A stretch of 64,000 bases of DNA from Neocallimastix lanati (nom. inval.) (lineage: Eukaryota > Neocallimastigomycota > Neocallimastigomycetes > Neocallimastigales > Neocallimastigaceae), in NCBI GenBank assembly GCA_016946835.1, contig JACVTC010000060.1:507501-571500 (forward strand), written 5' to 3'. A program made the translations under genes and the position numbers. Positions 1 to 64,000 of the stretch are shown here, piece by piece. How positions within the stretch are numbered: position 1 is the first letter of the stretch; each line of letters starts with the position of its first letter. The notes beneath the pieces are model-generated. The model did no database searches. It was not told the DNA's origin and worked only from the letters and a program-made list of their open reading frames with translations.

Positions 1-291
1 TTTTTTTATTTTATTTTTTTTTTTTATTATTTTATTAAATTTAATTTTCTTTTTATTAAATATTTATTATACATCATTAATTACAGATTACTTTATTTAT
101 AATTTACTAATAAATTTATTATTTTATTTTATTCTATTTTCATTTTGTTTTTAAATAAATACTAATTTAATAATTTTAATTATTATTTTTTTTAAATTAT
201 TCTATATGATTTAATTTTAAATTAATTTTTTATTATTAATACAAAAGAAAGCTTGTTTATCCTAACTTTATTTTTTTAGGATAAATTATAT
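1..291. other. AT-rich 3' flank of transporter copy 1
   Basis: No gene is seen. The stretch is T-rich and resembles, in reverse complement, the DNA just downstream of transporter copy 2, so part of the 3' flank was duplicated with the gene. Confidence 0.5.
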
Positions 292-1722
292 TTAAGCACT
301 GTCCTTAGTTGCATTTCTTTCTTCGATTTCTTTGTTGATCTTTTCAATCTTTTCATCTGTTAAACTGTATCTGGAAATAATAATCATACAAATAATAGCA
401 AGAATAGCTGGAATGACACAGACTGTCCAACGAATGGCTTCTTGAGCAGAGGACTTTTGTTTGTAAAGATCATTCATTAAGTAGTTATTGGAAGTGTTAC
501 TAATGTTTTGCATAACGAAAGAAACAATGAAGAAGAGAGAGACAACAACAAGTGGTGGGTTACGAGTGAATTCAGTCCAGAAATCACTAACCTTGACTGA
601 ATTAGTTTGTCCTTCTTCCATAACAACACGTTCCTTAGTTTGAGTGAAACAGAAGACAAGAATGATGAAACCAATGACAAAGTAAATAGATAAAGTAGTG
701 AACCATGCCATTGGATCTTTTGGTAAAGTACTTTCTCCAGCTGGTGGTGAAACATATCCGGAAGCTTGAATAATCCAACCTGGAATAGCTCCACCTAAAG
801 CAAAACCGGCTTTGAAGAATAAACCAGTAATAGCATTAACAATAGCTGAAATTCTACGACCTGTCTTCCATTCACCATATGAAATAACTTCTGGAACAAG
901 AGCCCATTGGTAACCAGTAGCAACACAAACACCTGTAGACTTAATTAAGTTACCAATACGGTACCACCAGTCATTGGCATTCATTCTACTAGCAACATAT
1001 AAAATAGCATTACCAGCAACAGCAACAGTTAAGAAAACGTAGAACATGTTCTTCTTACCAATTAAATTCTTAATAGCTGGCATGAATGGAACAATACAAA
1101 GATTTGGAATATTACCGAATAAGTTGAAAAGAATCATATCCCATGGAATTGGAGTACCACCAACAATGGCAATGAAAAGGAAAAGTAAAGTGTATACGAA
1201 GAAACAACCAATGTTAGCACACCACATACGAAGTGAAGTAAGCATGGTAATTTCATCATTATCTCTTGTTAAAGAAGAGTTAATAGCACCATATGGAACA
1301 TTAACTAAAGTGTAAGATAAAGATAATAAGATGTAAGTAATGTAGATGTATGGAACAGATGGAGCAAATTTATTCCAGAAAGTAAGAGCTGAGAAAACAG
1401 TTAAAGGAATACCACCAATAATTAAATATGAACGGTATTTACCCCAACGTGGATGATTCTTATCAATGAAAGCACCAACAATTGGATCCCAAACCATATC
1501 TACAAAACGAACGATTAACATCAAAGTAGATGCAATACCAGCAGCTTTACTTCTATCACCACCTAAAATGTAGACATCGGTACAGAAGAACATAAGTTGA
1601 GAAGCAACCGTTTGATAAATTAAATTTTGGGCTAAATCACCAGAAGCGAAACCGAATCTTTGAACCCAAGAAAGTTTGTAGAAACCCTTGGCTTCTAAAT
1701 CTCTTTTATCAACTTCAGACAT
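292..1722 (-). CDS. GPH-family sugar:cation symporter, copy 1
   Basis: A 476-residue, intron-free integral membrane protein with about 12 hydrophobic segments. It resembles the glycoside-pentoside-hexuronide (GPH) family within the MFS fold, which takes up sugars with a cation at the plasma membrane. Diagnostic parts are the N-terminal stretch with FGFASGDLAQNLIYQ (residues 23-37), the MelB-like loop with DMVWDPIVGAFIDKN and RWGKYR (about residues 75-97), and EVISYGEWKTGRR in the second half. The substrate cannot be read from sequence; a pentose or a plant cell-wall oligosaccharide is plausible for a gut fungus. The start follows an A/T-rich leader containing TTTA repeats. Copies 2 and 3 encode the same protein. 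This copy carries the most private silent changes, for example near 690-780, 915 and 1000-1140. The GPH type is commonest in bacteria, so horizontal origin is possible. Confidence 0.9.
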   Translation of the reverse strand: MSEVDKRDLEAKGFYKLSWVQRFGFASGDLAQNLIYQTVASQLMFFCTDVYILGGDRSKAAGIASTLMLIVRFVDMVWDPIVGAFIDKNHPRWGKYRSYLIIGGIPLTVFSALTFWNKFAPSVPYIYITYILLSLSYTLVNVPYGAINSSLTRDNDEITMLTSLRMWCANIGCFFVYTLLFLFIAIVGGTPIPWDMILFNLFGNIPNLCIVPFMPAIKNLIGKKNMFYVFLTVAVAGNAILYVASRMNANDWWYRIGNLIKSTGVCVATGYQWALVPEVISYGEWKTGRRISAIVNAITGLFFKAGFALGGAIPGWIIQASGYVSPPAGESTLPKDPMAWFTTLSIYFVIGFIILVFCFTQTKERVVMEEGQTNSVKVSDFWTEFTRNPPLVVVSLFFIVSFVMQNISNTSNNYLMNDLYKQKSSAQEAIRWTVCVIPAILAIICMIIISRYSLTDEKIEKINKEIEERNATKDSA

Positions 1723-3746
1723 TGTGCTATTTATTTATTTATTTATTTTTTAATTAACTTAGATTATTATAAATCTAATATATTTCTATATATATATCTA
1801 TATTTATATTTTCTTATTTAATTTTTTTATATTTTTATATTAACTAATTTAATTATTTATATTTGAATATACGTATATTTATTTTATTTAAAATAAATAT
1901 ATATTATAAGTAAATCAATTACTTATCTTTATAATTACTTAATATACAAATAAAAAAAACTGATAATTTTTTCTTTTTTTATACTAATTTCCAACTAATA
2001 CATAATAATATTATATAAAGTTCAATATATTGAATGTGACACATTTCAAGAAATGAAACATAGTTATATTGTATTCAATTAGAATAAAAATAATAATATT
2101 TATATGTTAATTCAATAATGTAAATTTATTATATATTTTATTTTTCATATAAAATTTTAATTAATATTTAATTTATATTTTAATATATATTTTAATATAT
2201 ATTTTAATTTATTTTATTTTTTTTTATTTAATTTAATTTTTATAATTGTAATTATAATTGTTATACAATTGTTATACAATAAGTAATACACAATAAATAA
2301 TAATAGGATACAAATTAATATAATGAATGTGACGCATTTCCCATTATGATGTATTGCAGTGACGGTTTAATTAAATATTAAGTAAATAAATTCATAAATA
2401 ATGTAAAATAAGAAATTAATATTTTAAACATTTTGGCAATTAAAAAAAAAATATATTAAAATATCATATATTTATCATTAAATATTTTATTTACCAAACT
2501 ACTATTTAATTTTTATTTTAAAAAACTACTTCATTTGGTTATTTTTAATTATTTATTATAAATTAGTGTTTACATTATTAAAAATTTTTAATCATTTAAA
2601 CCATGTATCAACAATATTATTTCTTAATTTAATATTGTCGAATAAAATATTAATATTAGAAATTATAATAATAAGATAATTAAATAGTATTATTAAATTA
2701 TAATAGCAATAATCAAAATAATAAATAATATAAATTAAATTATTTTTAGTGGTACAAATTAATATGATGAACATGATTCATTTCCCATTATGACATATTA
2801 CAATAAGAAGCATTTAGAAAATAACAAGAAAATAAATAATTAAATAATTAGAAAATATATACATAAATAATGTTGAACAATATATAAATATTTTAAAATA
2901 ATTATTCAATTTAATTAAAATTCTTAAAATACTCTTAAGAATTTTATTGATCTTTTAATTTAGATAAGATTTTTTTTAATTAAAAATATCATAGCTAAAC
3001 GTTAAGGTCATTGAAACATTTAAAAAATTATAATGATTTATTATTAATTAGTATTTGTATTATTTAAAAAATTATAATGATTTAATATTAATTAGTATTT
3101 GTATTATTAATTTAAATATTTTTATTTTTTATCCTTATAGAAAAATAAAAATTTTTTATTATTTAATTATTTTTTTTATTTATTATTTATTATTGAATTT
3201 AATTATTTTATATTTACTATTTATTATTGATATTTAATTATTTTATATTTACTATGTATTATTTATTTAATTATTATTATTATTTTTTTTTTTTAAATAA
3301 AATAACTATTCAGTTTTTTAAATATATCTTATATTGATTTTTTTTAATAATATTTAAAGTTAAATTTTATTATTTTAATTGTTTTTTCTTTTTTTTATTG
3401 ATTATTAGAAAAATACAATAAATCTTTAATATATTAGGATACATTTTTCATTTAACTTATATTATATAATAAAATTTAATAAAATGAACTCTATATAAAT
3501 TATTAAAGTAGTATAAAAAGAGAAAAAAGTAGCCATTTTTTATATTTATAAATTCAAGAAATAAGTAATTGGTTTACTTATATATATATATTTTAAATAA
3601 AATAAATTTATAAAAATTAATTATAAATAATTAAATTAAAACATATTTAAAATATAAATAATATTAAATATAAAAATTAAATAAAATAATATATATATAG
3701 ATATATAATAATTTAAGTTAATAAAAAAATAAATAAATAAATAACA
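1723..3746. promoter_or_regulatory. Divergent upstream region of transporter copies 1 and 2
   Basis: A 2-kb A/T-rich interval between two head-to-head transporter genes. Next to copy 1 it shares a promoter-proximal block (about 1840-1920) with copy 3 (about 8600-8670). It carries two copies of a conserved block, around 2318-2362 and 2755-2816, with the core CATTTCCCATTATGA. They lie 444 bp apart, so this is an internal duplication. A third copy lies upstream of transporter copy 3. Short open frames here are A/T noise. Confidence 0.55.
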
Positions 3747-5177
3747 ATGTCTGAAGTTGATAAAAGAGATTTAGAAGCCAAGGGTTTCTACAAACTTTCT
3801 TGGGTTCAAAGATTCGGTTTCGCTTCTGGTGATTTAGCCCAAAATTTAATTTATCAAACGGTTGCTTCTCAACTTATGTTCTTCTGTACCGATGTCTACA
3901 TTTTAGGTGGTGATAGAAGTAAAGCTGCTGGTATTGCATCTACTTTGATGTTAATCGTTCGTTTTGTAGATATGGTTTGGGATCCAATTGTTGGTGCTTT
4001 CATTGATAAGAATCATCCACGTTGGGGTAAATATCGTTCTTATTTAATTATTGGTGGTATTCCATTAACTGTTTTCTCAGCTCTTACTTTCTGGAATAAA
4101 TTTGCTCCATCTGTTCCATATATCTACATTACTTACATCTTATTATCTTTATCTTACACTTTAGTTAATGTTCCATATGGTGCTATTAACTCTTCTTTAA
4201 CTAGAGATAATGATGAAATTACCATGCTTACTTCACTTCGTATGTGGTGTGCAAACATTGGTTGTTTCTTCGTATACACTTTACTTTTCCTTTTCATTGC
4301 CATTGTTGGTGGTACTCCAATTCCATGGGATATGATTCTTTTCAATTTATTCGGTAATATTCCAAATCTTTGTATTGTTCCATTCATGCCAGCTATTAAG
4401 AATTTAATTGGTAAGAAGAATATGTTCTACGTTTTCTTAACTGTTGCCGTCGCTGGTAATGCTATTTTATATGTTGCTAGTAGAATGAATGCCAATGACT
4501 GGTGGTACCGTATTGGTAACTTAATTAAGTCTACAGGTGTTTGTGTTGCTACTGGTTATCAATGGGCTCTTGTTCCAGAAGTTATTTCATATGGTGAATG
4601 GAAGACAGGTCGTAGAATTTCAGCTATTGTTAATGCTATTACTGGTTTATTCTTCAAAGCCGGTTTTGCTTTAGGAGGAGCTATTCCAGGTTGGATTATT
4701 CAAGCTTCTGGATATGTTTCACCACCAGCTGGAGAAAGTACTTTACCAAAAGATCCAATGGCTTGGTTCACTACTTTATCTATTTACTTTGTCATTGGTT
4801 TCATCATTCTTGTCTTCTGTTTCACTCAAACTAAGGAACGTGTTGTTATGGAAGAAGGACAAACCAATTCAGTCAAGGTTAGTGATTTCTGGACTGAATT
4901 CACTCGTAACCCACCACTTGTTGTTGTCTCTCTCTTCTTCATTGTTTCTTTCGTTATGCAAAACATTAGTAACACTTCCAATAACTACTTAATGAATGAT
5001 CTTTACAAACAAAAGTCCTCTGCTCAAGAAGCCATTCGTTGGACAGTCTGTGTCATTCCAGCTATTCTTGCTATTATTTGTATGATTATTATTTCCAGAT
5101 ACAGTTTAACAGATGAAAAGATTGAAAAGATCAACAAAGAAATCGAAGAAAGAAATGCAACTAAGGACAGTGCTTAA
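3747..5177 (+). CDS. GPH-family sugar:cation symporter, copy 2
   Basis: Encodes the same 476 residues as copies 1 and 3, so role and topology are as for copy 1: plasma-membrane sugar uptake with a coupled cation. It is the only copy on the + strand, head-to-head with copy 1 and tail-to-tail with copy 3. Its silent sites are mosaic. Most match copy 3 (for example GTCGCTGG near 4449 and TATCGT near 4035), some match copy 1 (CGGTTGC near 3859), and some are private (GGAGGAGC near 4674). That pattern suggests gene conversion among the three. Third positions use C and G far more than the surrounding DNA does, as expected for a highly expressed gene. Confidence 0.9.
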   Translation: MSEVDKRDLEAKGFYKLSWVQRFGFASGDLAQNLIYQTVASQLMFFCTDVYILGGDRSKAAGIASTLMLIVRFVDMVWDPIVGAFIDKNHPRWGKYRSYLIIGGIPLTVFSALTFWNKFAPSVPYIYITYILLSLSYTLVNVPYGAINSSLTRDNDEITMLTSLRMWCANIGCFFVYTLLFLFIAIVGGTPIPWDMILFNLFGNIPNLCIVPFMPAIKNLIGKKNMFYVFLTVAVAGNAILYVASRMNANDWWYRIGNLIKSTGVCVATGYQWALVPEVISYGEWKTGRRISAIVNAITGLFFKAGFALGGAIPGWIIQASGYVSPPAGESTLPKDPMAWFTTLSIYFVIGFIILVFCFTQTKERVVMEEGQTNSVKVSDFWTEFTRNPPLVVVSLFFIVSFVMQNISNTSNNYLMNDLYKQKSSAQEAIRWTVCVIPAILAIICMIIISRYSLTDEKIEKINKEIEERNATKDSA

Positions 5178-5239
5178 ATATAATTTAATCTAAATAAAAT
5201 ATAATTAAGATAAATCAAATTTATTTTTAAATTAATAAA

Positions 5240-5830
5240 TAAACATTAATTTAAAAATAAAGTAATAGAATAATTTAAGAAATTTAAAAATTAAAGTAAT
5301 AATTAACAGTATATAAATAATAATTTTAAAAATAATAATAATAATAAATATATTACTAAGTTATAATTAAAAATAATAAAAATAATCCGTAATTTAAGTT
5401 GTATAATAAATATATAATAAAAAGAAAATTAAATTTAATTTAATAAAAAAAAATAAAATATATAAAAATAAAATATTAAAAGGATTTTTTTCTTTTTTTT
5501 TTTTTTTTTCTTTTTTTTGTTTAAAAATTATTTTATTAATAAAGTAATTATAGAATAATTAAAGAAATTTATAAATTAAAGTAATAATTAATAGTATATA
5601 AATAATAATTTTAAAAAAATAATAAATATATTACTAAGTTATAATTAAAAATAATTAAAATAATCCATAAATAAAAAATAATAAAAATATTACTAAGTTA
5701 TAATTAAAAATAATTAAAATAATCCATAAATTAAATTTTATAATAATTATATAATAAAAAGAAAATAAAATTTAATTAAAAAAAATAAAATATATAAAAA
5801 TAAAATATTAAAAGGTTTTTTTTCTTTTTT
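5240..5830. repeat. Tandem duplication in the 3' flank of transporter copy 2
   Basis: Two diverged copies of a roughly 280-bp A-rich segment lie in tandem (about 5260-5515 and 5538-5830), each ending in a T-rich run. The second contains a further internal duplication of about 46 bp. No coding potential is seen. Confidence 0.65.
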
Positions 5831-6006
5831 TTTTCTTATTTTTGTTTTTATTTAAATTATTATCATTAATACTCTAATTACTAATATATAAAATAAATAT
5901 ATATTTATATCGATATATTCTTTATAATCACTATTCTTTTATCAATTTTAAAAAAATAAAATAATAATAATATATATATAATTATTCTTAGTATTATTTA
6001 TTATTA

Positions 6007-6081
<75 letters not shown>

Positions 6082-7066
6082 TTTTTTTATTATTATTGTA
6101 AGAATATATAAAATTGAGGTTAAATGTTATTTAAATGTATTGAAACATATTGTAATAAATGTAATAAAATAATAAAATATATAAGAAACAATGTAAAGGT
6201 ATGAAGGTATTGAAATTTAGAAAAATTAATTTATTTCTAGTTGATGACATAATTCGACAAAAATTAACCATAAAAAAAATTTTTTAACAGACATATATCT
6301 TTTTCGTAAAATCTATAAAGAGTATTTAAAATAAATAAAAAAAAAAAAAATTAAATTTTAAAATATTTATATATATATATAAAAATATTATTTAAAAAAA
6401 TTATTTATATTAATACAAAAATATTCATTATATATTCTTGTAAATATATAAAAAAATTTTTTAAATGCTCTTAAAAATATATTAATCTTTAAAATAATCT
6501 TTTTTTTTTTATATTCCATATCCATAAGCAAATAAATATATTTTTTTAATTTTTCATGAATTTATTTATATATTTCATAACGTAACACAATAAAAATTTT
6601 AAAAATAAAGAACGCTATTTAGAAATTCAATACTTTCTAACAACTCCTTATTCCTAACTATACGTAATTATTACAATTTCGTTTACTATGTTTTTTACTA
6701 GATAAATAGAGAAAATTTAAATATCAAATAAAACGTAAAAACAAAATTATTAAATTTTTATATTACTTTTTTTATTTTATTGTTTTATTATTTTTTCTAT
6801 AATTTATATTTAAAAAATCTATTAATTTTAATCTACTAATTTTTATATATTACACAGTTTTTTTAAAATTTCATATTTTTTTATTACAATTTTCTATTAA
6901 CTATATTATATTTAATTATATTATAATTTTTTTTAAATAAAAATGAATTTTAAAAATATATATTGTTTTTTAAAAAACTTATTATTATTAATTTACTTTT
7001 AATAAATAATACAGAATGAAAATCAGTTTTATCTATATTTTATTATATTATTGATTAAAAAATAAT
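5831..7066. other. AT-rich tail-to-tail intergenic region
   Basis: No gene is seen between the 3' ends of copies 2 and 3. It contains an ATT run followed by an ATTT tetranucleotide microsatellite (about 6001-6085); the rest is A/T-rich sequence without recognisable features. Confidence 0.6.
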
Positions 7067-8497
7067 TTAAGCACTATCCTTAGTTGCATTTCTTTCTTCG
7101 ATTTCTTTGTTGATCTTTTCAATCTTTTCATCTGTTAAACTGTATCTGGAAATAATAATCATACAAATAATAGCAAGAATAGCTGGAATGACACAGACTG
7201 TCCAACGAATGGCTTCTTGAGCAGAGGACTTTTGTTTGTAAAGATCATTCATTAAGTAGTTATTGGAAGTGTTACTAATGTTTTGCATAACGAAAGAAAC
7301 AATGAAGAAGAGAGAGACAACAACAAGTGGTGGGTTACGAGTGAATTCAGTCCAGAAATCACTAACCTTGACTGAATTGGTTTGTCCTTCTTCCATAACA
7401 ACACGTTCCTTAGTTTGAGTGAAACAGAAGACAAGAATGATGAAACCAATGACAAAGTAAATAGATAAAGTAGTGAACCATGCCATTGGGTCCTTTGGTA
7501 AAGTACTTTCTCCAGCTGGTGGTGAAACATATCCAGAAGCTTGAATAATCCAACCTGGAATAGCTCCACCTAAAGCAAAACCGGCTTTGAAGAATAAACC
7601 AGTAATAGCATTAACAATAGCTGAAATTCTACGACCTGTCTTCCATTCACCATATGAAATAACTTCTGGAACAAGAGCCCATTGATAACCAGTAGCAACA
7701 CAAACACCTGTAGACTTAATTAAGTTACCAATACGGTACCACCAGTCATTGGCATTCATTCTACTAGCAACATATAAGATAGCATTACCAGCGACGGCAA
7801 CAGTTAAGAAAACGTAGAACATATTCTTCTTACCAATTAAATTCTTAATAGCTGGCATGAATGGAACAATACAAAGATTTGGAATATTACCGAATAAATT
7901 GAAAAGAATCATATCCCATGGAATTGGAGTACCACCAACAATGGCAATGAAAAGGAAAAGTAAAGTGTATACGAAGAAACAACCAATGTTAGCACACCAC
8001 ATACGAAGTGAAGTAAGCATGGTAATTTCATCATTATCTCTTGTTAAAGAAGAGTTAATAGCACCATATGGAACATTAACTAAAGTGTAAGATAAAGATA
8101 ATAAGATGTAAGTAATGTAGATGTATGGAACAGATGGAGCAAATTTATTCCAGAAAGTAAGAGCTGAGAAAACAGTTAAAGGAATACCACCAATAATTAA
8201 ATATGAACGATATTTACCCCAACGTGGATGATTCTTATCAATGAAAGCACCAACAATTGGATCCCAAACCATATCTACAAAACGAACGATTAACATCAAA
8301 GTAGATGCAATACCAGCAGCTTTACTTCTATCACCACCTAAAATGTAGACATCGGTACAGAAGAACATAAGTTGAGAAGCAACAGTTTGATAAATTAAAT
8401 TTTGGGCTAAATCACCAGAAGCGAAACCGAATCTTTGAACCCAAGAAAGTTTGTAGAAACCCTTGGCTTCTAAATCTCTTTTATCAACTTCAGACAT
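7067..8497 (-). CDS. GPH-family sugar:cation symporter, copy 3
   Basis: Third gene for the same 476-residue GPH transporter. It has private silent changes (for example near 7072, 7490 and 7778), which shows it is a distinct locus and not an assembly echo. Its 3' flank differs from those of copies 1 and 2. Its upstream flank shares blocks with that of copy 1, so that part of the promoter was copied too. Three divergent loci with one protein sequence point to strong purifying selection, recent conversion, or both, and to a gene-dosage role in sugar uptake. Confidence 0.9.
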   Translation of the reverse strand: MSEVDKRDLEAKGFYKLSWVQRFGFASGDLAQNLIYQTVASQLMFFCTDVYILGGDRSKAAGIASTLMLIVRFVDMVWDPIVGAFIDKNHPRWGKYRSYLIIGGIPLTVFSALTFWNKFAPSVPYIYITYILLSLSYTLVNVPYGAINSSLTRDNDEITMLTSLRMWCANIGCFFVYTLLFLFIAIVGGTPIPWDMILFNLFGNIPNLCIVPFMPAIKNLIGKKNMFYVFLTVAVAGNAILYVASRMNANDWWYRIGNLIKSTGVCVATGYQWALVPEVISYGEWKTGRRISAIVNAITGLFFKAGFALGGAIPGWIIQASGYVSPPAGESTLPKDPMAWFTTLSIYFVIGFIILVFCFTQTKERVVMEEGQTNSVKVSDFWTEFTRNPPLVVVSLFFIVSFVMQNISNTSNNYLMNDLYKQKSSAQEAIRWTVCVIPAILAIICMIIISRYSLTDEKIEKINKEIEERNATKDSA

Positions 8498-9751
8498 TGT
8501 TATTTATTTATTTATTTATTTTTTTATTAACTTAAATTATAATTTACCTATATATATATTTAATTAATTTATTAAAATTTTTTATATTTATAATATTAAC
8601 TAATTTAATTATTTATATTTGAATATATGTATATTTATTTTATTCAAAATAAATATAATATTGTAAATCAATTACTTTTTTGAAATTTAAAGAAGGAAGG
8701 TATGTTACTATTTTATCTTTTTATACTAATTTTCTATAATATGTAATATGTTAATAGCATTATTAAATTCAATATTTTTAATGGGATACATTTAAAGAAA
8801 TGAAACACTTCCAATAGTTTTATTATAATCAATGATAATATAATACGTTACACGAATAGTATATCAAGATGGTTTAAATAAAATATTAATTCAAAATAAT
8901 ATAAAAAAGCATACAAAATAAAATTAATAAAAAAAAAAGAAAAGATAAAAGAAAAAATATAATTTATTCTAACCATTTATTTCATTAATTAATATATTTT
9001 AGATTTTAACAATAGTATTTACATCCCTGAAAAAAAAAATGAAATGAATAAATAATAAATTATCAATAAATAATAAATATTAAACTAAAAACAATAATAA
9101 TAATAATAATTAATAATAATATTAATATTAATAATAATAATAATAATAGTAATTATAATAATAATATTTATTAAATTTAATTTTTTTAATTAAATATAGA
9201 TCTACTTTTTAAATAAGATTAAATTGTATATTTTATTTTTCATATAAAATTTTAATTTAATTTTAATTTATATTTTAATTTATATTTTAATTTATATTTT
9301 AATTTTTATTTTAATTTTAATTTTAATTTTTATTTTAATTTACTTTAAATTTTTTTTATTTAATTGTTTACTTTATAATTGTAATTATAATAGTATAATA
9401 GTTATAATAATAAATAATATATAATAAATAATATTAGGGTACAAATTAAAATGAATGTGACGCATTTCCCATTATGACATATTACAATAAGTAGCATTTT
9501 AATTATATAATAAGAAAATAAATAATTAAATAAGTAAAAAAATACATAAATAATTTTAAATTATATAAAAATTTAATAATTATTAGATAATTGTAATATT
9601 TAATTATAAATATATCGTATCTTAAAAATATTAAAAAATTTAAGGATTTTTTTCATATGACTATTTTTAATTATTTCGTATAAATTAGTATCTATATTAT
9701 TTATATTAGTTAATCATTTAAATCATGATTCAACTATAGTATTTCTTAAAT
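8498..9751. promoter_or_regulatory. Upstream region of transporter copy 3
   Basis: A/T-rich upstream DNA sharing with copy 1 the promoter-proximal block (about 8600-8670) and the distal conserved block at about 9450-9500 (core CATTTCCCATTATGACATA). It also holds AAT-type microsatellites (9085-9160) and a repeated TTTAATTTATAT stretch (9240-9350). No gene is seen. Confidence 0.5.
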
Positions 9752-9889
9752 AAATAATGTCGAAAATGATATTAGTAATAGTAATTATGATAATAATAAA
9801 TAATGTCGAAAATGATATTAGTAATAGTAATTATGATAATAATAAATAATGTCGAAAATGATATTAGTAATAGTAATTATGATAATAAG
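9752..9889. repeat. 46-bp tandem repeat, three copies
   Basis: A 46-bp unit containing AATGTCGAAAATGATATTAG begins at 9752, 9798 and 9844. The copies are essentially identical, so the expansion is recent. Confidence 0.85.
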
Positions 9890-9934
9890 TAATTAATTAA
9901 TAACATTTAATTATATATTTAATTATAAAGATAT

Positions 9935-10300
9935 TTTAATGTTTTTTTTTTTTTTTTTAACCAGCATAATTGTTTACTTAATTTAAGAATTTTAATTAAT
10001 TTGCATAATTATTTAAATATTTTAAGAGTTTTAATGATCGTTTCATTTAGTTATACAAATACTAATTTATAATAAATAATTATAAAAAAATATATAACTA
10101 AATGAAAAGACCATTGAAAAAGATATTAGTAATAGTAATAATGATAATATAGTAATTAATAAATAATATTTAACTATAAAAAATCTTAATGCTTTTTTTT
10201 TTTTTTAAACAGCATAATTGTTTATTTATTTTAAGAATTTTAATTAATCCGCATATTATTTAAATATTGTAATAATTTTAATGATCTTTTCATTTAGTTA
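9935..10300. repeat. Diverged tandem duplication, period about 250 bp
   Basis: A T run, the string CAGCATAATTGTTTA and the following ~90 bp occur at about 9940-10060 and again at about 10190-10300, diverged but collinear. Between them lies another degenerate copy of the ATATTAGTAATAGTAAT motif from the 46-bp repeat. Confidence 0.6.
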
Positions 10301-10387
10301 TATTTTTTTTATAATTATTTATTATAAATTTGTATTGGTGTTTGTAATGAAAATATTTTTATTTTTTTTATAATTATTTAAAATAAA

Positions 10388-10440
10388 TTAGTATTGGTAT
10401 TAGTAATGAAAATATTTTTCATTACTAATACCAATACTAA
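10388..10440. repeat. Perfect 25-bp-arm inverted repeat
   Basis: The arm at 10388-10412 (begins TTAGTATTGGTATTAG) is the exact reverse complement of 10416-10440, with a 3-nt TAT loop. A partial direct copy of the left arm precedes it near 10335-10370, so the palindrome may have formed by an inverted copying event. Confidence 0.85.
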
Positions 10441-10569
10441 GTTATTTAATTATTTAATTGTTTAATTATTTAATTATTTATTGTTTTTTTATTTTTATCA
10501 TTTATATTTTATTATTAATTATTTATTCCTATTATTTATTATTTATTATTTATTTAATTATTATTCTCA

Positions 10570-11138
10570 TGAAAGAGGCTTTATGTCACTAGGTTATTAT
10601 ATTCTATATAATAAACCTTTTATTATATAAACACATTTAATAATCTTTTATAAGAATACATTAATGTTTATAATAATAATTTTATTAATACAGGTTATTA
10701 TATATAAATGATAATGACCTTACAAAGAACATAAAAGATGAATTTTATAATTCTTCTTTTATACTTTGTAAGTTACATAATAATATATATTTAGTAATAT
10801 AAAATATTGATAATAATAATAAAAAGTAAAACATATAATATAATAATAGATATAAAATATAAAATTAATTCAATATTAAGCTAATATTAATAAATAATTA
10901 TTTAAATTTAATATAATAAATGAATTCAATATATTGTAATATATTAATTGATTTAATATTAATATATTTTTAAATAAATGATATAAAATTATTTATTATT
11001 AACTAAAACTTTATTTAATATAATTGTTTGAATAAATTGGCCAGATTTGTTTCATAATTATTTAAATAATAGTAATTAGTTAAACAGTTTTGATTGAGAT
11101 ATAACTGAACTAGTCGTAATTCAGTTATAATCTCAACA
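10570..11138 (-). mobile_element. LTR-like element, family C, copy 1 (left end unresolved)
   Basis: The right end (CAGTTATAATCTCAACA, ending 11138) and an internal inverted repeat around CTTACAAAG (about 10710-10785) match family C elements elsewhere in the window, in reverse orientation. It ends 67 bp before tRNA-Ser 1. The left boundary is approximate, and no flanking duplication could be confirmed for this copy. It is a non-coding fossil. Confidence 0.5.
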
Positions 11139-11150
11139 ATTATTTTTTTT

Positions 11151-11173
11151 GAATAAAACAATATTAATTATTC
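11151..11173 (+). promoter_or_regulatory. Near-palindromic element upstream of tRNA-Ser 1
   Basis: A 23-bp near-palindrome starting GAATAAAACAATATT and ending TTATTC. Its last base is 33 nt before the tRNA. The same element occurs at the same spacing before tRNAs 5, 6 and 7, and before tRNAs 3 and 4 once insertions are removed. A Pol III upstream promoter role is inferred. Confidence 0.55.
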
Positions 11174-11205
11174 TAAATTATTACTTTTTCGTTGTTAAAC
11201 ATGTA

Positions 11206-11287
11206 GTCACTTTGGCGGAGTGGTTAACGCGGTGGCCTGCTAAGCCATTTCCCTTTGGGAGCGCAGGTTCGAGTCCTGCAGGTGACG
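11206..11287 (+). tRNA. tRNA-Ser(GCU), copy 1
   Basis: An 82-nt serine tRNA. It folds with acceptor GTCACTT/AGGTGAC, anticodon stem GTGGC/GCCAT with loop CTGCTAA (anticodon GCT, reads AGC/AGU), a long type II variable arm TTCCC-TTT-GGGAG, and T arm GCAGG-TTCGAGT-CCTGC. No CCA is encoded and there is no intron. A T7 run about 10 nt downstream is a Pol III terminator. Confidence 0.95.
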
Positions 11288-11379
11288 AAAAAATTTTTTT
11301 CTAAAGAAAGTATAATCATTTTTTAAATATATATTAGTATAGATTATCATAGTTTTTGTTTTTTTTAATTCTTTTATTA

Positions 11380-11755
11380 TTTTTTTGTTAGTATTTCATA
11401 ATATAATTTTATTCTTAATTTATATTATCATAGTTTTTATTTTTTTTAATTTTTTTATTTTTTATTTTGTTAGTGTTTCATAATATAATTTTATTCTTAA
11501 TTAAATAATTAAATAAATATAATAATTTAGTGATGTTCTGAAAAACAAAGAAAATAATAAAATAAAATTTTTTTGTTAGTATTTCATAATATAATTTTAT
11601 TCTTAATTTATATTATCATAGTTTTTATTTTTTTTAATTTTTTTATTTTTTTTTTTGTTAGTGTTTCATAATATAATTTTATTCTTAATTAAATAATTAA
11701 ATAAATATAATAATTTAGTGATGTTCTGAAAAACAAAGAAAATAATAAAATAAAA
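11380..11755. repeat. 188-bp tandem duplication downstream of tRNA-Ser 1
   Basis: A segment containing GTTAGTATTTCATAATATAA and ending in TGATGTTCTGAAAAACAAAG is repeated with period 188 (11387 and 11575). A further inverted copy of the end of the unit follows at about 11761-11786 (TTTGTTTTTCAGAACATCAC), forming a hairpin with the second repeat. Confidence 0.75.
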
Positions 11756-11819
11756 TTAAGTTTGTTTTTCAGAACATCACTAAATTATATTATATTTATT
11801 TAATTATTTAATTAATTTA

Positions 11820-12100
11820 TTATTTCTTATTTACTTTTATCATTTATCATTTATCATTTATTATTTATTATTTATTATAATTATTTATTATTTATTATTT
11901 ATCATTTATTATTTATTATTTATTATTTATTAATAAATACTCTTTTTATTATTTATTATTCATTCACTTATTATTCAATTATTTATTATTTATTATTCAA
12001 TTATTTATTATTTATTATTTATTATTTATTATTTATTATTTATTATTTATTATTTATTATTTATTATTTATTATCTATTATATATTATTTATTTAATTAT
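11820..12100. repeat. TTATTTA microsatellite
   Basis: Imperfect 7-bp TTATTTA repeats with interspersed ATC variants. The same kind of array follows every tRNA-Ser in the window. Confidence 0.8.
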
Positions 12101-12469
12101 TTTTTTTGAAAAAAATATTATTAATTATTCTGAATTTTTAATTTTTTATGAATGATACGTGATATTTATAAAATATCAATATCAATATTTATTTTATTTT
12201 ATATGGACGATAACGGCAAAGAATAATTGACAAAATAATATATTCAAATATTATACAGAATAATATATACAATAATAATATTCATTCTTTAATATTTATT
12301 TTATTTATTTTATTTATTTATTATCATTCATTAATAAAAATACATTGTTTATTATTCATCAATATAAAATATTTATTAACTAGTTAAAATATAATTAAAT
12401 CATTCAATAAAATATAATTAATTACCAAAATCTCTCATATTATTAATGTAAACTAAATATAAAACTACA

Positions 12470-12647
12470 CCCTAAAAATATCTCAATAATTTCTTTCACT
12501 TCATTCATTGATTCCACTACGCTCACTCTTGGCTGATCTCGAACTCTACGCAAACGCAAGCTTTGTGCTCGAGTCTCATTCACCTACACTCGCTTCATCT
12601 CATTTAACCATTCATTCGTTCAATCATTATTATCAGTATTTTTAGGG
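12470..12647. mobile_element. Small foldback element with a GC-richer core (candidate MITE)
   Basis: A 178-bp block bounded by CCCTAAAAATA at the left and its exact reverse complement at the right. The interior (about 12500-12610) is markedly richer in G and C than anything nearby, with strings such as CACTACGCTCACTCTTGG. No long frame and no clear target duplication are seen. Confidence 0.4.
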
Positions 12648-12654
12648 TTTAAAA

Positions 12655-12905
12655 TCAAACGGTTTTTAACATATATTTATACAAATACTATACCGGTTTA
12701 GCATTTTTAATTAACTGTCCAGATTTTAGATATATGTAAATGATAGGGTTTTTATGCTATATATATGCTAAAAACCTATACTGTTTATATATTAAAGGTC
12801 ACGTGATCAATATTATATAAATATCTTGACTATTGTTAAACGAACGATAAAACCACTATCGTTATATGAATTCTAAAACCAGTATCGTTTATATATAATC
12901 ATAGC
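12655..12905. repeat. Dispersed short motif cluster (AAACC..TATCGTTTATAT)
   Basis: Several variants of AAACCAGTATCGTTTATAT recur in 250 bp: near 12768, 12849, 12876 and, inverted, near 12695. They lie next to a CACGTG-containing string at 12800. Function is unknown. Confidence 0.4.
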
Positions 12906-13872
12906 AGCTTTAACTTTCATTAATTAACAGTATATCACACACATTTATATAAACAATATATGCATATATTTAATTAAACAATATATTGTCAAAGTTTTGT
13001 GATAATTTGGTCTTAACGATTAGGTCAAGATGCCAAATTATAGTAATTAATTAATAATTTAATTTTACTCTTATTTAAACACATTGTTATTAGTAAATTT
13101 TATAATTAAGTTTTTATTTAAAATATAAATTTTATTTAATTTTAATAATATTTTATTACATTATTATTTTATATAATTATTACTATAATTTAAATTACAA
13201 TAATCCTACAAAAGATTAATCAAAAGATTTAAACATGTATTTATATAAAATAATTAATTATCAAAATATTAATTATTAATATGAATATGTAATAGTATTA
13301 ATATAAGTTTGATATTGATAATATAAAATAAGATAATAATATAAATATTTAATATAAATAAAATATAAGAATCTAATATAGCTAAATACTATATTTAATA
13401 ATTAAAATATAATATGTAGAAATTGGGAGTATTGCATTTCGACATAATTTATGTTTGATCATTTATTCATGTATTACAATGTGGCTTGTAAAAATAAATG
13501 AATAGGAATAGGGTTAAATTTATTTTTATTTTTATTTTTATTTTTTTTTTTTTTTAATTTTAAAAACATTTACAGTAAAAAATATATATATATATATAAT
13601 AAAGTAAATAAAAAATAAATAAAATAAATAATAAAGTAAATTATAAAATATAAAAAAAAAAAAGTAAAAATATAAAATAAAAAAAAAAGTATAAAATAAA
13701 ATATAAGATAAAAAAAATAAATAATAAAGTAAAATATAAAATAAAAAATAAAAAAAAAAAAAAATAAAAAAATAAAAAAAAAAAAAAAAAAAGAATAAAA
13801 TAAAATATAAGATAAAAAAAAATAGATTAAAACAAAAAAAAATTAAAATATAAAAAATAAAACTTTTAATTT

Positions 13873-14210
13873 AAAATATTTATAATAAATGGATGATCAA
13901 TTAGAAATAAGTGAAACTAATAAAGAAAAAAACCAAATCATTGTAAATAGAAAATATAAATTTAATTTATGGTATATAACGAATAATACAAAAATATTCC
14001 AATGTACTAAATGTAAAACAGTTAAAAAATGTAAATTTTACAAAATATTTATAATAAATGGATGATCAATTAGAAATAAGTGAAACTAATAAAGAAAAAA
14101 ACCAAATCATTGTAAATAGAAAATATAAATTTAATTTATGGTATATAACGAATAATACAAAAATATTCCAATGTACTAAATGTAAAACAGTTAAAAAATG
14201 TAAATCTTAC
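13873..14210 (+). repeat. 169-bp tandem duplication inside the MULE transposase
   Basis: Copies at 13873-14041 and 14042-14210 are nearly identical and cover the transposase start and its first zinc-binding cysteines. Since 169 is not a multiple of three, the first copy cannot read into the second. It is a recent slippage-type event within the transposon. Confidence 0.9.
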
Positions 14211-15460
14211 ATTATTCTAAATGATAATAATAAAGTAATAAAATATGAAAACAAACATACTCATCCAGGAAAAGAATATGATGCATCTGTATCAATAGTA
14301 AAACATAAAATGAAAAATGAAATAAGAAAAACCTCAATCCCATTTGATATAAATCCAAAACATATATAATGAAATATTTGAAGAAATTGGATTGATATGC
14401 CCTGAGTATATTTCAATTAAATCCCAAATATCAAGATATATTAAAAAACAACTACCTCCTGATATATATCAAAATTTAATGAAATTCCAGATAAATCTGA
14501 ATATTATATAAACGAAAGAGATGAAAATTTTATGATATACAAAAATTCTAATATTATAATTTTTCAATCATCATTCCCCATTCCAAACAGAATTGTCTAT
14601 AAAATACAACGAATATATGTTTGCTGATGTTACATTTTATATTGCACCAATATTTGGTTATCAAGTTTGCTCCAGAAATAAATAGTTTTTATACTACATC
14701 ACTATCTATATTAAATAATAAAGAACAAGCAACCTATGAATTGTTATTTGAAGAATTAAAAAAGAATGAAAGTAATTATAATAATAATATTATAAGTAAT
14801 TATAATAATAATATTATAGTTATACCAAAAATTTTGCATTGTGATTTTGAAAAGAGTATATCCAATGCTTCCATTAAAATATTTCATAATATTACTATTA
14901 AATATTGTGTATGGCATTATAAAAGATCGTTTGAAGTTCAAAAAAATAAATTATGTTATAATGAAGTTGAAAATAATCATAAAATTTATTTGTTATATAA
15001 AGCTATTACAAATTTTCCTTTTATAAATCCTGAATATATATTTGATATTTATAATTATATTAAAATTATATGTCAAATATATAATTATTTCAATTTTTTA
15101 AATTTTTTGGAATATTTTAATAAGACTTATTTATATAAATATGATATTCAATATTGGAATTATTATAACGATGTAAACCACATAACAAATAATGCTTCAG
15201 AATCTTTTAACAATTACTTAAAAAAATTGTTTTACAAAAAACCTTCTTTCTATGAATTGATTTATCATTTAAAAAGAGAAGAATCTTTATCTTACAATAA
15301 TTACAAAAGGAAAATTGAAGGAGTTTGGAAAAAAAAAAGAATATTAACAAAAACTGATGAAATCAATGATTTCATTAAAAAATACAAAAAAAAAGGAATC
15401 CGATTAATTGATAAAAAATGTGAAAAAATGATATCATTGATTTATGGTATAAATGTTTAA
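14058..15460 (+). pseudogene. MULE transposase, broken
   Basis: The N-terminal part (14058-14369) has a FLYWCH/WRKY-like zinc finger, with FQCTKCKTVKKCKSY followed by KHTHP, a DNA-binding module common in MULE transposases. A frame change near 14370 is followed by coding-like DNA encoding EEIGLICPEYISIKSQISRY and then FADVTFYIAPIFGYQV, which matches the region of the first catalytic Asp. The last open part (14621-15460) contains HCDFEKSISNASIKIF (second catalytic Asp region), IKYCVWHYKRSF and TNNASESFNNYLKK, the usual MULE C-terminal block. At least two frameshifts separate these parts (near 14370 and between about 14470 and 14680), on top of the 169-bp duplication at the start, so the gene is dead in this copy. 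Confidence 0.85.
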
Positions 15461-16357
15461 TAGAATTAAATACATTCTAAATATATGAATAATAATTAAT
15501 TAGAATATATATAGTTTAAATTATATTTATATCAATATCAATATATTTTATTAATATCAATATCAATATATTTTATTAATATCAATGTCAAAATATTTCA
15601 TTAATATCAATATCAAAATATTTTATTAATATCAATATCAATATTAAATTTTATTAATAATAAATATTTAATATTATAATAAATTTTATTTTATTATTTA
15701 ATTAATTTAATAATAAAATATATAATTTTATTTATTTTATTTGAATAAAATAAAATGGAAAGATTTTATTATTAAAATATTTAATAATAAAATATAATAA
15801 TAAAATAAAATTAAAAAAAAATAAAAATAAAATAAAATTCTCAACAGAAAACTTATTTATTCTTTTTTTGTTTTTATTTTATTTTTTTAATGCTAAAATA
15901 CATTTATTCTTTTATTTATTCTTTTTTTTGTTTTTATTTTATTTTTTTAATGCTTAAAAACAATAAATAAAAATATACGTTTAAAATAGTGGCGTATTAC
16001 ATATATTATACACATTGTACAAATTTTTATGATGATTATACATAAATTATGTCGAAATGCTTCACATTCGTAGAAATTAATTTAATATGACAATCACGTG
16101 TTTACATTATTTAATATATATTAATTTCAATATGTTAATAATATTTAGTAATTAGTTGGCCTAGACTAATTCCTAAATATTTTAATAAAGTTAATTTAAT
16201 AATAATTATTATATTATTATTTATTAATATTGAAATTCAAATAACTGAATTATCGAAATTGAAATTGAATTGAAATTCAGTTATTATCTTAACATATATC
16301 ATGTTCATATATATATAATATGTTTATATTTTATCTTTTTGCATTTCCATCTAAGTA

Positions 16358-16439
16358 GTCACTTTGGCGGAGTGGTTAACGCGGTGGCCTGCTAAGCCAT
16401 TTCCCTTTGGGAGCGCAGGTTCGAGTCCTGCAGGTGACG
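16358..16439 (+). tRNA. tRNA-Ser(GCU), copy 2
   Basis: Same sequence as copy 1, with anticodon GCT and an intact type II fold. A T5 terminator run lies about 13 nt downstream. A family C element ends 63 bp upstream. Confidence 0.95.
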
Positions 16440-18583
16440 AAGAGTTGCTTTTTGTTTTCTATTTAAAGAAAGTTTAATCATTTAATTATATAAATTTGTA
16501 TATTTTAACATTATTTTTATCTTTTTTTAATTAGTATTTCAATTTATAATTCATTACTATTTCTATTATAACATAGTCTTTATTTTTCAGAGCATCATTA
16601 AATTAATATATTTAATTATTTAATTATTTATTTGTTATTTTTTATCATTTATAATTTATTATCTATTACTTATTACTTATTATCTATTATTTCTTATTTA
16701 TCATTTATTATTTATTATTTATTATTTATTATTTATTATCTATTATTTATTTAATTATTTCTTTTTTTTTGAATGAAGTAATACTATTATTCAGATTTTT
16801 ATATTTTTTATTATTTATTATTTATTATATATCATTTATTTAATTTTTGTTAAGTTTTTCAGGTTTTTTGAAAAAGATTAAAAATTGATTTACATTAAAT
16901 TTCTCGATTTTGGATCAAATTGGTCAGGTCTAGATGTTTGTATTAATTATAACAATTAATTAAAATTAAATAATTAATGACACACACAAAGTTTTATAAT
17001 TACAAATCCAATCTTTAAGATTTATGTTTTATTGGAACTTTATTTTATATATATTTTAATAATAAATTTTACTAAAATTAATATAACGAATTATTATTGA
17101 TATAATTAATATTAATGTTATGTTTATAACTTAAAATTTTAATGGGTTAATAATCTTACAAAGATTTTAATGTATGGAATATCAATTTCTTTTTGTACAA
17201 ATCTAACATAATAATTAACAATATAATTAAATAATACATTTAATTTTAATATTAATACATGTATATAAACTATATAAATTATAATAATAAAATAATATTG
17301 ATAAGAATCTTTTAATAAAATAACTATATAAAATAACTATATAATTATTCATAAACCAATTTAATAATAAATAATATAAAATAAAATAAAAAAAATAGAA
17401 ATAAAATGAATTAAAATATTAAACTAGTTAAAAGTCTCTTTTTTGAAATTCTTCAGAATTATAAAGAATTCCTTAGAATCTTTTAGAAAATTATTGAATT
17501 ATTTATATTATAATAATTTATATAAAACTTATAAACTTATTTAAAATATTATGAAATATTACTAATTATTAATTCTATATTTTTAAAATTATTAATAGTT
17601 GTTTATAAAAATTAATAATATAAATTAAATTTAAAGATTTTATTTTTATAAATTATTAATTAATTATTTAGGATCTATTTAAAAATAATTAAATTATTTA
17701 TTTATATTTGAATTTTTTTTAAAGTCCAATATCTTGTGTCTCTTAGTGGTTCTATTTAAAAATAATTAAATTATTTATTTATATTTGAATTTTTTTTAAA
17801 GTCCAATATCTTGTGTCTCTTAGTGGTTCAATTAAGTTTATATTAGCGTATATTGTAGCTCTCAGACGTATCTTCATAATGAATACAATTTTAGTTTTAA
17901 ATTTAACTGGAAATTTCTATTTTTAGTCTAGTTATCATTATTTTTCTTTTAAATATTTTTGTCAATTTCCTAAGGGTTAAATTAAAAAAATTATTTTTAA
18001 TAAATGAGACCAAACCCTTTTACTTCTAATTATTTAATGTTAAAAATCTCAATATTTGTTTATTTATTAACTTTATTTATTTGAAGCAAAAGGCTTATCT
18101 TTTAAGAATACATAATTTAATGCTATTTATACATACAAAATACATTTGATGGATCATACATATTTTATTACATTAAATACATGTTTTAATATTAACTATA
18201 TAAAAGAGGCTTATAAAAATAAAAAATTTTTAAAATTATATTCATAAACTATATAAACTATATATTAATATAATACTATTTATTTATAATAAACTATTTA
18301 ATATTTAAAATTATAATAAAAGTTGTAATAAAATAAAAATATTAATTAAAATATTAATTAAATTTATAAACTAAAATTACTAATTTTCTAACATTTAATA
18401 TTCCTAATATTTATTTTTTATAATTAAAATTGAATTTAAAATAATTATGTCAATAATAACGAAATTAAATTTCCATTGATATATTAGTGAATTTCAATTA
18501 TAAATCCACTAATATTCGGAATATTATTTTATTTTTTTTGAATAAAATAATATTAATTATTCCAATTATTTTAATTTTAGGCA
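16358..18583 (+). repeat. tRNA-Ser repeat unit 2
   Basis: A non-coding unit: tRNA gene, TTATTTA microsatellite, a second copy of the GAATAAAGTAATACTA near-palindrome, about 1.7 kb of conserved A/T-rich DNA, and the near-palindrome belonging to the next tRNA (18540-18562). Conserved landmarks are GACACACACAAAG, TCTTGTGTCTCTTAGTGG and TTTGATGGATCATACATAT. This unit has a private 77-bp tandem duplication (17674-17827). No protein-coding gene is seen. Confidence 0.8.
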
Positions 18584-18977
18584 TGGTACAAGATCTGAAG
18601 ATTTTATTAATAAAATAATATATTCTAATAATAAGGAAAAATTTAAAATATTATTCTCTAATTTTAAACCTAAATTAATTAATAAACTACTCTAATTTTA
18701 GTCTAAACTATCCTAATCTAAAAGAATCTAAACTAAGTTAAAATAACTTAAACTAATATCTTAATCTAAACTATTCTAATCTAAACTAAACAATTTCTCT
18801 AAATCTATTATTATTTCTATAAAATGTTTAATACAACTAATCTATTACTAAACTAATTTTATACTATACTTATCTTAATATTATACACTAAACACAAAAA
18901 ACTATTAATTAAACACTTTTAAAACATTAAATTTAGAAAAAAACTATTTAATAAATTTTAATTTATTTTAAACTATT

Positions 18978-19621
18978 TGTAACGGAGGTGCTTCTATAGT
19001 AACGGCGGGACGTGGTATAGAAACACAGAAAGGAGAAAACTCAATAGGTTTACACTATCTGTATAAATAATTCGTTTTATTAAAAATATTTTTTTATTAA
19101 TTATAAAATTTAAAGTAATTATTAATATTAATCAACAAGGTAATATTTCGAATTACTTATACGTTAATTATTATTAATAAAAGCACGAAGAAAAATATTT
19201 TCATTCGTGAAGTTCGCACTATTTATACTTTTAACGGAAAAACAGTTTTAACATGTAAAAATAATTTTAAAGAAATATTTAGAAATATGTTTGTAGTAAT
19301 TAATAATGTAAAGTTTCTAGAATATAGATTTTGATTGATGAAAATGAATCTTATCAAAAAGAATAAAATAATTTATATAATAAGAATTTCTAAATTCATT
19401 TCGGTTGAATTACGAACCGAAAGAATCTTTAACTTTCTATAATTTTATACAGAAAGAATATTCAAGAAGATATTATTAATAATTAATAAAATAATTAATA
19501 AAATAATTATTAATGCAAAATGGGTTGAGGTGTGAGTCGAACCCATGAAGTATTGGTCATAGTCAATGTAACTAACAATTGAACCAAAGTTCTAATTTTA
19601 CTGATTGAAGATTTCGTTACA
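18978..19621 (-). mobile_element. Solo LTR (644 bp), nested in X2 copy a
   Basis: Ends TGTAACG and CGTTACA, with a 5-bp target duplication CTATT on both sides (18973-18977 and 19622-19626). The empty site is seen in X2 copy b near 31560. On the minus strand it carries GTATAAATAG (about 19219-19228), a TATA-like motif also present in the gypsy LTR, which gives the orientation. A tRNA-like string lies near its right end (19520-19590). Non-coding fossil. Confidence 0.8.
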
Positions 19622-20019
19622 CTATTTAATTTATTATTTAACTTTTAGAAAATATTAAAAAAATAATATAATAATAAAGTCGTAAGAAAAAAAGGGAGAG
19701 AACAAAAGTATTGTGTTACTTTGTTCTTTTTTATACTAATAAAATATTTATTTGATTGGATTAAAAATAAAAATAAAAAAATTAATAATAAAAATTTAAT
19801 AATAAAAATTTAATAATAAAAATATAATAAACTTAAATTTTCTAAATTATTAAAATATTATATAAAAATTTTACAATATTAAATAATATAATTAATACAT
19901 GATTTTTTAATACATCTAATTATTTTTATTTAACTTTATAATATTCTATAACTAATATTTTAATATTCAATTTTTTATTATTTATTTATAATTGTTAATG
20001 ATATTTTTTACTTTAATAT

Positions 20020-20509
20020 TGTTAAGATAATAACTGAATTTCAATTCAATTTCAATTTCGATAATTCAGTTATTTGAATTTCAATATTAATAAAAAATAA
20101 TAATATAATAATTATTATTATTAAATTAACTTTATTAAAATATTTAGGAATTAGTCTAGGCCAACTAATTACTAAATATTATTAACATATTGAATTTAAT
20201 ATATATTAAATAATGTAAACACGTGATTGTCATATTAAATTAATTTCTACATATTATATTTTAATTATAAATTATAATATTTAGCAATATTTAATTCTTA
20301 TATTTTATTTATATTAAATATTTATATTATTATCTAACTTTATATTATCAATATCAAACTTATATTAATATTATTTACATATTCATATTAATAATTAATT
20401 ATTAAAATATTAATTATTAATATGAATATGTAAATAGAAAATATTTGTTAAGATAATAACTGAATTATCGAAATTGAAATTGAATTGAAATTCAGTTATT
20501 ATCTTAACA
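20020..20509 (-). mobile_element. LTR-like element, family C, copy 3, with long inverted ends
   Basis: Flanked by the 5-bp duplication AATAT (20015-20019 and 20510-20514), with the empty site in X2 copy b near 31965. Ends are TGTTAAGATAATAACTGAA and its reverse complement. About 55 bp at each end are inverted copies of each other, and each end is itself nearly palindromic. The TSD ends 62 nt before tRNA-Ser 3. Confidence 0.75.
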
Positions 20510-20575
20510 AATATTTTCTTTAAATAGTTTAATTTTTCTTTATTAAATTGTACCGTAACAGGCAACAATGTTGTA

Positions 20576-20657
20576 GTCACTTTGGCGGAGTGGTTAACGC
20601 GGTGGCCTGCTAAGCCATTTCCCTTTGGGAGCGCAGGTTCGAGTCCTGCAGGTGACG
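20576..20657 (+). tRNA. tRNA-Ser(GCU), copy 3
   Basis: Same sequence as copy 1, with an intact fold and anticodon GCT. A T6 terminator lies within 15 nt downstream. X2 copy a was inserted 12 nt upstream and separates the gene from its near-palindromic element at 18540-18562. Confidence 0.95.
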
Positions 20658-22168
20658 AAAAAATGTTTTTTACTTTCTATTTAAATAAAGTTTAATCATT
20701 TAAATAAATAAATTTGTATATTTTATCATTATTTTTATCTTTTTTAGTTAGTATTTCATTTTTTATTTTTATTCTTATTTTTATTTTATCATAGTCTTTA
20801 TTTTTCAGAGAATCATTAAATTAAATTATATTTATTTAATTATTTAATTATTTATTAGTTATTTTTTATCATTTATAATTTATTATCTTTTACTTATTAC
20901 TTATTATCTATTATTTCTTATTTATCATTTATTATTTATTATTTATTATTTATTATTTATTATTTATTATCTATTATTTATTTAATTATTTTTTTTTTTG
21001 AATAAAGTAATACTAATTATTCATATTTTTTATATTTTTTATTATTTATTATTTATTATATATCATTTATTTAATTTTTGTTAAGTTATTCGGGTTTTTT
21101 GAAAAAGATTAAAAATTGATTTACATTAAATTTCTCGATTTTAGATTAAATTGGTCAGGTCAAGATGTTTGTATTAATTATAACAATTAATTAAAATTAA
21201 ATAATTAATGACACACACAAAGTTTTATAATTACAAATCCAATCTTTAAGATTTATGTTTTATTGGAACTTTATATTATATATATTTTAATAATAAATTT
21301 TACTAAGATTAATATAATGAATTATTATTGTTATAATTAATATTAATGTTTATAACTTAAAATTTTAATGGGTTAATAATCTTAAAAAGATTTTAATATA
21401 TGGAATATCAATTTCTTTTTGTACAAATCTAACATAATAATTAACAATATAATTAAATAATACATTTAATTTTAATATTAATACATGTATATAAACTATA
21501 TAAATTATAATAATAAAATAATATTGATAAGAATCTTTTAATAAAATAACTATATAAAATAACTACATAATTATTCATAAAATAATTTAATAATAAAACA
21601 TATTTAGTAATAAATAATATAAAAAAAAATAAGAATAAAATAAAAATAAAATGAATTAAAATATTAAACTAGTTAAAAGTCTCTTTTTTGAAATTCTTCA
21701 GAATTATAAAGAATTCCGTAGAATCTTTTAGAAAATTATTAAATTATTTATATTATAATAATTTATATAAAACTTATAAACTTATTTAAAATATTATGAA
21801 ATATTACTAATTATTAATTCTATATTTTTTAAATTAGTAATATTTGTTTATAAAAATTAATAATGTAAATTAAAGTTAAAGATTTTATTTCTATAAATTA
21901 TTAATTAATTATTTAGGATCTATTTAAAAATAATTAAATTATTTATTTATATTTGAATTTTTTTTAAAGTCCAATATCTTGTGTCTCTTAGTGGTTCAAT
22001 TAAGTTTATATTAGCGTATATTGTAGCTCTCAGACGTAGCTTCCTAATGAATACAATTTTAGTTTTAAATTTAACTGGAAATTTCTATTTTTAGTCTAGT
22101 TATCATTATTTTTCTTTTAAATATTTTTTTCAATTTCCTAAGGGTTAAATTAAAAAAATATTTTTAAT

Positions 22169-22562
22169 GGGTGTGGGGCATTTCGCCAAATTGCATTTCG
22201 CCAGATTGCATTTCGCCAAATTTTTTGAAAGCATATGGCGTATTAAAAAAATGTTGCATTTCCCCAAATTGCAATTCGCCAAGTTGCATTTCGCCAAATT
22301 GAAAATTATTAAATAAATAAATAAATCAATAAATAAAATTAAATATTATTAATATTGCATAAAAACAATTTTAAAAAAAATATTTTGAATTAATATTTAT
22401 TTATTTATTCATTTATTTATATCAATACTCTACTTGTCGAAATGCAACCTGGCGAAAAGCAACTTGGGGAAATGCAACTTGGGGAAATGCAACATTTTAA
22501 TACTACGCCACTTGTCGAAATACAACCTGGCGAAATGCAATTTGGGGAAATGCAACTCTCCC
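22169..22562. mobile_element. MULE-related foldback MITE, copy 1
   Basis: A 394-bp element with a 9-bp target duplication ATTTTTAAT (22160-22168 and 22563-22571); unit 2 shows the empty site near 17990. Both arms consist of short tandem copies of a 15-bp motif of the type TTGCATTTCGCCAAA in opposite orientation, plus a subterminal GGCGTATTA string also found inside the MULE end. Non-autonomous; no frame. Confidence 0.9.
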
Positions 22563-23770
22563 ATTTTTAATAAATGAGACCAAACCCTTTTACTTCTAAT
22601 TATTTAATGTTAAAAATCTCAATATTTGTTTATTTATTAACTTTATTTATTTGAAGCAAAAGGCTTATCTTATTAGAATACATAATTTAATGCTATTTAT
22701 ACATACAAAATACATTTGATGGATCATACATATTTTAATACATTAAATACATGTTTTAATATTAACTATATAAAAGAGGCTTATAAAAATAAAAAATTTT
22801 TAAAACTATATTCATAAACTATATAAACTATATATTAATTTAATATCCTATTTATTTATAATAAACTATTTAATATTTAAAATTATAATAAAAGTTGTAA
22901 TAAAATAAAAATATTAATTAAAATATTAATTAAATTTATAATCTAAAAATACTAATTTTCTAACATTTAATATTCTTAATATTTATTTTTTATTATTAAA
23001 ATTGAATTTAAAATAATTATGTAAATAAAAACAAATAATAACGAAATTAAATTTCCATTGATCTATTAGTGAATTTCAATTATAAATCCACTAATATTCG
23101 GAATATTATTTTATTTTTTTTGAATAAAATAATATTAATTATTCCAATTATTTTAATTTTTGGTACTGGTAGACTCGGGGTTGATTCTTATGGATTTAAA
23201 ATCAAGCAGGGGGGACGGGTATTACCCTGCTTTGATTTTAACAAAAAAAAAATTCTTATTATTAAAAAGTATTTATTATTTATTAATATAAAATTTTATT
23301 TTTGAAGTACACATATTTAATTTTTAAGAAATATTTACAATATTTATATTTTTTTATGAATTTAAAGTATAATTAGTTGTTTATAATTTAAGTAATTTTA
23401 TGGAATTATTGAATTAATTTTATATCAATAATTCATTTTTGTTTTAATTTTTATAAATATAATAATATAATATTCAAATATAATTTAATTAAAAATAATT
23501 ATGAAATAAATATATAGAAAATAGTTTTTACTATTTTCTTTGATATTTTTAAGTTAAATAAATTGTTTTTAAAGATTAATATAATAAATTTAATAATCTT
23601 TAATTATTTTAAATAATACTTGTAATTATTTTCAAAAATAAAATAAAATTTTTATAATATTTAATTAATAAATTTGATAATATTTAAATAATAATTTTTA
23701 TAATAAGTAATAATTTTTAATAATAATTTTTAATAATAAATTTAATTAATAATCTTAATAATTTTATAAT

Positions 23771-24090
23771 TGTTGACTGCACTCATAATTTAACTATATA
23801 TTTAATTTATTTATTTATAGTATTTATTTATATTTATGTGTATTTATTTATTTATATTTAATGATTACTTAAATGTATTATGATCTATCGTCTTGTATAA
23901 ATCTATGTTAATTATCTTTTAATATTTATTTAATTAATTTTTAATTTATTTTATGTTATGGAAAACGCATGTTGTAACATGTGACTTTATTACTTATTTA
24001 AAGCTGAAAGATAGATCATACACTTATTTCCCTTGTATACCATATTCCATAAGGAATATTATTATAGATCTAAATTTAATAAAGCTAACA
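23771..24090 (+). repeat. Copia 5' LTR
   Basis: 320 bp, from TGTTGACTGC to AAAGCTAACA (TGTT...AACA inverted ends). No difference from the 3' LTR was found by eye. Confidence 0.95.
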
Positions 24091-24110
24091 GATTAAGAGT
24101 CTCAGTTGAC
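24091..24110 (+). promoter_or_regulatory. Copia primer-binding site, probably tRNA-Lys half-molecule
   Basis: Abutting the 5' LTR, GATTAAGAGTCTCAG is complementary to the anticodon arm typical of tRNA-Lys(CUU) (CTGAGACTCTTAATC) and not to a tRNA 3' end. Some copia elements are known to prime from a tRNA half cut in the anticodon loop; use here is inferred. Confidence 0.55.
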
Positions 24111-24149
24111 TCATATCATTTATTATTAAAAGTACTTAATTAATATGCT

Positions 24150-27100
24150 TCACCGCTTCGAAATCATGCAAGACTTTAACTTAGCTAAGGACCAACTTTA
24201 ATGAGTGGAAATTCCTTATTGACAATGCAGCTAAACGTCAAGGTATTAAGGAATTCATGGAAGTCGACGTCGTTGGAAAACTTAATGATGTAGGTTTTAA
24301 TTACAACCCTAATGTCAACGATGTTATCAACAAGGTAATTACTAAGTTAATTACCAAAATGTTACCGCAAGCTCCTGCCGCACCTATTCGAAACAATAAT
24401 GCTGAGGTTAATCGAAACAATAATGTTGATATCAATACTCAGCTAACTAACTTTTTTGGTAATCCTCTTAATCATATCAGATTAGTTGAGGAAGCAGAAA
24501 GGATCGATGCTGACATGATACTCATGATCAGTAAGAATGTCGATGATTCTGTTTTAAGAGAAATCAGCAGACTTAATAATGGTTTCCGTATAATGGAAAG
24601 ACTCAAATCAAAATATGGAAATTCAAATGCTGATATGGAATACTGGCTTAAAAGGTTAAGAAGTATTAAAGCCAGAGATAGAAATCAAATCATCGAAAAG
24701 CTAGAACTTATGAAAGAAACTTTCGATGATATGGAAGAACAACATGTGGAGATCACTGATAAGGAAAAATTAAAATATCTATAACGTACTACCGGATGAT
24801 TATAAAAATATCATTCAAATTAATTTGAATAGTGACCCTAATGTATATATTAATAATCTCAAAAGTTTTATTTATGCAAAATCTTACCTAGAAAATTTGG
24901 AAGATAACAAAACCATTGAAAAAGATGATCCAATGGATCTAGATTTTATCAGTAGAGGAAGAAGAACTAGTAATTCCTCAAAGAAAAATGAACACAACAA
25001 CCATAATAACAAAAGCTCTAACTCTAAGAAAAGAGGAAAGCAAAATGGTAACCAATATAACAATAATAATAAAGATAATAGTAACAAAGACAATAATAAT
25101 AAATCATATTGTCACATTTGTGAAGTTAAAGGACACTCTACCAGAAACTGCATATATAATATGAAGACGAAGTCAAATCATAATAAAGGGAGGCAAGAAA
25201 AGCTTCAAGTAAAGACCACATTAAATGATCATCCAAAGAAGTCTTTACATTTAATAAGTAAAATTTCTGATCCAGACAGTGCCAGTAGTTATGACGATAA
25301 TTTTGATTTTAAAGACGCAAGGGCACTGATAGAAAAACAAGAAGAAATAAACATTAACAATAAGGTTAAATTTTCTGGATTAATTGAATACGTGAATGAT
25401 AGTTCTATTATTCCAAAGGAAATAACAATTCCTAATAAAAAAGAGGAATTATATGTAAACAACATCAATTATTATGAAGAAAATGATAAGACTAGTGAAT
25501 GGTTATATGATACTGGTGCTGGAGAACATATAACTAATGATTTTAATTTGCTAAATAATTTTATTCACTGCAAAATAAAGTTAAGATGTGCCAATGGGAC
25601 AATGTGTAGCTTCGAAGGATATGGTACTTACGAATGTTACATTAATGGAATATATGTACGACTAGACAAGGTATTATATTCAAAATCTGCAACTAAAAAT
25701 CTTATTAGTGGAATAGAACTGGCCAAAATAGGATATAGAGTCATTATTGACACTGATGATTATACACGTGATAGATTTAACTTATGGGGTCCAAATAATG
25801 TATATATAGGAACTTATTATTCTACAAATGATAATAAATTCTTAGTAAATACTTACAAGATTAATAAAAACTTTGAAGAAAAGGATAAAAATATTATGGC
25901 TTTAAACGAAGTTGATGAAAAAAGCCTTGAAATTTGGCATAGAAGACTAGGTCATTATTACCTAGAAAACATAAACAAATATCTAAGTTTACACCAAATA
26001 AAAACTCCTAAATGCATAGAATGTAAAGTAGCTAAAATGTCAAGGAAATCACACTGAGGAAAAACACCGAAAGCTACGAAAATATTAGAAATAATACATT
26101 CAGACATTTCAGGTCCATACAATTCATCTATCAATAATAAAAAATACTTTATTACATTCATGGATGAATTCTCAAGAAAAGTATGGATATATACTTTAAA
26201 ATCTAAAGCCGAAGCCCCCGAATTAATTGTGGAATTCTTCAAGTACTTAAATAACCAATTTGAAGAATATAATATTAAAATATTTAAATCAGATGGAGGA
26301 AAGGAATTTAAAAATAAAACAGTTAATAAATACTGTAAAGAAAATGGAATAGAAAAAACTTATTCTCCCCCAGGTTGTCCTGAAGTTAATGAAAAAGCTG
26401 AAAGAATAAACAGAACTCTTAGAAATTCAGCTAAAACTCTTCTATATTGGGCAGAATTATCAGAAAACTTTTGGAATTTTGCCATAAAACAGGCATGCTA
26501 CATATATAACTTAATTCCCCATTCAGGAAATAAATTTTTAATACCCAATGAAGTATTTTACAACAAAAAGGTAGAGTTAAAACATTTAAAAACTTTTGGT
26601 TGTGTGTGTTATTACAAGGATGATACACAACACAAATCAAAATTTTTACCAAATGCTAAGAAAGGCGTATTCTTGGGATTTGATGATAAAAAATATTCAT
26701 ATATTATCATGGATATTGAAAATAATAAAATACATTATACTAACGATGTAGAATTCGTTGAAGAAGAGCCTAGTAAACACAAATACGAAACAAGCAATTA
26801 TAAAGACTCTTACTTCTCATTTATGAAAGACAACAATAGAAAAGATATAAATCCAGAAGATAATATTATTAATGAAGATAATAATATAAATGAAGATAAT
26901 AATATAAATGAAGATAATAATATAAATGAAGATAATAATATGAACAATGAAAATAATTTTAATGGAAGAAACATCTTAAATGAAGAAAACATTTTAAATG
27001 AAAATATTAATAATGAAAGGACTACTAATACAGAACATAAAAGTAATTACATTAAAAATAAGCATGTCAATAATATATCGTTAAATGAAGAAAATCAAGA

Positions 27101-29777
27101 ATTTGATAATAAAGATATAAACCAGAAAAATAACCATAATTTAAATAAAGATGTTGAAATTAATTCTAAAATTAATCCTGAAATTAAAAATAAAAATAAT
27201 TGTGAATTTAAATTGAAATTCAATTTCAACAATGTTGACAAAAATAATTCTGAAAATAATTATTTGAATGAGATAAATAGAAATTTAGAAATAATAAATA
27301 AAAATTATAATAAAAAGTTTAGAAATAATACTAAGAATACCAATTTTAATTCTAACATTATTGAAAAATATAAACCAGAAGATCCTGCTTACGCCGCCTC
27401 AACTTCCAGCAGGAACAAAGGAAAAGAAAAAATAACCGAATTTGAAAATTTTGATAAAAATAAAATATTTTTAAATAATGAAAAATCAAGCCAAAATTTA
27501 CAGAATTTTACAATAAATAATAATAATATGAAAAAAAATTTTAATAATAAAAATTTTTCAAAAAATGATGAAAATTTTCAAGAAAATCTATTGGCTGAAG
27601 CAAAATCACATTCATATCATATCAAAAAATCTTCAAATAATTCAATAATAACATATGACAACAATAATGATTCACATAAATCTATTAATAATTCAAATAA
27701 ATCAATGAATATCAAAAATTTACCAAAAAATGATCAAAATTTTATTAATAAAAATTTTTTATCGAAAAATAATAAATTAATTCAACAAAATTCAAAATCC
27801 AGCGACTCTATGAAGAAAAACTATAATTTCTCCACTCCTACAATAGATATCAATAATATTCCTTCAGATAATAAAAATACGGTAATGGAAAATCTTAAAA
27901 ATATAACTCTTCCATATAATATTAATCAGAATTTACCTTTAATAACCGATTCTTCAACCAACCAAATTTCTCAAAAATCAGACGAAATTTCACCTACTAA
28001 TAATAACGAAATAAATAATAAATTTAGCAACAATAATATAGTAAACAAAGAAAATTATGCCCACAAATCTCTTATAGATGCATCAAGTGTTATTGATTTT
28101 AATAAAGATGAAATTATGGATGACATTGTAGCCAATACAGAATATGGCAACATCTATAAAAGACCACTTAGTCCAAAATATAAAGAGACTGCACCTACTA
28201 ATATTAGTTCTCGTAGAAAACTAGACCAAATCAACGGCATTATTATTGCTTCTATATTTTGTCACATTCCTAATACGTATGAAGAAGCAATAAACAGTGA
28301 AGACAAAAATAACTGGATTGAGGCTATTAATGATGAACTTAATAATCTTTATTCTAATAATATTATGACTTTTGTTAAAAATGTACCTAAAAACAAAAAC
28401 ATCATTACCACAAAATGGGTTTTCAACACTAAACGTGATTCAAATAATAATATTTATAAATATAAAGCTCGTTTAGTTGCTCGTGGTTTTAAACAAAAAT
28501 GGGGAATCGATTATGAATTAACTTATTCTCCTACTCTAAACATTGATGGTCTTAAATTAATATTCGCTATTTCTGCTGCTCTTAAGTGGAATATTTTCCA
28601 GCTAGATATAAAGGCCGCTTACCTTAATGCTCCGCTTGATAAAGATATTTATACTACTATTCCTAAAGGCGATACGCGCTTTGAGCGGGGATATTGGAAG
28701 CTCAACAAAGCTTTGTATGGCCTTAAGCAATCTGGTAGACAATGGTATAATACCATTAGAAAATTCCTAATAAAAAATAAGTTCATTCAAATTAAATCCG
28801 AACAATGTATTTTCAAATTTACAAAAAATAATATAACAAAATGCATTATCGTCTTATACGTGGACGACATGGTCATCGCTGGAGAAAACGAATACATTAA
28901 ACAAATAATAAATAAAATAAAATCAAAATTTAAAATATCTAAATGTGATCCAATTGAATACATATTAGGAATTGAAGTAAAGAAAGAAAATAATTCATAT
29001 ATTATTTCACAGAAAAATTTTATAAATAATATGTTATATAAATTTAATATTGATAATACAAAGAAAAGAAAAACACCATGTACTGGTGATAATAAAATAT
29101 CAGAAAACAATAAACCTTTCGATAAAACAATCTACAAAAGCGCAATAGGTTCCTTAATATACCTTTCGAAATGTACTAGACCTGACATAGCTTTCGCTGT
29201 AAATAAAGCTTCAAGAAAATGTGAAAATCCAACTATATCGGATTGGAACAAAATAATAAATATTCTAGAATATATTAATAGTACCAAAGAATTTAGGATA
29301 GAATATAATGGAAAGGGGGAGCTTGTTGCATATACCGACTCTGACTTTGCCGGCTGTTTGGAAGATAGAAAATCTACCTCAGGAGGAATAATACTTATGG
29401 GAACAAGTCTGATATGCTGGTTGTCCAAGAAACAAACAAGTGTTGCTACGTCTACTGCTGAAGCAGAGTACATAAGCACTTCCGAAAATATAAAGAAAAT
29501 ATTATGGATTAGAAATATAATAAAAGAAATTTTAAACAAATGGATAACTGTTAAAATCTATACAGATAATCAAGCAAGTAAGAAAATAATGGAGAACGGA
29601 GAAATAAATACAAAATTAAAGCATATAAGTGTAAGATATCATTTCAACAGGGACAATATTGCAAAGAAGAAAGTAAAATTAGAACATATTGATACTGAAA
29701 ACATACTAGCGGACATATTAACCAAGGACTCAAATGGACCAAAGATACAAAAATTTACAAACAACATTTTTATCTAA
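24150..29777 (+). pseudogene. Copia gag-pol region (fossil)
   Basis: Recognisable parts in order: a gag domain (24.2-25.0 kb); a CCHC zinc knuckle CHICEVKGHSTRNC (about 25.11-25.15 kb); protease with WLYDTGAGEHITND (about 25.5 kb); integrase zinc-binding WHRRLGH (about 25.94 kb) and catalytic core starting MDEFSRKVWIY; an unusual Asn-rich spacer of roughly 450 residues (26.8-28.2 kb); reverse transcriptase with YKARLVARGFKQ and YVDDM (about 28.86 kb); and RNase H with YTDSDFAGCLEDRKSTSGG (about 29.33 kb). Domain order places it in Ty1/copia. The reading frame is interrupted about twice, so the copy is treated as broken despite its youth. Confidence 0.9.
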
Positions 29778-29788
29778 AAATATTATTT

Positions 29789-29797
29789 GAGGGGGAG
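29789..29797 (+). other. Copia polypurine tract
   Basis: GAGGGGGAG directly precedes the 3' LTR, the expected plus-strand priming site. Confidence 0.85.
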
Positions 29798-30117
29798 TGT
29801 TGACTGCACTCATAATTTAACTATATATTTAATTTATTTATTTATAGTATTTATTTATATTTATGTGTATTTATTTATTTATATTTAATGATTACTTAAA
29901 TGTATTATGATCTATCGTCTTGTATAAATCTATGTTAATTATCTTTTAATATTTATTTAATTAATTTTTAATTTATTTTATGTTATGGAAAACGCATGTT
30001 GTAACATGTGACTTTATTACTTATTTAAAGCTGAAAGATAGATCATACACTTATTTCCCTTGTATACCATATTCCATAAGGAATATTATTATAGATCTAA
30101 ATTTAATAAAGCTAACA
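29798..30117 (+). repeat. Copia 3' LTR
   Basis: 320 bp, matching the 5' LTR throughout. Followed by the ATAAT target duplication (30118-30122). Confidence 0.95.
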
Positions 30118-30422
30118 ATAATAATATTTAATAGTTATAATAAATAAATTTTTATAATAATATTTAATAATTTTAATAATTTTATAATAATTTTTATAAT
30201 AATATTTAATTAATAGTTTTAATAATTTAGTATCTTAAAAGTATAATTTTAATATTTACAATTGTATTTTAATATATACATATATTTAATAATATAACAA
30301 TAAAGTAATTAATTAAAATTTATTTACAGTATTTACAAGTTAAAATTAATTTATATTAAAATAAATTAAATTTTATTATTAAGTTTAGGTTATCAAGAAT
30401 ATAGGAAAGTACAATTTAGTAA

Positions 30423-31117
30423 TGTTGAAATTATAACTGAATTGAAATCTCAATTTCAGCTATTTACATTTCAATAATTAAAAATATTATTTATTTAATT
30501 ATAAATAATATATATATTTAAATAATTAATAATTAATATAAATTCTTGTTTAATATTTAAAGGGTTATCTTAGGCCTAATAATTCTGAGAATATTAATAA
30601 ATAAGGTTTATATTAATAATTAATTTCAATGATACATTTGACGTCACGTGTATTTTATTTATATTATGTTTTTATATATGTTTACAACATATCTATATTA
30701 AATTCAATTATTCAAATTAATTATATATCCTTATATTTTATTATTATTTATATTATTATTATCTTATAATTAAATATTATTATTATGTAACTTACAAAGT
30801 ATAAAAGAAAGATGTAAAAATCTATCTTTTATGTTCTTTGTAAGGTTATTGTAAAATTACCTTAATAGTAATATATTATAGATAATTTATTATTAAATAA
30901 AATAAACAAATTTAAAATTAAATTAATTTGATAATTCTAATTATCAAAGTTTATTATAAATAAATTTTTATTAAACTAAACATTCAAATATTTATTATTT
31001 TTATTATATATCTATATAGTATATTACTATATAGACATATCGACTTAGTGAATATTTTTTAATAAACCATATTATTTTATTTAAATTTAAACTATAAATT
31101 ATATCAAAATCTTAACA
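30423..31117 (+). mobile_element. Solo LTR-like element, family C, copy 4 (695 bp)
   Basis: Ends TGTTGAAATTATAACTG and ATCTTAACA, with a 5-bp duplication AGTAA (30418-30422 and 31118-31122); X1 copy b near 36828 is the empty site. It lies 46 bp (after the TSD) from the end of X1 copy a. Before later insertions its TSD would have ended about 61 nt upstream of the tRNA, matching the other family C copies. Contains a CTTACAAAG inverted repeat (about 30790-30850) and a CACGTG. Confidence 0.8.
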
Positions 31118-31172
31118 AGTAAAGAATTATTAATAATAAAATAAAGGTTATTAATTCATTCTTTACGAGTAC

Positions 31173-32006
31173 TGGTACAAGATCTGAAGATTTTATTAAT
31201 AAAATAATATATTCTAATAATAAGGAAAAATTTAAAATAATATTCTCTAATTCTAAACCTAAATTAATTAATAAACTACTCTAATTTTAGTCTAAACTAT
31301 CCTAATCTAAAAGAATCTAAACTAAGTTAAAATAACTTAAACTAATATCTTAATCTAAACTATTCTAATCTAAACTAAACAATTTCTCTAAATCTATTAC
31401 TATTTCTATAAAATGTTTAATACAACTAATCTATTACTAAACTAATATTATACTATACTTATCTTACTATTATACACTAAACACAAAAAAACTATTAATT
31501 AAACACTTTTAAAACATTAAATTTAGAAAAAAACTATTTAATAAATTTTAATTTATTTTAAACAATTTAATTTATTATTTAACTTTTAGAAAATATTAAA
31601 AAAATAATATAATAATAAAGTCGTAAAAAAAAAAGGGAGAGAACAAAAGTATTGTGTTACTTTGTTCTTTTTTATACTAATAAAATATTTATTTGATTGG
31701 ATTAAAAATAAAAATAAAAAATTAATAATAAAAATTTAATAATAAAAATTTAATAATAAAAATATAATAAACTTAAATTTTCTAAATTATTAAAATATTA
31801 TATAAAAATTTTACAATATTAAATAATATAATTAATACATGATTTTTTAATACATCTAATTATTTTTATTTAACTTTATAATATTCTATAACTAATATTT
31901 TAATATTCAATTTTTTTATTATTTATTTATAATTGTTAATGATATTTTTTACTTTAATATTTTCTTTAAATAGTTTAATTTTTCTTTATTTAATTGTACC
32001 GTAACA
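31173..32006 (-). mobile_element. Solo LTR-like element, family X2, copy b
   Basis: About 834 bp from TGGTACAAGATCTG to CCGTAACA. Left flank is GTAC (31169-31172). The right-hand GTAC is split: GTA at 32007-32009, then later insertions. It lacks both elements nested in copy a and so proves their empty sites. Confidence 0.75.
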
Positions 32007-32009
32007 GTA

Positions 32010-32970
32010 TGTAATAATTTAATTATAAAATTAATTAGAATTAAATTATTAACTACAACTTAATAATAACTAAATAATAATTATTATTAAATTGAGAAAA
32101 CAAAAAAAGATAAATATACTTATCTTCTATAAGAAAGAGATTATTATAACTAATTATAATAAACTAATAACACAAAATTGTCAAAGAGAAAAGATTATTT
32201 TATTTTATTTTTTAAAATTGTTTTTTTATTAAAACTTACTTTATTAAAATAGAAATATAAAAAATTTATTAATGTTATTACTATATTATAATTGTTATAA
32301 TAATAACTCTTGATTTCTCAAAGAGAATTCAAGAGCCTTATTTATACTTTTTTGAAAAATAAGGTTAAATTAAAAAATGTTTTCTAATCTTAACAAATCT
32401 CTTATTTAGGAAAAGATTAGAGAGAAAAACCTAGATAAGATTTTTGATCGATATTCTATCCATATCGATCATCGTTTCAATTAGGTAAAACCAATTACTT
32501 TTAAAAAGTGATTGGGAAAAACCCTAATTGACCGATTAGCTAATCTAATTTAATTGATCGAAAATAAAAGAATAAAATAATAAAAGATATTTCGACCATA
32601 AAATCATAAATTTACAAATAAGGAAAATAACATAATAATGATATTAATAAACATAATACAGAATACATTATTAAGTACATATTAGAATACATAATATATT
32701 TGTTTACAATTTAATTAAATAAATAAACTAAGACTAATAAATTTAATAATTAAATGTATAATTAAATAAACTATAATTATTTATAAATGTATAAATAATA
32801 ATTAATTAAATAAATTTGTTGTATTAAATTAATGATTATTTAATATTGAGTTTAATAAATTATTAATAATATTTAAATGAATAAATATTATATAATTAAA
32901 TAAAGTTATAATTATAACTTAACTAAGAAAATATAATTATTTTATTTAAAAATAATTATAGAATCTTACA
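32010..32970 (-). mobile_element. LTR-like block A1 (gypsy-type LTR)
   Basis: From TGTAATAATTTAATT to AATCTTACA. The left flank is CAGTA; the right duplication was not found. On the minus strand it carries GTATAAATAA near 32340 next to a CTCTTGA hairpin, features shared with block B. A partial relative lies at 54.66-55.2 kb. Non-coding. Confidence 0.55.
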
Positions 32971-32976
32971 AAAAAT

Positions 32977-34546
32977 TGATACGGGCTGGGGTTGAAACAC
33001 TAAGATATTCAAAACAAAAAAAAATAAATATTAACACATAACTATAAAAATAAATTTGGAAACAAGAAAAAAAATTAAATTTTAAAATATTCTTTATTTA
33101 AATTTAAAATTAAAATTATTTGTTCCAAGTATTAAAAAGAAAGAAATTTATTCTTCTTTTTATACTTTTATTTTAATACATTTTATTTATTATTAATATA
33201 TTCTTTATAAAAAAAAACTATTATAACTATTTTATTTTAATTTTTAACTATTATTTTAAATTATTTTTTAATAAAAAAATAACATTTATTAAATTAAAAT
33301 ATAAAAAGTTAATTTGGAGCTTGTATCACGAAGGGCATTCCGGGCGGTAGCTTCTTCTTGATATTGTTATTCAGAGAGAGAATTATACAGAATTGATATT
33401 TTCTGTATTTTAGATCATTTTTATTATTGGAATTCTTCTGTATTTTAGTTCATTTTTATTTTAATAAAGATTTAATTTATTTTTAATTTTTGTTTTATTT
33501 TTAGTTTATTTCAAAGGTTTTAGAAAATATTATACAGAAACTTATAATTCTGTATTTTACATCAAATATTTATTGAAATAGGTTTTTATTATTCTTAATA
33601 TAAAAATAAGAATTAGTAATGATTTAAATATTATATAATTTTTAATAAGAATATTTAGTTATAATTTTTATTATATTTAATATTAATAAAATATTTAATA
33701 ATTATTTTTATTAGATTTGATATTAATAAAAGAATTTTATAAGAATATTTAATAATAATTTTTATTATAAAAGATTTTAATAAGAATATTTAATAATAAT
33801 TTTTATTATATTTAATATTAATAAAAGAAATTTATAAGAATATTTAATAATAATTTTTATTATATTTAATATTAATAAAAGATTTTAATAAGAATATTTA
33901 ATAATAATTTTTATTAGATTTGATATTAATAAAAGCATTTTATAAGAATATTTAATAATAATTTTTATTAGATTTGATATTAATAAAAGAATATTTAATA
34001 AGAATATTTAATAATAATTTTTATTATATTTAATATTAATAAAAGATTTTTTTTATTAGAATATTTAATAATAATTTTTATTAGATTTGATATTAATAAA
34101 AGCATTTTATAAGAATATTTAATAATAATTTTTATTATAAAAGATTTTAATAAGAATATTTAATAATAATTTTTATTATATTTGATATTAATAAAAGATT
34201 TTAATAAGAATATTTAATAATAATTTTTATTAGATTTGATATTAATAAAAGAATTTTATAAGAATATTTAATAATAATTTTTATTATAAAAGATTTTAAT
34301 AAGAATATTTAATAATAATTTTCATTATATTTAATATTAATAAAAGAATTTTATAAGAATATTTAATAATAATTTTTATTATATTTAATATTAATAAAAG
34401 AAATTTATAAGAATATTTAATAATAATTTTTATTATATTTGATATTAATAAAAGATTTTAATAAGAATATTTAATAATAATTTTATTTTATTATTATTAA
34501 GAGTATTTAATAGGAAATACAAGGTATTTAGTGACACCCCGTATCA
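32977..34546. mobile_element. LTR-like block A2 with an internal minisatellite
   Basis: Begins TGATACGGGCTGGGGTTGA (resembling the start of X1) and ends ACACCCCGTATCA, so the ends are inverted (TGATACGGG). GTAC follows at 34547-34550. It contains a short GC-rich island (about 33316-33370, CATTCCGGGCGGTAG) and a minisatellite of about 0.9 kb. No reading frame. Confidence 0.5.
33630..34490. repeat. Minisatellite, unit about 54-56 bp, roughly 16 units
   Basis: Units begin AATATTTAATAATAATTTTT and end in AAAAGATTTTAATAAG or AAAAGAATTTTATAAG. Some units are shortened to about 38 bp. Variants alternate in a higher-order pattern, suggesting expansion of multi-unit blocks. Confidence 0.85.
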
Positions 34547-34550
34547 GTAC

Positions 34551-35016
34551 TGATACGATATTTTATTTATGTATCTAAATTAATATTTATTTATGGGCAA
34601 TGACAATAAGGAATTATGACAAAATAATATATTCTAATATTAAATAGAAATAACACATACAATAATACAAAATAAAGTAATAAATATATCTTTTTAATGT
34701 ACTCTTTATTTATTATTAATTATTAATTATTACATCAATTATTATTATTACTCTCTTACATAAATATTATAATTAATTATCTCAAATATACATAATATCT
34801 CTTTTTAACTATACTAAAATAAAATATAAAAATAGCTATTTATGTGAATTAATTTATCATAAGTATATACTTATAAATAAAAGAATTCTCCGTTTAATAA
34901 TTATTATTCTAAAATTATATATATTATTCTAAAATTATTATTGACCAATAATATTTAAGTATTTCTTTAACCTAAAGAATCTACCTAAATACAATTTTTA
35001 TAGTGGTCACGTATCA
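34551..35016. mobile_element. LTR-like block A3 (466 bp)
   Basis: Begins TGATACGATATT and ends GTGGTCACGTATCA. GTAC flanks the left end (34547-34550) and GTA the right (35017-35019), with the C displaced by block B. Distant similarity to 12153-12330. Non-coding. Confidence 0.55.
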
Positions 35017-35019
35017 GTA

Positions 35020-35853
35020 TGTAAAGAATTAATTAAAAATATTTAATTATATTAATAATTAATTCTTTCTACAATTAATAATAAAAAATATTATTAATTG
35101 AGATAAAATTAAAAAGTATAATATAAAAATTGAAAACGAAAATTTAAAAACTTAGAGTTTATTATAAGATTATAATAAACAACACTAAAAGTAGGTTAAG
35201 AGAATTTTAGAAATTATTTTATTATAAAAATTTTTTATTAGAAGTAATTTTAAAATATTTGTGTTAATTATTATAATTTCTTATAATAATAACTCTTGAT
35301 TATTTTTAGAAGAATCAAGAGTCCTATTTATATTAATTTGATTTCTAATCTTGGAAAATTATCTCTATCTAGAAAAAGATTAGAAGAAAAAACTAGATAG
35401 ATCTCGATTGGTGTTTAATTACATCAATCTTTAGTTAATAAGAAAACCCGAATAAGGGAGAAAACTTATTAACTAATTATATATTAATTTTATTAATATT
35501 TAATCACAAGTATAATTAAATAATTAATTCTTTTAATTATCTTAATTAAAAGTCCAAGAAATAATATAATTTAATTATTTCTTGATTAAATAAAATTTTC
35601 ATTTTAATACAATTTAATTTTTCTTAATTAAATAGAATTTAACATTATTTTAATACAATAATACATTATTATAATTTAATATATTAATTATTGATAATTT
35701 AATTTAATTTTAAAACAATAACATTAATTAATAATTACTATGTGACATAATTAATAAAATTATTCATAAAATTTTATAAAATAATAAACTTTAAATATTA
35801 ATTTTTTAATAAAGAATAATAATTATTTTGAATAATAATTATAATTCTTTACA
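35020..35853 (-). mobile_element. Solo LTR, block B (834 bp)
   Basis: Inverted ends TGTAAAGAATTA and TAATTCTTTACA, and a 5-bp duplication CAGTA (35015-35019 and 35854-35858). It carries an exact 10-bp hairpin ACTCTTGATT...AATCAAGAGT next to a TATA-like string on the minus strand (about 35323-35333). Size and layout match the gypsy LTR at the right edge. Confidence 0.8.
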
Positions 35854-35859
35854 CAGTAC

Positions 35860-36878
35860 TGGTAGACTCGGGGTTGACACTTAGATATTTAAAATCAAGC
35901 AGGGGGGGACGGGTATTACCCTGCTTTGATTTTAAATAAAAAAAAAAAAATAATTCTTTATTAAAAGTTATTTATTTTTTTTATTAATATAAAATTTTAT
36001 TATTTAAAGTACACATATTTAATTTTTAAGAAATTGTTACAATATTTATATTTTTTTATAAATTTAAAGTATAATTAATTGTTTATAATTTAAGTAATTT
36101 TATAGAATTATTGAATTAATTTTATATCAATAATTCATTTTTGTTTTAATTTTTATAAATATAATAATATAATATTCAAATATAATTTAATTAAAAATAA
36201 TTATAAAATAAATATATAGAAAATAGTTTTTACTATTTTCTTTGATATTTTTAAGTTAAATAAATTGTTTTTAAAGATTAATATAATAAATTTAATAATC
36301 TTTAATTATTTTAAATAATACTTGTAATTATTTTCAAAATAAAATAAAATTTTTATAATATTTAATTAATAAATTTGATAATATTTAAATAATAATTTTT
36401 ATAATAAGTAAAATTTTTAATAATAATTTTTAATAATAAATTTAATTAATAATCTTAATAATTTTATAATAATATTTAATAGTTATAATATATAAATTTT
36501 TATAATAATATTTAATAATTTTAATAATTTTATAATATTAATAATTTATAATAATTTTTAGAATAATATTTAATTAATAATTTTAATAATTTTATAATAA
36601 TTTTTATAATAATATTTAATTAATAGTTTTAATAATTTAGTATCTTAAAAGTATAATTTTAATATTTACAATTGTATTTTAATATATACATATATTTAAT
36701 AATATAACAATAAAATAATTAATTAAAATTTATTTACATTATTTACAAGTTAAAATTAATTTATATCAAAATAAATTAAATTTTATTATTAAGTTTAGGT
36801 TATCAAGAATATAGGAAAGTACAATTTAGTAAAGAATTATTAATAATAAAATAAAGGTTATTAATTCATTCTTTACCA
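35860..36878. mobile_element. Solo LTR-like element, family X1, copy b (1019 bp)
   Basis: From TGGTAGACTCGGGG to TTCTTTACCA, flanked by GTAC (35856-35859 and 36879-36882). The right TSD occupies -14 to -11 relative to tRNA-Ser 4. It lacks the copia and family C insertions seen in copy a. Confidence 0.85.
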
Positions 36879-36892
36879 GTACCAACGTGGTA

Positions 36893-36974
36893 GTCACTTT
36901 GGCGGAGTGGTTAACGCGGTGGCCTGCTAAGCCATTTCCCTTTGGGAGCGCAGGTTCGAGTCCTGCAGGTGACG
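36893..36974 (+). tRNA. tRNA-Ser(GCU), copy 4
   Basis: Same sequence as copy 1, with an intact fold, anticodon GCT and a T5 terminator run downstream. The pile of LTR insertions at 23.17-36.88 kb separates it from its near-palindromic element at 23122-23144; element-to-tRNA spacing is exactly 33 nt when the pile is removed. Confidence 0.95.
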
Positions 36975-38448
36975 AAGAGTTGCTTTTTGTTTTCTATTTA
37001 AAGAAAGTTTGATCCTTTAAATATATAAATTTGTATATTTTATCATTATTTTTATCTTTTTTTAGTTAGTATTTCATTTCATAATTTTATTCTTATTTTT
37101 ATTTTATCATAGTCTTTATTGTTCAGAGTATTATTAAATTAAATTATAAATATTTAATTATTTAATTATCTAATTATTTATTAGTTATTTTTTATCATTT
37201 ATAATTTATTATCTATTATTTATTTAATTATTTCTTTTTTATTTGAATAAAGTAATACTAATTATTCAGATATTTATATTTTTTATTATTTATTATATAT
37301 TATATATCATTTATTTAATTTTTGTTAAGTTTTTCGGGTTTTTTGAAAAAGATTAAAAATTGATTTATATTAAATTTCTTGATTTTGGATCAAATTGGTC
37401 AGGTCAAGATCTTTGTAATAATTATAACAATTAATTAAAATTAAATAATTAATGACACACACAAAGTTTTATAATTACAAATTCAATCTTTAAGATTTAT
37501 GTTTTATTGGAACTTTATTTAATATATTTTAATAATAAATTTTACTAAGATTAATATAACGAATTATTATTGTTATAATTAATATTAATGTTATATTTAT
37601 AACTTAAAATTTTAATGGGTTAATAATCTTACAAAGATTTATATGTATGGAATATCAATTTCTTTTTTTACAAATCTAATATAATAATTAACAATATAAT
37701 TAAATAATACATTTAATCTTATTTTATTGATACATTTATATAAACTATATAAATTATTATAATAAAATAATATTGATAAGAATCTCTTAATAAAATAATT
37801 ACATAAAATAACTACTTAATTATTCATAAAATAATTTAATAATAAAACATATTTAGTAATAAATATTATAAAATAAAATAAAATAAAATAAAAATAAAAT
37901 GAATTAAAATATTAAACTAGTTAAAAGTCTCTTTTTTTGGAATTCTTCAGAATTATAAAGAATTCCTTAGAATCTTTTAGAAAATTATTGAATTATTTAT
38001 ATTATAATAATTTATATAAAACTTATAAACTTATTTAAAATATTATGAAATATTACTAATTATTAATTCTATATTTTTTAATTTAGTAATATTTGTTTAT
38101 AAAAATTAGTAATATAAATTAAAGATTTTATTTTTATAAATTATTAAATTAATTATTTAGGATCTATTTAAAAATAATTAAATTATTTATTTATATTTGA
38201 ATTTTTTTTAAAGTCCAATATCTTGTGTCTCTTAGTGGTTCAATTAAGTTTATATTAGCGTATATTGTAGCTCTCAGCCGTAGCTTCCTAATGAATACAA
38301 TTTTAGTTTTAAATTTAACTGGAAATTTCTATTTTTAGTCTAGTTATCATTATTTTTCTTTTAAATATTTTTGTCAATTTCCTAAGGGTTAAATTAAAAA
38401 AATTATTTTTAATAAATGAGTCCAAACCCTTTTACTTCTAATTATTTG

Positions 38449-38706
38449 GGGTGTGGGGCATTTCGAAAAATTGCATTTCGCCAAGTTGCATTTCGCCAAA
38501 ATGAAAATTATAAAATAAATAAATAAATCAATAAATAAAATTAATTATCATTAATATCGCATAAAAACAATTTTAAAAAAAATATATTTTGAATTAATAT
38601 TTATTTATTTATTCATATATTTATATCAATACTCTACTTGTTGAAATGCAACATTTTAATACTACGCCACTTGGCGAAATGCAATTTGGGGAAATGCAAC
38701 TCTCCC
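38449..38706. mobile_element. MULE-related foldback MITE, copy 2
   Basis: 258 bp with a 9-bp duplication AATTATTTG (38440-38448 and 38707-38715). Shorter arms than copy 1, same GGGTGTGGGGCATTTCG and GCAACTCTCCC ends. It sits at the same position of its unit as copy 3, so one insertion was duplicated with the unit. Confidence 0.9.
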
Positions 38707-39534
38707 AATTATTTGAGAAAAGTACATGTGTTTTTATAATAAACTTTATTTAATTTTTGTATTTATTTAATACATAAATTTTATTAATTTTAAGAACTCG
38801 TTTTTTTAAGATAATAAAAATAATTATTTTTTATAGTAAAAATTACATCTTTAATGTGATTATTCTATGAATTAATGCACAAAAATAGATTATACACAAC
38901 ATAAAAATATAATAATAAAATATTAATATAAGATAAGATTATAATATTGATAATAATATAAGAATATAAAAATATAATATTAATAATATAAAAATATAAA
39001 ATAAAATATGATTATTTTAACATTATTAAATGTTAAAAATCTCAATATTTGTTTATTTATTAACTTTATTTATTTGAAGCAAAAGGCTTATCTTTTAAGA
39101 ATACATAATTTAATGCTATTTATACATACAAAATACATTTGATGGATCATACATATTTTAATATATTAAATACATGTTTTAATATTAACTATATAAAAGA
39201 GGCTTATAAAAATAAAAAATTTTTAAAATTATATTCATAAACTATATAAACTATATATTAATATAATATCCTATTTATTTATAATAAACTATTTAATATT
39301 TAAAATTATAATAAAAGTTGTAATAAAATAAAAATATTAATTAAAATATTAATTAAATTTATAAACTAAAAATACTAATTTTCTAACATTTAATATTCCT
39401 AATATTTATTTTTTATAATTAAAATTGAATTTAAAATAATTATGTCAATAATAACGAAATTAAATTTTAATTGATCTATTAGTGAATTTCAATTATAAAT
39501 CCACTAATATTCGGGATATTATTTTATTTTTTTT

Positions 39535-39557
39535 GAATAAAATAATATTAATTATTC
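39535..39557 (+). promoter_or_regulatory. Near-palindromic element upstream of tRNA-Ser 5
   Basis: Its last base is 34 nt before the tRNA start here (33 in the others; one extra T lies between). The GTAT at 39577-39580 is the unoccupied counterpart of the GTAC integration site. Confidence 0.55.
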
Positions 39558-39590
39558 CAATTATTTTTAATTTCTGGTATCGACATGGTA

Positions 39591-39672
39591 GTCACTTTGG
39601 CGGAGTGGTTAACGCGGTGGCCTGCTAAGCCATTTCCCTTTGGGAGCGCAGGTTCGAGTCCTGCAGGTGACG
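39591..39672 (+). tRNA. tRNA-Ser(GCU), copy 5
   Basis: Same sequence as copy 1, with an intact fold and a T5 terminator. No LTR between it and its upstream element. Confidence 0.95.
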
Positions 39673-41208
39673 AAGAGTTGCTTTTTACTTTCTATTTAAC
39701 GAAAGTTTGATCCTTTAAATATATAAATTTGTATATTTTATCATTATTATTATCTTTTTTTTTTAATTAGTATTTCAATTTTTAATTCATTACTATTTTT
39801 ATTATATAATAATATTTATTTTTCAGAGCATCATTAAATTAATATATTTAATTATTTAATTATTTATTAGTTATTTTTTATCATTTATAATTTATTATCT
39901 ATTACTTATTACTTATTATCTATTATTTCTTATTTATCATTTATTATTTATTATTTATCATTTATTATTTATTATCTATTATTTATTTAATTATTTTTTT
40001 TTTTTTGAATAAAGTAATACTAATTATTCAGATTTTTTATATTTTTTATTATTTACTATTTATTATATATCATTTATTTAATTTTTGTTAAGTTTTTCGG
40101 GTTTTTTGACAAAGATTAAAAATTGATTTACATTAAATTTCTCGATTTTGGATCAAATTGGTCAGGTCAAGATGTTTGTAATAATTATAACAATTAATTA
40201 TAATTAAATAATTATTGACACACACAAAGTTTCATAATTACAAATCCAATCTTTAAGATTTATGTTTTATTGGAACTTTATTTTATATATATTTTAATAA
40301 TAAATACTAAAATTAATATAACGAATTATTATTGTTATAATTAATATTAATGTTATATTTATAACTTAAAATGTTTAGGGGTTAATAATCTTACAAAGAT
40401 TTATATGTATGGAATTTCAATTTCTTTTTGTACAAATCTAATATAATAATTAACAATATAATTAAATAATACTTTTAATTTTATTTTATTGATACATGTA
40501 TATAAATTATATAAATTATAATAATAAAATAATATTGATAAGAATCTTTTAATAAAATAACTATATAAAATAACTACATAATTATTCATAAAATAATTTA
40601 ATAATAAAACATATTTAGTAATAAATAATATAAAATAAAATAAAAAAAAATAAAAATAAAATGAATTAAAATATTAAACTAGTTAAAAGTCTCTTTTTTG
40701 AAATTCTTCAGAATTATAAAGAATTCCGTAGAATCTTTTAGAAAATTATTAAATTATTTATATTATAATAATTTATATAAAACTTATATACTTATTTAAA
40801 ATATTATGAAATATTACTAATTATTAATTCTATATTTTTTAAATTAGTAATATTTGTTTATAAAAATTAGTAATATAAATTAAAGATTTTATTTCTATAA
40901 ATTATTAATTAATTATTTAGGATCTATTTAAAAATAATTAAATTATTTATTTAGATTTGAATTTTTTTTAAAGTCCAATATCTTGTGTCTCTTAGTGGTT
41001 CAATTAAGTTTATATTAGCGTATATTGTAGCTCTCAGACGTATCTTCCTAATGAATACAATTTTAGTTTTAAATTTAACTGGAAATTTCCATTTTTAGTC
41101 TAGTTATCATTATTTTTCTTTTAAATATTTTTGTCAATTTCCTAAGGGTTAAATTAAAAAAATTATTTTTAATAAATGAGTCCAAACCCTTTTACTTCTA
41201 ATTATTTG

Positions 41209-41589
41209 GGGTGTGGGGCATTTCGACAAATTGCATTTCGCCAGATTGCATTTCGCCAATTTTTTTGAAAGCATGTGGCGTATTAAAAAAATGTGGCATT
41301 TCTTCAAATTGCAATTCGCCAAGTTGCATTTCGCCAAAATGAAAATTATTAAATAAATAAATAAATCAATAAATAAAATTAATTATCATTAATATCGCAT
41401 AAAAACAATTTTAAAAAAAATATATTTTGAATTAATATTTATTTATTTATTCATATATTTATATCAATACTCTACTTGTTGAAATGCAACCTGGCGAAAA
41501 GCAACTTGTTGAAATGCAACTTGTTGAAATGCAACATTTTAATACTACGCCACTTGGCGAAATGCAATTTGGGGAAATGCAACTCTCCC
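41209..41589. mobile_element. MULE-related foldback MITE, copy 3
   Basis: 381 bp with the 9-bp duplication AATTATTTG (41200-41208 and 41590-41598). Same insertion event as copy 2 but with longer arms, so copy 2 has lost arm repeats since the units duplicated. Confidence 0.9.
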
Positions 41590-42421
41590 AATTATTTGAG
41601 AAAAGTATATGTGTTTTTATAATAAACTTTATTTAATTTTTGTATTTATTTAATACATAAATTTTATTAATTTTAAGAACTCGTTTTTTTAAGATAATAA
41701 AAATAATTATTTTTTATAGTAAAAATTACATCTTTAATAATGTGATTATTCTATGAATTAATGCACAAAAATAGATTATACACAACATAAAAATATAATA
41801 ATAAAATATTAATATAAGATAAGATTATAATATTGATAATAATATAAGAATATAAAAATATAATATTAATAATATAAAAATATAAAATAAAATATGATTA
41901 TTTTAACATTATTAAATGTTAAAAATCTCAATATTTGTTTATTTATTAACTTTATTTATTTGAAGCAAAAAGGCTTATCTTATAAGAATACATAATTTAA
42001 TGCTATTTATACATACAAAATACATTTGATGGATCATACATATTTTAATATATTAAATACATGTTTTAATATTAACTATATAAAAGAGGCTTATAAAAAT
42101 AAAAAATTTTTAAAACTATATTCATAAACTATATAAACTATATATTAATATAATATCCTATTTATTTATAATAAACTATTTAATATTTAAAATTATAATA
42201 AAAGTTGTAATAAAATAAAAATATTAATTAAAATATTAATTAAATTTATAAACTAAAAATACTAATTTTCTAACATTTAATATTCCTAATATTTATTTTT
42301 TATAATTAAAATTGAATTTAAAATAAATATGTCAATAATAACGAAATTAAATTTCCATTGATATATTAGTGAATTTCAATTATAAATCCACTAATATTCG
42401 GGATATTATTTTATTTTTTTT

Positions 42422-42444
42422 GAATAAAATAATATTAATTATTC
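42422..42444 (+). promoter_or_regulatory. Near-palindromic element upstream of tRNA-Ser 6
   Basis: Last base 33 nt before the tRNA. An unoccupied GTAC lies at 42463-42466, exactly -14 to -11, the tetramer used by the X1 insertions at tRNA 4. Confidence 0.55.
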
Positions 42445-42476
42445 CAATTATTTTAATTTTCCGTACCGATATGGTA

Positions 42477-42558
42477 GTCACTTTGGCGGAGTGGTTAACG
42501 CGGTGGCCTGCTAAGCCATTTCCCTTTGGGAGCGCAGGTTCGAGTCCTGCAGGTGACG
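42477..42558 (+). tRNA. tRNA-Ser(GCU), copy 6
   Basis: Same sequence as copy 1, with an intact fold and a T5 terminator. Confidence 0.95.
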
Positions 42559-44228
42559 AAGATTTTCTTTTTACTTTCTATTTAAAGAAAGTTTGATCCT
42601 TTGAATATATAAATTTGTATATTTTATAATTATTTTTATCTTTTTTTAGTTAGTATTTCATTTTATAATTTTATTCTTATTTTTATTTTATCATAGTCTT
42701 TATTGTTCAGAGTATTATTAAATTATAAATATTTAATTATTTAATTATCTAATTATTTATTAGTTATTTTTTATCATTTATAATTTATTATCTATTACTT
42801 ATTATTTATTATCTATTATTTCTTATTTATCATTTATTATTTATTATTTATCATTTATTATTTATTATCTATTATTTATTTAATTATTTTTTTTTTTTTT
42901 GAATAAAGTAATACTAATTATTCAGATTTTTTATATTTTTTATTATTTATTATTTATTATATATCATTTATTTAATTTTTGTTAAGTTTTTCAGGTTTTT
43001 TGACAAAGATTAAAAATTGATTTACATTAAATTTCTCGATTTTGGATTAAATCAGTCAGGTCAAGATGTTTGTATTAATTATAACAATTAATTAAAATTA
43101 AATAATTAATGACACACACAAAGTTTTATAATTACAAATTCAATCTTTAAGATTTATGTTTTATTGGAACTTTATTTTATATATATTTTAATAATAAATT
43201 TTACTAAGATTAATATAATGAATTATTATTGTTATAATTAATATTAATGTTTATAACTTAAAATTTTAATGGGTTAATAATCTTAAAAAGATTTTAATAT
43301 ATGGAATATCAATTTCTTTTTGTACAAATTTAACATAATAATTAACAATATAATTAAATAATACATTTAATTTTATTTTATTGATACATATATATAAATT
43401 ATATAAATTATAATAATAAAATAATATTGATAAGAATCTTTTAATAAAATAACTATATAAATTATTCATAAACAAAAAATTAATAATAAAACTAATTTAA
43501 TAATCAAATATAAAATAAAATAAAATAAAATAAAATAAAATAAAATAAAGTAAAATAAAATATTAAAACTAATTAAAATTCTCTTTCTGAAATCTTTAGA
43601 ATGATAAAGAATTCCTTAGAATCTTTTAGAAATAATTGAATAAAAACATATAATAATAAAATATATAAAACTTATAAAACTTATTTAAAATATTATAAAA
43701 TTATTACTAATAACTAATTCTGTATTTTTAATTAATAATACAAATTAATAATATAATTTCCAAGTTAAGAGATTTATCTAATATAAATTTCTTGTTAATA
43801 ATTTAAGGTCTTAATTAAATAATTAAATTATATTTTTATATTTAAATATCTTTAAAGTCCAATATCTCGTTATCTAGTTATCCAATAAGGTTGATTTTAA
43901 CATATGTTGTAGTTCACGACCGTAGCTTTCTAATGAATATATTTTTTAGCGGGAAAATTAATATAATATTTCCATTATTTGTTGAGTTATCGTTGTTTTT
44001 CTTCATGTTATTTTTTCCAAATTCTTAAGGGTTAAATTAAATTAAATTATCTTTAATAAATAAGTCCAAACCCTTTGGTTTCTAATTCTTTAATGCTTCT
44101 AATATTTATTTTTATAATTAAAATCGAATTAAAATAATTTTTGTCAATAACTAAATTAAATTTCAATTGATCTAATAGTGAATTTTAACTTCAAATCCAC
44201 TAGTATTCGTGACATATAATTTTTTTTT

Positions 44229-44251
44229 GAATAAAATAATATTAATTATTC
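44229..44251 (+). promoter_or_regulatory. Near-palindromic element upstream of tRNA-Ser 7
   Basis: Last base 33 nt before the tRNA, as in the other units, although the rest of this flank has diverged. Confidence 0.55.
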
Positions 44252-44283
44252 AGATATTTTTAATTTTTGTTTCTACGAAAGTA

Positions 44284-44365
44284 GTCACTTTGGCGGAGTG
44301 GTTAACGCGGTGGCCTGCTAAGCCATTTCCCTTTGGGAACGCAGGTTCGAGTCCTGCAGGTGACG
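44284..44365 (+). tRNA. tRNA-Ser(GCU), copy 7
   Basis: One base differs from the other six: GGGAG becomes GGGAA in the variable arm. This turns a T-G pair into T-A, so the fold is kept. The terminator is only T4 (GCATTTTAC). Confidence 0.93.
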
Positions 44366-45714
44366 AAGAATTGCATTTTACTTTCTGTTTAAAGAAAGTT
44401 TAATTATTTAATTATATAAATTTGTATATTTTAACATTATTTTTATCTTTTTTTAAATAGTATTTCATTTTTTAATTCATTACTATTTTTATTATATCAT
44501 AGTCTTTATTTTTCAGAGCATCATTAAATTAAAATTATATATATTTAATTATTTAATTATTTATTAGTTATTTTTTATCATTTATGATTTATTATCTATT
44601 ACTTATTACTTTTTATCTATTATTTATTATTTATCATTTATTATTTATTATCTATTATTTATTTATTATTTGTTTTTTTTTTTTTTTTGAATAAAGTAAT
44701 ACTAATTATTCAGATTTTTTTATATTTTTTATTATTTAATATTTAATATTTATTATTTATTATTTATTATCTATTTAAAAAGGGTAATAAAAAAAGAAAA
44801 GCCTTTAGTTCTCTATATTGCATTCCATTTGCAAAAATATAAAAATAAACTGAAAAAGCATGAATGCGATGAAAAACTTACAAGACTTAACTAAGAAATT
44901 CAAGAAAAGCATAATGAAGAAATTACTTGCTCTAATTCAATCAAATTAAGTTGTACTTAATTGGACTAGGGATTATGAATAGGAATAGTAGTAGTACTGT
45001 TTATAAGATTTGTAAAGATAATGCAGTATTTAGTAAATTCCTTTTTCGTATTTATTAATCTACTATTGTTAATTAATATCTATATTTTAATTTTTATTTA
45101 TATAAATTAATGTTTTATCAATCATAGCTTGTATTAAACTTTAATATTAAATATATCTAAGATCATTTTCTATTTCCTTATAATCTTCATCTTTATATTA
45201 CTATTTTATATTAATAAGTATAAAAGTATAATTACTTTAAATAATATTATCTTAATACATGAAATATAATCGGATAAAATTAATACAATAATTTAATGTA
45301 TTAAATTAATGTATTAAATAAGAAAGACAGATTATTAATTATTAATAAATTTATCTAGGTTTCTTACATAATTAATTAAAAGTATTAAAAAAAAATTTTA
45401 TAAAAAAAAATTTATAAATACATATTTAATAATAAAAATATTTTTAAATATTAAATATTTGTAGTATATATACATATTTTTTATTTATCATACGAAATAT
45501 ATTTATAATTTGTATGTTGGTATGTTTTATTTATGTTTATATTTAATTGAGTATTTTGGTTTATTTTATTTTATTTATATTTATTAATAATTAATACGGT
45601 TTATTATACCTTTTTTTTTTTTTTTAATTTTTTTTTTTTTTTTCATAATTTAGATTTTAAATATTTTTTACTCTTTTTTATTTTTATAATTTAGATTTTA
45701 AATATTTTTTACTC

Positions 45715-45747
<33 letters not shown>

Positions 45748-45883
45748 AGATTTTAAATATTTTTTACTCTTTTTTTTTTTTTTTTTTTATAATTTAGATT
45801 TTAAATATTTTTTACTTTTTTAATTTAAAATAAAATAGATAAAAAATTTAAATTGGATTTATTTATTATTTAATCATATTTAT
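44366..45883. other. End of the tRNA array and AT-rich spacer
   Basis: The tRNA unit continues to about 44780. A more complex stretch at 44780-45060 has coding-like composition but stops in every frame; it may be a dead gene and is not recognised. At 45640-45815 a segment with TTTAGATTTTAAATATTTTT is repeated about four times between T runs. Confidence 0.5.
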
Positions 45884-48629
45884 TTATTTTTTATAAAGAA
45901 AATTAATAAAGATTTGTTCAAGTGAATATTGTCCAAAATTGTATTGACTTACTAATCCAATATCCTTAGAATATTCCATCCAATAAAATACATTAGCAAT
46001 ATTCTCAAATCTCATTTTTACAAAATATTTTTGATGATGCAGGGATGATTCCAATTCATAATTTTCTTCAGGCCTTAATCCAAAAATATTTTTCTCCATT
46101 ATAAATAGTGATTCAAACTGTTCCGGGTGATCTGTAAAAACTTCAAGAATATACATATTATTATGCTTCATTTTTATATTTTTTGGTGTATCGATACAAA
46201 CCAATTTTCCATTAATTAATACAGCCATTTTATCAGAAAGAGCTTCAGCTTCTTCGGTAGAGTGAGTAGTTAAAATTGTACTGGGTTGTCGAAGTGCTTT
46301 CAAGTCAGTAATAAGTTTCCATATACGACGACGAGTGAAAGGATCCATTCCTGCACTAGGTTCATCTAAGATAAGATAATCCGGGAAAGAACAAATGGAA
46401 ATAATTAATGAAAGTTTACGTTTAGTACCACCACTAATTTCATTAATTTTTTTATCCTTATATATTTCAATACCAGCAGAAGTCATTAAAACTTCGGTCA
46501 TTTGATTAATGTCATTTGATGGGTAACCGCTGATATAGAGATAAAATTGAATAGTTTCATAAACAGTTAATTCTTCCCAAAGTGAATCATGTTGCCCACA
46601 ATAACCAATAGATAAATCGAAAAGGTGATTAATATGATCGTTTAAATTTTTCTCGTCAAATTGTACTAGTCCTTCGGACGAATGTAAAAGACCAACGATG
46701 ATGGAAATAAGTGTTGTTTTTCCAGATCCATTTGGACCTAAAAGACTTAGACATTCACCACGATGTACCCCAAAAGTTACATCATTTATTATTTTTAAAG
46801 TATATTTTCTTTTTTTCCCATTATATGTAATTCGATCATCTATTTTTTCAATTTCAGTTTTAAAAATAGAAGAATTACTTTGATTTTGTATATTCATTGA
46901 TGATACTGTCACAACTGAATTGTTTTTATTTTCTTTTATATTCCTATTCCCATTAGTAGTAGTAGTACTTCCTCCGATTTTTTTTTCTTTTTCATATTTA
47001 ATATTAGTTATATTTTTAATGTTGCGCTGCTGCTGCTGCTGCTTTACTGAATAACTTTTTGGATTATTCTTTCTTTCCTTTTTTCTTTTATTACTCATTT
47101 CTTTAGTATTTAAGGTATAATATTTTTTTAATCTAAATATTTTAAGTAACGGATTTGTATCCTGCTGCTCCATTTTATCTATTTTTTCTAGTAAATCCAT
47201 TTTATTTTTTACCTTAGTTTTGTTTTTTTTTAAATTTTTATTTGTATTTATACTATAGCTTATACTTCTATATTCCCTTTGAACATCCTCTGGTTCATCG
47301 CTAAGCCATTTCAGGGTTTCATCTTTGTTGTTTGAAGAAATTTTATGATGCTTTTTAAATTTTTTTATTTTTCCTTTCTCCATGAGGAATAAAATAAAGG
47401 TGTAGAGAAAGATGGCGATGAGCATAATCAAAATATATTTTGTAAACTTTTTATTTTCAAGAAGTAAAACATCACTGAAAGATGGTACTTTTAAATTGAA
47501 AAGCTTCTTTGTTATTAAATCAGATTTTTCCAAATAGGACATATTTGAATTATTTAGTATATCGTGAACAGGTTTAGAGGAAATGTATTGTCTTAATTCC
47601 TCACTGTTGATGGAATATCTTCTTTTAAAAATAAACGTTGACAATTCTGTATAAAAGACAGAGATAAAAGATGGCCAATAAAAAAGTAACACAGCATATA
47701 ATTTATAATTATCATTCATAGGCTTTAATTCTTCTGTACTGCCGACATTCATAACATACTCCACATTGTCTGACATAAAAACTGTATAGATCAAGATACC
47801 AATGCCAATAGATATCATTGGATTTAATAAAACATTTAAACGTGAAGCTTGTTCATAATTTTTAAACAAAGAGCTAGAAAGATACTGGAAAATCAGACAA
47901 CCAAAAATCCATAGAATAGTGATTCCAAAAGTATATGGAAGATATTTAAAACCAAATAAATCTATATTATTAATTAATCCTCCAAAAAATATAAGTACCA
48001 CGGGAATCAATGTACAAATGAAGTCACCGATTAAAATACCAATCCAATAAGTAATATGTTTAGTACCTTTTAATAATAATTGATGCGTCATACCAAATTC
48101 CCGTTCTTTAACAACTAAAGATCCATAGATAGAAAGAGTAAGTGAAAGAGTAATACTTATTATAATCATATTTAATGGTTCTAAGCTACTTTTATTATAT
48201 TCTTTATAATTATTAATTAATTTTTCATCATCAATATACCAATTTTCATGCTGAGTAGTGGTATAAGGTTGATAAGTCACTGAAATTTTTGGAGTCACAT
48301 TAACTTCAGAAAGTATAGCATTAGAAAGATAATTTATAGCGATAGGAAGTGAAAAACTATACGTAGTATTAAAATAAAGGGTAAAAGAGGATGCAAACTC
48401 AGGATTTTCATTAACAATCACATTATCTTTACTACTACTATGAACTCCAAAACCTCCAATATAATTAAGATCTGAGTTTAATTTATTTGAACTAATTGTT
48501 AATTCATGTTCATAATTCAACGAAGGCAACGAATTTGAATTTTTATTTTCTATTTCCTTTGCTAATTTATTGATAATATTTTTCATTGATGAATCTGTAG
48601 AATTGTTTCTTTTATCTTCTTCAGCACTA

Positions 48630-48666
<37 letters not shown>

Positions 48667-48681
48667 ATTATTATTATTAAT

Positions 48682-48713
<32 letters not shown>

Positions 48714-51700
48714 ATTATTATTATTATTAATTATTATTATTATTATTATTATTATTACCTATCATAAAACCAGTCACAGTTATCGTAAATTTGAGGTGTA
48801 ATAGTTAGGGGTTTAAATATTTTCATTGGGGTTGAAGATTTCATTACTTTATTTTCAAAATAGAAACACGCAAAAACAACAAATGCAGGTAAAAGGAAAT
48901 ACATAAAAGTAAAAGTTTTATTTCTGAAAAATAATTTTAAACGTAGCTTCACGATTTGATGCATTTGGGTTAAGAAGGATGGTTTCAAATAAGAATGATT
49001 TTTTTTAAATTGATTTAAAAGTATTTTACTATCTATATATTCATTTTTTTCCATAGGAATGTTAACTTCTTTGTTTGATGAAGATAAAAATAAATTCTTT
49101 TCACTTTTATCCTGTAGCTTAATAAAAAGCTCTTCTAATGTTGGTGCTGTTAATGTAAAACCCTTAATACTATAATAGGGGTCCTTAATCCATTGATTTA
49201 GTTTTGTAAACAATGCGCTAAACGATTTAGAGTATTTAATGGGTAAAGAATAAGAAATAATATAATAATCCTCCTCCTCATCATTTTCTTTTCCATAGAT
49301 TGAACCATTTTTTATCTCATTTGAATTTGAAAAATAGTTTTTTTGAATGTGTTTAGTAGTGGTTGAACCTGGACAATAATTTTCAATTAAACGATCTAAT
49401 AGTATTTCCTTTTTATTATGAATTTGTTTTATTTGAATATCAATTGTATAATTCATATTAAACTTTGTTTTGAGGAAAATACTGCTACCCAAACAAAGGA
49501 TTTTACCTTTGGAAATAATCATTTTACGGTCGGCTAGAAAATCAGCTTCATCCATGTAATGCGTCGTCACAAAAATAGTACAGTTTTCTTTTTTTTGAAC
49601 TAAAAATTCCCAAATAGTTTTACGGGAAAAGGGATCAAGGCCAGTGGTAGGTTCATCCAAAAAAACATATTTAGGATCACCTATAAAAGCTAAAGCAATA
49701 CAAAGTTTTCTTCTCTGTCCACCACTAAGTTCATGAGGAAAACTTATTTTTTTCTCGTAGAGACCAATCTCTTGAAGAATAGTATCAATATCATTTTGAC
49801 TGATTTCTTTTGATCTTTTGATTCCATTAAATAACTTTACGTGTTCTTCCACCGTCAATAATTTACTAAAAGTATCGAATTGGGGACAGTAGCCAAAATC
49901 TTTACAAATGCTTGTTTCATTTCCGAATAAGTCTTTATTATTATAGAAAATATTACCCCTCGAGGCCGACAAAACACCGGTCATAATATTTAATAAAGTT
50001 GATTTTCCTGCACCGTTATGACCTAGAATAGCGAATATTTCATTTTTATAAGCATTAAAACTTATTTCATTTAAAACAAAATCATCCGATTTCCCCTTAA
50101 AAGTTTTTTGAATATTTTCAATCCTAACAGAGGCATTTTTTGTTATTGCTGAATCATCTTCAATATAAGGATTCTGTTCTTTTAAAAGTGCAAAACTGTT
50201 GATATTCTTATTACGGCTATTAAATTTTTTAATAATACAACAACGGAATAAATCAGTGATTGGAAAATGCCATGGACGATGAAGATTACTACCCTGAGGT
50301 AACACATTATCTAAATAAATGGCTAAAGTAAAATAAATGAAAAATGATGCTATTAATCCGAAAAAGTTCAATTTCAAGTCTGGATCCTCCAGAATAGTTG
50401 AAAATGTTACCAACTGACGTTGATCTTCTAAATGGTTAATACTTTTAAAAAAAGAAAAAAACGAAATAGGTGATATTGTGAAATAGCAAAGATTTTTAAT
50501 CCAGTAGGATGAGTTTTCTAAGATGATTTCTTGCAGAAAATAGGATGCAAATAAAAAAATACTAAGAAAGATACTAACAATATTCCCCATTTTTGAATTA
50601 CTTATAAATGTTGAAAAAATAAATGAAAGAGAACAACAAGATAAACCAAAAAAAATCAAAATACATATGATTATTCTTTGTTTAATGAATAAAAATATAT
50701 CAAAATTATAGATAAAATGAGAACCTAAAATACTACTAACAATAATAATTACGCCATATACTATAGCCCAAGATATCCAAATATTTGATTTTCTTAAACC
50801 TATAATAATAAGAGAATTTTTAATTTTTGTTTCTTTTTCTATTACCAAATAATTTAGTAAATTACAAATATATGGAATAAAATAAACGATCATCAAGAAG
50901 GGAATATACGATTTCATACTATTTACACTATATTCAAGTGAAAATTTTTGCTGATCCATAGGTTTCGTTTCTACCTTAATTGAAACATCATTAAATTTAT
51001 TAGATACGGTTTTGATAATGGCTTTATCTATACACATTTGAATTATGGATGCCGTTTGAATAGGATCATAATAGTCATAGTCTAAAATGTACGACTTTTC
51101 TGTATTATATTTTAATATATCTTTTAATTCATTACTATAACCAAAATAAAGAGTATACTCCGTAGGAGAAATGAATTTAATCCCATATTGGAAAAAATTT
51201 ATTTTGGCATGATATTGACTATACAACTCTTGTTCGTTATTAAGAACATTAATTTTCATTTCATAATTTCTTTGATTATTATTATAAAAATTGACAGTGT
51301 AAGGTTCAAATTTAGTAATGTTATTTGGATTTATCTTAACGCGTTCTTCATAATCCAAGTAAAGATTTTGTAAATCTACTTCAAAGTTTGAAAAATTCTC
51401 CTGTTTTTGAAGTATCTTAAAATTTTTAAACAGTTCATTATTTTGAAAATTTAATAAAAATGTATCTTTCAAATTATAATCATTTGGAAATATAAAATCA
51501 AACTGAAATTGAACTTTTTGATAACCGGGTAAATTATTAATATCATCAATGGATAATGCTTTCTTATTATTTATTTCATTAATATTAATTATTTTATCAT
51601 TATATTCAGAATTGAAACCTATTTAAAATATATTTAATATATATAATAACTTCAATAAAAATTTAATTATATCTTTTTTTTTTTTTTTTTAATTTTTAAT

Positions 51701-52086
51701 TTTTATATATTAAATAATAGAAATATTAAATTATAAATAAACATTAATACTATTTATTATTATTATTTATTATTTATTATTAATGCTATTAGGTGTTAAG
51801 TTTTAAATGCTACTTTATTTATTATTATTTATTATTATTTATTATTATTTATTATTATTTATTATTATTTATTATTATTTATTATTATTTATTATTATTT
51901 ATTATTATTTATTATTAATTAATATTTATTATGATTTATTATTATTTATTATTATTAGAGAAATTATAAATTACCTATAATTATAATAATTAAGATTGGA
52001 ATACCAATCTCTATGAAACTTGATATTGATGACCTTTTTTTCAACCTGAAATTACGCCATATTAACGTTTTTATTTGATGAAGCAT
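45884..52086 (-). CDS. ABCA-type full-length ABC transporter, three exons
   Basis: Read as exons 52086-51975, 51618-48759 and 48626-45884, it encodes 1904 residues, within the size range of full ABCA transporters, which move lipids or related substrates across membranes using ATP. Exon 1 gives a start Met, IKTLIWRNFRLKKR and a first membrane helix. Exon 2 gives extracellular domain 1, about six more hydrophobic segments, nucleotide-binding domain 1 (Walker A GHNGAGKST about residue 569, signature LSGGQRRKL about 666, Walker B YVFLDEPTTGLDP about 695) and the first helix of half 2. Exon 3 gives extracellular domain 2, the remaining helices, a Lys-rich linker with a Gln run, and domain 2 (GPNGSGKTT about 1620, ISGGTKRKL about 1719, YLILDEPSAGMDP about 1740). 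Exon phases agree at both junctions. Without splicing, exons 2 and 3 would look like two half genes. Substrate unknown. Confidence 0.85.
48627..48758 (-). other. Intron 2 of the ABCA gene, almost pure AAT repeat
   Basis: 132 bp on the minus strand, with donor GTAATA and acceptor ATAG; nearly everything between is AAT/AATT microsatellite. Splicing joins codon phase 2 to give Asp-Ser-Ala and keeps the frame. Read through, it ends in a stop at once. Confidence 0.75.
51619..51974 (-). other. Intron 1 of the ABCA gene
   Basis: 356 bp, donor GTAATTTATA, acceptor AAATAG, with a TTATTA-type microsatellite and a T run inside. The phase 1 junction restores Gly between the first helix and FNSEYNDK. Confidence 0.75.
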
Positions 52087-52229
52087 ATTTTTGTAAATTG
52101 TTAATATTTTATTTATTATTTATTTATATTTTTTTTTTTTATACTTTTTTTTTTTTATACTTTTTTTTTTTTTTTATACTTTTTTTTTTTTTTTTGTCCT
52201 ATTAAAATATTTTTTTTTTGTCCTATTAA

Positions 52230-52262
<33 letters not shown>

Positions 52263-52485
52263 TTATTTACTATTTTTAAATTTATATATATATATATAAT
52301 ATATTTTAACGGCAGCAAAAATTGTGGAATCTTTATTAATTAAATTTTTATAAAATACATGTAATAAAATTTTATATATATATATATATAAATTTTTATT
52401 ATATAAATATATATATTTTTTTTTTACTTTATTTATTTTTAATCTTTTATTTTTTATTTTAATTTTTATGGTTTATTTTTTAACG
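52087..52485. promoter_or_regulatory. AT-rich region upstream of the ABCA gene
   Basis: Repeated TTTTTTTATACT blocks and two TA dinucleotide runs (about 52228-52250 and 52374-52392). Presumed promoter of the ABCA gene; no specific element recognised. Confidence 0.4.
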
Positions 52486-52938
52486 TCAATCTAAATAGCA
52501 ATTGTATTGATCATTACAGAAATCCTTTAAGCATCTTGTATCTTTTCTTCCACATTTTCTTAAGCAAACTTGATTAAATACAATAATCATTGGTTCACAA
52601 TAAACTTGCTTGTACCAAGGGCAGTTATCTCTTTTTGAAAGAGGTTTACCATTATATTTTGAATCAGATTCCTCTAACGAAGATAATACGGCTTTATTTA
52701 TTTTATGTTCTAAACCTTTTTAAATCTTGATCTTTATTATTTAAAATATAATAATCTTCGGCATATTTCTTACCATTTTCTAAGTAGGAACTGAGAGCTT
52801 CATTAGATATATTGTCTTCATAGTGTAACTTTACAATATTATCAAAGTCGATTATATTTTTAACATAGCTTTCTACAGTATATTTCCTAAAACAAATACT
52901 GAATTTAAAAGGAATAATAACTTTGGTGAAAATTTCAT
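52486..52938 (-). pseudogene. Small secreted cysteine-rich protein gene, frameshifted
   Basis: The start Met at 52938 opens a signal-peptide-like stretch MKFSPKLLFLLNSVFVLG. The coding frame then shifts to one reading KYTVESYVKNIIDFDNIVKL, and near 52720 shifts again to a frame that ends at 52486 with seven cysteines (spacing C-X7-C-X10-C-X3-C-X6-C-X4-C-X5-C) and NDQYNCYLD. All three parts have coding composition unlike the flanks, so this is a once-functional gene of about 150 residues with two frameshifts, or an intact gene with two sequencing indels. The gaps are too short for introns. Family not recognised; the Cys pattern suggests a secreted, disulfide-bonded protein. Confidence 0.6.
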
Positions 52939-54659
52939 TTTTAAATTTTTATTAATTAATTTATGGTAAAAATATAAAGTAATTTATTTATAATATTTAG
53001 GATAAATGATTTTAAATAGTAATAATATATAATGACATATATATTATTGTATATTTTCAAATATTAGTTTTAAAATTATTATTAATAAAATAAAAAATAA
53101 GAATTGAAAAACTTATTTAATAGGTAATTTAATTTTTATTATATAATTAAATTTAGTAAAAGAAATAATTCATAAATAAAAATTAGTATTAATAAAGTTT
53201 GTATAATTAATACAAATAAATATAATATATATTATAGTATAGATCATTTTTTATAATCATTTTATTATTTATTTATTGTTAACATTAAAAGTTGTTTTTC
53301 TTTTTTTACTCCTTTTTTTTTTATCATTTTAAGAAAAATACACTTAATTTATTCCATAATATAATAAATAATAAAAATGTAACCTATTTCATAATTATCC
53401 AATTAAAATTAAAATAAATTAAATTAAAATTTAATTAAAATTTTTAATATTCGTAAAACAAAACAAAAAAAAAAAAAACTTTATTTATTATTAATTTATG
53501 GAATTGATTTAATAACAAAATATTAAAAATATATTACAGATTCATTTGTGTAAATTACATCAGAAATAATAAATAAAGACTAATTGATAAATAAATAATA
53601 ATCTATCCACATTATAGATAAAGTAGTTAGCAATATTCGTAAATATATAAAATATTTATTTATATAATTTTTTATTTTTATTGTTTTATATCTATTTTAT
53701 ATTTATAAAAATATATAAAAATTAATATTAATATAAAATTACTTAAGATTAGTGAATTGCTATTAATATATAAAATATTAACAAAATATAAAATATGTAA
53801 TTATTAGGAATAAGTTTTAATAAATTTATATATATTAATTATTTTCTTTCAATATTCTCATCATTTTTTTTTTTTTTTCTTTTTTTATTTTAAAAAAAAA
53901 AAAAAAAAATTCTAATATTAATAAAATAAAAAATCTCCAAGAAAAATAAAATTTATTTAAATTTAAAATTTTAATTAATAAATACAATTTATAATAAAAA
54001 AAAAATAAAATTAATTCCAATATATCATTTACAATGATAAATTAATATATAAAATTTAATGCAAATAATATATTGAATAAATAATATTTTAATAAAAATA
54101 AATTTATGGAGAATTTTATTAAATTATTATTTGATGGTAATAATAACTATTATGTATTATGTCTAAATATATATTATTAAAATATTATATTTTATATTTT
54201 ATATTGAAGTATATATCATAAAAATTTAGTATTTATAAATATGAAATCCACTTGCTTACAAATTATTATTAAATTTGTAAATATATATTTATATATTCTT
54301 ATTTAGTTTTTTATTTACTAAATAATAATATTTCTAAATAAAAAAAAAAAAAAAAAAATAGAAAATGAATACAGAATTATTAAAAAAAAAAAAGAAAATG
54401 AATACAGAATTAAAAAAAAGAAAATGATATAAAATGAAATATTCAAACCTTAATTAATATAAAATAGTTTTTATGATTCAAACATAAATTAATGTCATAA
54501 ATCAAATTTAAGTCTAATGATTTTATAACAATTTTAATATGTGGCTTGATTTCTATATATTAATTATATTTATAATTAATAATAAATTTTATAGCATAAA
54601 TCAATAAATCAATGTTTTAATTATATTCTTATTATTTTATATTTATATTTATATAGTTA
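52939..54659. other. AT-rich gene-poor region
   Basis: No gene is seen. Contains A and T homopolymers (53865-53910, 54342-54360) and a small tandem repeat of AAAATGAATACAGAATTA (54360-54420). Confidence 0.6.
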
Positions 54660-55195
54660 TTAAATATTTCCTTAAATAATAATTATTAATAGTTTATTCT
54701 AATCACAAGAACAATTAATTAAATAGTTAAAATAAAAGAATAAAATAATGAAAATTATTTCGATCATAAAATTTAAAATTTAATCTATTTAGTTCTATTT
54801 TATAGAACTTTACATAAAAAATATAAAACAATACATTATTAATAAAAATACATGATTAATAAAATACAGAGTACATGATAGAATACAGAATACATGATAA
54901 AATACAGAATAGTGTTTTAGTTTATGATTGAATAATTAAGAGAAAACTAAAACTAATAAATTTAATAATTAAGTGAGTAATTAAATAAATTTAATATTAT
55001 TTTAAATGTATAAAAATTATTTAATTAAATAAAATTTTAATATTAAACTAAATAAATTTTTAATATGTAATTAAATAAATTATTAATTATAATTAAGTGT
55101 ATAATTGAAATATGAGTTAAATAAAAGTTATATTAATTATAACTTAACTAAGAAAATATAATTATTTTGTTGAAAATAATTATATTTTCTTACAC
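54660..55195 (-). mobile_element. Partial gypsy-type LTR remnant
   Basis: Resembles the right-hand part of block A1 (shared landmarks: TTATTTCGATCATAAAAT, AATACAGAATACAT runs, end in TTCTTACA). Left boundary approximate. It ends about 20-25 bp before a tRNA-like sequence, as the other LTRs do. Confidence 0.55.
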
Positions 55196-55214
55196 AGAAT
55201 TATTAAAAATAAGG

Positions 55215-55285
55215 AATTTATCCTAGTGGTTAGTAACTTGGACTTCGATCTGAACTTCGCAGGTTTGATCCCAACTATTAATATT
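55215..55285 (+). pseudogene. tRNA-Arg(UCG)-like relic
   Basis: CTAGTGGTTAGTAACTTGG resembles a D arm with A box, GGACTTCGATCTGAA an anticodon arm with TCG, and TTCGCAGGTTTGATCCC a T arm with B box. Stem pairing is poor, so it is probably a decayed tRNA gene. Confidence 0.4.
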
Positions 55286-55589
55286 TTTTATATTTTATTA
55301 TTTTACTATAAAATCACAATACTTAATTAAATTGATTGGAACAAAACATTGTACTCATAAAATTATTTTTTAATATTATTAAAATCGAAGAAAGTAGAAA
55401 TAGGGAACAAACTTTCCTTGATCTTTAACACTTCAGTGTTTTTTTTATTAAATAAATAAAATATTATTATACACTAATTAATTATTTATTTATTTTGTGT
55501 GTTTAATAAAAAATTATATAATATAATATTTAATAAACTAAAGTTTTTTTTTTTTTTTTTTTAATAGTTTTTTATTGTGCACTCTTTAC

Positions 55590-57840
55590 AGTCAACTGCA
55601 TATTCCAAAAAGTTATGACTGAGTTGTACATCGTTTAGAAGTGCTTTTGGCGGATGAGATAAGAGTACCATTAAATCTTTCTGCATGTCCCGTTTTGAGA
55701 GGGATTGTATGGTATTGTAAATTGATGGATAATTCCATTTTCTTCACAAAAAATGCCGGAAGTTACTATTATTAAAACTCCTTTCCATTATCTTGATCAA
55801 ATGGATTTAATATTTATATTAAATAGGTTAATAAATAAATTTTTGTTAAACCAGATAATAAATTTATTGAAAATCTCACTTTTGTTTTCTGTAAAGATAA
55901 CCCATCCATATCTAGAATAGTCATCTAAAATTGTTAGAACTAACATATTTTAGACCTTGTGGGCCCAGTCATCACTTCCATCAATAATAATAAATATTTT
56001 CTAAGATTTGTTTTGAATTGTTTGGTGAAGGTTTAAATGTTTTATTTTTTTTTTAATTTTAGTTGATACATATTGGACATTTAATTTTTATGTTGATATC
56101 ATTTAATTTAAAAATAAATTAAATGATATCAACATAAAAATTATATTTGGATATATCATAGTGACCTAGGCGTCTGTGCCAGAGGTCCATTGCTTGTTTA
56201 TTGTTAAAATGTATATTATTAATATCATTATTGTTATTTTTATTGAAAATTATTGGATATTTGAATGTAAAAAAAATTTTGTAGGTATTTTTATTGTCTG
56301 ATATTGATTTGTAAATTCTATTACCTTTATCGTCGTAAAACTATTGTTTGTGATAAATTGTTATAATTATTAAAGACGACTTTATAATTTTGAGATACTA
56401 ATTGATTGATTGATAGAGATTAAGTTTCTTTTAATATCTTTTGAATAATATACATTTTTTTTTAAAGTAAATTTATGATTGTTTATATATCCTACAAAAT
56501 CACCGAAGTAATTTGATAATACTTCTTTATACCATTAGCAAGTGATATTTTTGGTTTTGTGGTTTTTAATGTTTATTTGGAGGTTGATATTATTAATTGT
56601 ACTTATTGACGCACCTGAATCTAGAATCCAAAAATATAAAAAATTATTGTTGTTCGTTTTGTTAAATTTGGTCAATGTTATTAATTTGACTAATATTATT
56701 ATTATTAGTTTCGAGATTATTAATTTCAATTTCATTTTCCGAACTGTAGTCTCTGGAGAAGTCTTCTGGATAGTTATCTTTATAATTAATATTGTTATCT
56801 ATAGAATAAATATATTTATTGTTAAAAAATTTTTATTATTATTTTCTATATTTAATTTTTCTTTGATTTTTTCTAAATGTTTTTGTTATTTTTTTTTTGT
56901 TTAATAGTCTTATTTTTTTTATTTTTGAGACATTCCTTTGAGTAATGTCCATATTTACCACATATAAAACATCTTCCGTTTCTTCTTTTTTTTTTTTTTT
57001 TTAGATTTTAAATATTTATATTTGAATTTATTTTTGGTGTTAATTTGAGTATTAAAAATAATTTTTTGGATTTTGTTCTTGTATTTTTCTTTCTTTAATA
57101 TCTGAAAAGGCAATATCTGGAATTAATCTTTTTACGTAGCTACAACACCCACTGAATTGAAAAACATTGATCCATCTCAGATTTTCAGGCAACGCTCTAT
57201 TTAAAATTCCAACTTTTATGTTGTCTGTCATGTCCCCGTGTCTAGGATTTCTAATTTCGTCTAGGTAGATTCTGAAGTGAGGCCAGGAAAATATAAATAT
57301 CATCATTAATGTTAAACATTTAACCTATTTATTTTTGTTCTTCAGTACCATTTTTTTGATGTTCATCTCCTAGGACAAAAGAATCTTGGAAAAATTTCCA
57401 CATTTGAAAAGCCGTTTTACAATGACTTTTCAAGAGCTCCTTAGTTTTTCTCTCCTAGCCTATTAGTTATAATCCACTTCACTAATATATCGTTTTTGAT
57501 GTTTTTTTTTTTGTGATATTCCGATGTCGTAAACAGGTGAGGTATTAAACTTGTCCACGATGTAATTGTTGATATTTCCACGTACATACTTCTTTCTTAA
57601 CTTTTTTTTTTTTTACTTTTGGAGTACTGACATATTCGTCTAGATTATTAATTGATAAAAGATACAAAATAGTTGTCTTCCAGTTTTGAAAATTGTCAAT
57701 TGTTAATTCCGTAACCTGGTTAAAAATTTTCATAATAATTAAAAAAGAGATTCCTTTTTGTATAGAAATTGTTTTCTGTTTCGGTTGTATCAATGTGTTA
57801 ATTTCTGGGATTGTTTCTGGCGTTGATTCTACTCATTTTA
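55590..57840 (-). mobile_element. Ty1/copia fossil, truncated and heavily decayed
   Basis: Translated pieces in copia order on the minus strand: gag (LTIDNFQNWKTTILYLLS, then RALPENLRW), a CCHC knuckle, protease (WILDSGASISTINN), integrase zinc-binding (LWHRRLGHY) and core (ILDDYSRYGWVIFTENKSEI). No reverse transcriptase, RNase H or LTRs were found. The frame is broken in many places (more than six) and the 3' half is missing. A different lineage from the copia element at 23.8 kb, and much older. Confidence 0.8.
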
Positions 57841-58739
57841 GTTTGTTAGGAAAATTGTTAATTTATTAAAATTTTTAATTGATTTTAATTTTATTTATAA
57901 TTTATTATTTTTTTAAAAATTTAAATTTTGATGTCCTTTATATACTTTGATTTGATATTGATCTTAATATATAATAATGTTCTACAAATTATAATAAATA
58001 TTAATAGATTAATTTAAGATATTGATTGATATTATTTTAATTAAGTAAATTATTTCTCAATTTCTTGATTTGATTAATGTTAAATTTTAATTTATAAATA
58101 CCATTCAAAAATTACTGAATGAAAAATGGGATTAATATTATTGAATCTATTTATTATTTGTTTATAGTAAAAAATAAATTTTGATTAAATTATTATTATT
58201 TTAATTTATTATAATGGTATATAATATTAGACAGCAGGTATTACATATGATTATATTATCAATTGTAATGGTGATATTGACAATATTATTTATTTTTATA
58301 TATATTATTTATTTTTATATATATTATTTATTATTTATTATTTATTTTTTATTATTTATTATTTATTATTTATTATTTATTATTTATTATTTATTATTTA
58401 TTATTTATTATTTATTATTTATTATTTATAATTTATTATTTATTATTTATTATTTATTATTTATTTTTTATTATTTATTATTTATTATTTATTATTTATT
58501 ATTTATTATTTATTATTTATTATTTATTATTTATTATTTATTATTTATTATTTATTATTTATTATTTATTATTTATTATTTATTATTTATTATTTATTAT
58601 TTATTTTTTATTATTTATTATTTATTATTTATTATTTATTATTTATTATTTATTATTTATTTTTTATTTTTTATTTTTTATTATTTATTATTTATTATCT
58701 ATTTTTAATTACTTATTAATCATTTATATAAATTTTTTT
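57841..58739. repeat. AT-rich spacer with a long TTATTTA microsatellite
   Basis: 58300-58700 is a nearly uninterrupted 7-bp TTATTTA array with occasional TTATTTTT variants. The 164-residue Leu/Ile/Tyr frame across it is repeat translation, not a gene. Arrays of this kind follow each tRNA-Ser in the window. Confidence 0.8.
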
Positions 58740-58762
58740 GAATAAAATAATATTAATTATTC
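58740..58762 (+). promoter_or_regulatory. Orphan copy of the tRNA upstream near-palindrome
   Basis: Same 23-bp element as before the tRNA-Ser genes, but no tRNA follows within the window. Instead the gypsy LTR begins 20 bp after it. Confidence 0.55.
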
Positions 58763-58782
58763 AGAAATTTTTAATTTTCAAT

Positions 58783-59081
58783 TGTTAAGGTTTTAGAGAA
58801 TTAAATAAAAATAAAGTAAGGAAACACAAATTTTATTTATTTATTTATTATTTTTATTTATAAATTTATTTGATTTTATTTGATGATATTTAAAAATTAG
58901 TAGCAAAATTTACAACTATTTATACTTTTTTTCAAGGCATAAAAGTTGTTCTTGCCACTAAATTACATTTTATTTATTTTTTTTTTTTAAAAACTATTAA
59001 ATTTAAATTGATTTTTATAATTAATTATATAAAATTTAATTATAACAATATAAATAAAATACATTTATAATATTAATAAAA

Positions 59082-59133
<52 letters not shown>

Positions 59134-59629
59134 TTATTTATTTAAAAATATCTAAAATATTACTAATAAGAATTTATTTAATTGGCTATAATTTTTATTA
59201 CAATCTGTTAAAATATTCAAATAAAAATAAAAATACTATTCTAATATAAAGGTTTTTAATAAAATAAAATATTTTTCAATATAAAATAAAACATTTCGAT
59301 ATAAAATTTTATAATAAAAAGTTAAAATATAATATATAAATTTTTAATTATCAATATATAAAAATATTATTAATATAAATTTTCATTATTAATATAAAAA
59401 AAATAAGATTTATTATTAATATTGCTAATATAAGTTTTAAATATATAAAAATATTACTATTAATATAAGATTTAATATAAAAATATAAAGTTTAATATAA
59501 TTTTTGATTTAATTTTTGATCTTTGGATTTAAAAATTTATTAAAGTACAAAAATAATAATGTACACATAATGTATTAGAAATAAATCGTAGATTTAATTA
59601 AGAATGCATTATTTAGTACATTCTTATCA
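58783..59629 (-). repeat. Gypsy 3' LTR (inferred limits, about 847 bp)
   Basis: On the minus strand it would run from TGATAAGAATGTAC to CCTTAACA, giving imperfect inverted ends. It contains GTATAAATAG (about 58915-58925), a TATA-like motif in the element's sense orientation, and is close in length to block B (834 bp). It also holds a 48-base T run (59084-59131). Limits need the other LTR. Confidence 0.6.
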
Positions 59630-59647
59630 AGATGCCCCGACGAAGAC

Positions 59648-62600
59648 TCAAGCTTCTCTGTAAGCGGAGTTAAACTTTACTAAATTTTTAAAGTGAACAT
59701 TCCTATCGAGTTGCTTTCCAGTCTTCTGATCGATTAGGGTTGCCGTGTTGAATTGAATTTTTAAAATTTTAAATGGTCCATTGTAATATGGTTCTAGCTT
59801 AGTGCGGCTAAAGTTTCTAACAAGAACAAGATCACCAGCCTTTAATTCTTTTCCTTTTTTCATACTTATTTGTTCTTCTCGTCTTGTTGCCCAATACTTG
59901 TTAGCATTCTTCACATTTTCGCATGCTTCTCTAGTCCATTGATAATGACGAACAAATTTTTCCATTAAGATTTCATCATATGATTTACCTGCATTTTCAA
60001 TTGTTCTTATGGCTATATCATAAGGCTGTTGGTCTTCTCTTCCATATACTAATTCAAAACTAGAATGTCCAGTAGCTGTATTTTTGGTAGTTCGAAGTGC
60101 CCATAAAGCAGAAGGTAAAACTTCATCCCAATCTTGATTTTTCCTTCCTAATAAACGGAGTAATTTTCCAATTTCTTTATTTCGATTTTCAGTAAGGCCA
60201 TTTGATTCAGGGTGGTAAGTAGCTACAAATTTAACATATACATCATAAAGATCAAGAAAGATTTTAGTCATATCAGAAGTGAATTGGACTCCATTATCAG
60301 TAGTAATAACTTGAGGTACACCATGTCTTGCAAAAACGTTTATTAAAAATTTAATTATATCAGAGGAAGTTATGTTTTCAGTGGGTTCGGCTTCAACCCA
60401 TTTGGTAAAGTAATCAACAGTTACTATAATATATTGATTATTATTTCTTGTTTTTGGTAACGGTCCTATAATATCTAATCCTAAATGCACAAAGGGACCC
60501 TCCACTTTAGTTGGATGGTTTTCGGTTGGTTCTGGATATGGTTGAGGACGATTTAATTGGCATTTTTCACAATTACTAACAATTCTTTTGATATCTTTAA
60601 TCATATGATTCCAATAAAAGTTTTTCTTAAGTCTTTGATATGTTTTGTAATATCCTTCGTGGCCAATATTATGAGCTTCTAAAATTAATTTAAACCTTTC
60701 ATTTTCGTCCGTTATTAATTTTCTATAATTTCCATTGTCGATAAAGTAATCTTCACCATCAATAACAGTAAACTTTTCATTAATAAATTCCTTTATAACT
60801 TTAGATAATAATTCTTCATTATTTCCATTAGTAATTTTTGTTAATAATATCTTTCTCTCTTCCTTACTTTTCATTCTTGAAAGAGCATCAGCTAACACAT
60901 TCTTTTTACCTGATTCATATTTTATATTAATTCCAAGCATACTAGCGGTTAGACACCATCTTGTTTGCCTTGCATTCAAAGGTTCTTTATTTTTAAATAA
61001 ACCAACTAATGGTTTATGATCTGTGTAAATAGTTGTAGGTAATGGATTTCCTTCAATATAAGATTTAAATTTAGTCATACAGTAGAATAAAGCTGTTCCT
61101 TCCAAATCTGTGATACCATAATTCTTTTCAGCTTTCTTCAAACTTCTACTTATAAAGTGTATTGGATGCTCCTTACCGGTTTCTTCTTCTTTTTGTAAAA
61201 GAACTCCACCAATTCCATTATACGAAGCATCAGTTCTAATGATAAAAGGTTTGTCAAATGACGGAAATTTTAGAATAGGTGCATTGATTAATTTTTCTTT
61301 TAGGAGTTCAAAGCTTTCTTGTTGTTCTTTATTCCATTCATATTTAGTATTCTTTTTCAATAATTTACATAAAGGTGAGGTAATTTGAGCATATTTAGGG
61401 ATAAAGTCACGATAATACCCTATTGCTCCTAGAAATGATCTTAATTCATGAATTGATGAAGGGGCTTCCCACTTCTTAATAGCTGTTATTTTACTTTCCA
61501 TGGGACTTAATCCTTTAGTAGTAAGTTTGTGACCTAATACATCAACTTCAGTTTGAAGAAAATGGCACTTTTCAATATTAATTTTTAACTTGTTTTCTTT
61601 AAATACTTCTAATACTTGTTTAATATGAATTAAATGTTCTTCGATACTTTTTGAATAGATCAAAACATCATCAATAAATACATAAACAAATTCACCAATA
61701 AAAGGGAATAAAATTTTATTCATTTCTCTTTGGAAGGTTGAGGGAGCTCCAGTAAGTCCAAAAGGCATAACCTTAAATTGATAATTTCCAAACTTAGTAG
61801 TGAAAGTGGTTACTTCAACGCTTTCTTCATCCATTAAGATTTGGTGAAAACCAGAAAATAAATCAAGAGTTGTAAATATTTTAGCTCCTCCCAGACTATC
61901 AAAAATTTCATCTATATATGGAACTGAATAAGAATCTTTTTCTGTCATATCATTGACTTTTCGGTAGTCAATGCACAAGCGCCACTTTCCATTGTGTTTT
62001 AGAATAAGTACTACTGGAGATGACCATTCTGAACAGGATGGTTCTATCAATCCTTTCTTAATAAGTTTTGTAAGTTCTTCTTTTAAGATATCTGATTTTA
62101 ATTTAGTTAACCTATAACTTCTTAATTTTACTGGCTTTGAATTTGCTTTTAAACGGATCTTATGTGGTGAAAGTTTAGAAGGAGTTAGTTCTTCTGTTGA
62201 AGTGGCAACTATGTCAATCATTTCTTTGAGAATTTTAATAATTTGTTCTTTATAATCTTTATTTAAGGTACTTAAAAATTCATCACTCTCAATAAATTCC
62301 ATTGGAGTTAATTCCTTTATAATTTCCTTTTCATTATTCGTTTCTTTAACTTTTCTAATAGTGCAAATTATACTTTCTTCATCATAATATTGATTATTTA
62401 TTTTAGCTATTTCTTCGTATTCACTTTCTGACAAAAGTTTACATAAACTGTTTAAGGTCGGATGAATAAATAAACAATGATCGATTTGAGTTTTAAAGTT
62501 TATTAACATATCATAAAAAGAGTCTTCTTTCTCAATAATTCTAAAGTCCGCATTAAATTCATAATTTTTAATTTTTACTGGTAATCGAACAATAATTCCT

Positions 62601-63463
62601 TCCGAGTATTCTTCATCTTGTGTTGCTAGTTGGATTCTTCCACGACTTTTTCCAACTGTTTCATATTCACCAGGTAATTTATCAAAATACTGCTTAGTAA
62701 CGATGCTTAGGTTACTACAAGAATCAATTAAAAGTTTTCCTAGTACTCCGTCAACACTTGCATCAACCATTGCTAAGTCTTCTTCGGCTACTTCATTACT
62801 TTTACTTATGTAGCTATGATCATAGTTATTCACTAATAAAGTTCGTGCTATTACATTGTCTACAGTTCCAATTATTTTAGATTTTTCTAACTTTAAACCT
62901 TGAGTTAATTGTGAACGAATTTTCGGACATGCATTCAAGAGTTGACCTATCGTAATACTGGATTTAAGATTATTTAAATCATCCATAATATTGTAAGGTT
63001 CTTTATTATTCATCATTTTGATATTCCTTTTTACTAACTGAGTATTTTCATTATTAGTTTCTTTAGTTTTTGTTGAAATTAATTTTTCCAAAGTATTAGT
63101 TTTATTTTGTTGATTATCTTTATTCATTTCTATATCTTCTATTTCATTATCGATTACAAGTATATCTTCAGATTCAACTTTTTTCTTTCCTTTTGATGAA
63201 TAATTGTTGTTTTCTTCTTTACTTTCTCTTACTCTTGTTATATTTCTTAATTCCTTTTCTTTTTGTTTTTCTTTGTTAATATTTGGTTGAGTTAAAATTG
63301 AAGGAAGTATTTGATTTTTATAAACTTTATTTGGTTTATTATGTAGCTCATTTTCTTTCTTCTTTCTTAAAGCAGGAGTTGCGAAAGGACGTGGATTATC
63401 TTTTAAACTTTTATGTACTTTCTTGGAATTATTTTCTTCCTTTTCGCTGTTATTATCATTCAT
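59648..63463 (-). CDS. Gypsy pol polyprotein
   Basis: One open frame of 1271 residues from its first Met. In order: a charged N-terminal part; a retropepsin-like domain around LLIDSCSNLSIV (about residue 245); reverse transcriptase with KWRLCIDYRKVN, MPFGLTGAPSTFQ and YVFIDDVLIYS (about 490-610); RNase H with IRTDASYNGIGGVLLQ and YTDHKPLVGLF (about 740-840); integrase with an H-H-C-C zinc finger (HNIGHEGYY...NCEKC), a D-D-E core around DIIGPLP and TTDNGVQFTSDM, and a GPF-type C-terminal module (YYNGPFKILKI). No chromodomain is evident. Gag and Pol lie in different frames that overlap, as in family members that make Pol by frameshifting. Confidence 0.92.
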   Translation of the reverse strand: MNDNNSEKEENNSKKVHKSLKDNPRPFATPALRKKKENELHNKPNKVYKNQILPSILTQPNINKEKQKEKELRNITRVRESKEENNNYSSKGKKKVESEDILVIDNEIEDIEMNKDNQQNKTNTLEKLISTKTKETNNENTQLVKRNIKMMNNKEPYNIMDDLNNLKSSITIGQLLNACPKIRSQLTQGLKLEKSKIIGTVDNVIARTLLVNNYDHSYISKSNEVAEEDLAMVDASVDGVLGKLLIDSCSNLSIVTKQYFDKLPGEYETVGKSRGRIQLATQDEEYSEGIIVRLPVKIKNYEFNADFRIIEKEDSFYDMLINFKTQIDHCLFIHPTLNSLCKLLSESEYEEIAKINNQYYDEESIICTIRKVKETNNEKEIIKELTPMEFIESDEFLSTLNKDYKEQIIKILKEMIDIVATSTEELTPSKLSPHKIRLKANSKPVKLRSYRLTKLKSDILKEELTKLIKKGLIEPSCSEWSSPVVLILKHNGKWRLCIDYRKVNDMTEKDSYSVPYIDEIFDSLGGAKIFTTLDLFSGFHQILMDEESVEVTTFTTKFGNYQFKVMPFGLTGAPSTFQREMNKILFPFIGEFVYVFIDDVLIYSKSIEEHLIHIKQVLEVFKENKLKINIEKCHFLQTEVDVLGHKLTTKGLSPMESKITAIKKWEAPSSIHELRSFLGAIGYYRDFIPKYAQITSPLCKLLKKNTKYEWNKEQQESFELLKEKLINAPILKFPSFDKPFIIRTDASYNGIGGVLLQKEEETGKEHPIHFISRSLKKAEKNYGITDLEGTALFYCMTKFKSYIEGNPLPTTIYTDHKPLVGLFKNKEPLNARQTRWCLTASMLGINIKYESGKKNVLADALSRMKSKEERKILLTKITNGNNEELLSKVIKEFINEKFTVIDGEDYFIDNGNYRKLITDENERFKLILEAHNIGHEGYYKTYQRLKKNFYWNHMIKDIKRIVSNCEKCQLNRPQPYPEPTENHPTKVEGPFVHLGLDIIGPLPKTRNNNQYIIVTVDYFTKWVEAEPTENITSSDIIKFLINVFARHGVPQVITTDNGVQFTSDMTKIFLDLYDVYVKFVATYHPESNGLTENRNKEIGKLLRLLGRKNQDWDEVLPSALWALRTTKNTATGHSSFELVYGREDQQPYDIAIRTIENAGKSYDEILMEKFVRHYQWTREACENVKNANKYWATRREEQISMKKGKELKAGDLVLVRNFSRTKLEPYYNGPFKILKIQFNTATLIDQKTGKQLDRNVHFKNLVKFNSAYREA

Positions 63464-63645
63464 TTTTCTTTTTATAGTATTTATAATGATATTATCCTCA
63501 CTTTCAGTTGTGTCACTAAAATCAGATTCTTCAGATTCTTTATTAAAGGAATTATTATCAATTGGGGTATTCTTGGTAAAAGTATTATTTTGTAAATTAT
63601 TTAATGAAGCTATTGTTTTGTCATTGGGAGTGCTTCTGCTCCCAT

Positions 63646-64000
63646 TTAGAAGTTTAAAGACTTTTTGGAATATATTTCTTTTTTATTTTTTTCCATAATC
63701 TTATTTAATTGAGGGCAATAGTATGAGTAATGACCTTCTTCCTTACAGAAGAAGCAAGTTTTAACAGATAAATTTCTCATTTTCTGGGTTGATTCTTCTA
63801 TAATATCTTGAGGTTTCAGTTTATTATTTGTTTGACTTGTTTGGAAAGTTTCGTTTCTTCTTTTAGGATAAAGTCTTGAAGTAGTACTGTTTTGATTATT
63901 TTGATTATGCTGGGAATTATTAACATTATAGGTATTAATATTATTTTTCCTTACAGAAAGTCTATCTACTTTCTCGGCAATTTTGAAAGCTTTCTCCATA
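63646..64000 (-). CDS. Gypsy gag, C-terminal part
   Basis: Runs off the window edge. It contains one CCHC nucleic-acid-binding knuckle, CFFCKEEGHYSYYC, after a Gln/Asn-rich stretch, as expected for the nucleocapsid end of gag. Confidence 0.85.
   Translation of the reverse strand, partial: MEKAFKIAEKVDRLSVRKNNINTYNVNNSQHNQNNQNSTTSRLYPKRRNETFQTSQTNNKLKPQDIIEESTQKMRNLSVKTCFFCKEEGHYSYYCPQLNKIMEKNKKEIYSKKSLNF

Follow-up and report, generated by a model that had tools for sequence, protein, structure and literature searches.

Stacked LTRs, several of Ty3/gypsy type, at a probably reused integration site upstream of a tRNA-Ser gene in Neocallimastix lanati

In ascomycete yeasts and in Dictyostelium, some retrotransposons are known to direct their integration to tRNA genes. 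Ty3 of Saccharomyces cerevisiae, a Ty3/gypsy element, inserts a few base pairs upstream of the Pol III start and does so in both orientations. A remark in the available part of PMC4600332 fits the latter, and a target-site duplication (TSD) of 5 bp is given for Ty3 in the available part of PMC8632968. Tj1 of Schizosaccharomyces japonicus inserts 1-10 bp upstream of tRNA starts in a fixed orientation, and those who described it were aware of no further wild-type element whose orientation is fixed (PMC4600332, same part). DGLT-A of Dictyostelium is found 13-33 bp upstream of tRNA genes, also as solo LTRs, with repeat insertion at one tRNA gene recorded in a footnote to Table 1 (PMC5006619, available part); no ordered stack with shared duplications was found described for it in the parts of PMC5006619 and PMC5911963 accessible to us. 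Table 1 of PMC5911963 further places Beta/Tca8 (Candida) and Ylt1, Tyl3 and Tyl6 (Yarrowia), all Ty3/gypsy, near tRNA genes; these have ascomycete hosts, and neither stacks nor two TSD classes were found for them in the accessible part of that paper. For anaerobic gut fungi, no account of tRNA targeting turned up in the literature listings searched.

In the 64-kb stretch of N. lanati DNA analysed here (the window), seven LTRs or LTR-like blocks are piled up upstream of tRNA-Ser(GCT) number 4 (Table 1), most of them adjoining GTAC or the overlapping CAGTA. The junctions as read from the sequence form the series GTAC-X1a-GTAC-X2b-GTA-A1-AAAAAT-A2-GTAC-A3-GTA-B-CAGTAC-X1b-GTAC, the last tetramer being followed by 10 nt and then the tRNA gene. 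The original prediction of at least six blocks sharing one tetramer or its overlapping pentamer was confirmed when all the junctions it quoted were read from the sequence; the stacking is real, and the number rises to seven because A1 and A2 are separate LTR-like blocks. All seven start with TG and six end in CA, X1a ending in GA. The GTA on the right of X2b is cut by A1, the right copy of the A1 duplication is absent, and the A1-A2 junction has AAAAAT where CAGTAC would be expected. Since GTAC occurs 80 times in the window, its presence at the pile borders is not random. The outer flanks of the pile align to the tRNA6 unit (22599-23166 with 41908-42466, and the sequence from 36879 on with that from 42463 on) with a 4-bp overlap that is exactly the empty GTAC, and the unoccupied site predicted at tRNA6 is thus real; tRNA5 has GTAT at its empty site.

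Table 1: Features of the pile and of related loci (window coordinates; TSD, target-site duplication; negative positions are relative to the tRNA gene).
Feature	Position	Strand	Remarks
X2a solo LTR at tRNA3	18584..20560	- (inferred)	TSD GGCA (-15 to -12); two nested inserts
D LTR nested in X2a	18978..19621	-	TSD CTATT; tRNA-like A/B boxes near 5' end, by eye
Second insert in X2a	20020..20509		long terminal inverted repeats; TSD AATAT
Leftmost GTAC	23163..23166	+	outer target-site copy
X1a solo LTR (TGGTAG...TACGA)	23167..31168	-	copia-interrupted; coding strand inferred from full-length X1 (L161)
copia in X1a	23771..30117	+	LTRs 23771-24090 / 29798-30117; TSD ATAAT
X2b solo LTR	31173..32006	-	strand inferred from full-length X2 (L162)
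A1 solo LTR	32010..32970		left flank CAGTA
A2 LTR-like block (TGATACGGG...CCCCGTATCA)	32977..34546		contains tandem repeats
A3 solo LTR	34551..35016	-	strand inferred from L164
B solo LTR	35020..35853	-	5-bp TSD CAGTA both sides; strand inferred from L163
X1b solo LTR, adjoins tRNA	35860..36878	-	TSD GTAC both sides
Rightmost GTAC	36879..36882	+	-14 to -11 of tRNA4
tRNA-Ser(GCT) number 4	36893..36974	+	base of pile
Empty site GTAT at tRNA5	39577..39580	+	unoccupied
Empty site GTAC at tRNA6	42463..42466	+	-14 to -11
GYP, Ty3/gypsy, tRNA8 leader	58783..64000	-	LTR 58783-59629; TSD CAAT 58779-58782
GYP pol frame	59648..63679	-	encodes RT, RNase H and the zinc and core domains of integrase

X1, X2 and A3 proved to be LTRs of Ty3/gypsy-type families that make 4-bp target duplications. 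An exact 4-bp repeat flanks 36 of 42 non-redundant X1, X2 and A3 insertions, drawn from partial copy lists (each LTR search of the genome scored ~40 candidates out of 707 to 7070); two A3 rows were excluded because the sequence to their right belongs to the interior of the element itself. Mispairing the flanks 5000 times yielded a mean of 1.5 and a maximum of 8 exact matches, compared to 36 when paired correctly. As 27 different tetramers are involved, GTAC is part of the target and not of the elements, which bears out its predicted nature as a target duplication and agrees with the GGCA around X2a at tRNA3. The duplication of GYP is likewise 4 bp, read in one case, and of 11 B insertions six have a repeat of exactly 5 bp and none has one of 4 bp. 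Matching duplications are lacking at A1-A2, at B0, B6, B7 and B9, for X1 in L013, L028 and L014/L012 and for X2 in L036/L035; rearrangements or shifts must therefore also have occurred.

The Pol proteins of X1, X2, GYP and B (one copy each) have the order RT-RNase H-integrase, which together with paired TG...CA LTRs and short TSDs identifies these families as Ty3/gypsy. In X1 and GYP pol is a single frame, in X2 the three domains lie in one of two frames, and in B they are spread over three. X1 Pol matches the Gag-Pol of Ty3-G (PDB 7q5b, E = 6.5e-109); Pfam detected no chromodomain in either X1 or GYP. LTR pairs at constant full-length spacing were detected for X1, X2, B, A3, A1 and GYP, same-strand LTRs lying 7.55-7.87 kb apart in six of eight X1 cases, 6.6-6.7 kb in five for X2, 5.02-5.03 kb in three and 5.8 kb in one for B, and 7.1-7.3 kb in thirteen for GYP (34 of 40 X2 and 38 of 40 A3 matches were used, partial ones being excluded, and the window's GYP was added). 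No full-length pair was present among 40 genome matches of A2. Stretches starting with TGG (complement ending in CCA) adjoin the X1 and X2 LTRs and are candidate primer binding sites; none was seen for B. A3 appears elsewhere at a full length of ~2.9 kb as a gag-only, non-autonomous element whose sole frame is related to the first X2 frame. The copia element in X1a, with an LTR pair identical over 320 nt and interrupted open frames, is a young, untargeted insertion.

The leaders of 40 of the 44 tRNA-Ser genes outside the window were analysed in the 199-Mb genome. By script, 32 of the 40 gave a strong match, and in 26 the homology broke off at a distance of 8-20 nt from the gene, at an LTR end in 25 cases and in an empty unit leader in the other (L094). 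By reading, an LTR end was recognized in 32 of 40. Targets also include tRNA-Arg, Leu, Asn, Met and Gly genes. Among 20 tRNA-Arg leaders, nine have a tRNA-Asn gene immediately upstream, and ten of the remaining 11 contain an LTR end by reading (8 distinct; L156 weakly). At genes for several tRNA isotypes the LTR ends lie 12-20 nt away, or 13-20 nt in those 17 leader cases that could be attributed to a family of the window, and show the clustering at a fixed distance upstream of tRNA genes that is expected of Pol III-targeted, Ty3-like integrators. Among 60 fetched loci with 1.5 kb flanks a tRNA was present in seven, the base tRNA being beyond reach for most stacked copies; B0 lies inside a tRNA-like sequence, not upstream of one. 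Genome copies were found at tRNA leaders or in stacks, in line with the preference for tRNA flanks that had been predicted.

Taken together, we estimate with a probability of about 0.9 that several Ty3/gypsy-type LTR families have repeatedly integrated in a site-directed manner, at ~11-16 nt in front of a tRNA gene. The initiation complex of Pol III most likely recruits the gypsy integrases to one spot, possibly through tethering by TFIIIB or TFIIIC by analogy to Ty3; the site would then depend on how far it lies from the gene rather than on its sequence. Every insertion would regenerate the target tetramer beside the tRNA, a newly arriving element would displace the older ones outward, and subsequent LTR-LTR recombination would reduce the elements to solo LTRs.

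Three other explanations were considered. Piles might have grown mainly by duplication of, or unequal recombination between, existing stacks, and near-identical stacks do occur on several contigs (L002/L006; L026/L027/L028), as do the A1-A2 junction without duplication and the unequal flanks of B7. Nevertheless, 36 of 42 insertions have their own intact duplication, and overlapping registers (GTAG/AGAG in L009; CAGTA/GTAC in the pile) are not created by duplication, so that this already weakened account is very unlikely, if the least so of the three. Alternatively, the elements could recognize LTR ends (CA + 4 nt + TG) and pile up on each other, the tRNA genes being incidental. Most of the X1 and X2 insertions that were read indeed have an LTR end or head 3-8 nt away on at least one side. 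However, X2a at tRNA3 and GYP at tRNA8 (window position 66809, past the window edge) occupy plain leaders that are LTR-free on both sides, the LTR ends keep their distance from tRNA genes of several isotypes, the duplication sequences vary, and the leader census suggests that stacks regularly end at a Pol III gene at a constant distance; we regard such self-targeting as even less probable. Wide integration with survival only of copies just upstream of tRNA genes is the least credible explanation. In its favour, the gene-poor, AT-rich surroundings would tolerate insertions and the sample holds fixed copies only. Against it, a spread of 13-20 nt in the leaders combined with exact TSD lengths per family would be hard to obtain via survival alone, and the young copia at no special place in X1a indicates that inserts elsewhere survive.

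The coding strand of X1, X2, GYP and A3 is mostly opposite to that of the tRNA. At leaders, the same end faced the tRNA in 10 of 10 cases (GYP 6, X1 3, X2 1), 9 of them distinct, two GYP leaders being identical. In the fetched loci adjacent pairs among X1, X2, A3 and GYP had the same orientation in 11 of 11. One GYP-GYP junction (C164) was nevertheless in opposite orientation, and reversed non-adjacent LTRs were observed in L009 and L020 (A2) and in L033 and L044 (A1-like). A1 (2:1) and B (1:1) face both ways at leaders. The pile resembles Ty3 in the placement of Ty3/gypsy elements just upstream of Pol III genes and in the X1 Pol match, whereas the duplications of X1, X2 and A3 measure 4 bp and not 5 bp. 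Tj1, as described in the available part of its report, is co-oriented with the tRNA and makes a TSD of 5 bp, in contrast to the mostly opposite direction and 4-bp TSDs of X1, X2, GYP and A3, and the either-way insertion of DGLT-A (PMC5911963, available part) differs from the bias of these four families.

The order of the layers can be partly deduced from the duplications. At six junctions with at least two overlapping bases the duplication takes in the left, tRNA-distal neighbour and in none the right one (the side on which the tRNA lies is established for all of the six but B3); the left LTR is older, since its terminal bases are included. The ordering script had returned 8 left versus 2 right overlaps, from which one-base overlaps (L018 and B1, left; L036/L035 and A3_5, right) and A3_4, which on its left adjoins a D-type start instead of an LTR end, were excluded, leaving five left to which the B of the window was added. 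In the pile, A1 is younger than X2b, as the CA of its CAGTA left flank comes from the X2b end, and B is younger than A3, as its CAGTA includes the CA of A3. The proposed order from oldest (left) to youngest (right) thus holds at the six overlap junctions, but within this pile only two of six steps are ordered and the rest fit any order. The more disturbed state of X1a, also pointed out in the prediction, is no measure of age: X1a is 92.7-94.9% identical to X1b and 96-99% to its 39 other relatives among the matches listed, so that the two belong to separate X1 subgroups and their divergence was dropped as an age measure. Nearest-relative scores of the seven layers showed only a rough fall from left to right and were not used as evidence, because the search, which scored a sample of the candidates, failed to retrieve the GYP copy of the window itself.

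More tentatively, and at somewhat less than even odds, most tRNA-gene leaders might represent one-way docks common to many gypsy families, with the place fixed and the orientation nearly fixed (antisense) for one clade, the stack being an ordered record of retroelement waves and the Pol III promoters borrowed by D serving as extra docks. Apart from this tentative reading, the hits at most examined tRNA-Ser leaders extend the tRNA-directed strategy to a distant fungal lineage, where a genome of 199 Mb makes gene density an unlikely cause of tRNA targeting. Through exact reuse of the site, tRNA leaders become layered archives that partly reveal in which order the elements were active, with no need for a molecular clock. 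Occurring at one place, the antisense-biased clade and the 5-bp elements that insert in both directions offer a natural comparison for integrase docking on the Pol III machinery.

The tRNA-like sequences beside some copies were recognized by eye from their A and B boxes: Rfam (E up to 5) gave no matches in six loci with tRNA-like flanks, ARAGORN found no tRNA in L055, L112 and L130, and its relaxed version made a single unconvincing antisense call on D. Helenus TRIMs of fungi have an LTR with tRNA-derived sequence and 5-bp TSDs (PMC10886601, available part), and D resembles them in its tRNA-like LTR and 5-bp TSD. Helenus elements are short and non-autonomous, whereas D is the LTR of a ~5.9-kb element; its pairs are spaced at ~5.27 kb and the interior of the one copy examined encodes Gag, a Tf2-1-like SH3 domain and a chromodomain, so that D was rejected as a Helenus element. 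Copies of X1, GYP and A3 are found at 15-18 nt from D-type starts, a little upstream of the eye-read tRNA-like boxes.

The pile of LTR-like blocks upstream of tRNA-Ser(GCT) gene number 4 (tRNA4) was read base by base, and its borders were checked by script. Seven blocks stand in a row, from left to right X1a, X2b, A1, A2, A3, B and X1b, each starting with TG and ending with CA, except for X1a, which ends with GA. They are separated, in order, by GTAC, GTA, AAAAAT, GTAC, GTA and CAGTAC, and GTAC is found at both outer borders. The original prediction of a stack on this one tetramer described it correctly, except that its joint block A1/A2 consists of two elements and that no target repeat stands at their junction: AAAAAT is found there where CAGTAC is expected, equal in length and without a duplication. 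Self-comparison of the window showed that the repeated tRNA-Ser unit is split by the pile, its two halves forming the left and right flanks. Aligned to the tRNA6 unit, the flanks share exactly 4 bases, GTAC at −14 to −11, confirming the empty site proposed there; GTAT occupies the equivalent position at tRNA5, as had also been noted. The stack is real, its first interpretation holds for the most part, and the phenomenon extends across the genome.

Positions of features in the window
Feature	Position	Strand	Remark
Sugar transporter copies	292-1734, 3741-5177, 7067-8503		bacterial-like, near-identical, inverted arrangement
D	18978-19621	minus	LTR nested in X2a, the X2 solo LTR at tRNA3
Insert	20020-20509		490 bp, long terminal inverted repeats, 5-bp duplication AATAT
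Pile at tRNA4	23163-36892		
Copia element	23771-30117		interrupts X1a
A1-A2 junction	32971-32976		
A2	32977-34546		
Empty site at tRNA6	42463-42466		
Leader-like segment	58135-58782		resembles tRNA-Ser unit leader and its repeats; separated from tRNA8 by GYP
tRNA8, target of GYP	66809		eighth tRNA-Ser, past the window edge

The copia element has a 5-bp duplication, ATAAT (by reading), and its insertion point is nothing special. By its identical LTRs (320/320 positions, self-comparison) it is young, but its frames are interrupted, without read-through. The A2 block has LTR-looking ends, yet no full-length pair was found among 40 genome matches.

The original prediction would have been refuted had GTAC proved to be part of the elements; the tetramer belongs instead to the target. 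Among 42 non-redundant X1, X2 and A3 insertions with both flanks readable, 36 are bordered by an exact 4-bp repeat (mispaired flanks: mean 1.5, maximum 8), four by a 3-bp match and one by a 5-bp match, and the duplications comprise 27 different tetramers. For B, the repeat is exactly 5 bp in 6 of 11 insertions and 4 bp in none. The duplication of X2a at tRNA3 is GGCA, and that of GYP, the Ty3/gypsy element at the window's right edge, is CAAT, the 4 bases left of its LTR recurring in the tRNA8 leader.

The expected preference of these elements for tRNA flanks was borne out in the assembly (199 Mb, 762 contigs). The first 30 bases of tRNA-Ser match exactly at 51 places, 7 in the window, where two leaders are occupied, and 44 outside, of which 40 leaders were fetched. 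Of these 40, 32 match other loci strongly; in 26 of the 40 the matching stretch breaks off 8-20 nt short of the gene, by script at an LTR end in 25, and the twenty-sixth, L094, is an empty unit leader. By reading, a recognisable LTR terminus lies 12-20 nt before the gene in 32/40 leaders, with about 19 different LTR tails, and the other eight are empty or ambiguous. Of 20 tRNA-Arg(TCT) leaders, nine have a tRNA-Asn gene directly upstream (L141-L145, L150, L153, L159, L160); these pairs, 14 nt apart in L141, carry no LTR in between. An LTR end was read in 10 of the remaining 11 (L156 is weak), eight of them distinct as two pairs are identical. Termini also occur before other tRNA genes: A3 at 14 nt from tRNA-Asn and tRNA-Leu, X2 at 14 nt from tRNA-Met, X1 at 16 nt from tRNA-Gly and B at 16 nt from tRNA-Arg. 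Rfam scans placed a tRNA inside 7 of 60 four-kilobase loci; in most of the other 53, what comes next on the tRNA side is either a further LTR or the interior of the element itself. Pieces related to the 490-bp insert precede tRNA2 and other leaders (L080, L061).

Where the duplication of a later insertion takes in part of its neighbour, the neighbour is older. Only overlaps of at least 2 bases were used, one-base overlaps (two each way) being uninformative. In all six such junctions (L046, L034, the B insertions B3 and B5, the B of L048 and the B in the window) it is the left neighbour that is older, and none shows the reverse. At five of the six, all but B3, the left side can be placed relative to the tRNA: it is tRNA-distal in the window, faces away from a tRNA-like sequence in B5 and, judged from how X2 usually lies, is tRNA-distal in L046, L034 and L048. 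Within the pile, X2b preceded A1, the right copy of X2b being shortened to GTA while CAGTA adjoins A1, and A3 preceded B. The proposed order from oldest at the left to youngest at the right therefore holds at these junctions, but the remaining four are symmetrical, GTAC-element-GTAC being compatible with use of either copy, and give no order.

X1, X2, A3, B, A1 and GYP are each the LTR of a repeated family whose copies in the assembly keep a constant full-length spacing. A single full-length copy was examined for each of X1, X2, B and A3. In X1, Pol has a frame of its own beside a Gag frame that carries a zinc knuckle; in X2, Pol is split over two frames, and the first frame, without a Pfam match in this copy, is taken as Gag by position. 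The GYP Pol frame lies inside the window. X1, X2 and GYP have reverse transcriptase (RT), RNase H and integrase in Ty3/gypsy order, with Pol identities of 65% (X1 and GYP) and 55% (X1 and X2); X1 and B share 39% over RT and RNase H. B encodes a Ty3-like capsid, a protease and a Tf2-1-like SH3 domain. A3, about 2.9 kb with a single frame, is a gag-only, non-autonomous element; in single comparisons this frame is related to X2 Gag (E 3e-28) and, less strongly, to X1 Gag (2e-8). Among the 120 X1 Pol relatives listed (33-99% identity), most come from ENA, JGI and other metagenome sources, two (49% and 53%) carry the prefix Orpsp1, presumably Orpinomyces, and a few are plant, fish and arthropod proteins (33-43%). 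Most likely the host is Neocallimastix or a closely related anaerobic gut fungus.

In window orientation, the internal regions of the X1, X2, B and A3 copies and of GYP run antisense to the tRNA genes, on the minus strand. An orientation script over 67 leaders (47 tRNA-Ser, 20 tRNA-Arg) found ends of GYP at six (two identical), X1 at three and X2 at one, the same end in all; directions were 2:1 for A1 and 1:1 for B. In the fetched loci, neighbouring LTRs of X1, X2, A3 and GYP are co-directional in 11/11 distinct junctions, and in 16/16 with A1 and B added. By coordinates alone the count is 17/20; of the three opposite junctions, A1 or B takes part in two, and the third is formed by two GYP, one of them a 90% identical copy. 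Non-adjacent LTRs facing the opposite way are A2 (L009, L020) and A1-like (L033, L044). The antisense bias of the 4-bp clade, with one exception, should be called strong rather than fixed. The excerpt of PMC4600332 presents Tj1 of fission yeast as its authors' only known wild-type LTR element with fixed orientation, in the direction of the gene, whereas the 4-bp clade is biased opposite to the tRNA. Two gypsy groups with different duplication lengths share one target window: by the leader script X1, X2 and GYP lie 13-16 nt from the tRNA, B 16-17 nt and A1 15-20 nt, the mean position of the 5-bp group being about 2 nt more distant.

Tethering to the Pol III initiation complex, which we infer from these patterns, would yield the observed place, distance and sequence independence; for Ty3, the excerpt of PMC8632968 reports tethering with TFIIIB. 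D, of a family of about 5.9 kb with Gag, SH3 and chromodomain in the one examined copy, carries tRNA-like A and B boxes close to one of its ends. Copies of X1 (L003, L009, L020), GYP (L041) and A3 (L129) start 15-18 nt from D-type starts, as do unassigned heads at 18 nt (L004) and 16 nt (L015); an A1-like head lies at 9 nt (L009). Boxes at the matching downstream distance were read only in the A3 case. X1, GYP and A3 may thus have an additional docking site in D. This side observation lends weight to Pol III tethering without proving it; it stays a lead because neither Rfam nor ARAGORN supported a tRNA in the D-type tRNA-like sequences.

That tRNA leaders can be targeted is already known, and for Dictyostelium the excerpt of PMC5006619 notes that a single tRNA gene was hit repeatedly. 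As far as the literature listings show, four points are new: the lineage of the host, the large share of tRNA-Ser leaders that are occupied, ordered stacks whose members share duplications, and a clade with an antisense bias. Elsewhere in the window lies a sugar transporter that shares 98% identity with a JGI-source protein and 85% with a Neocallimastix californiae protein.
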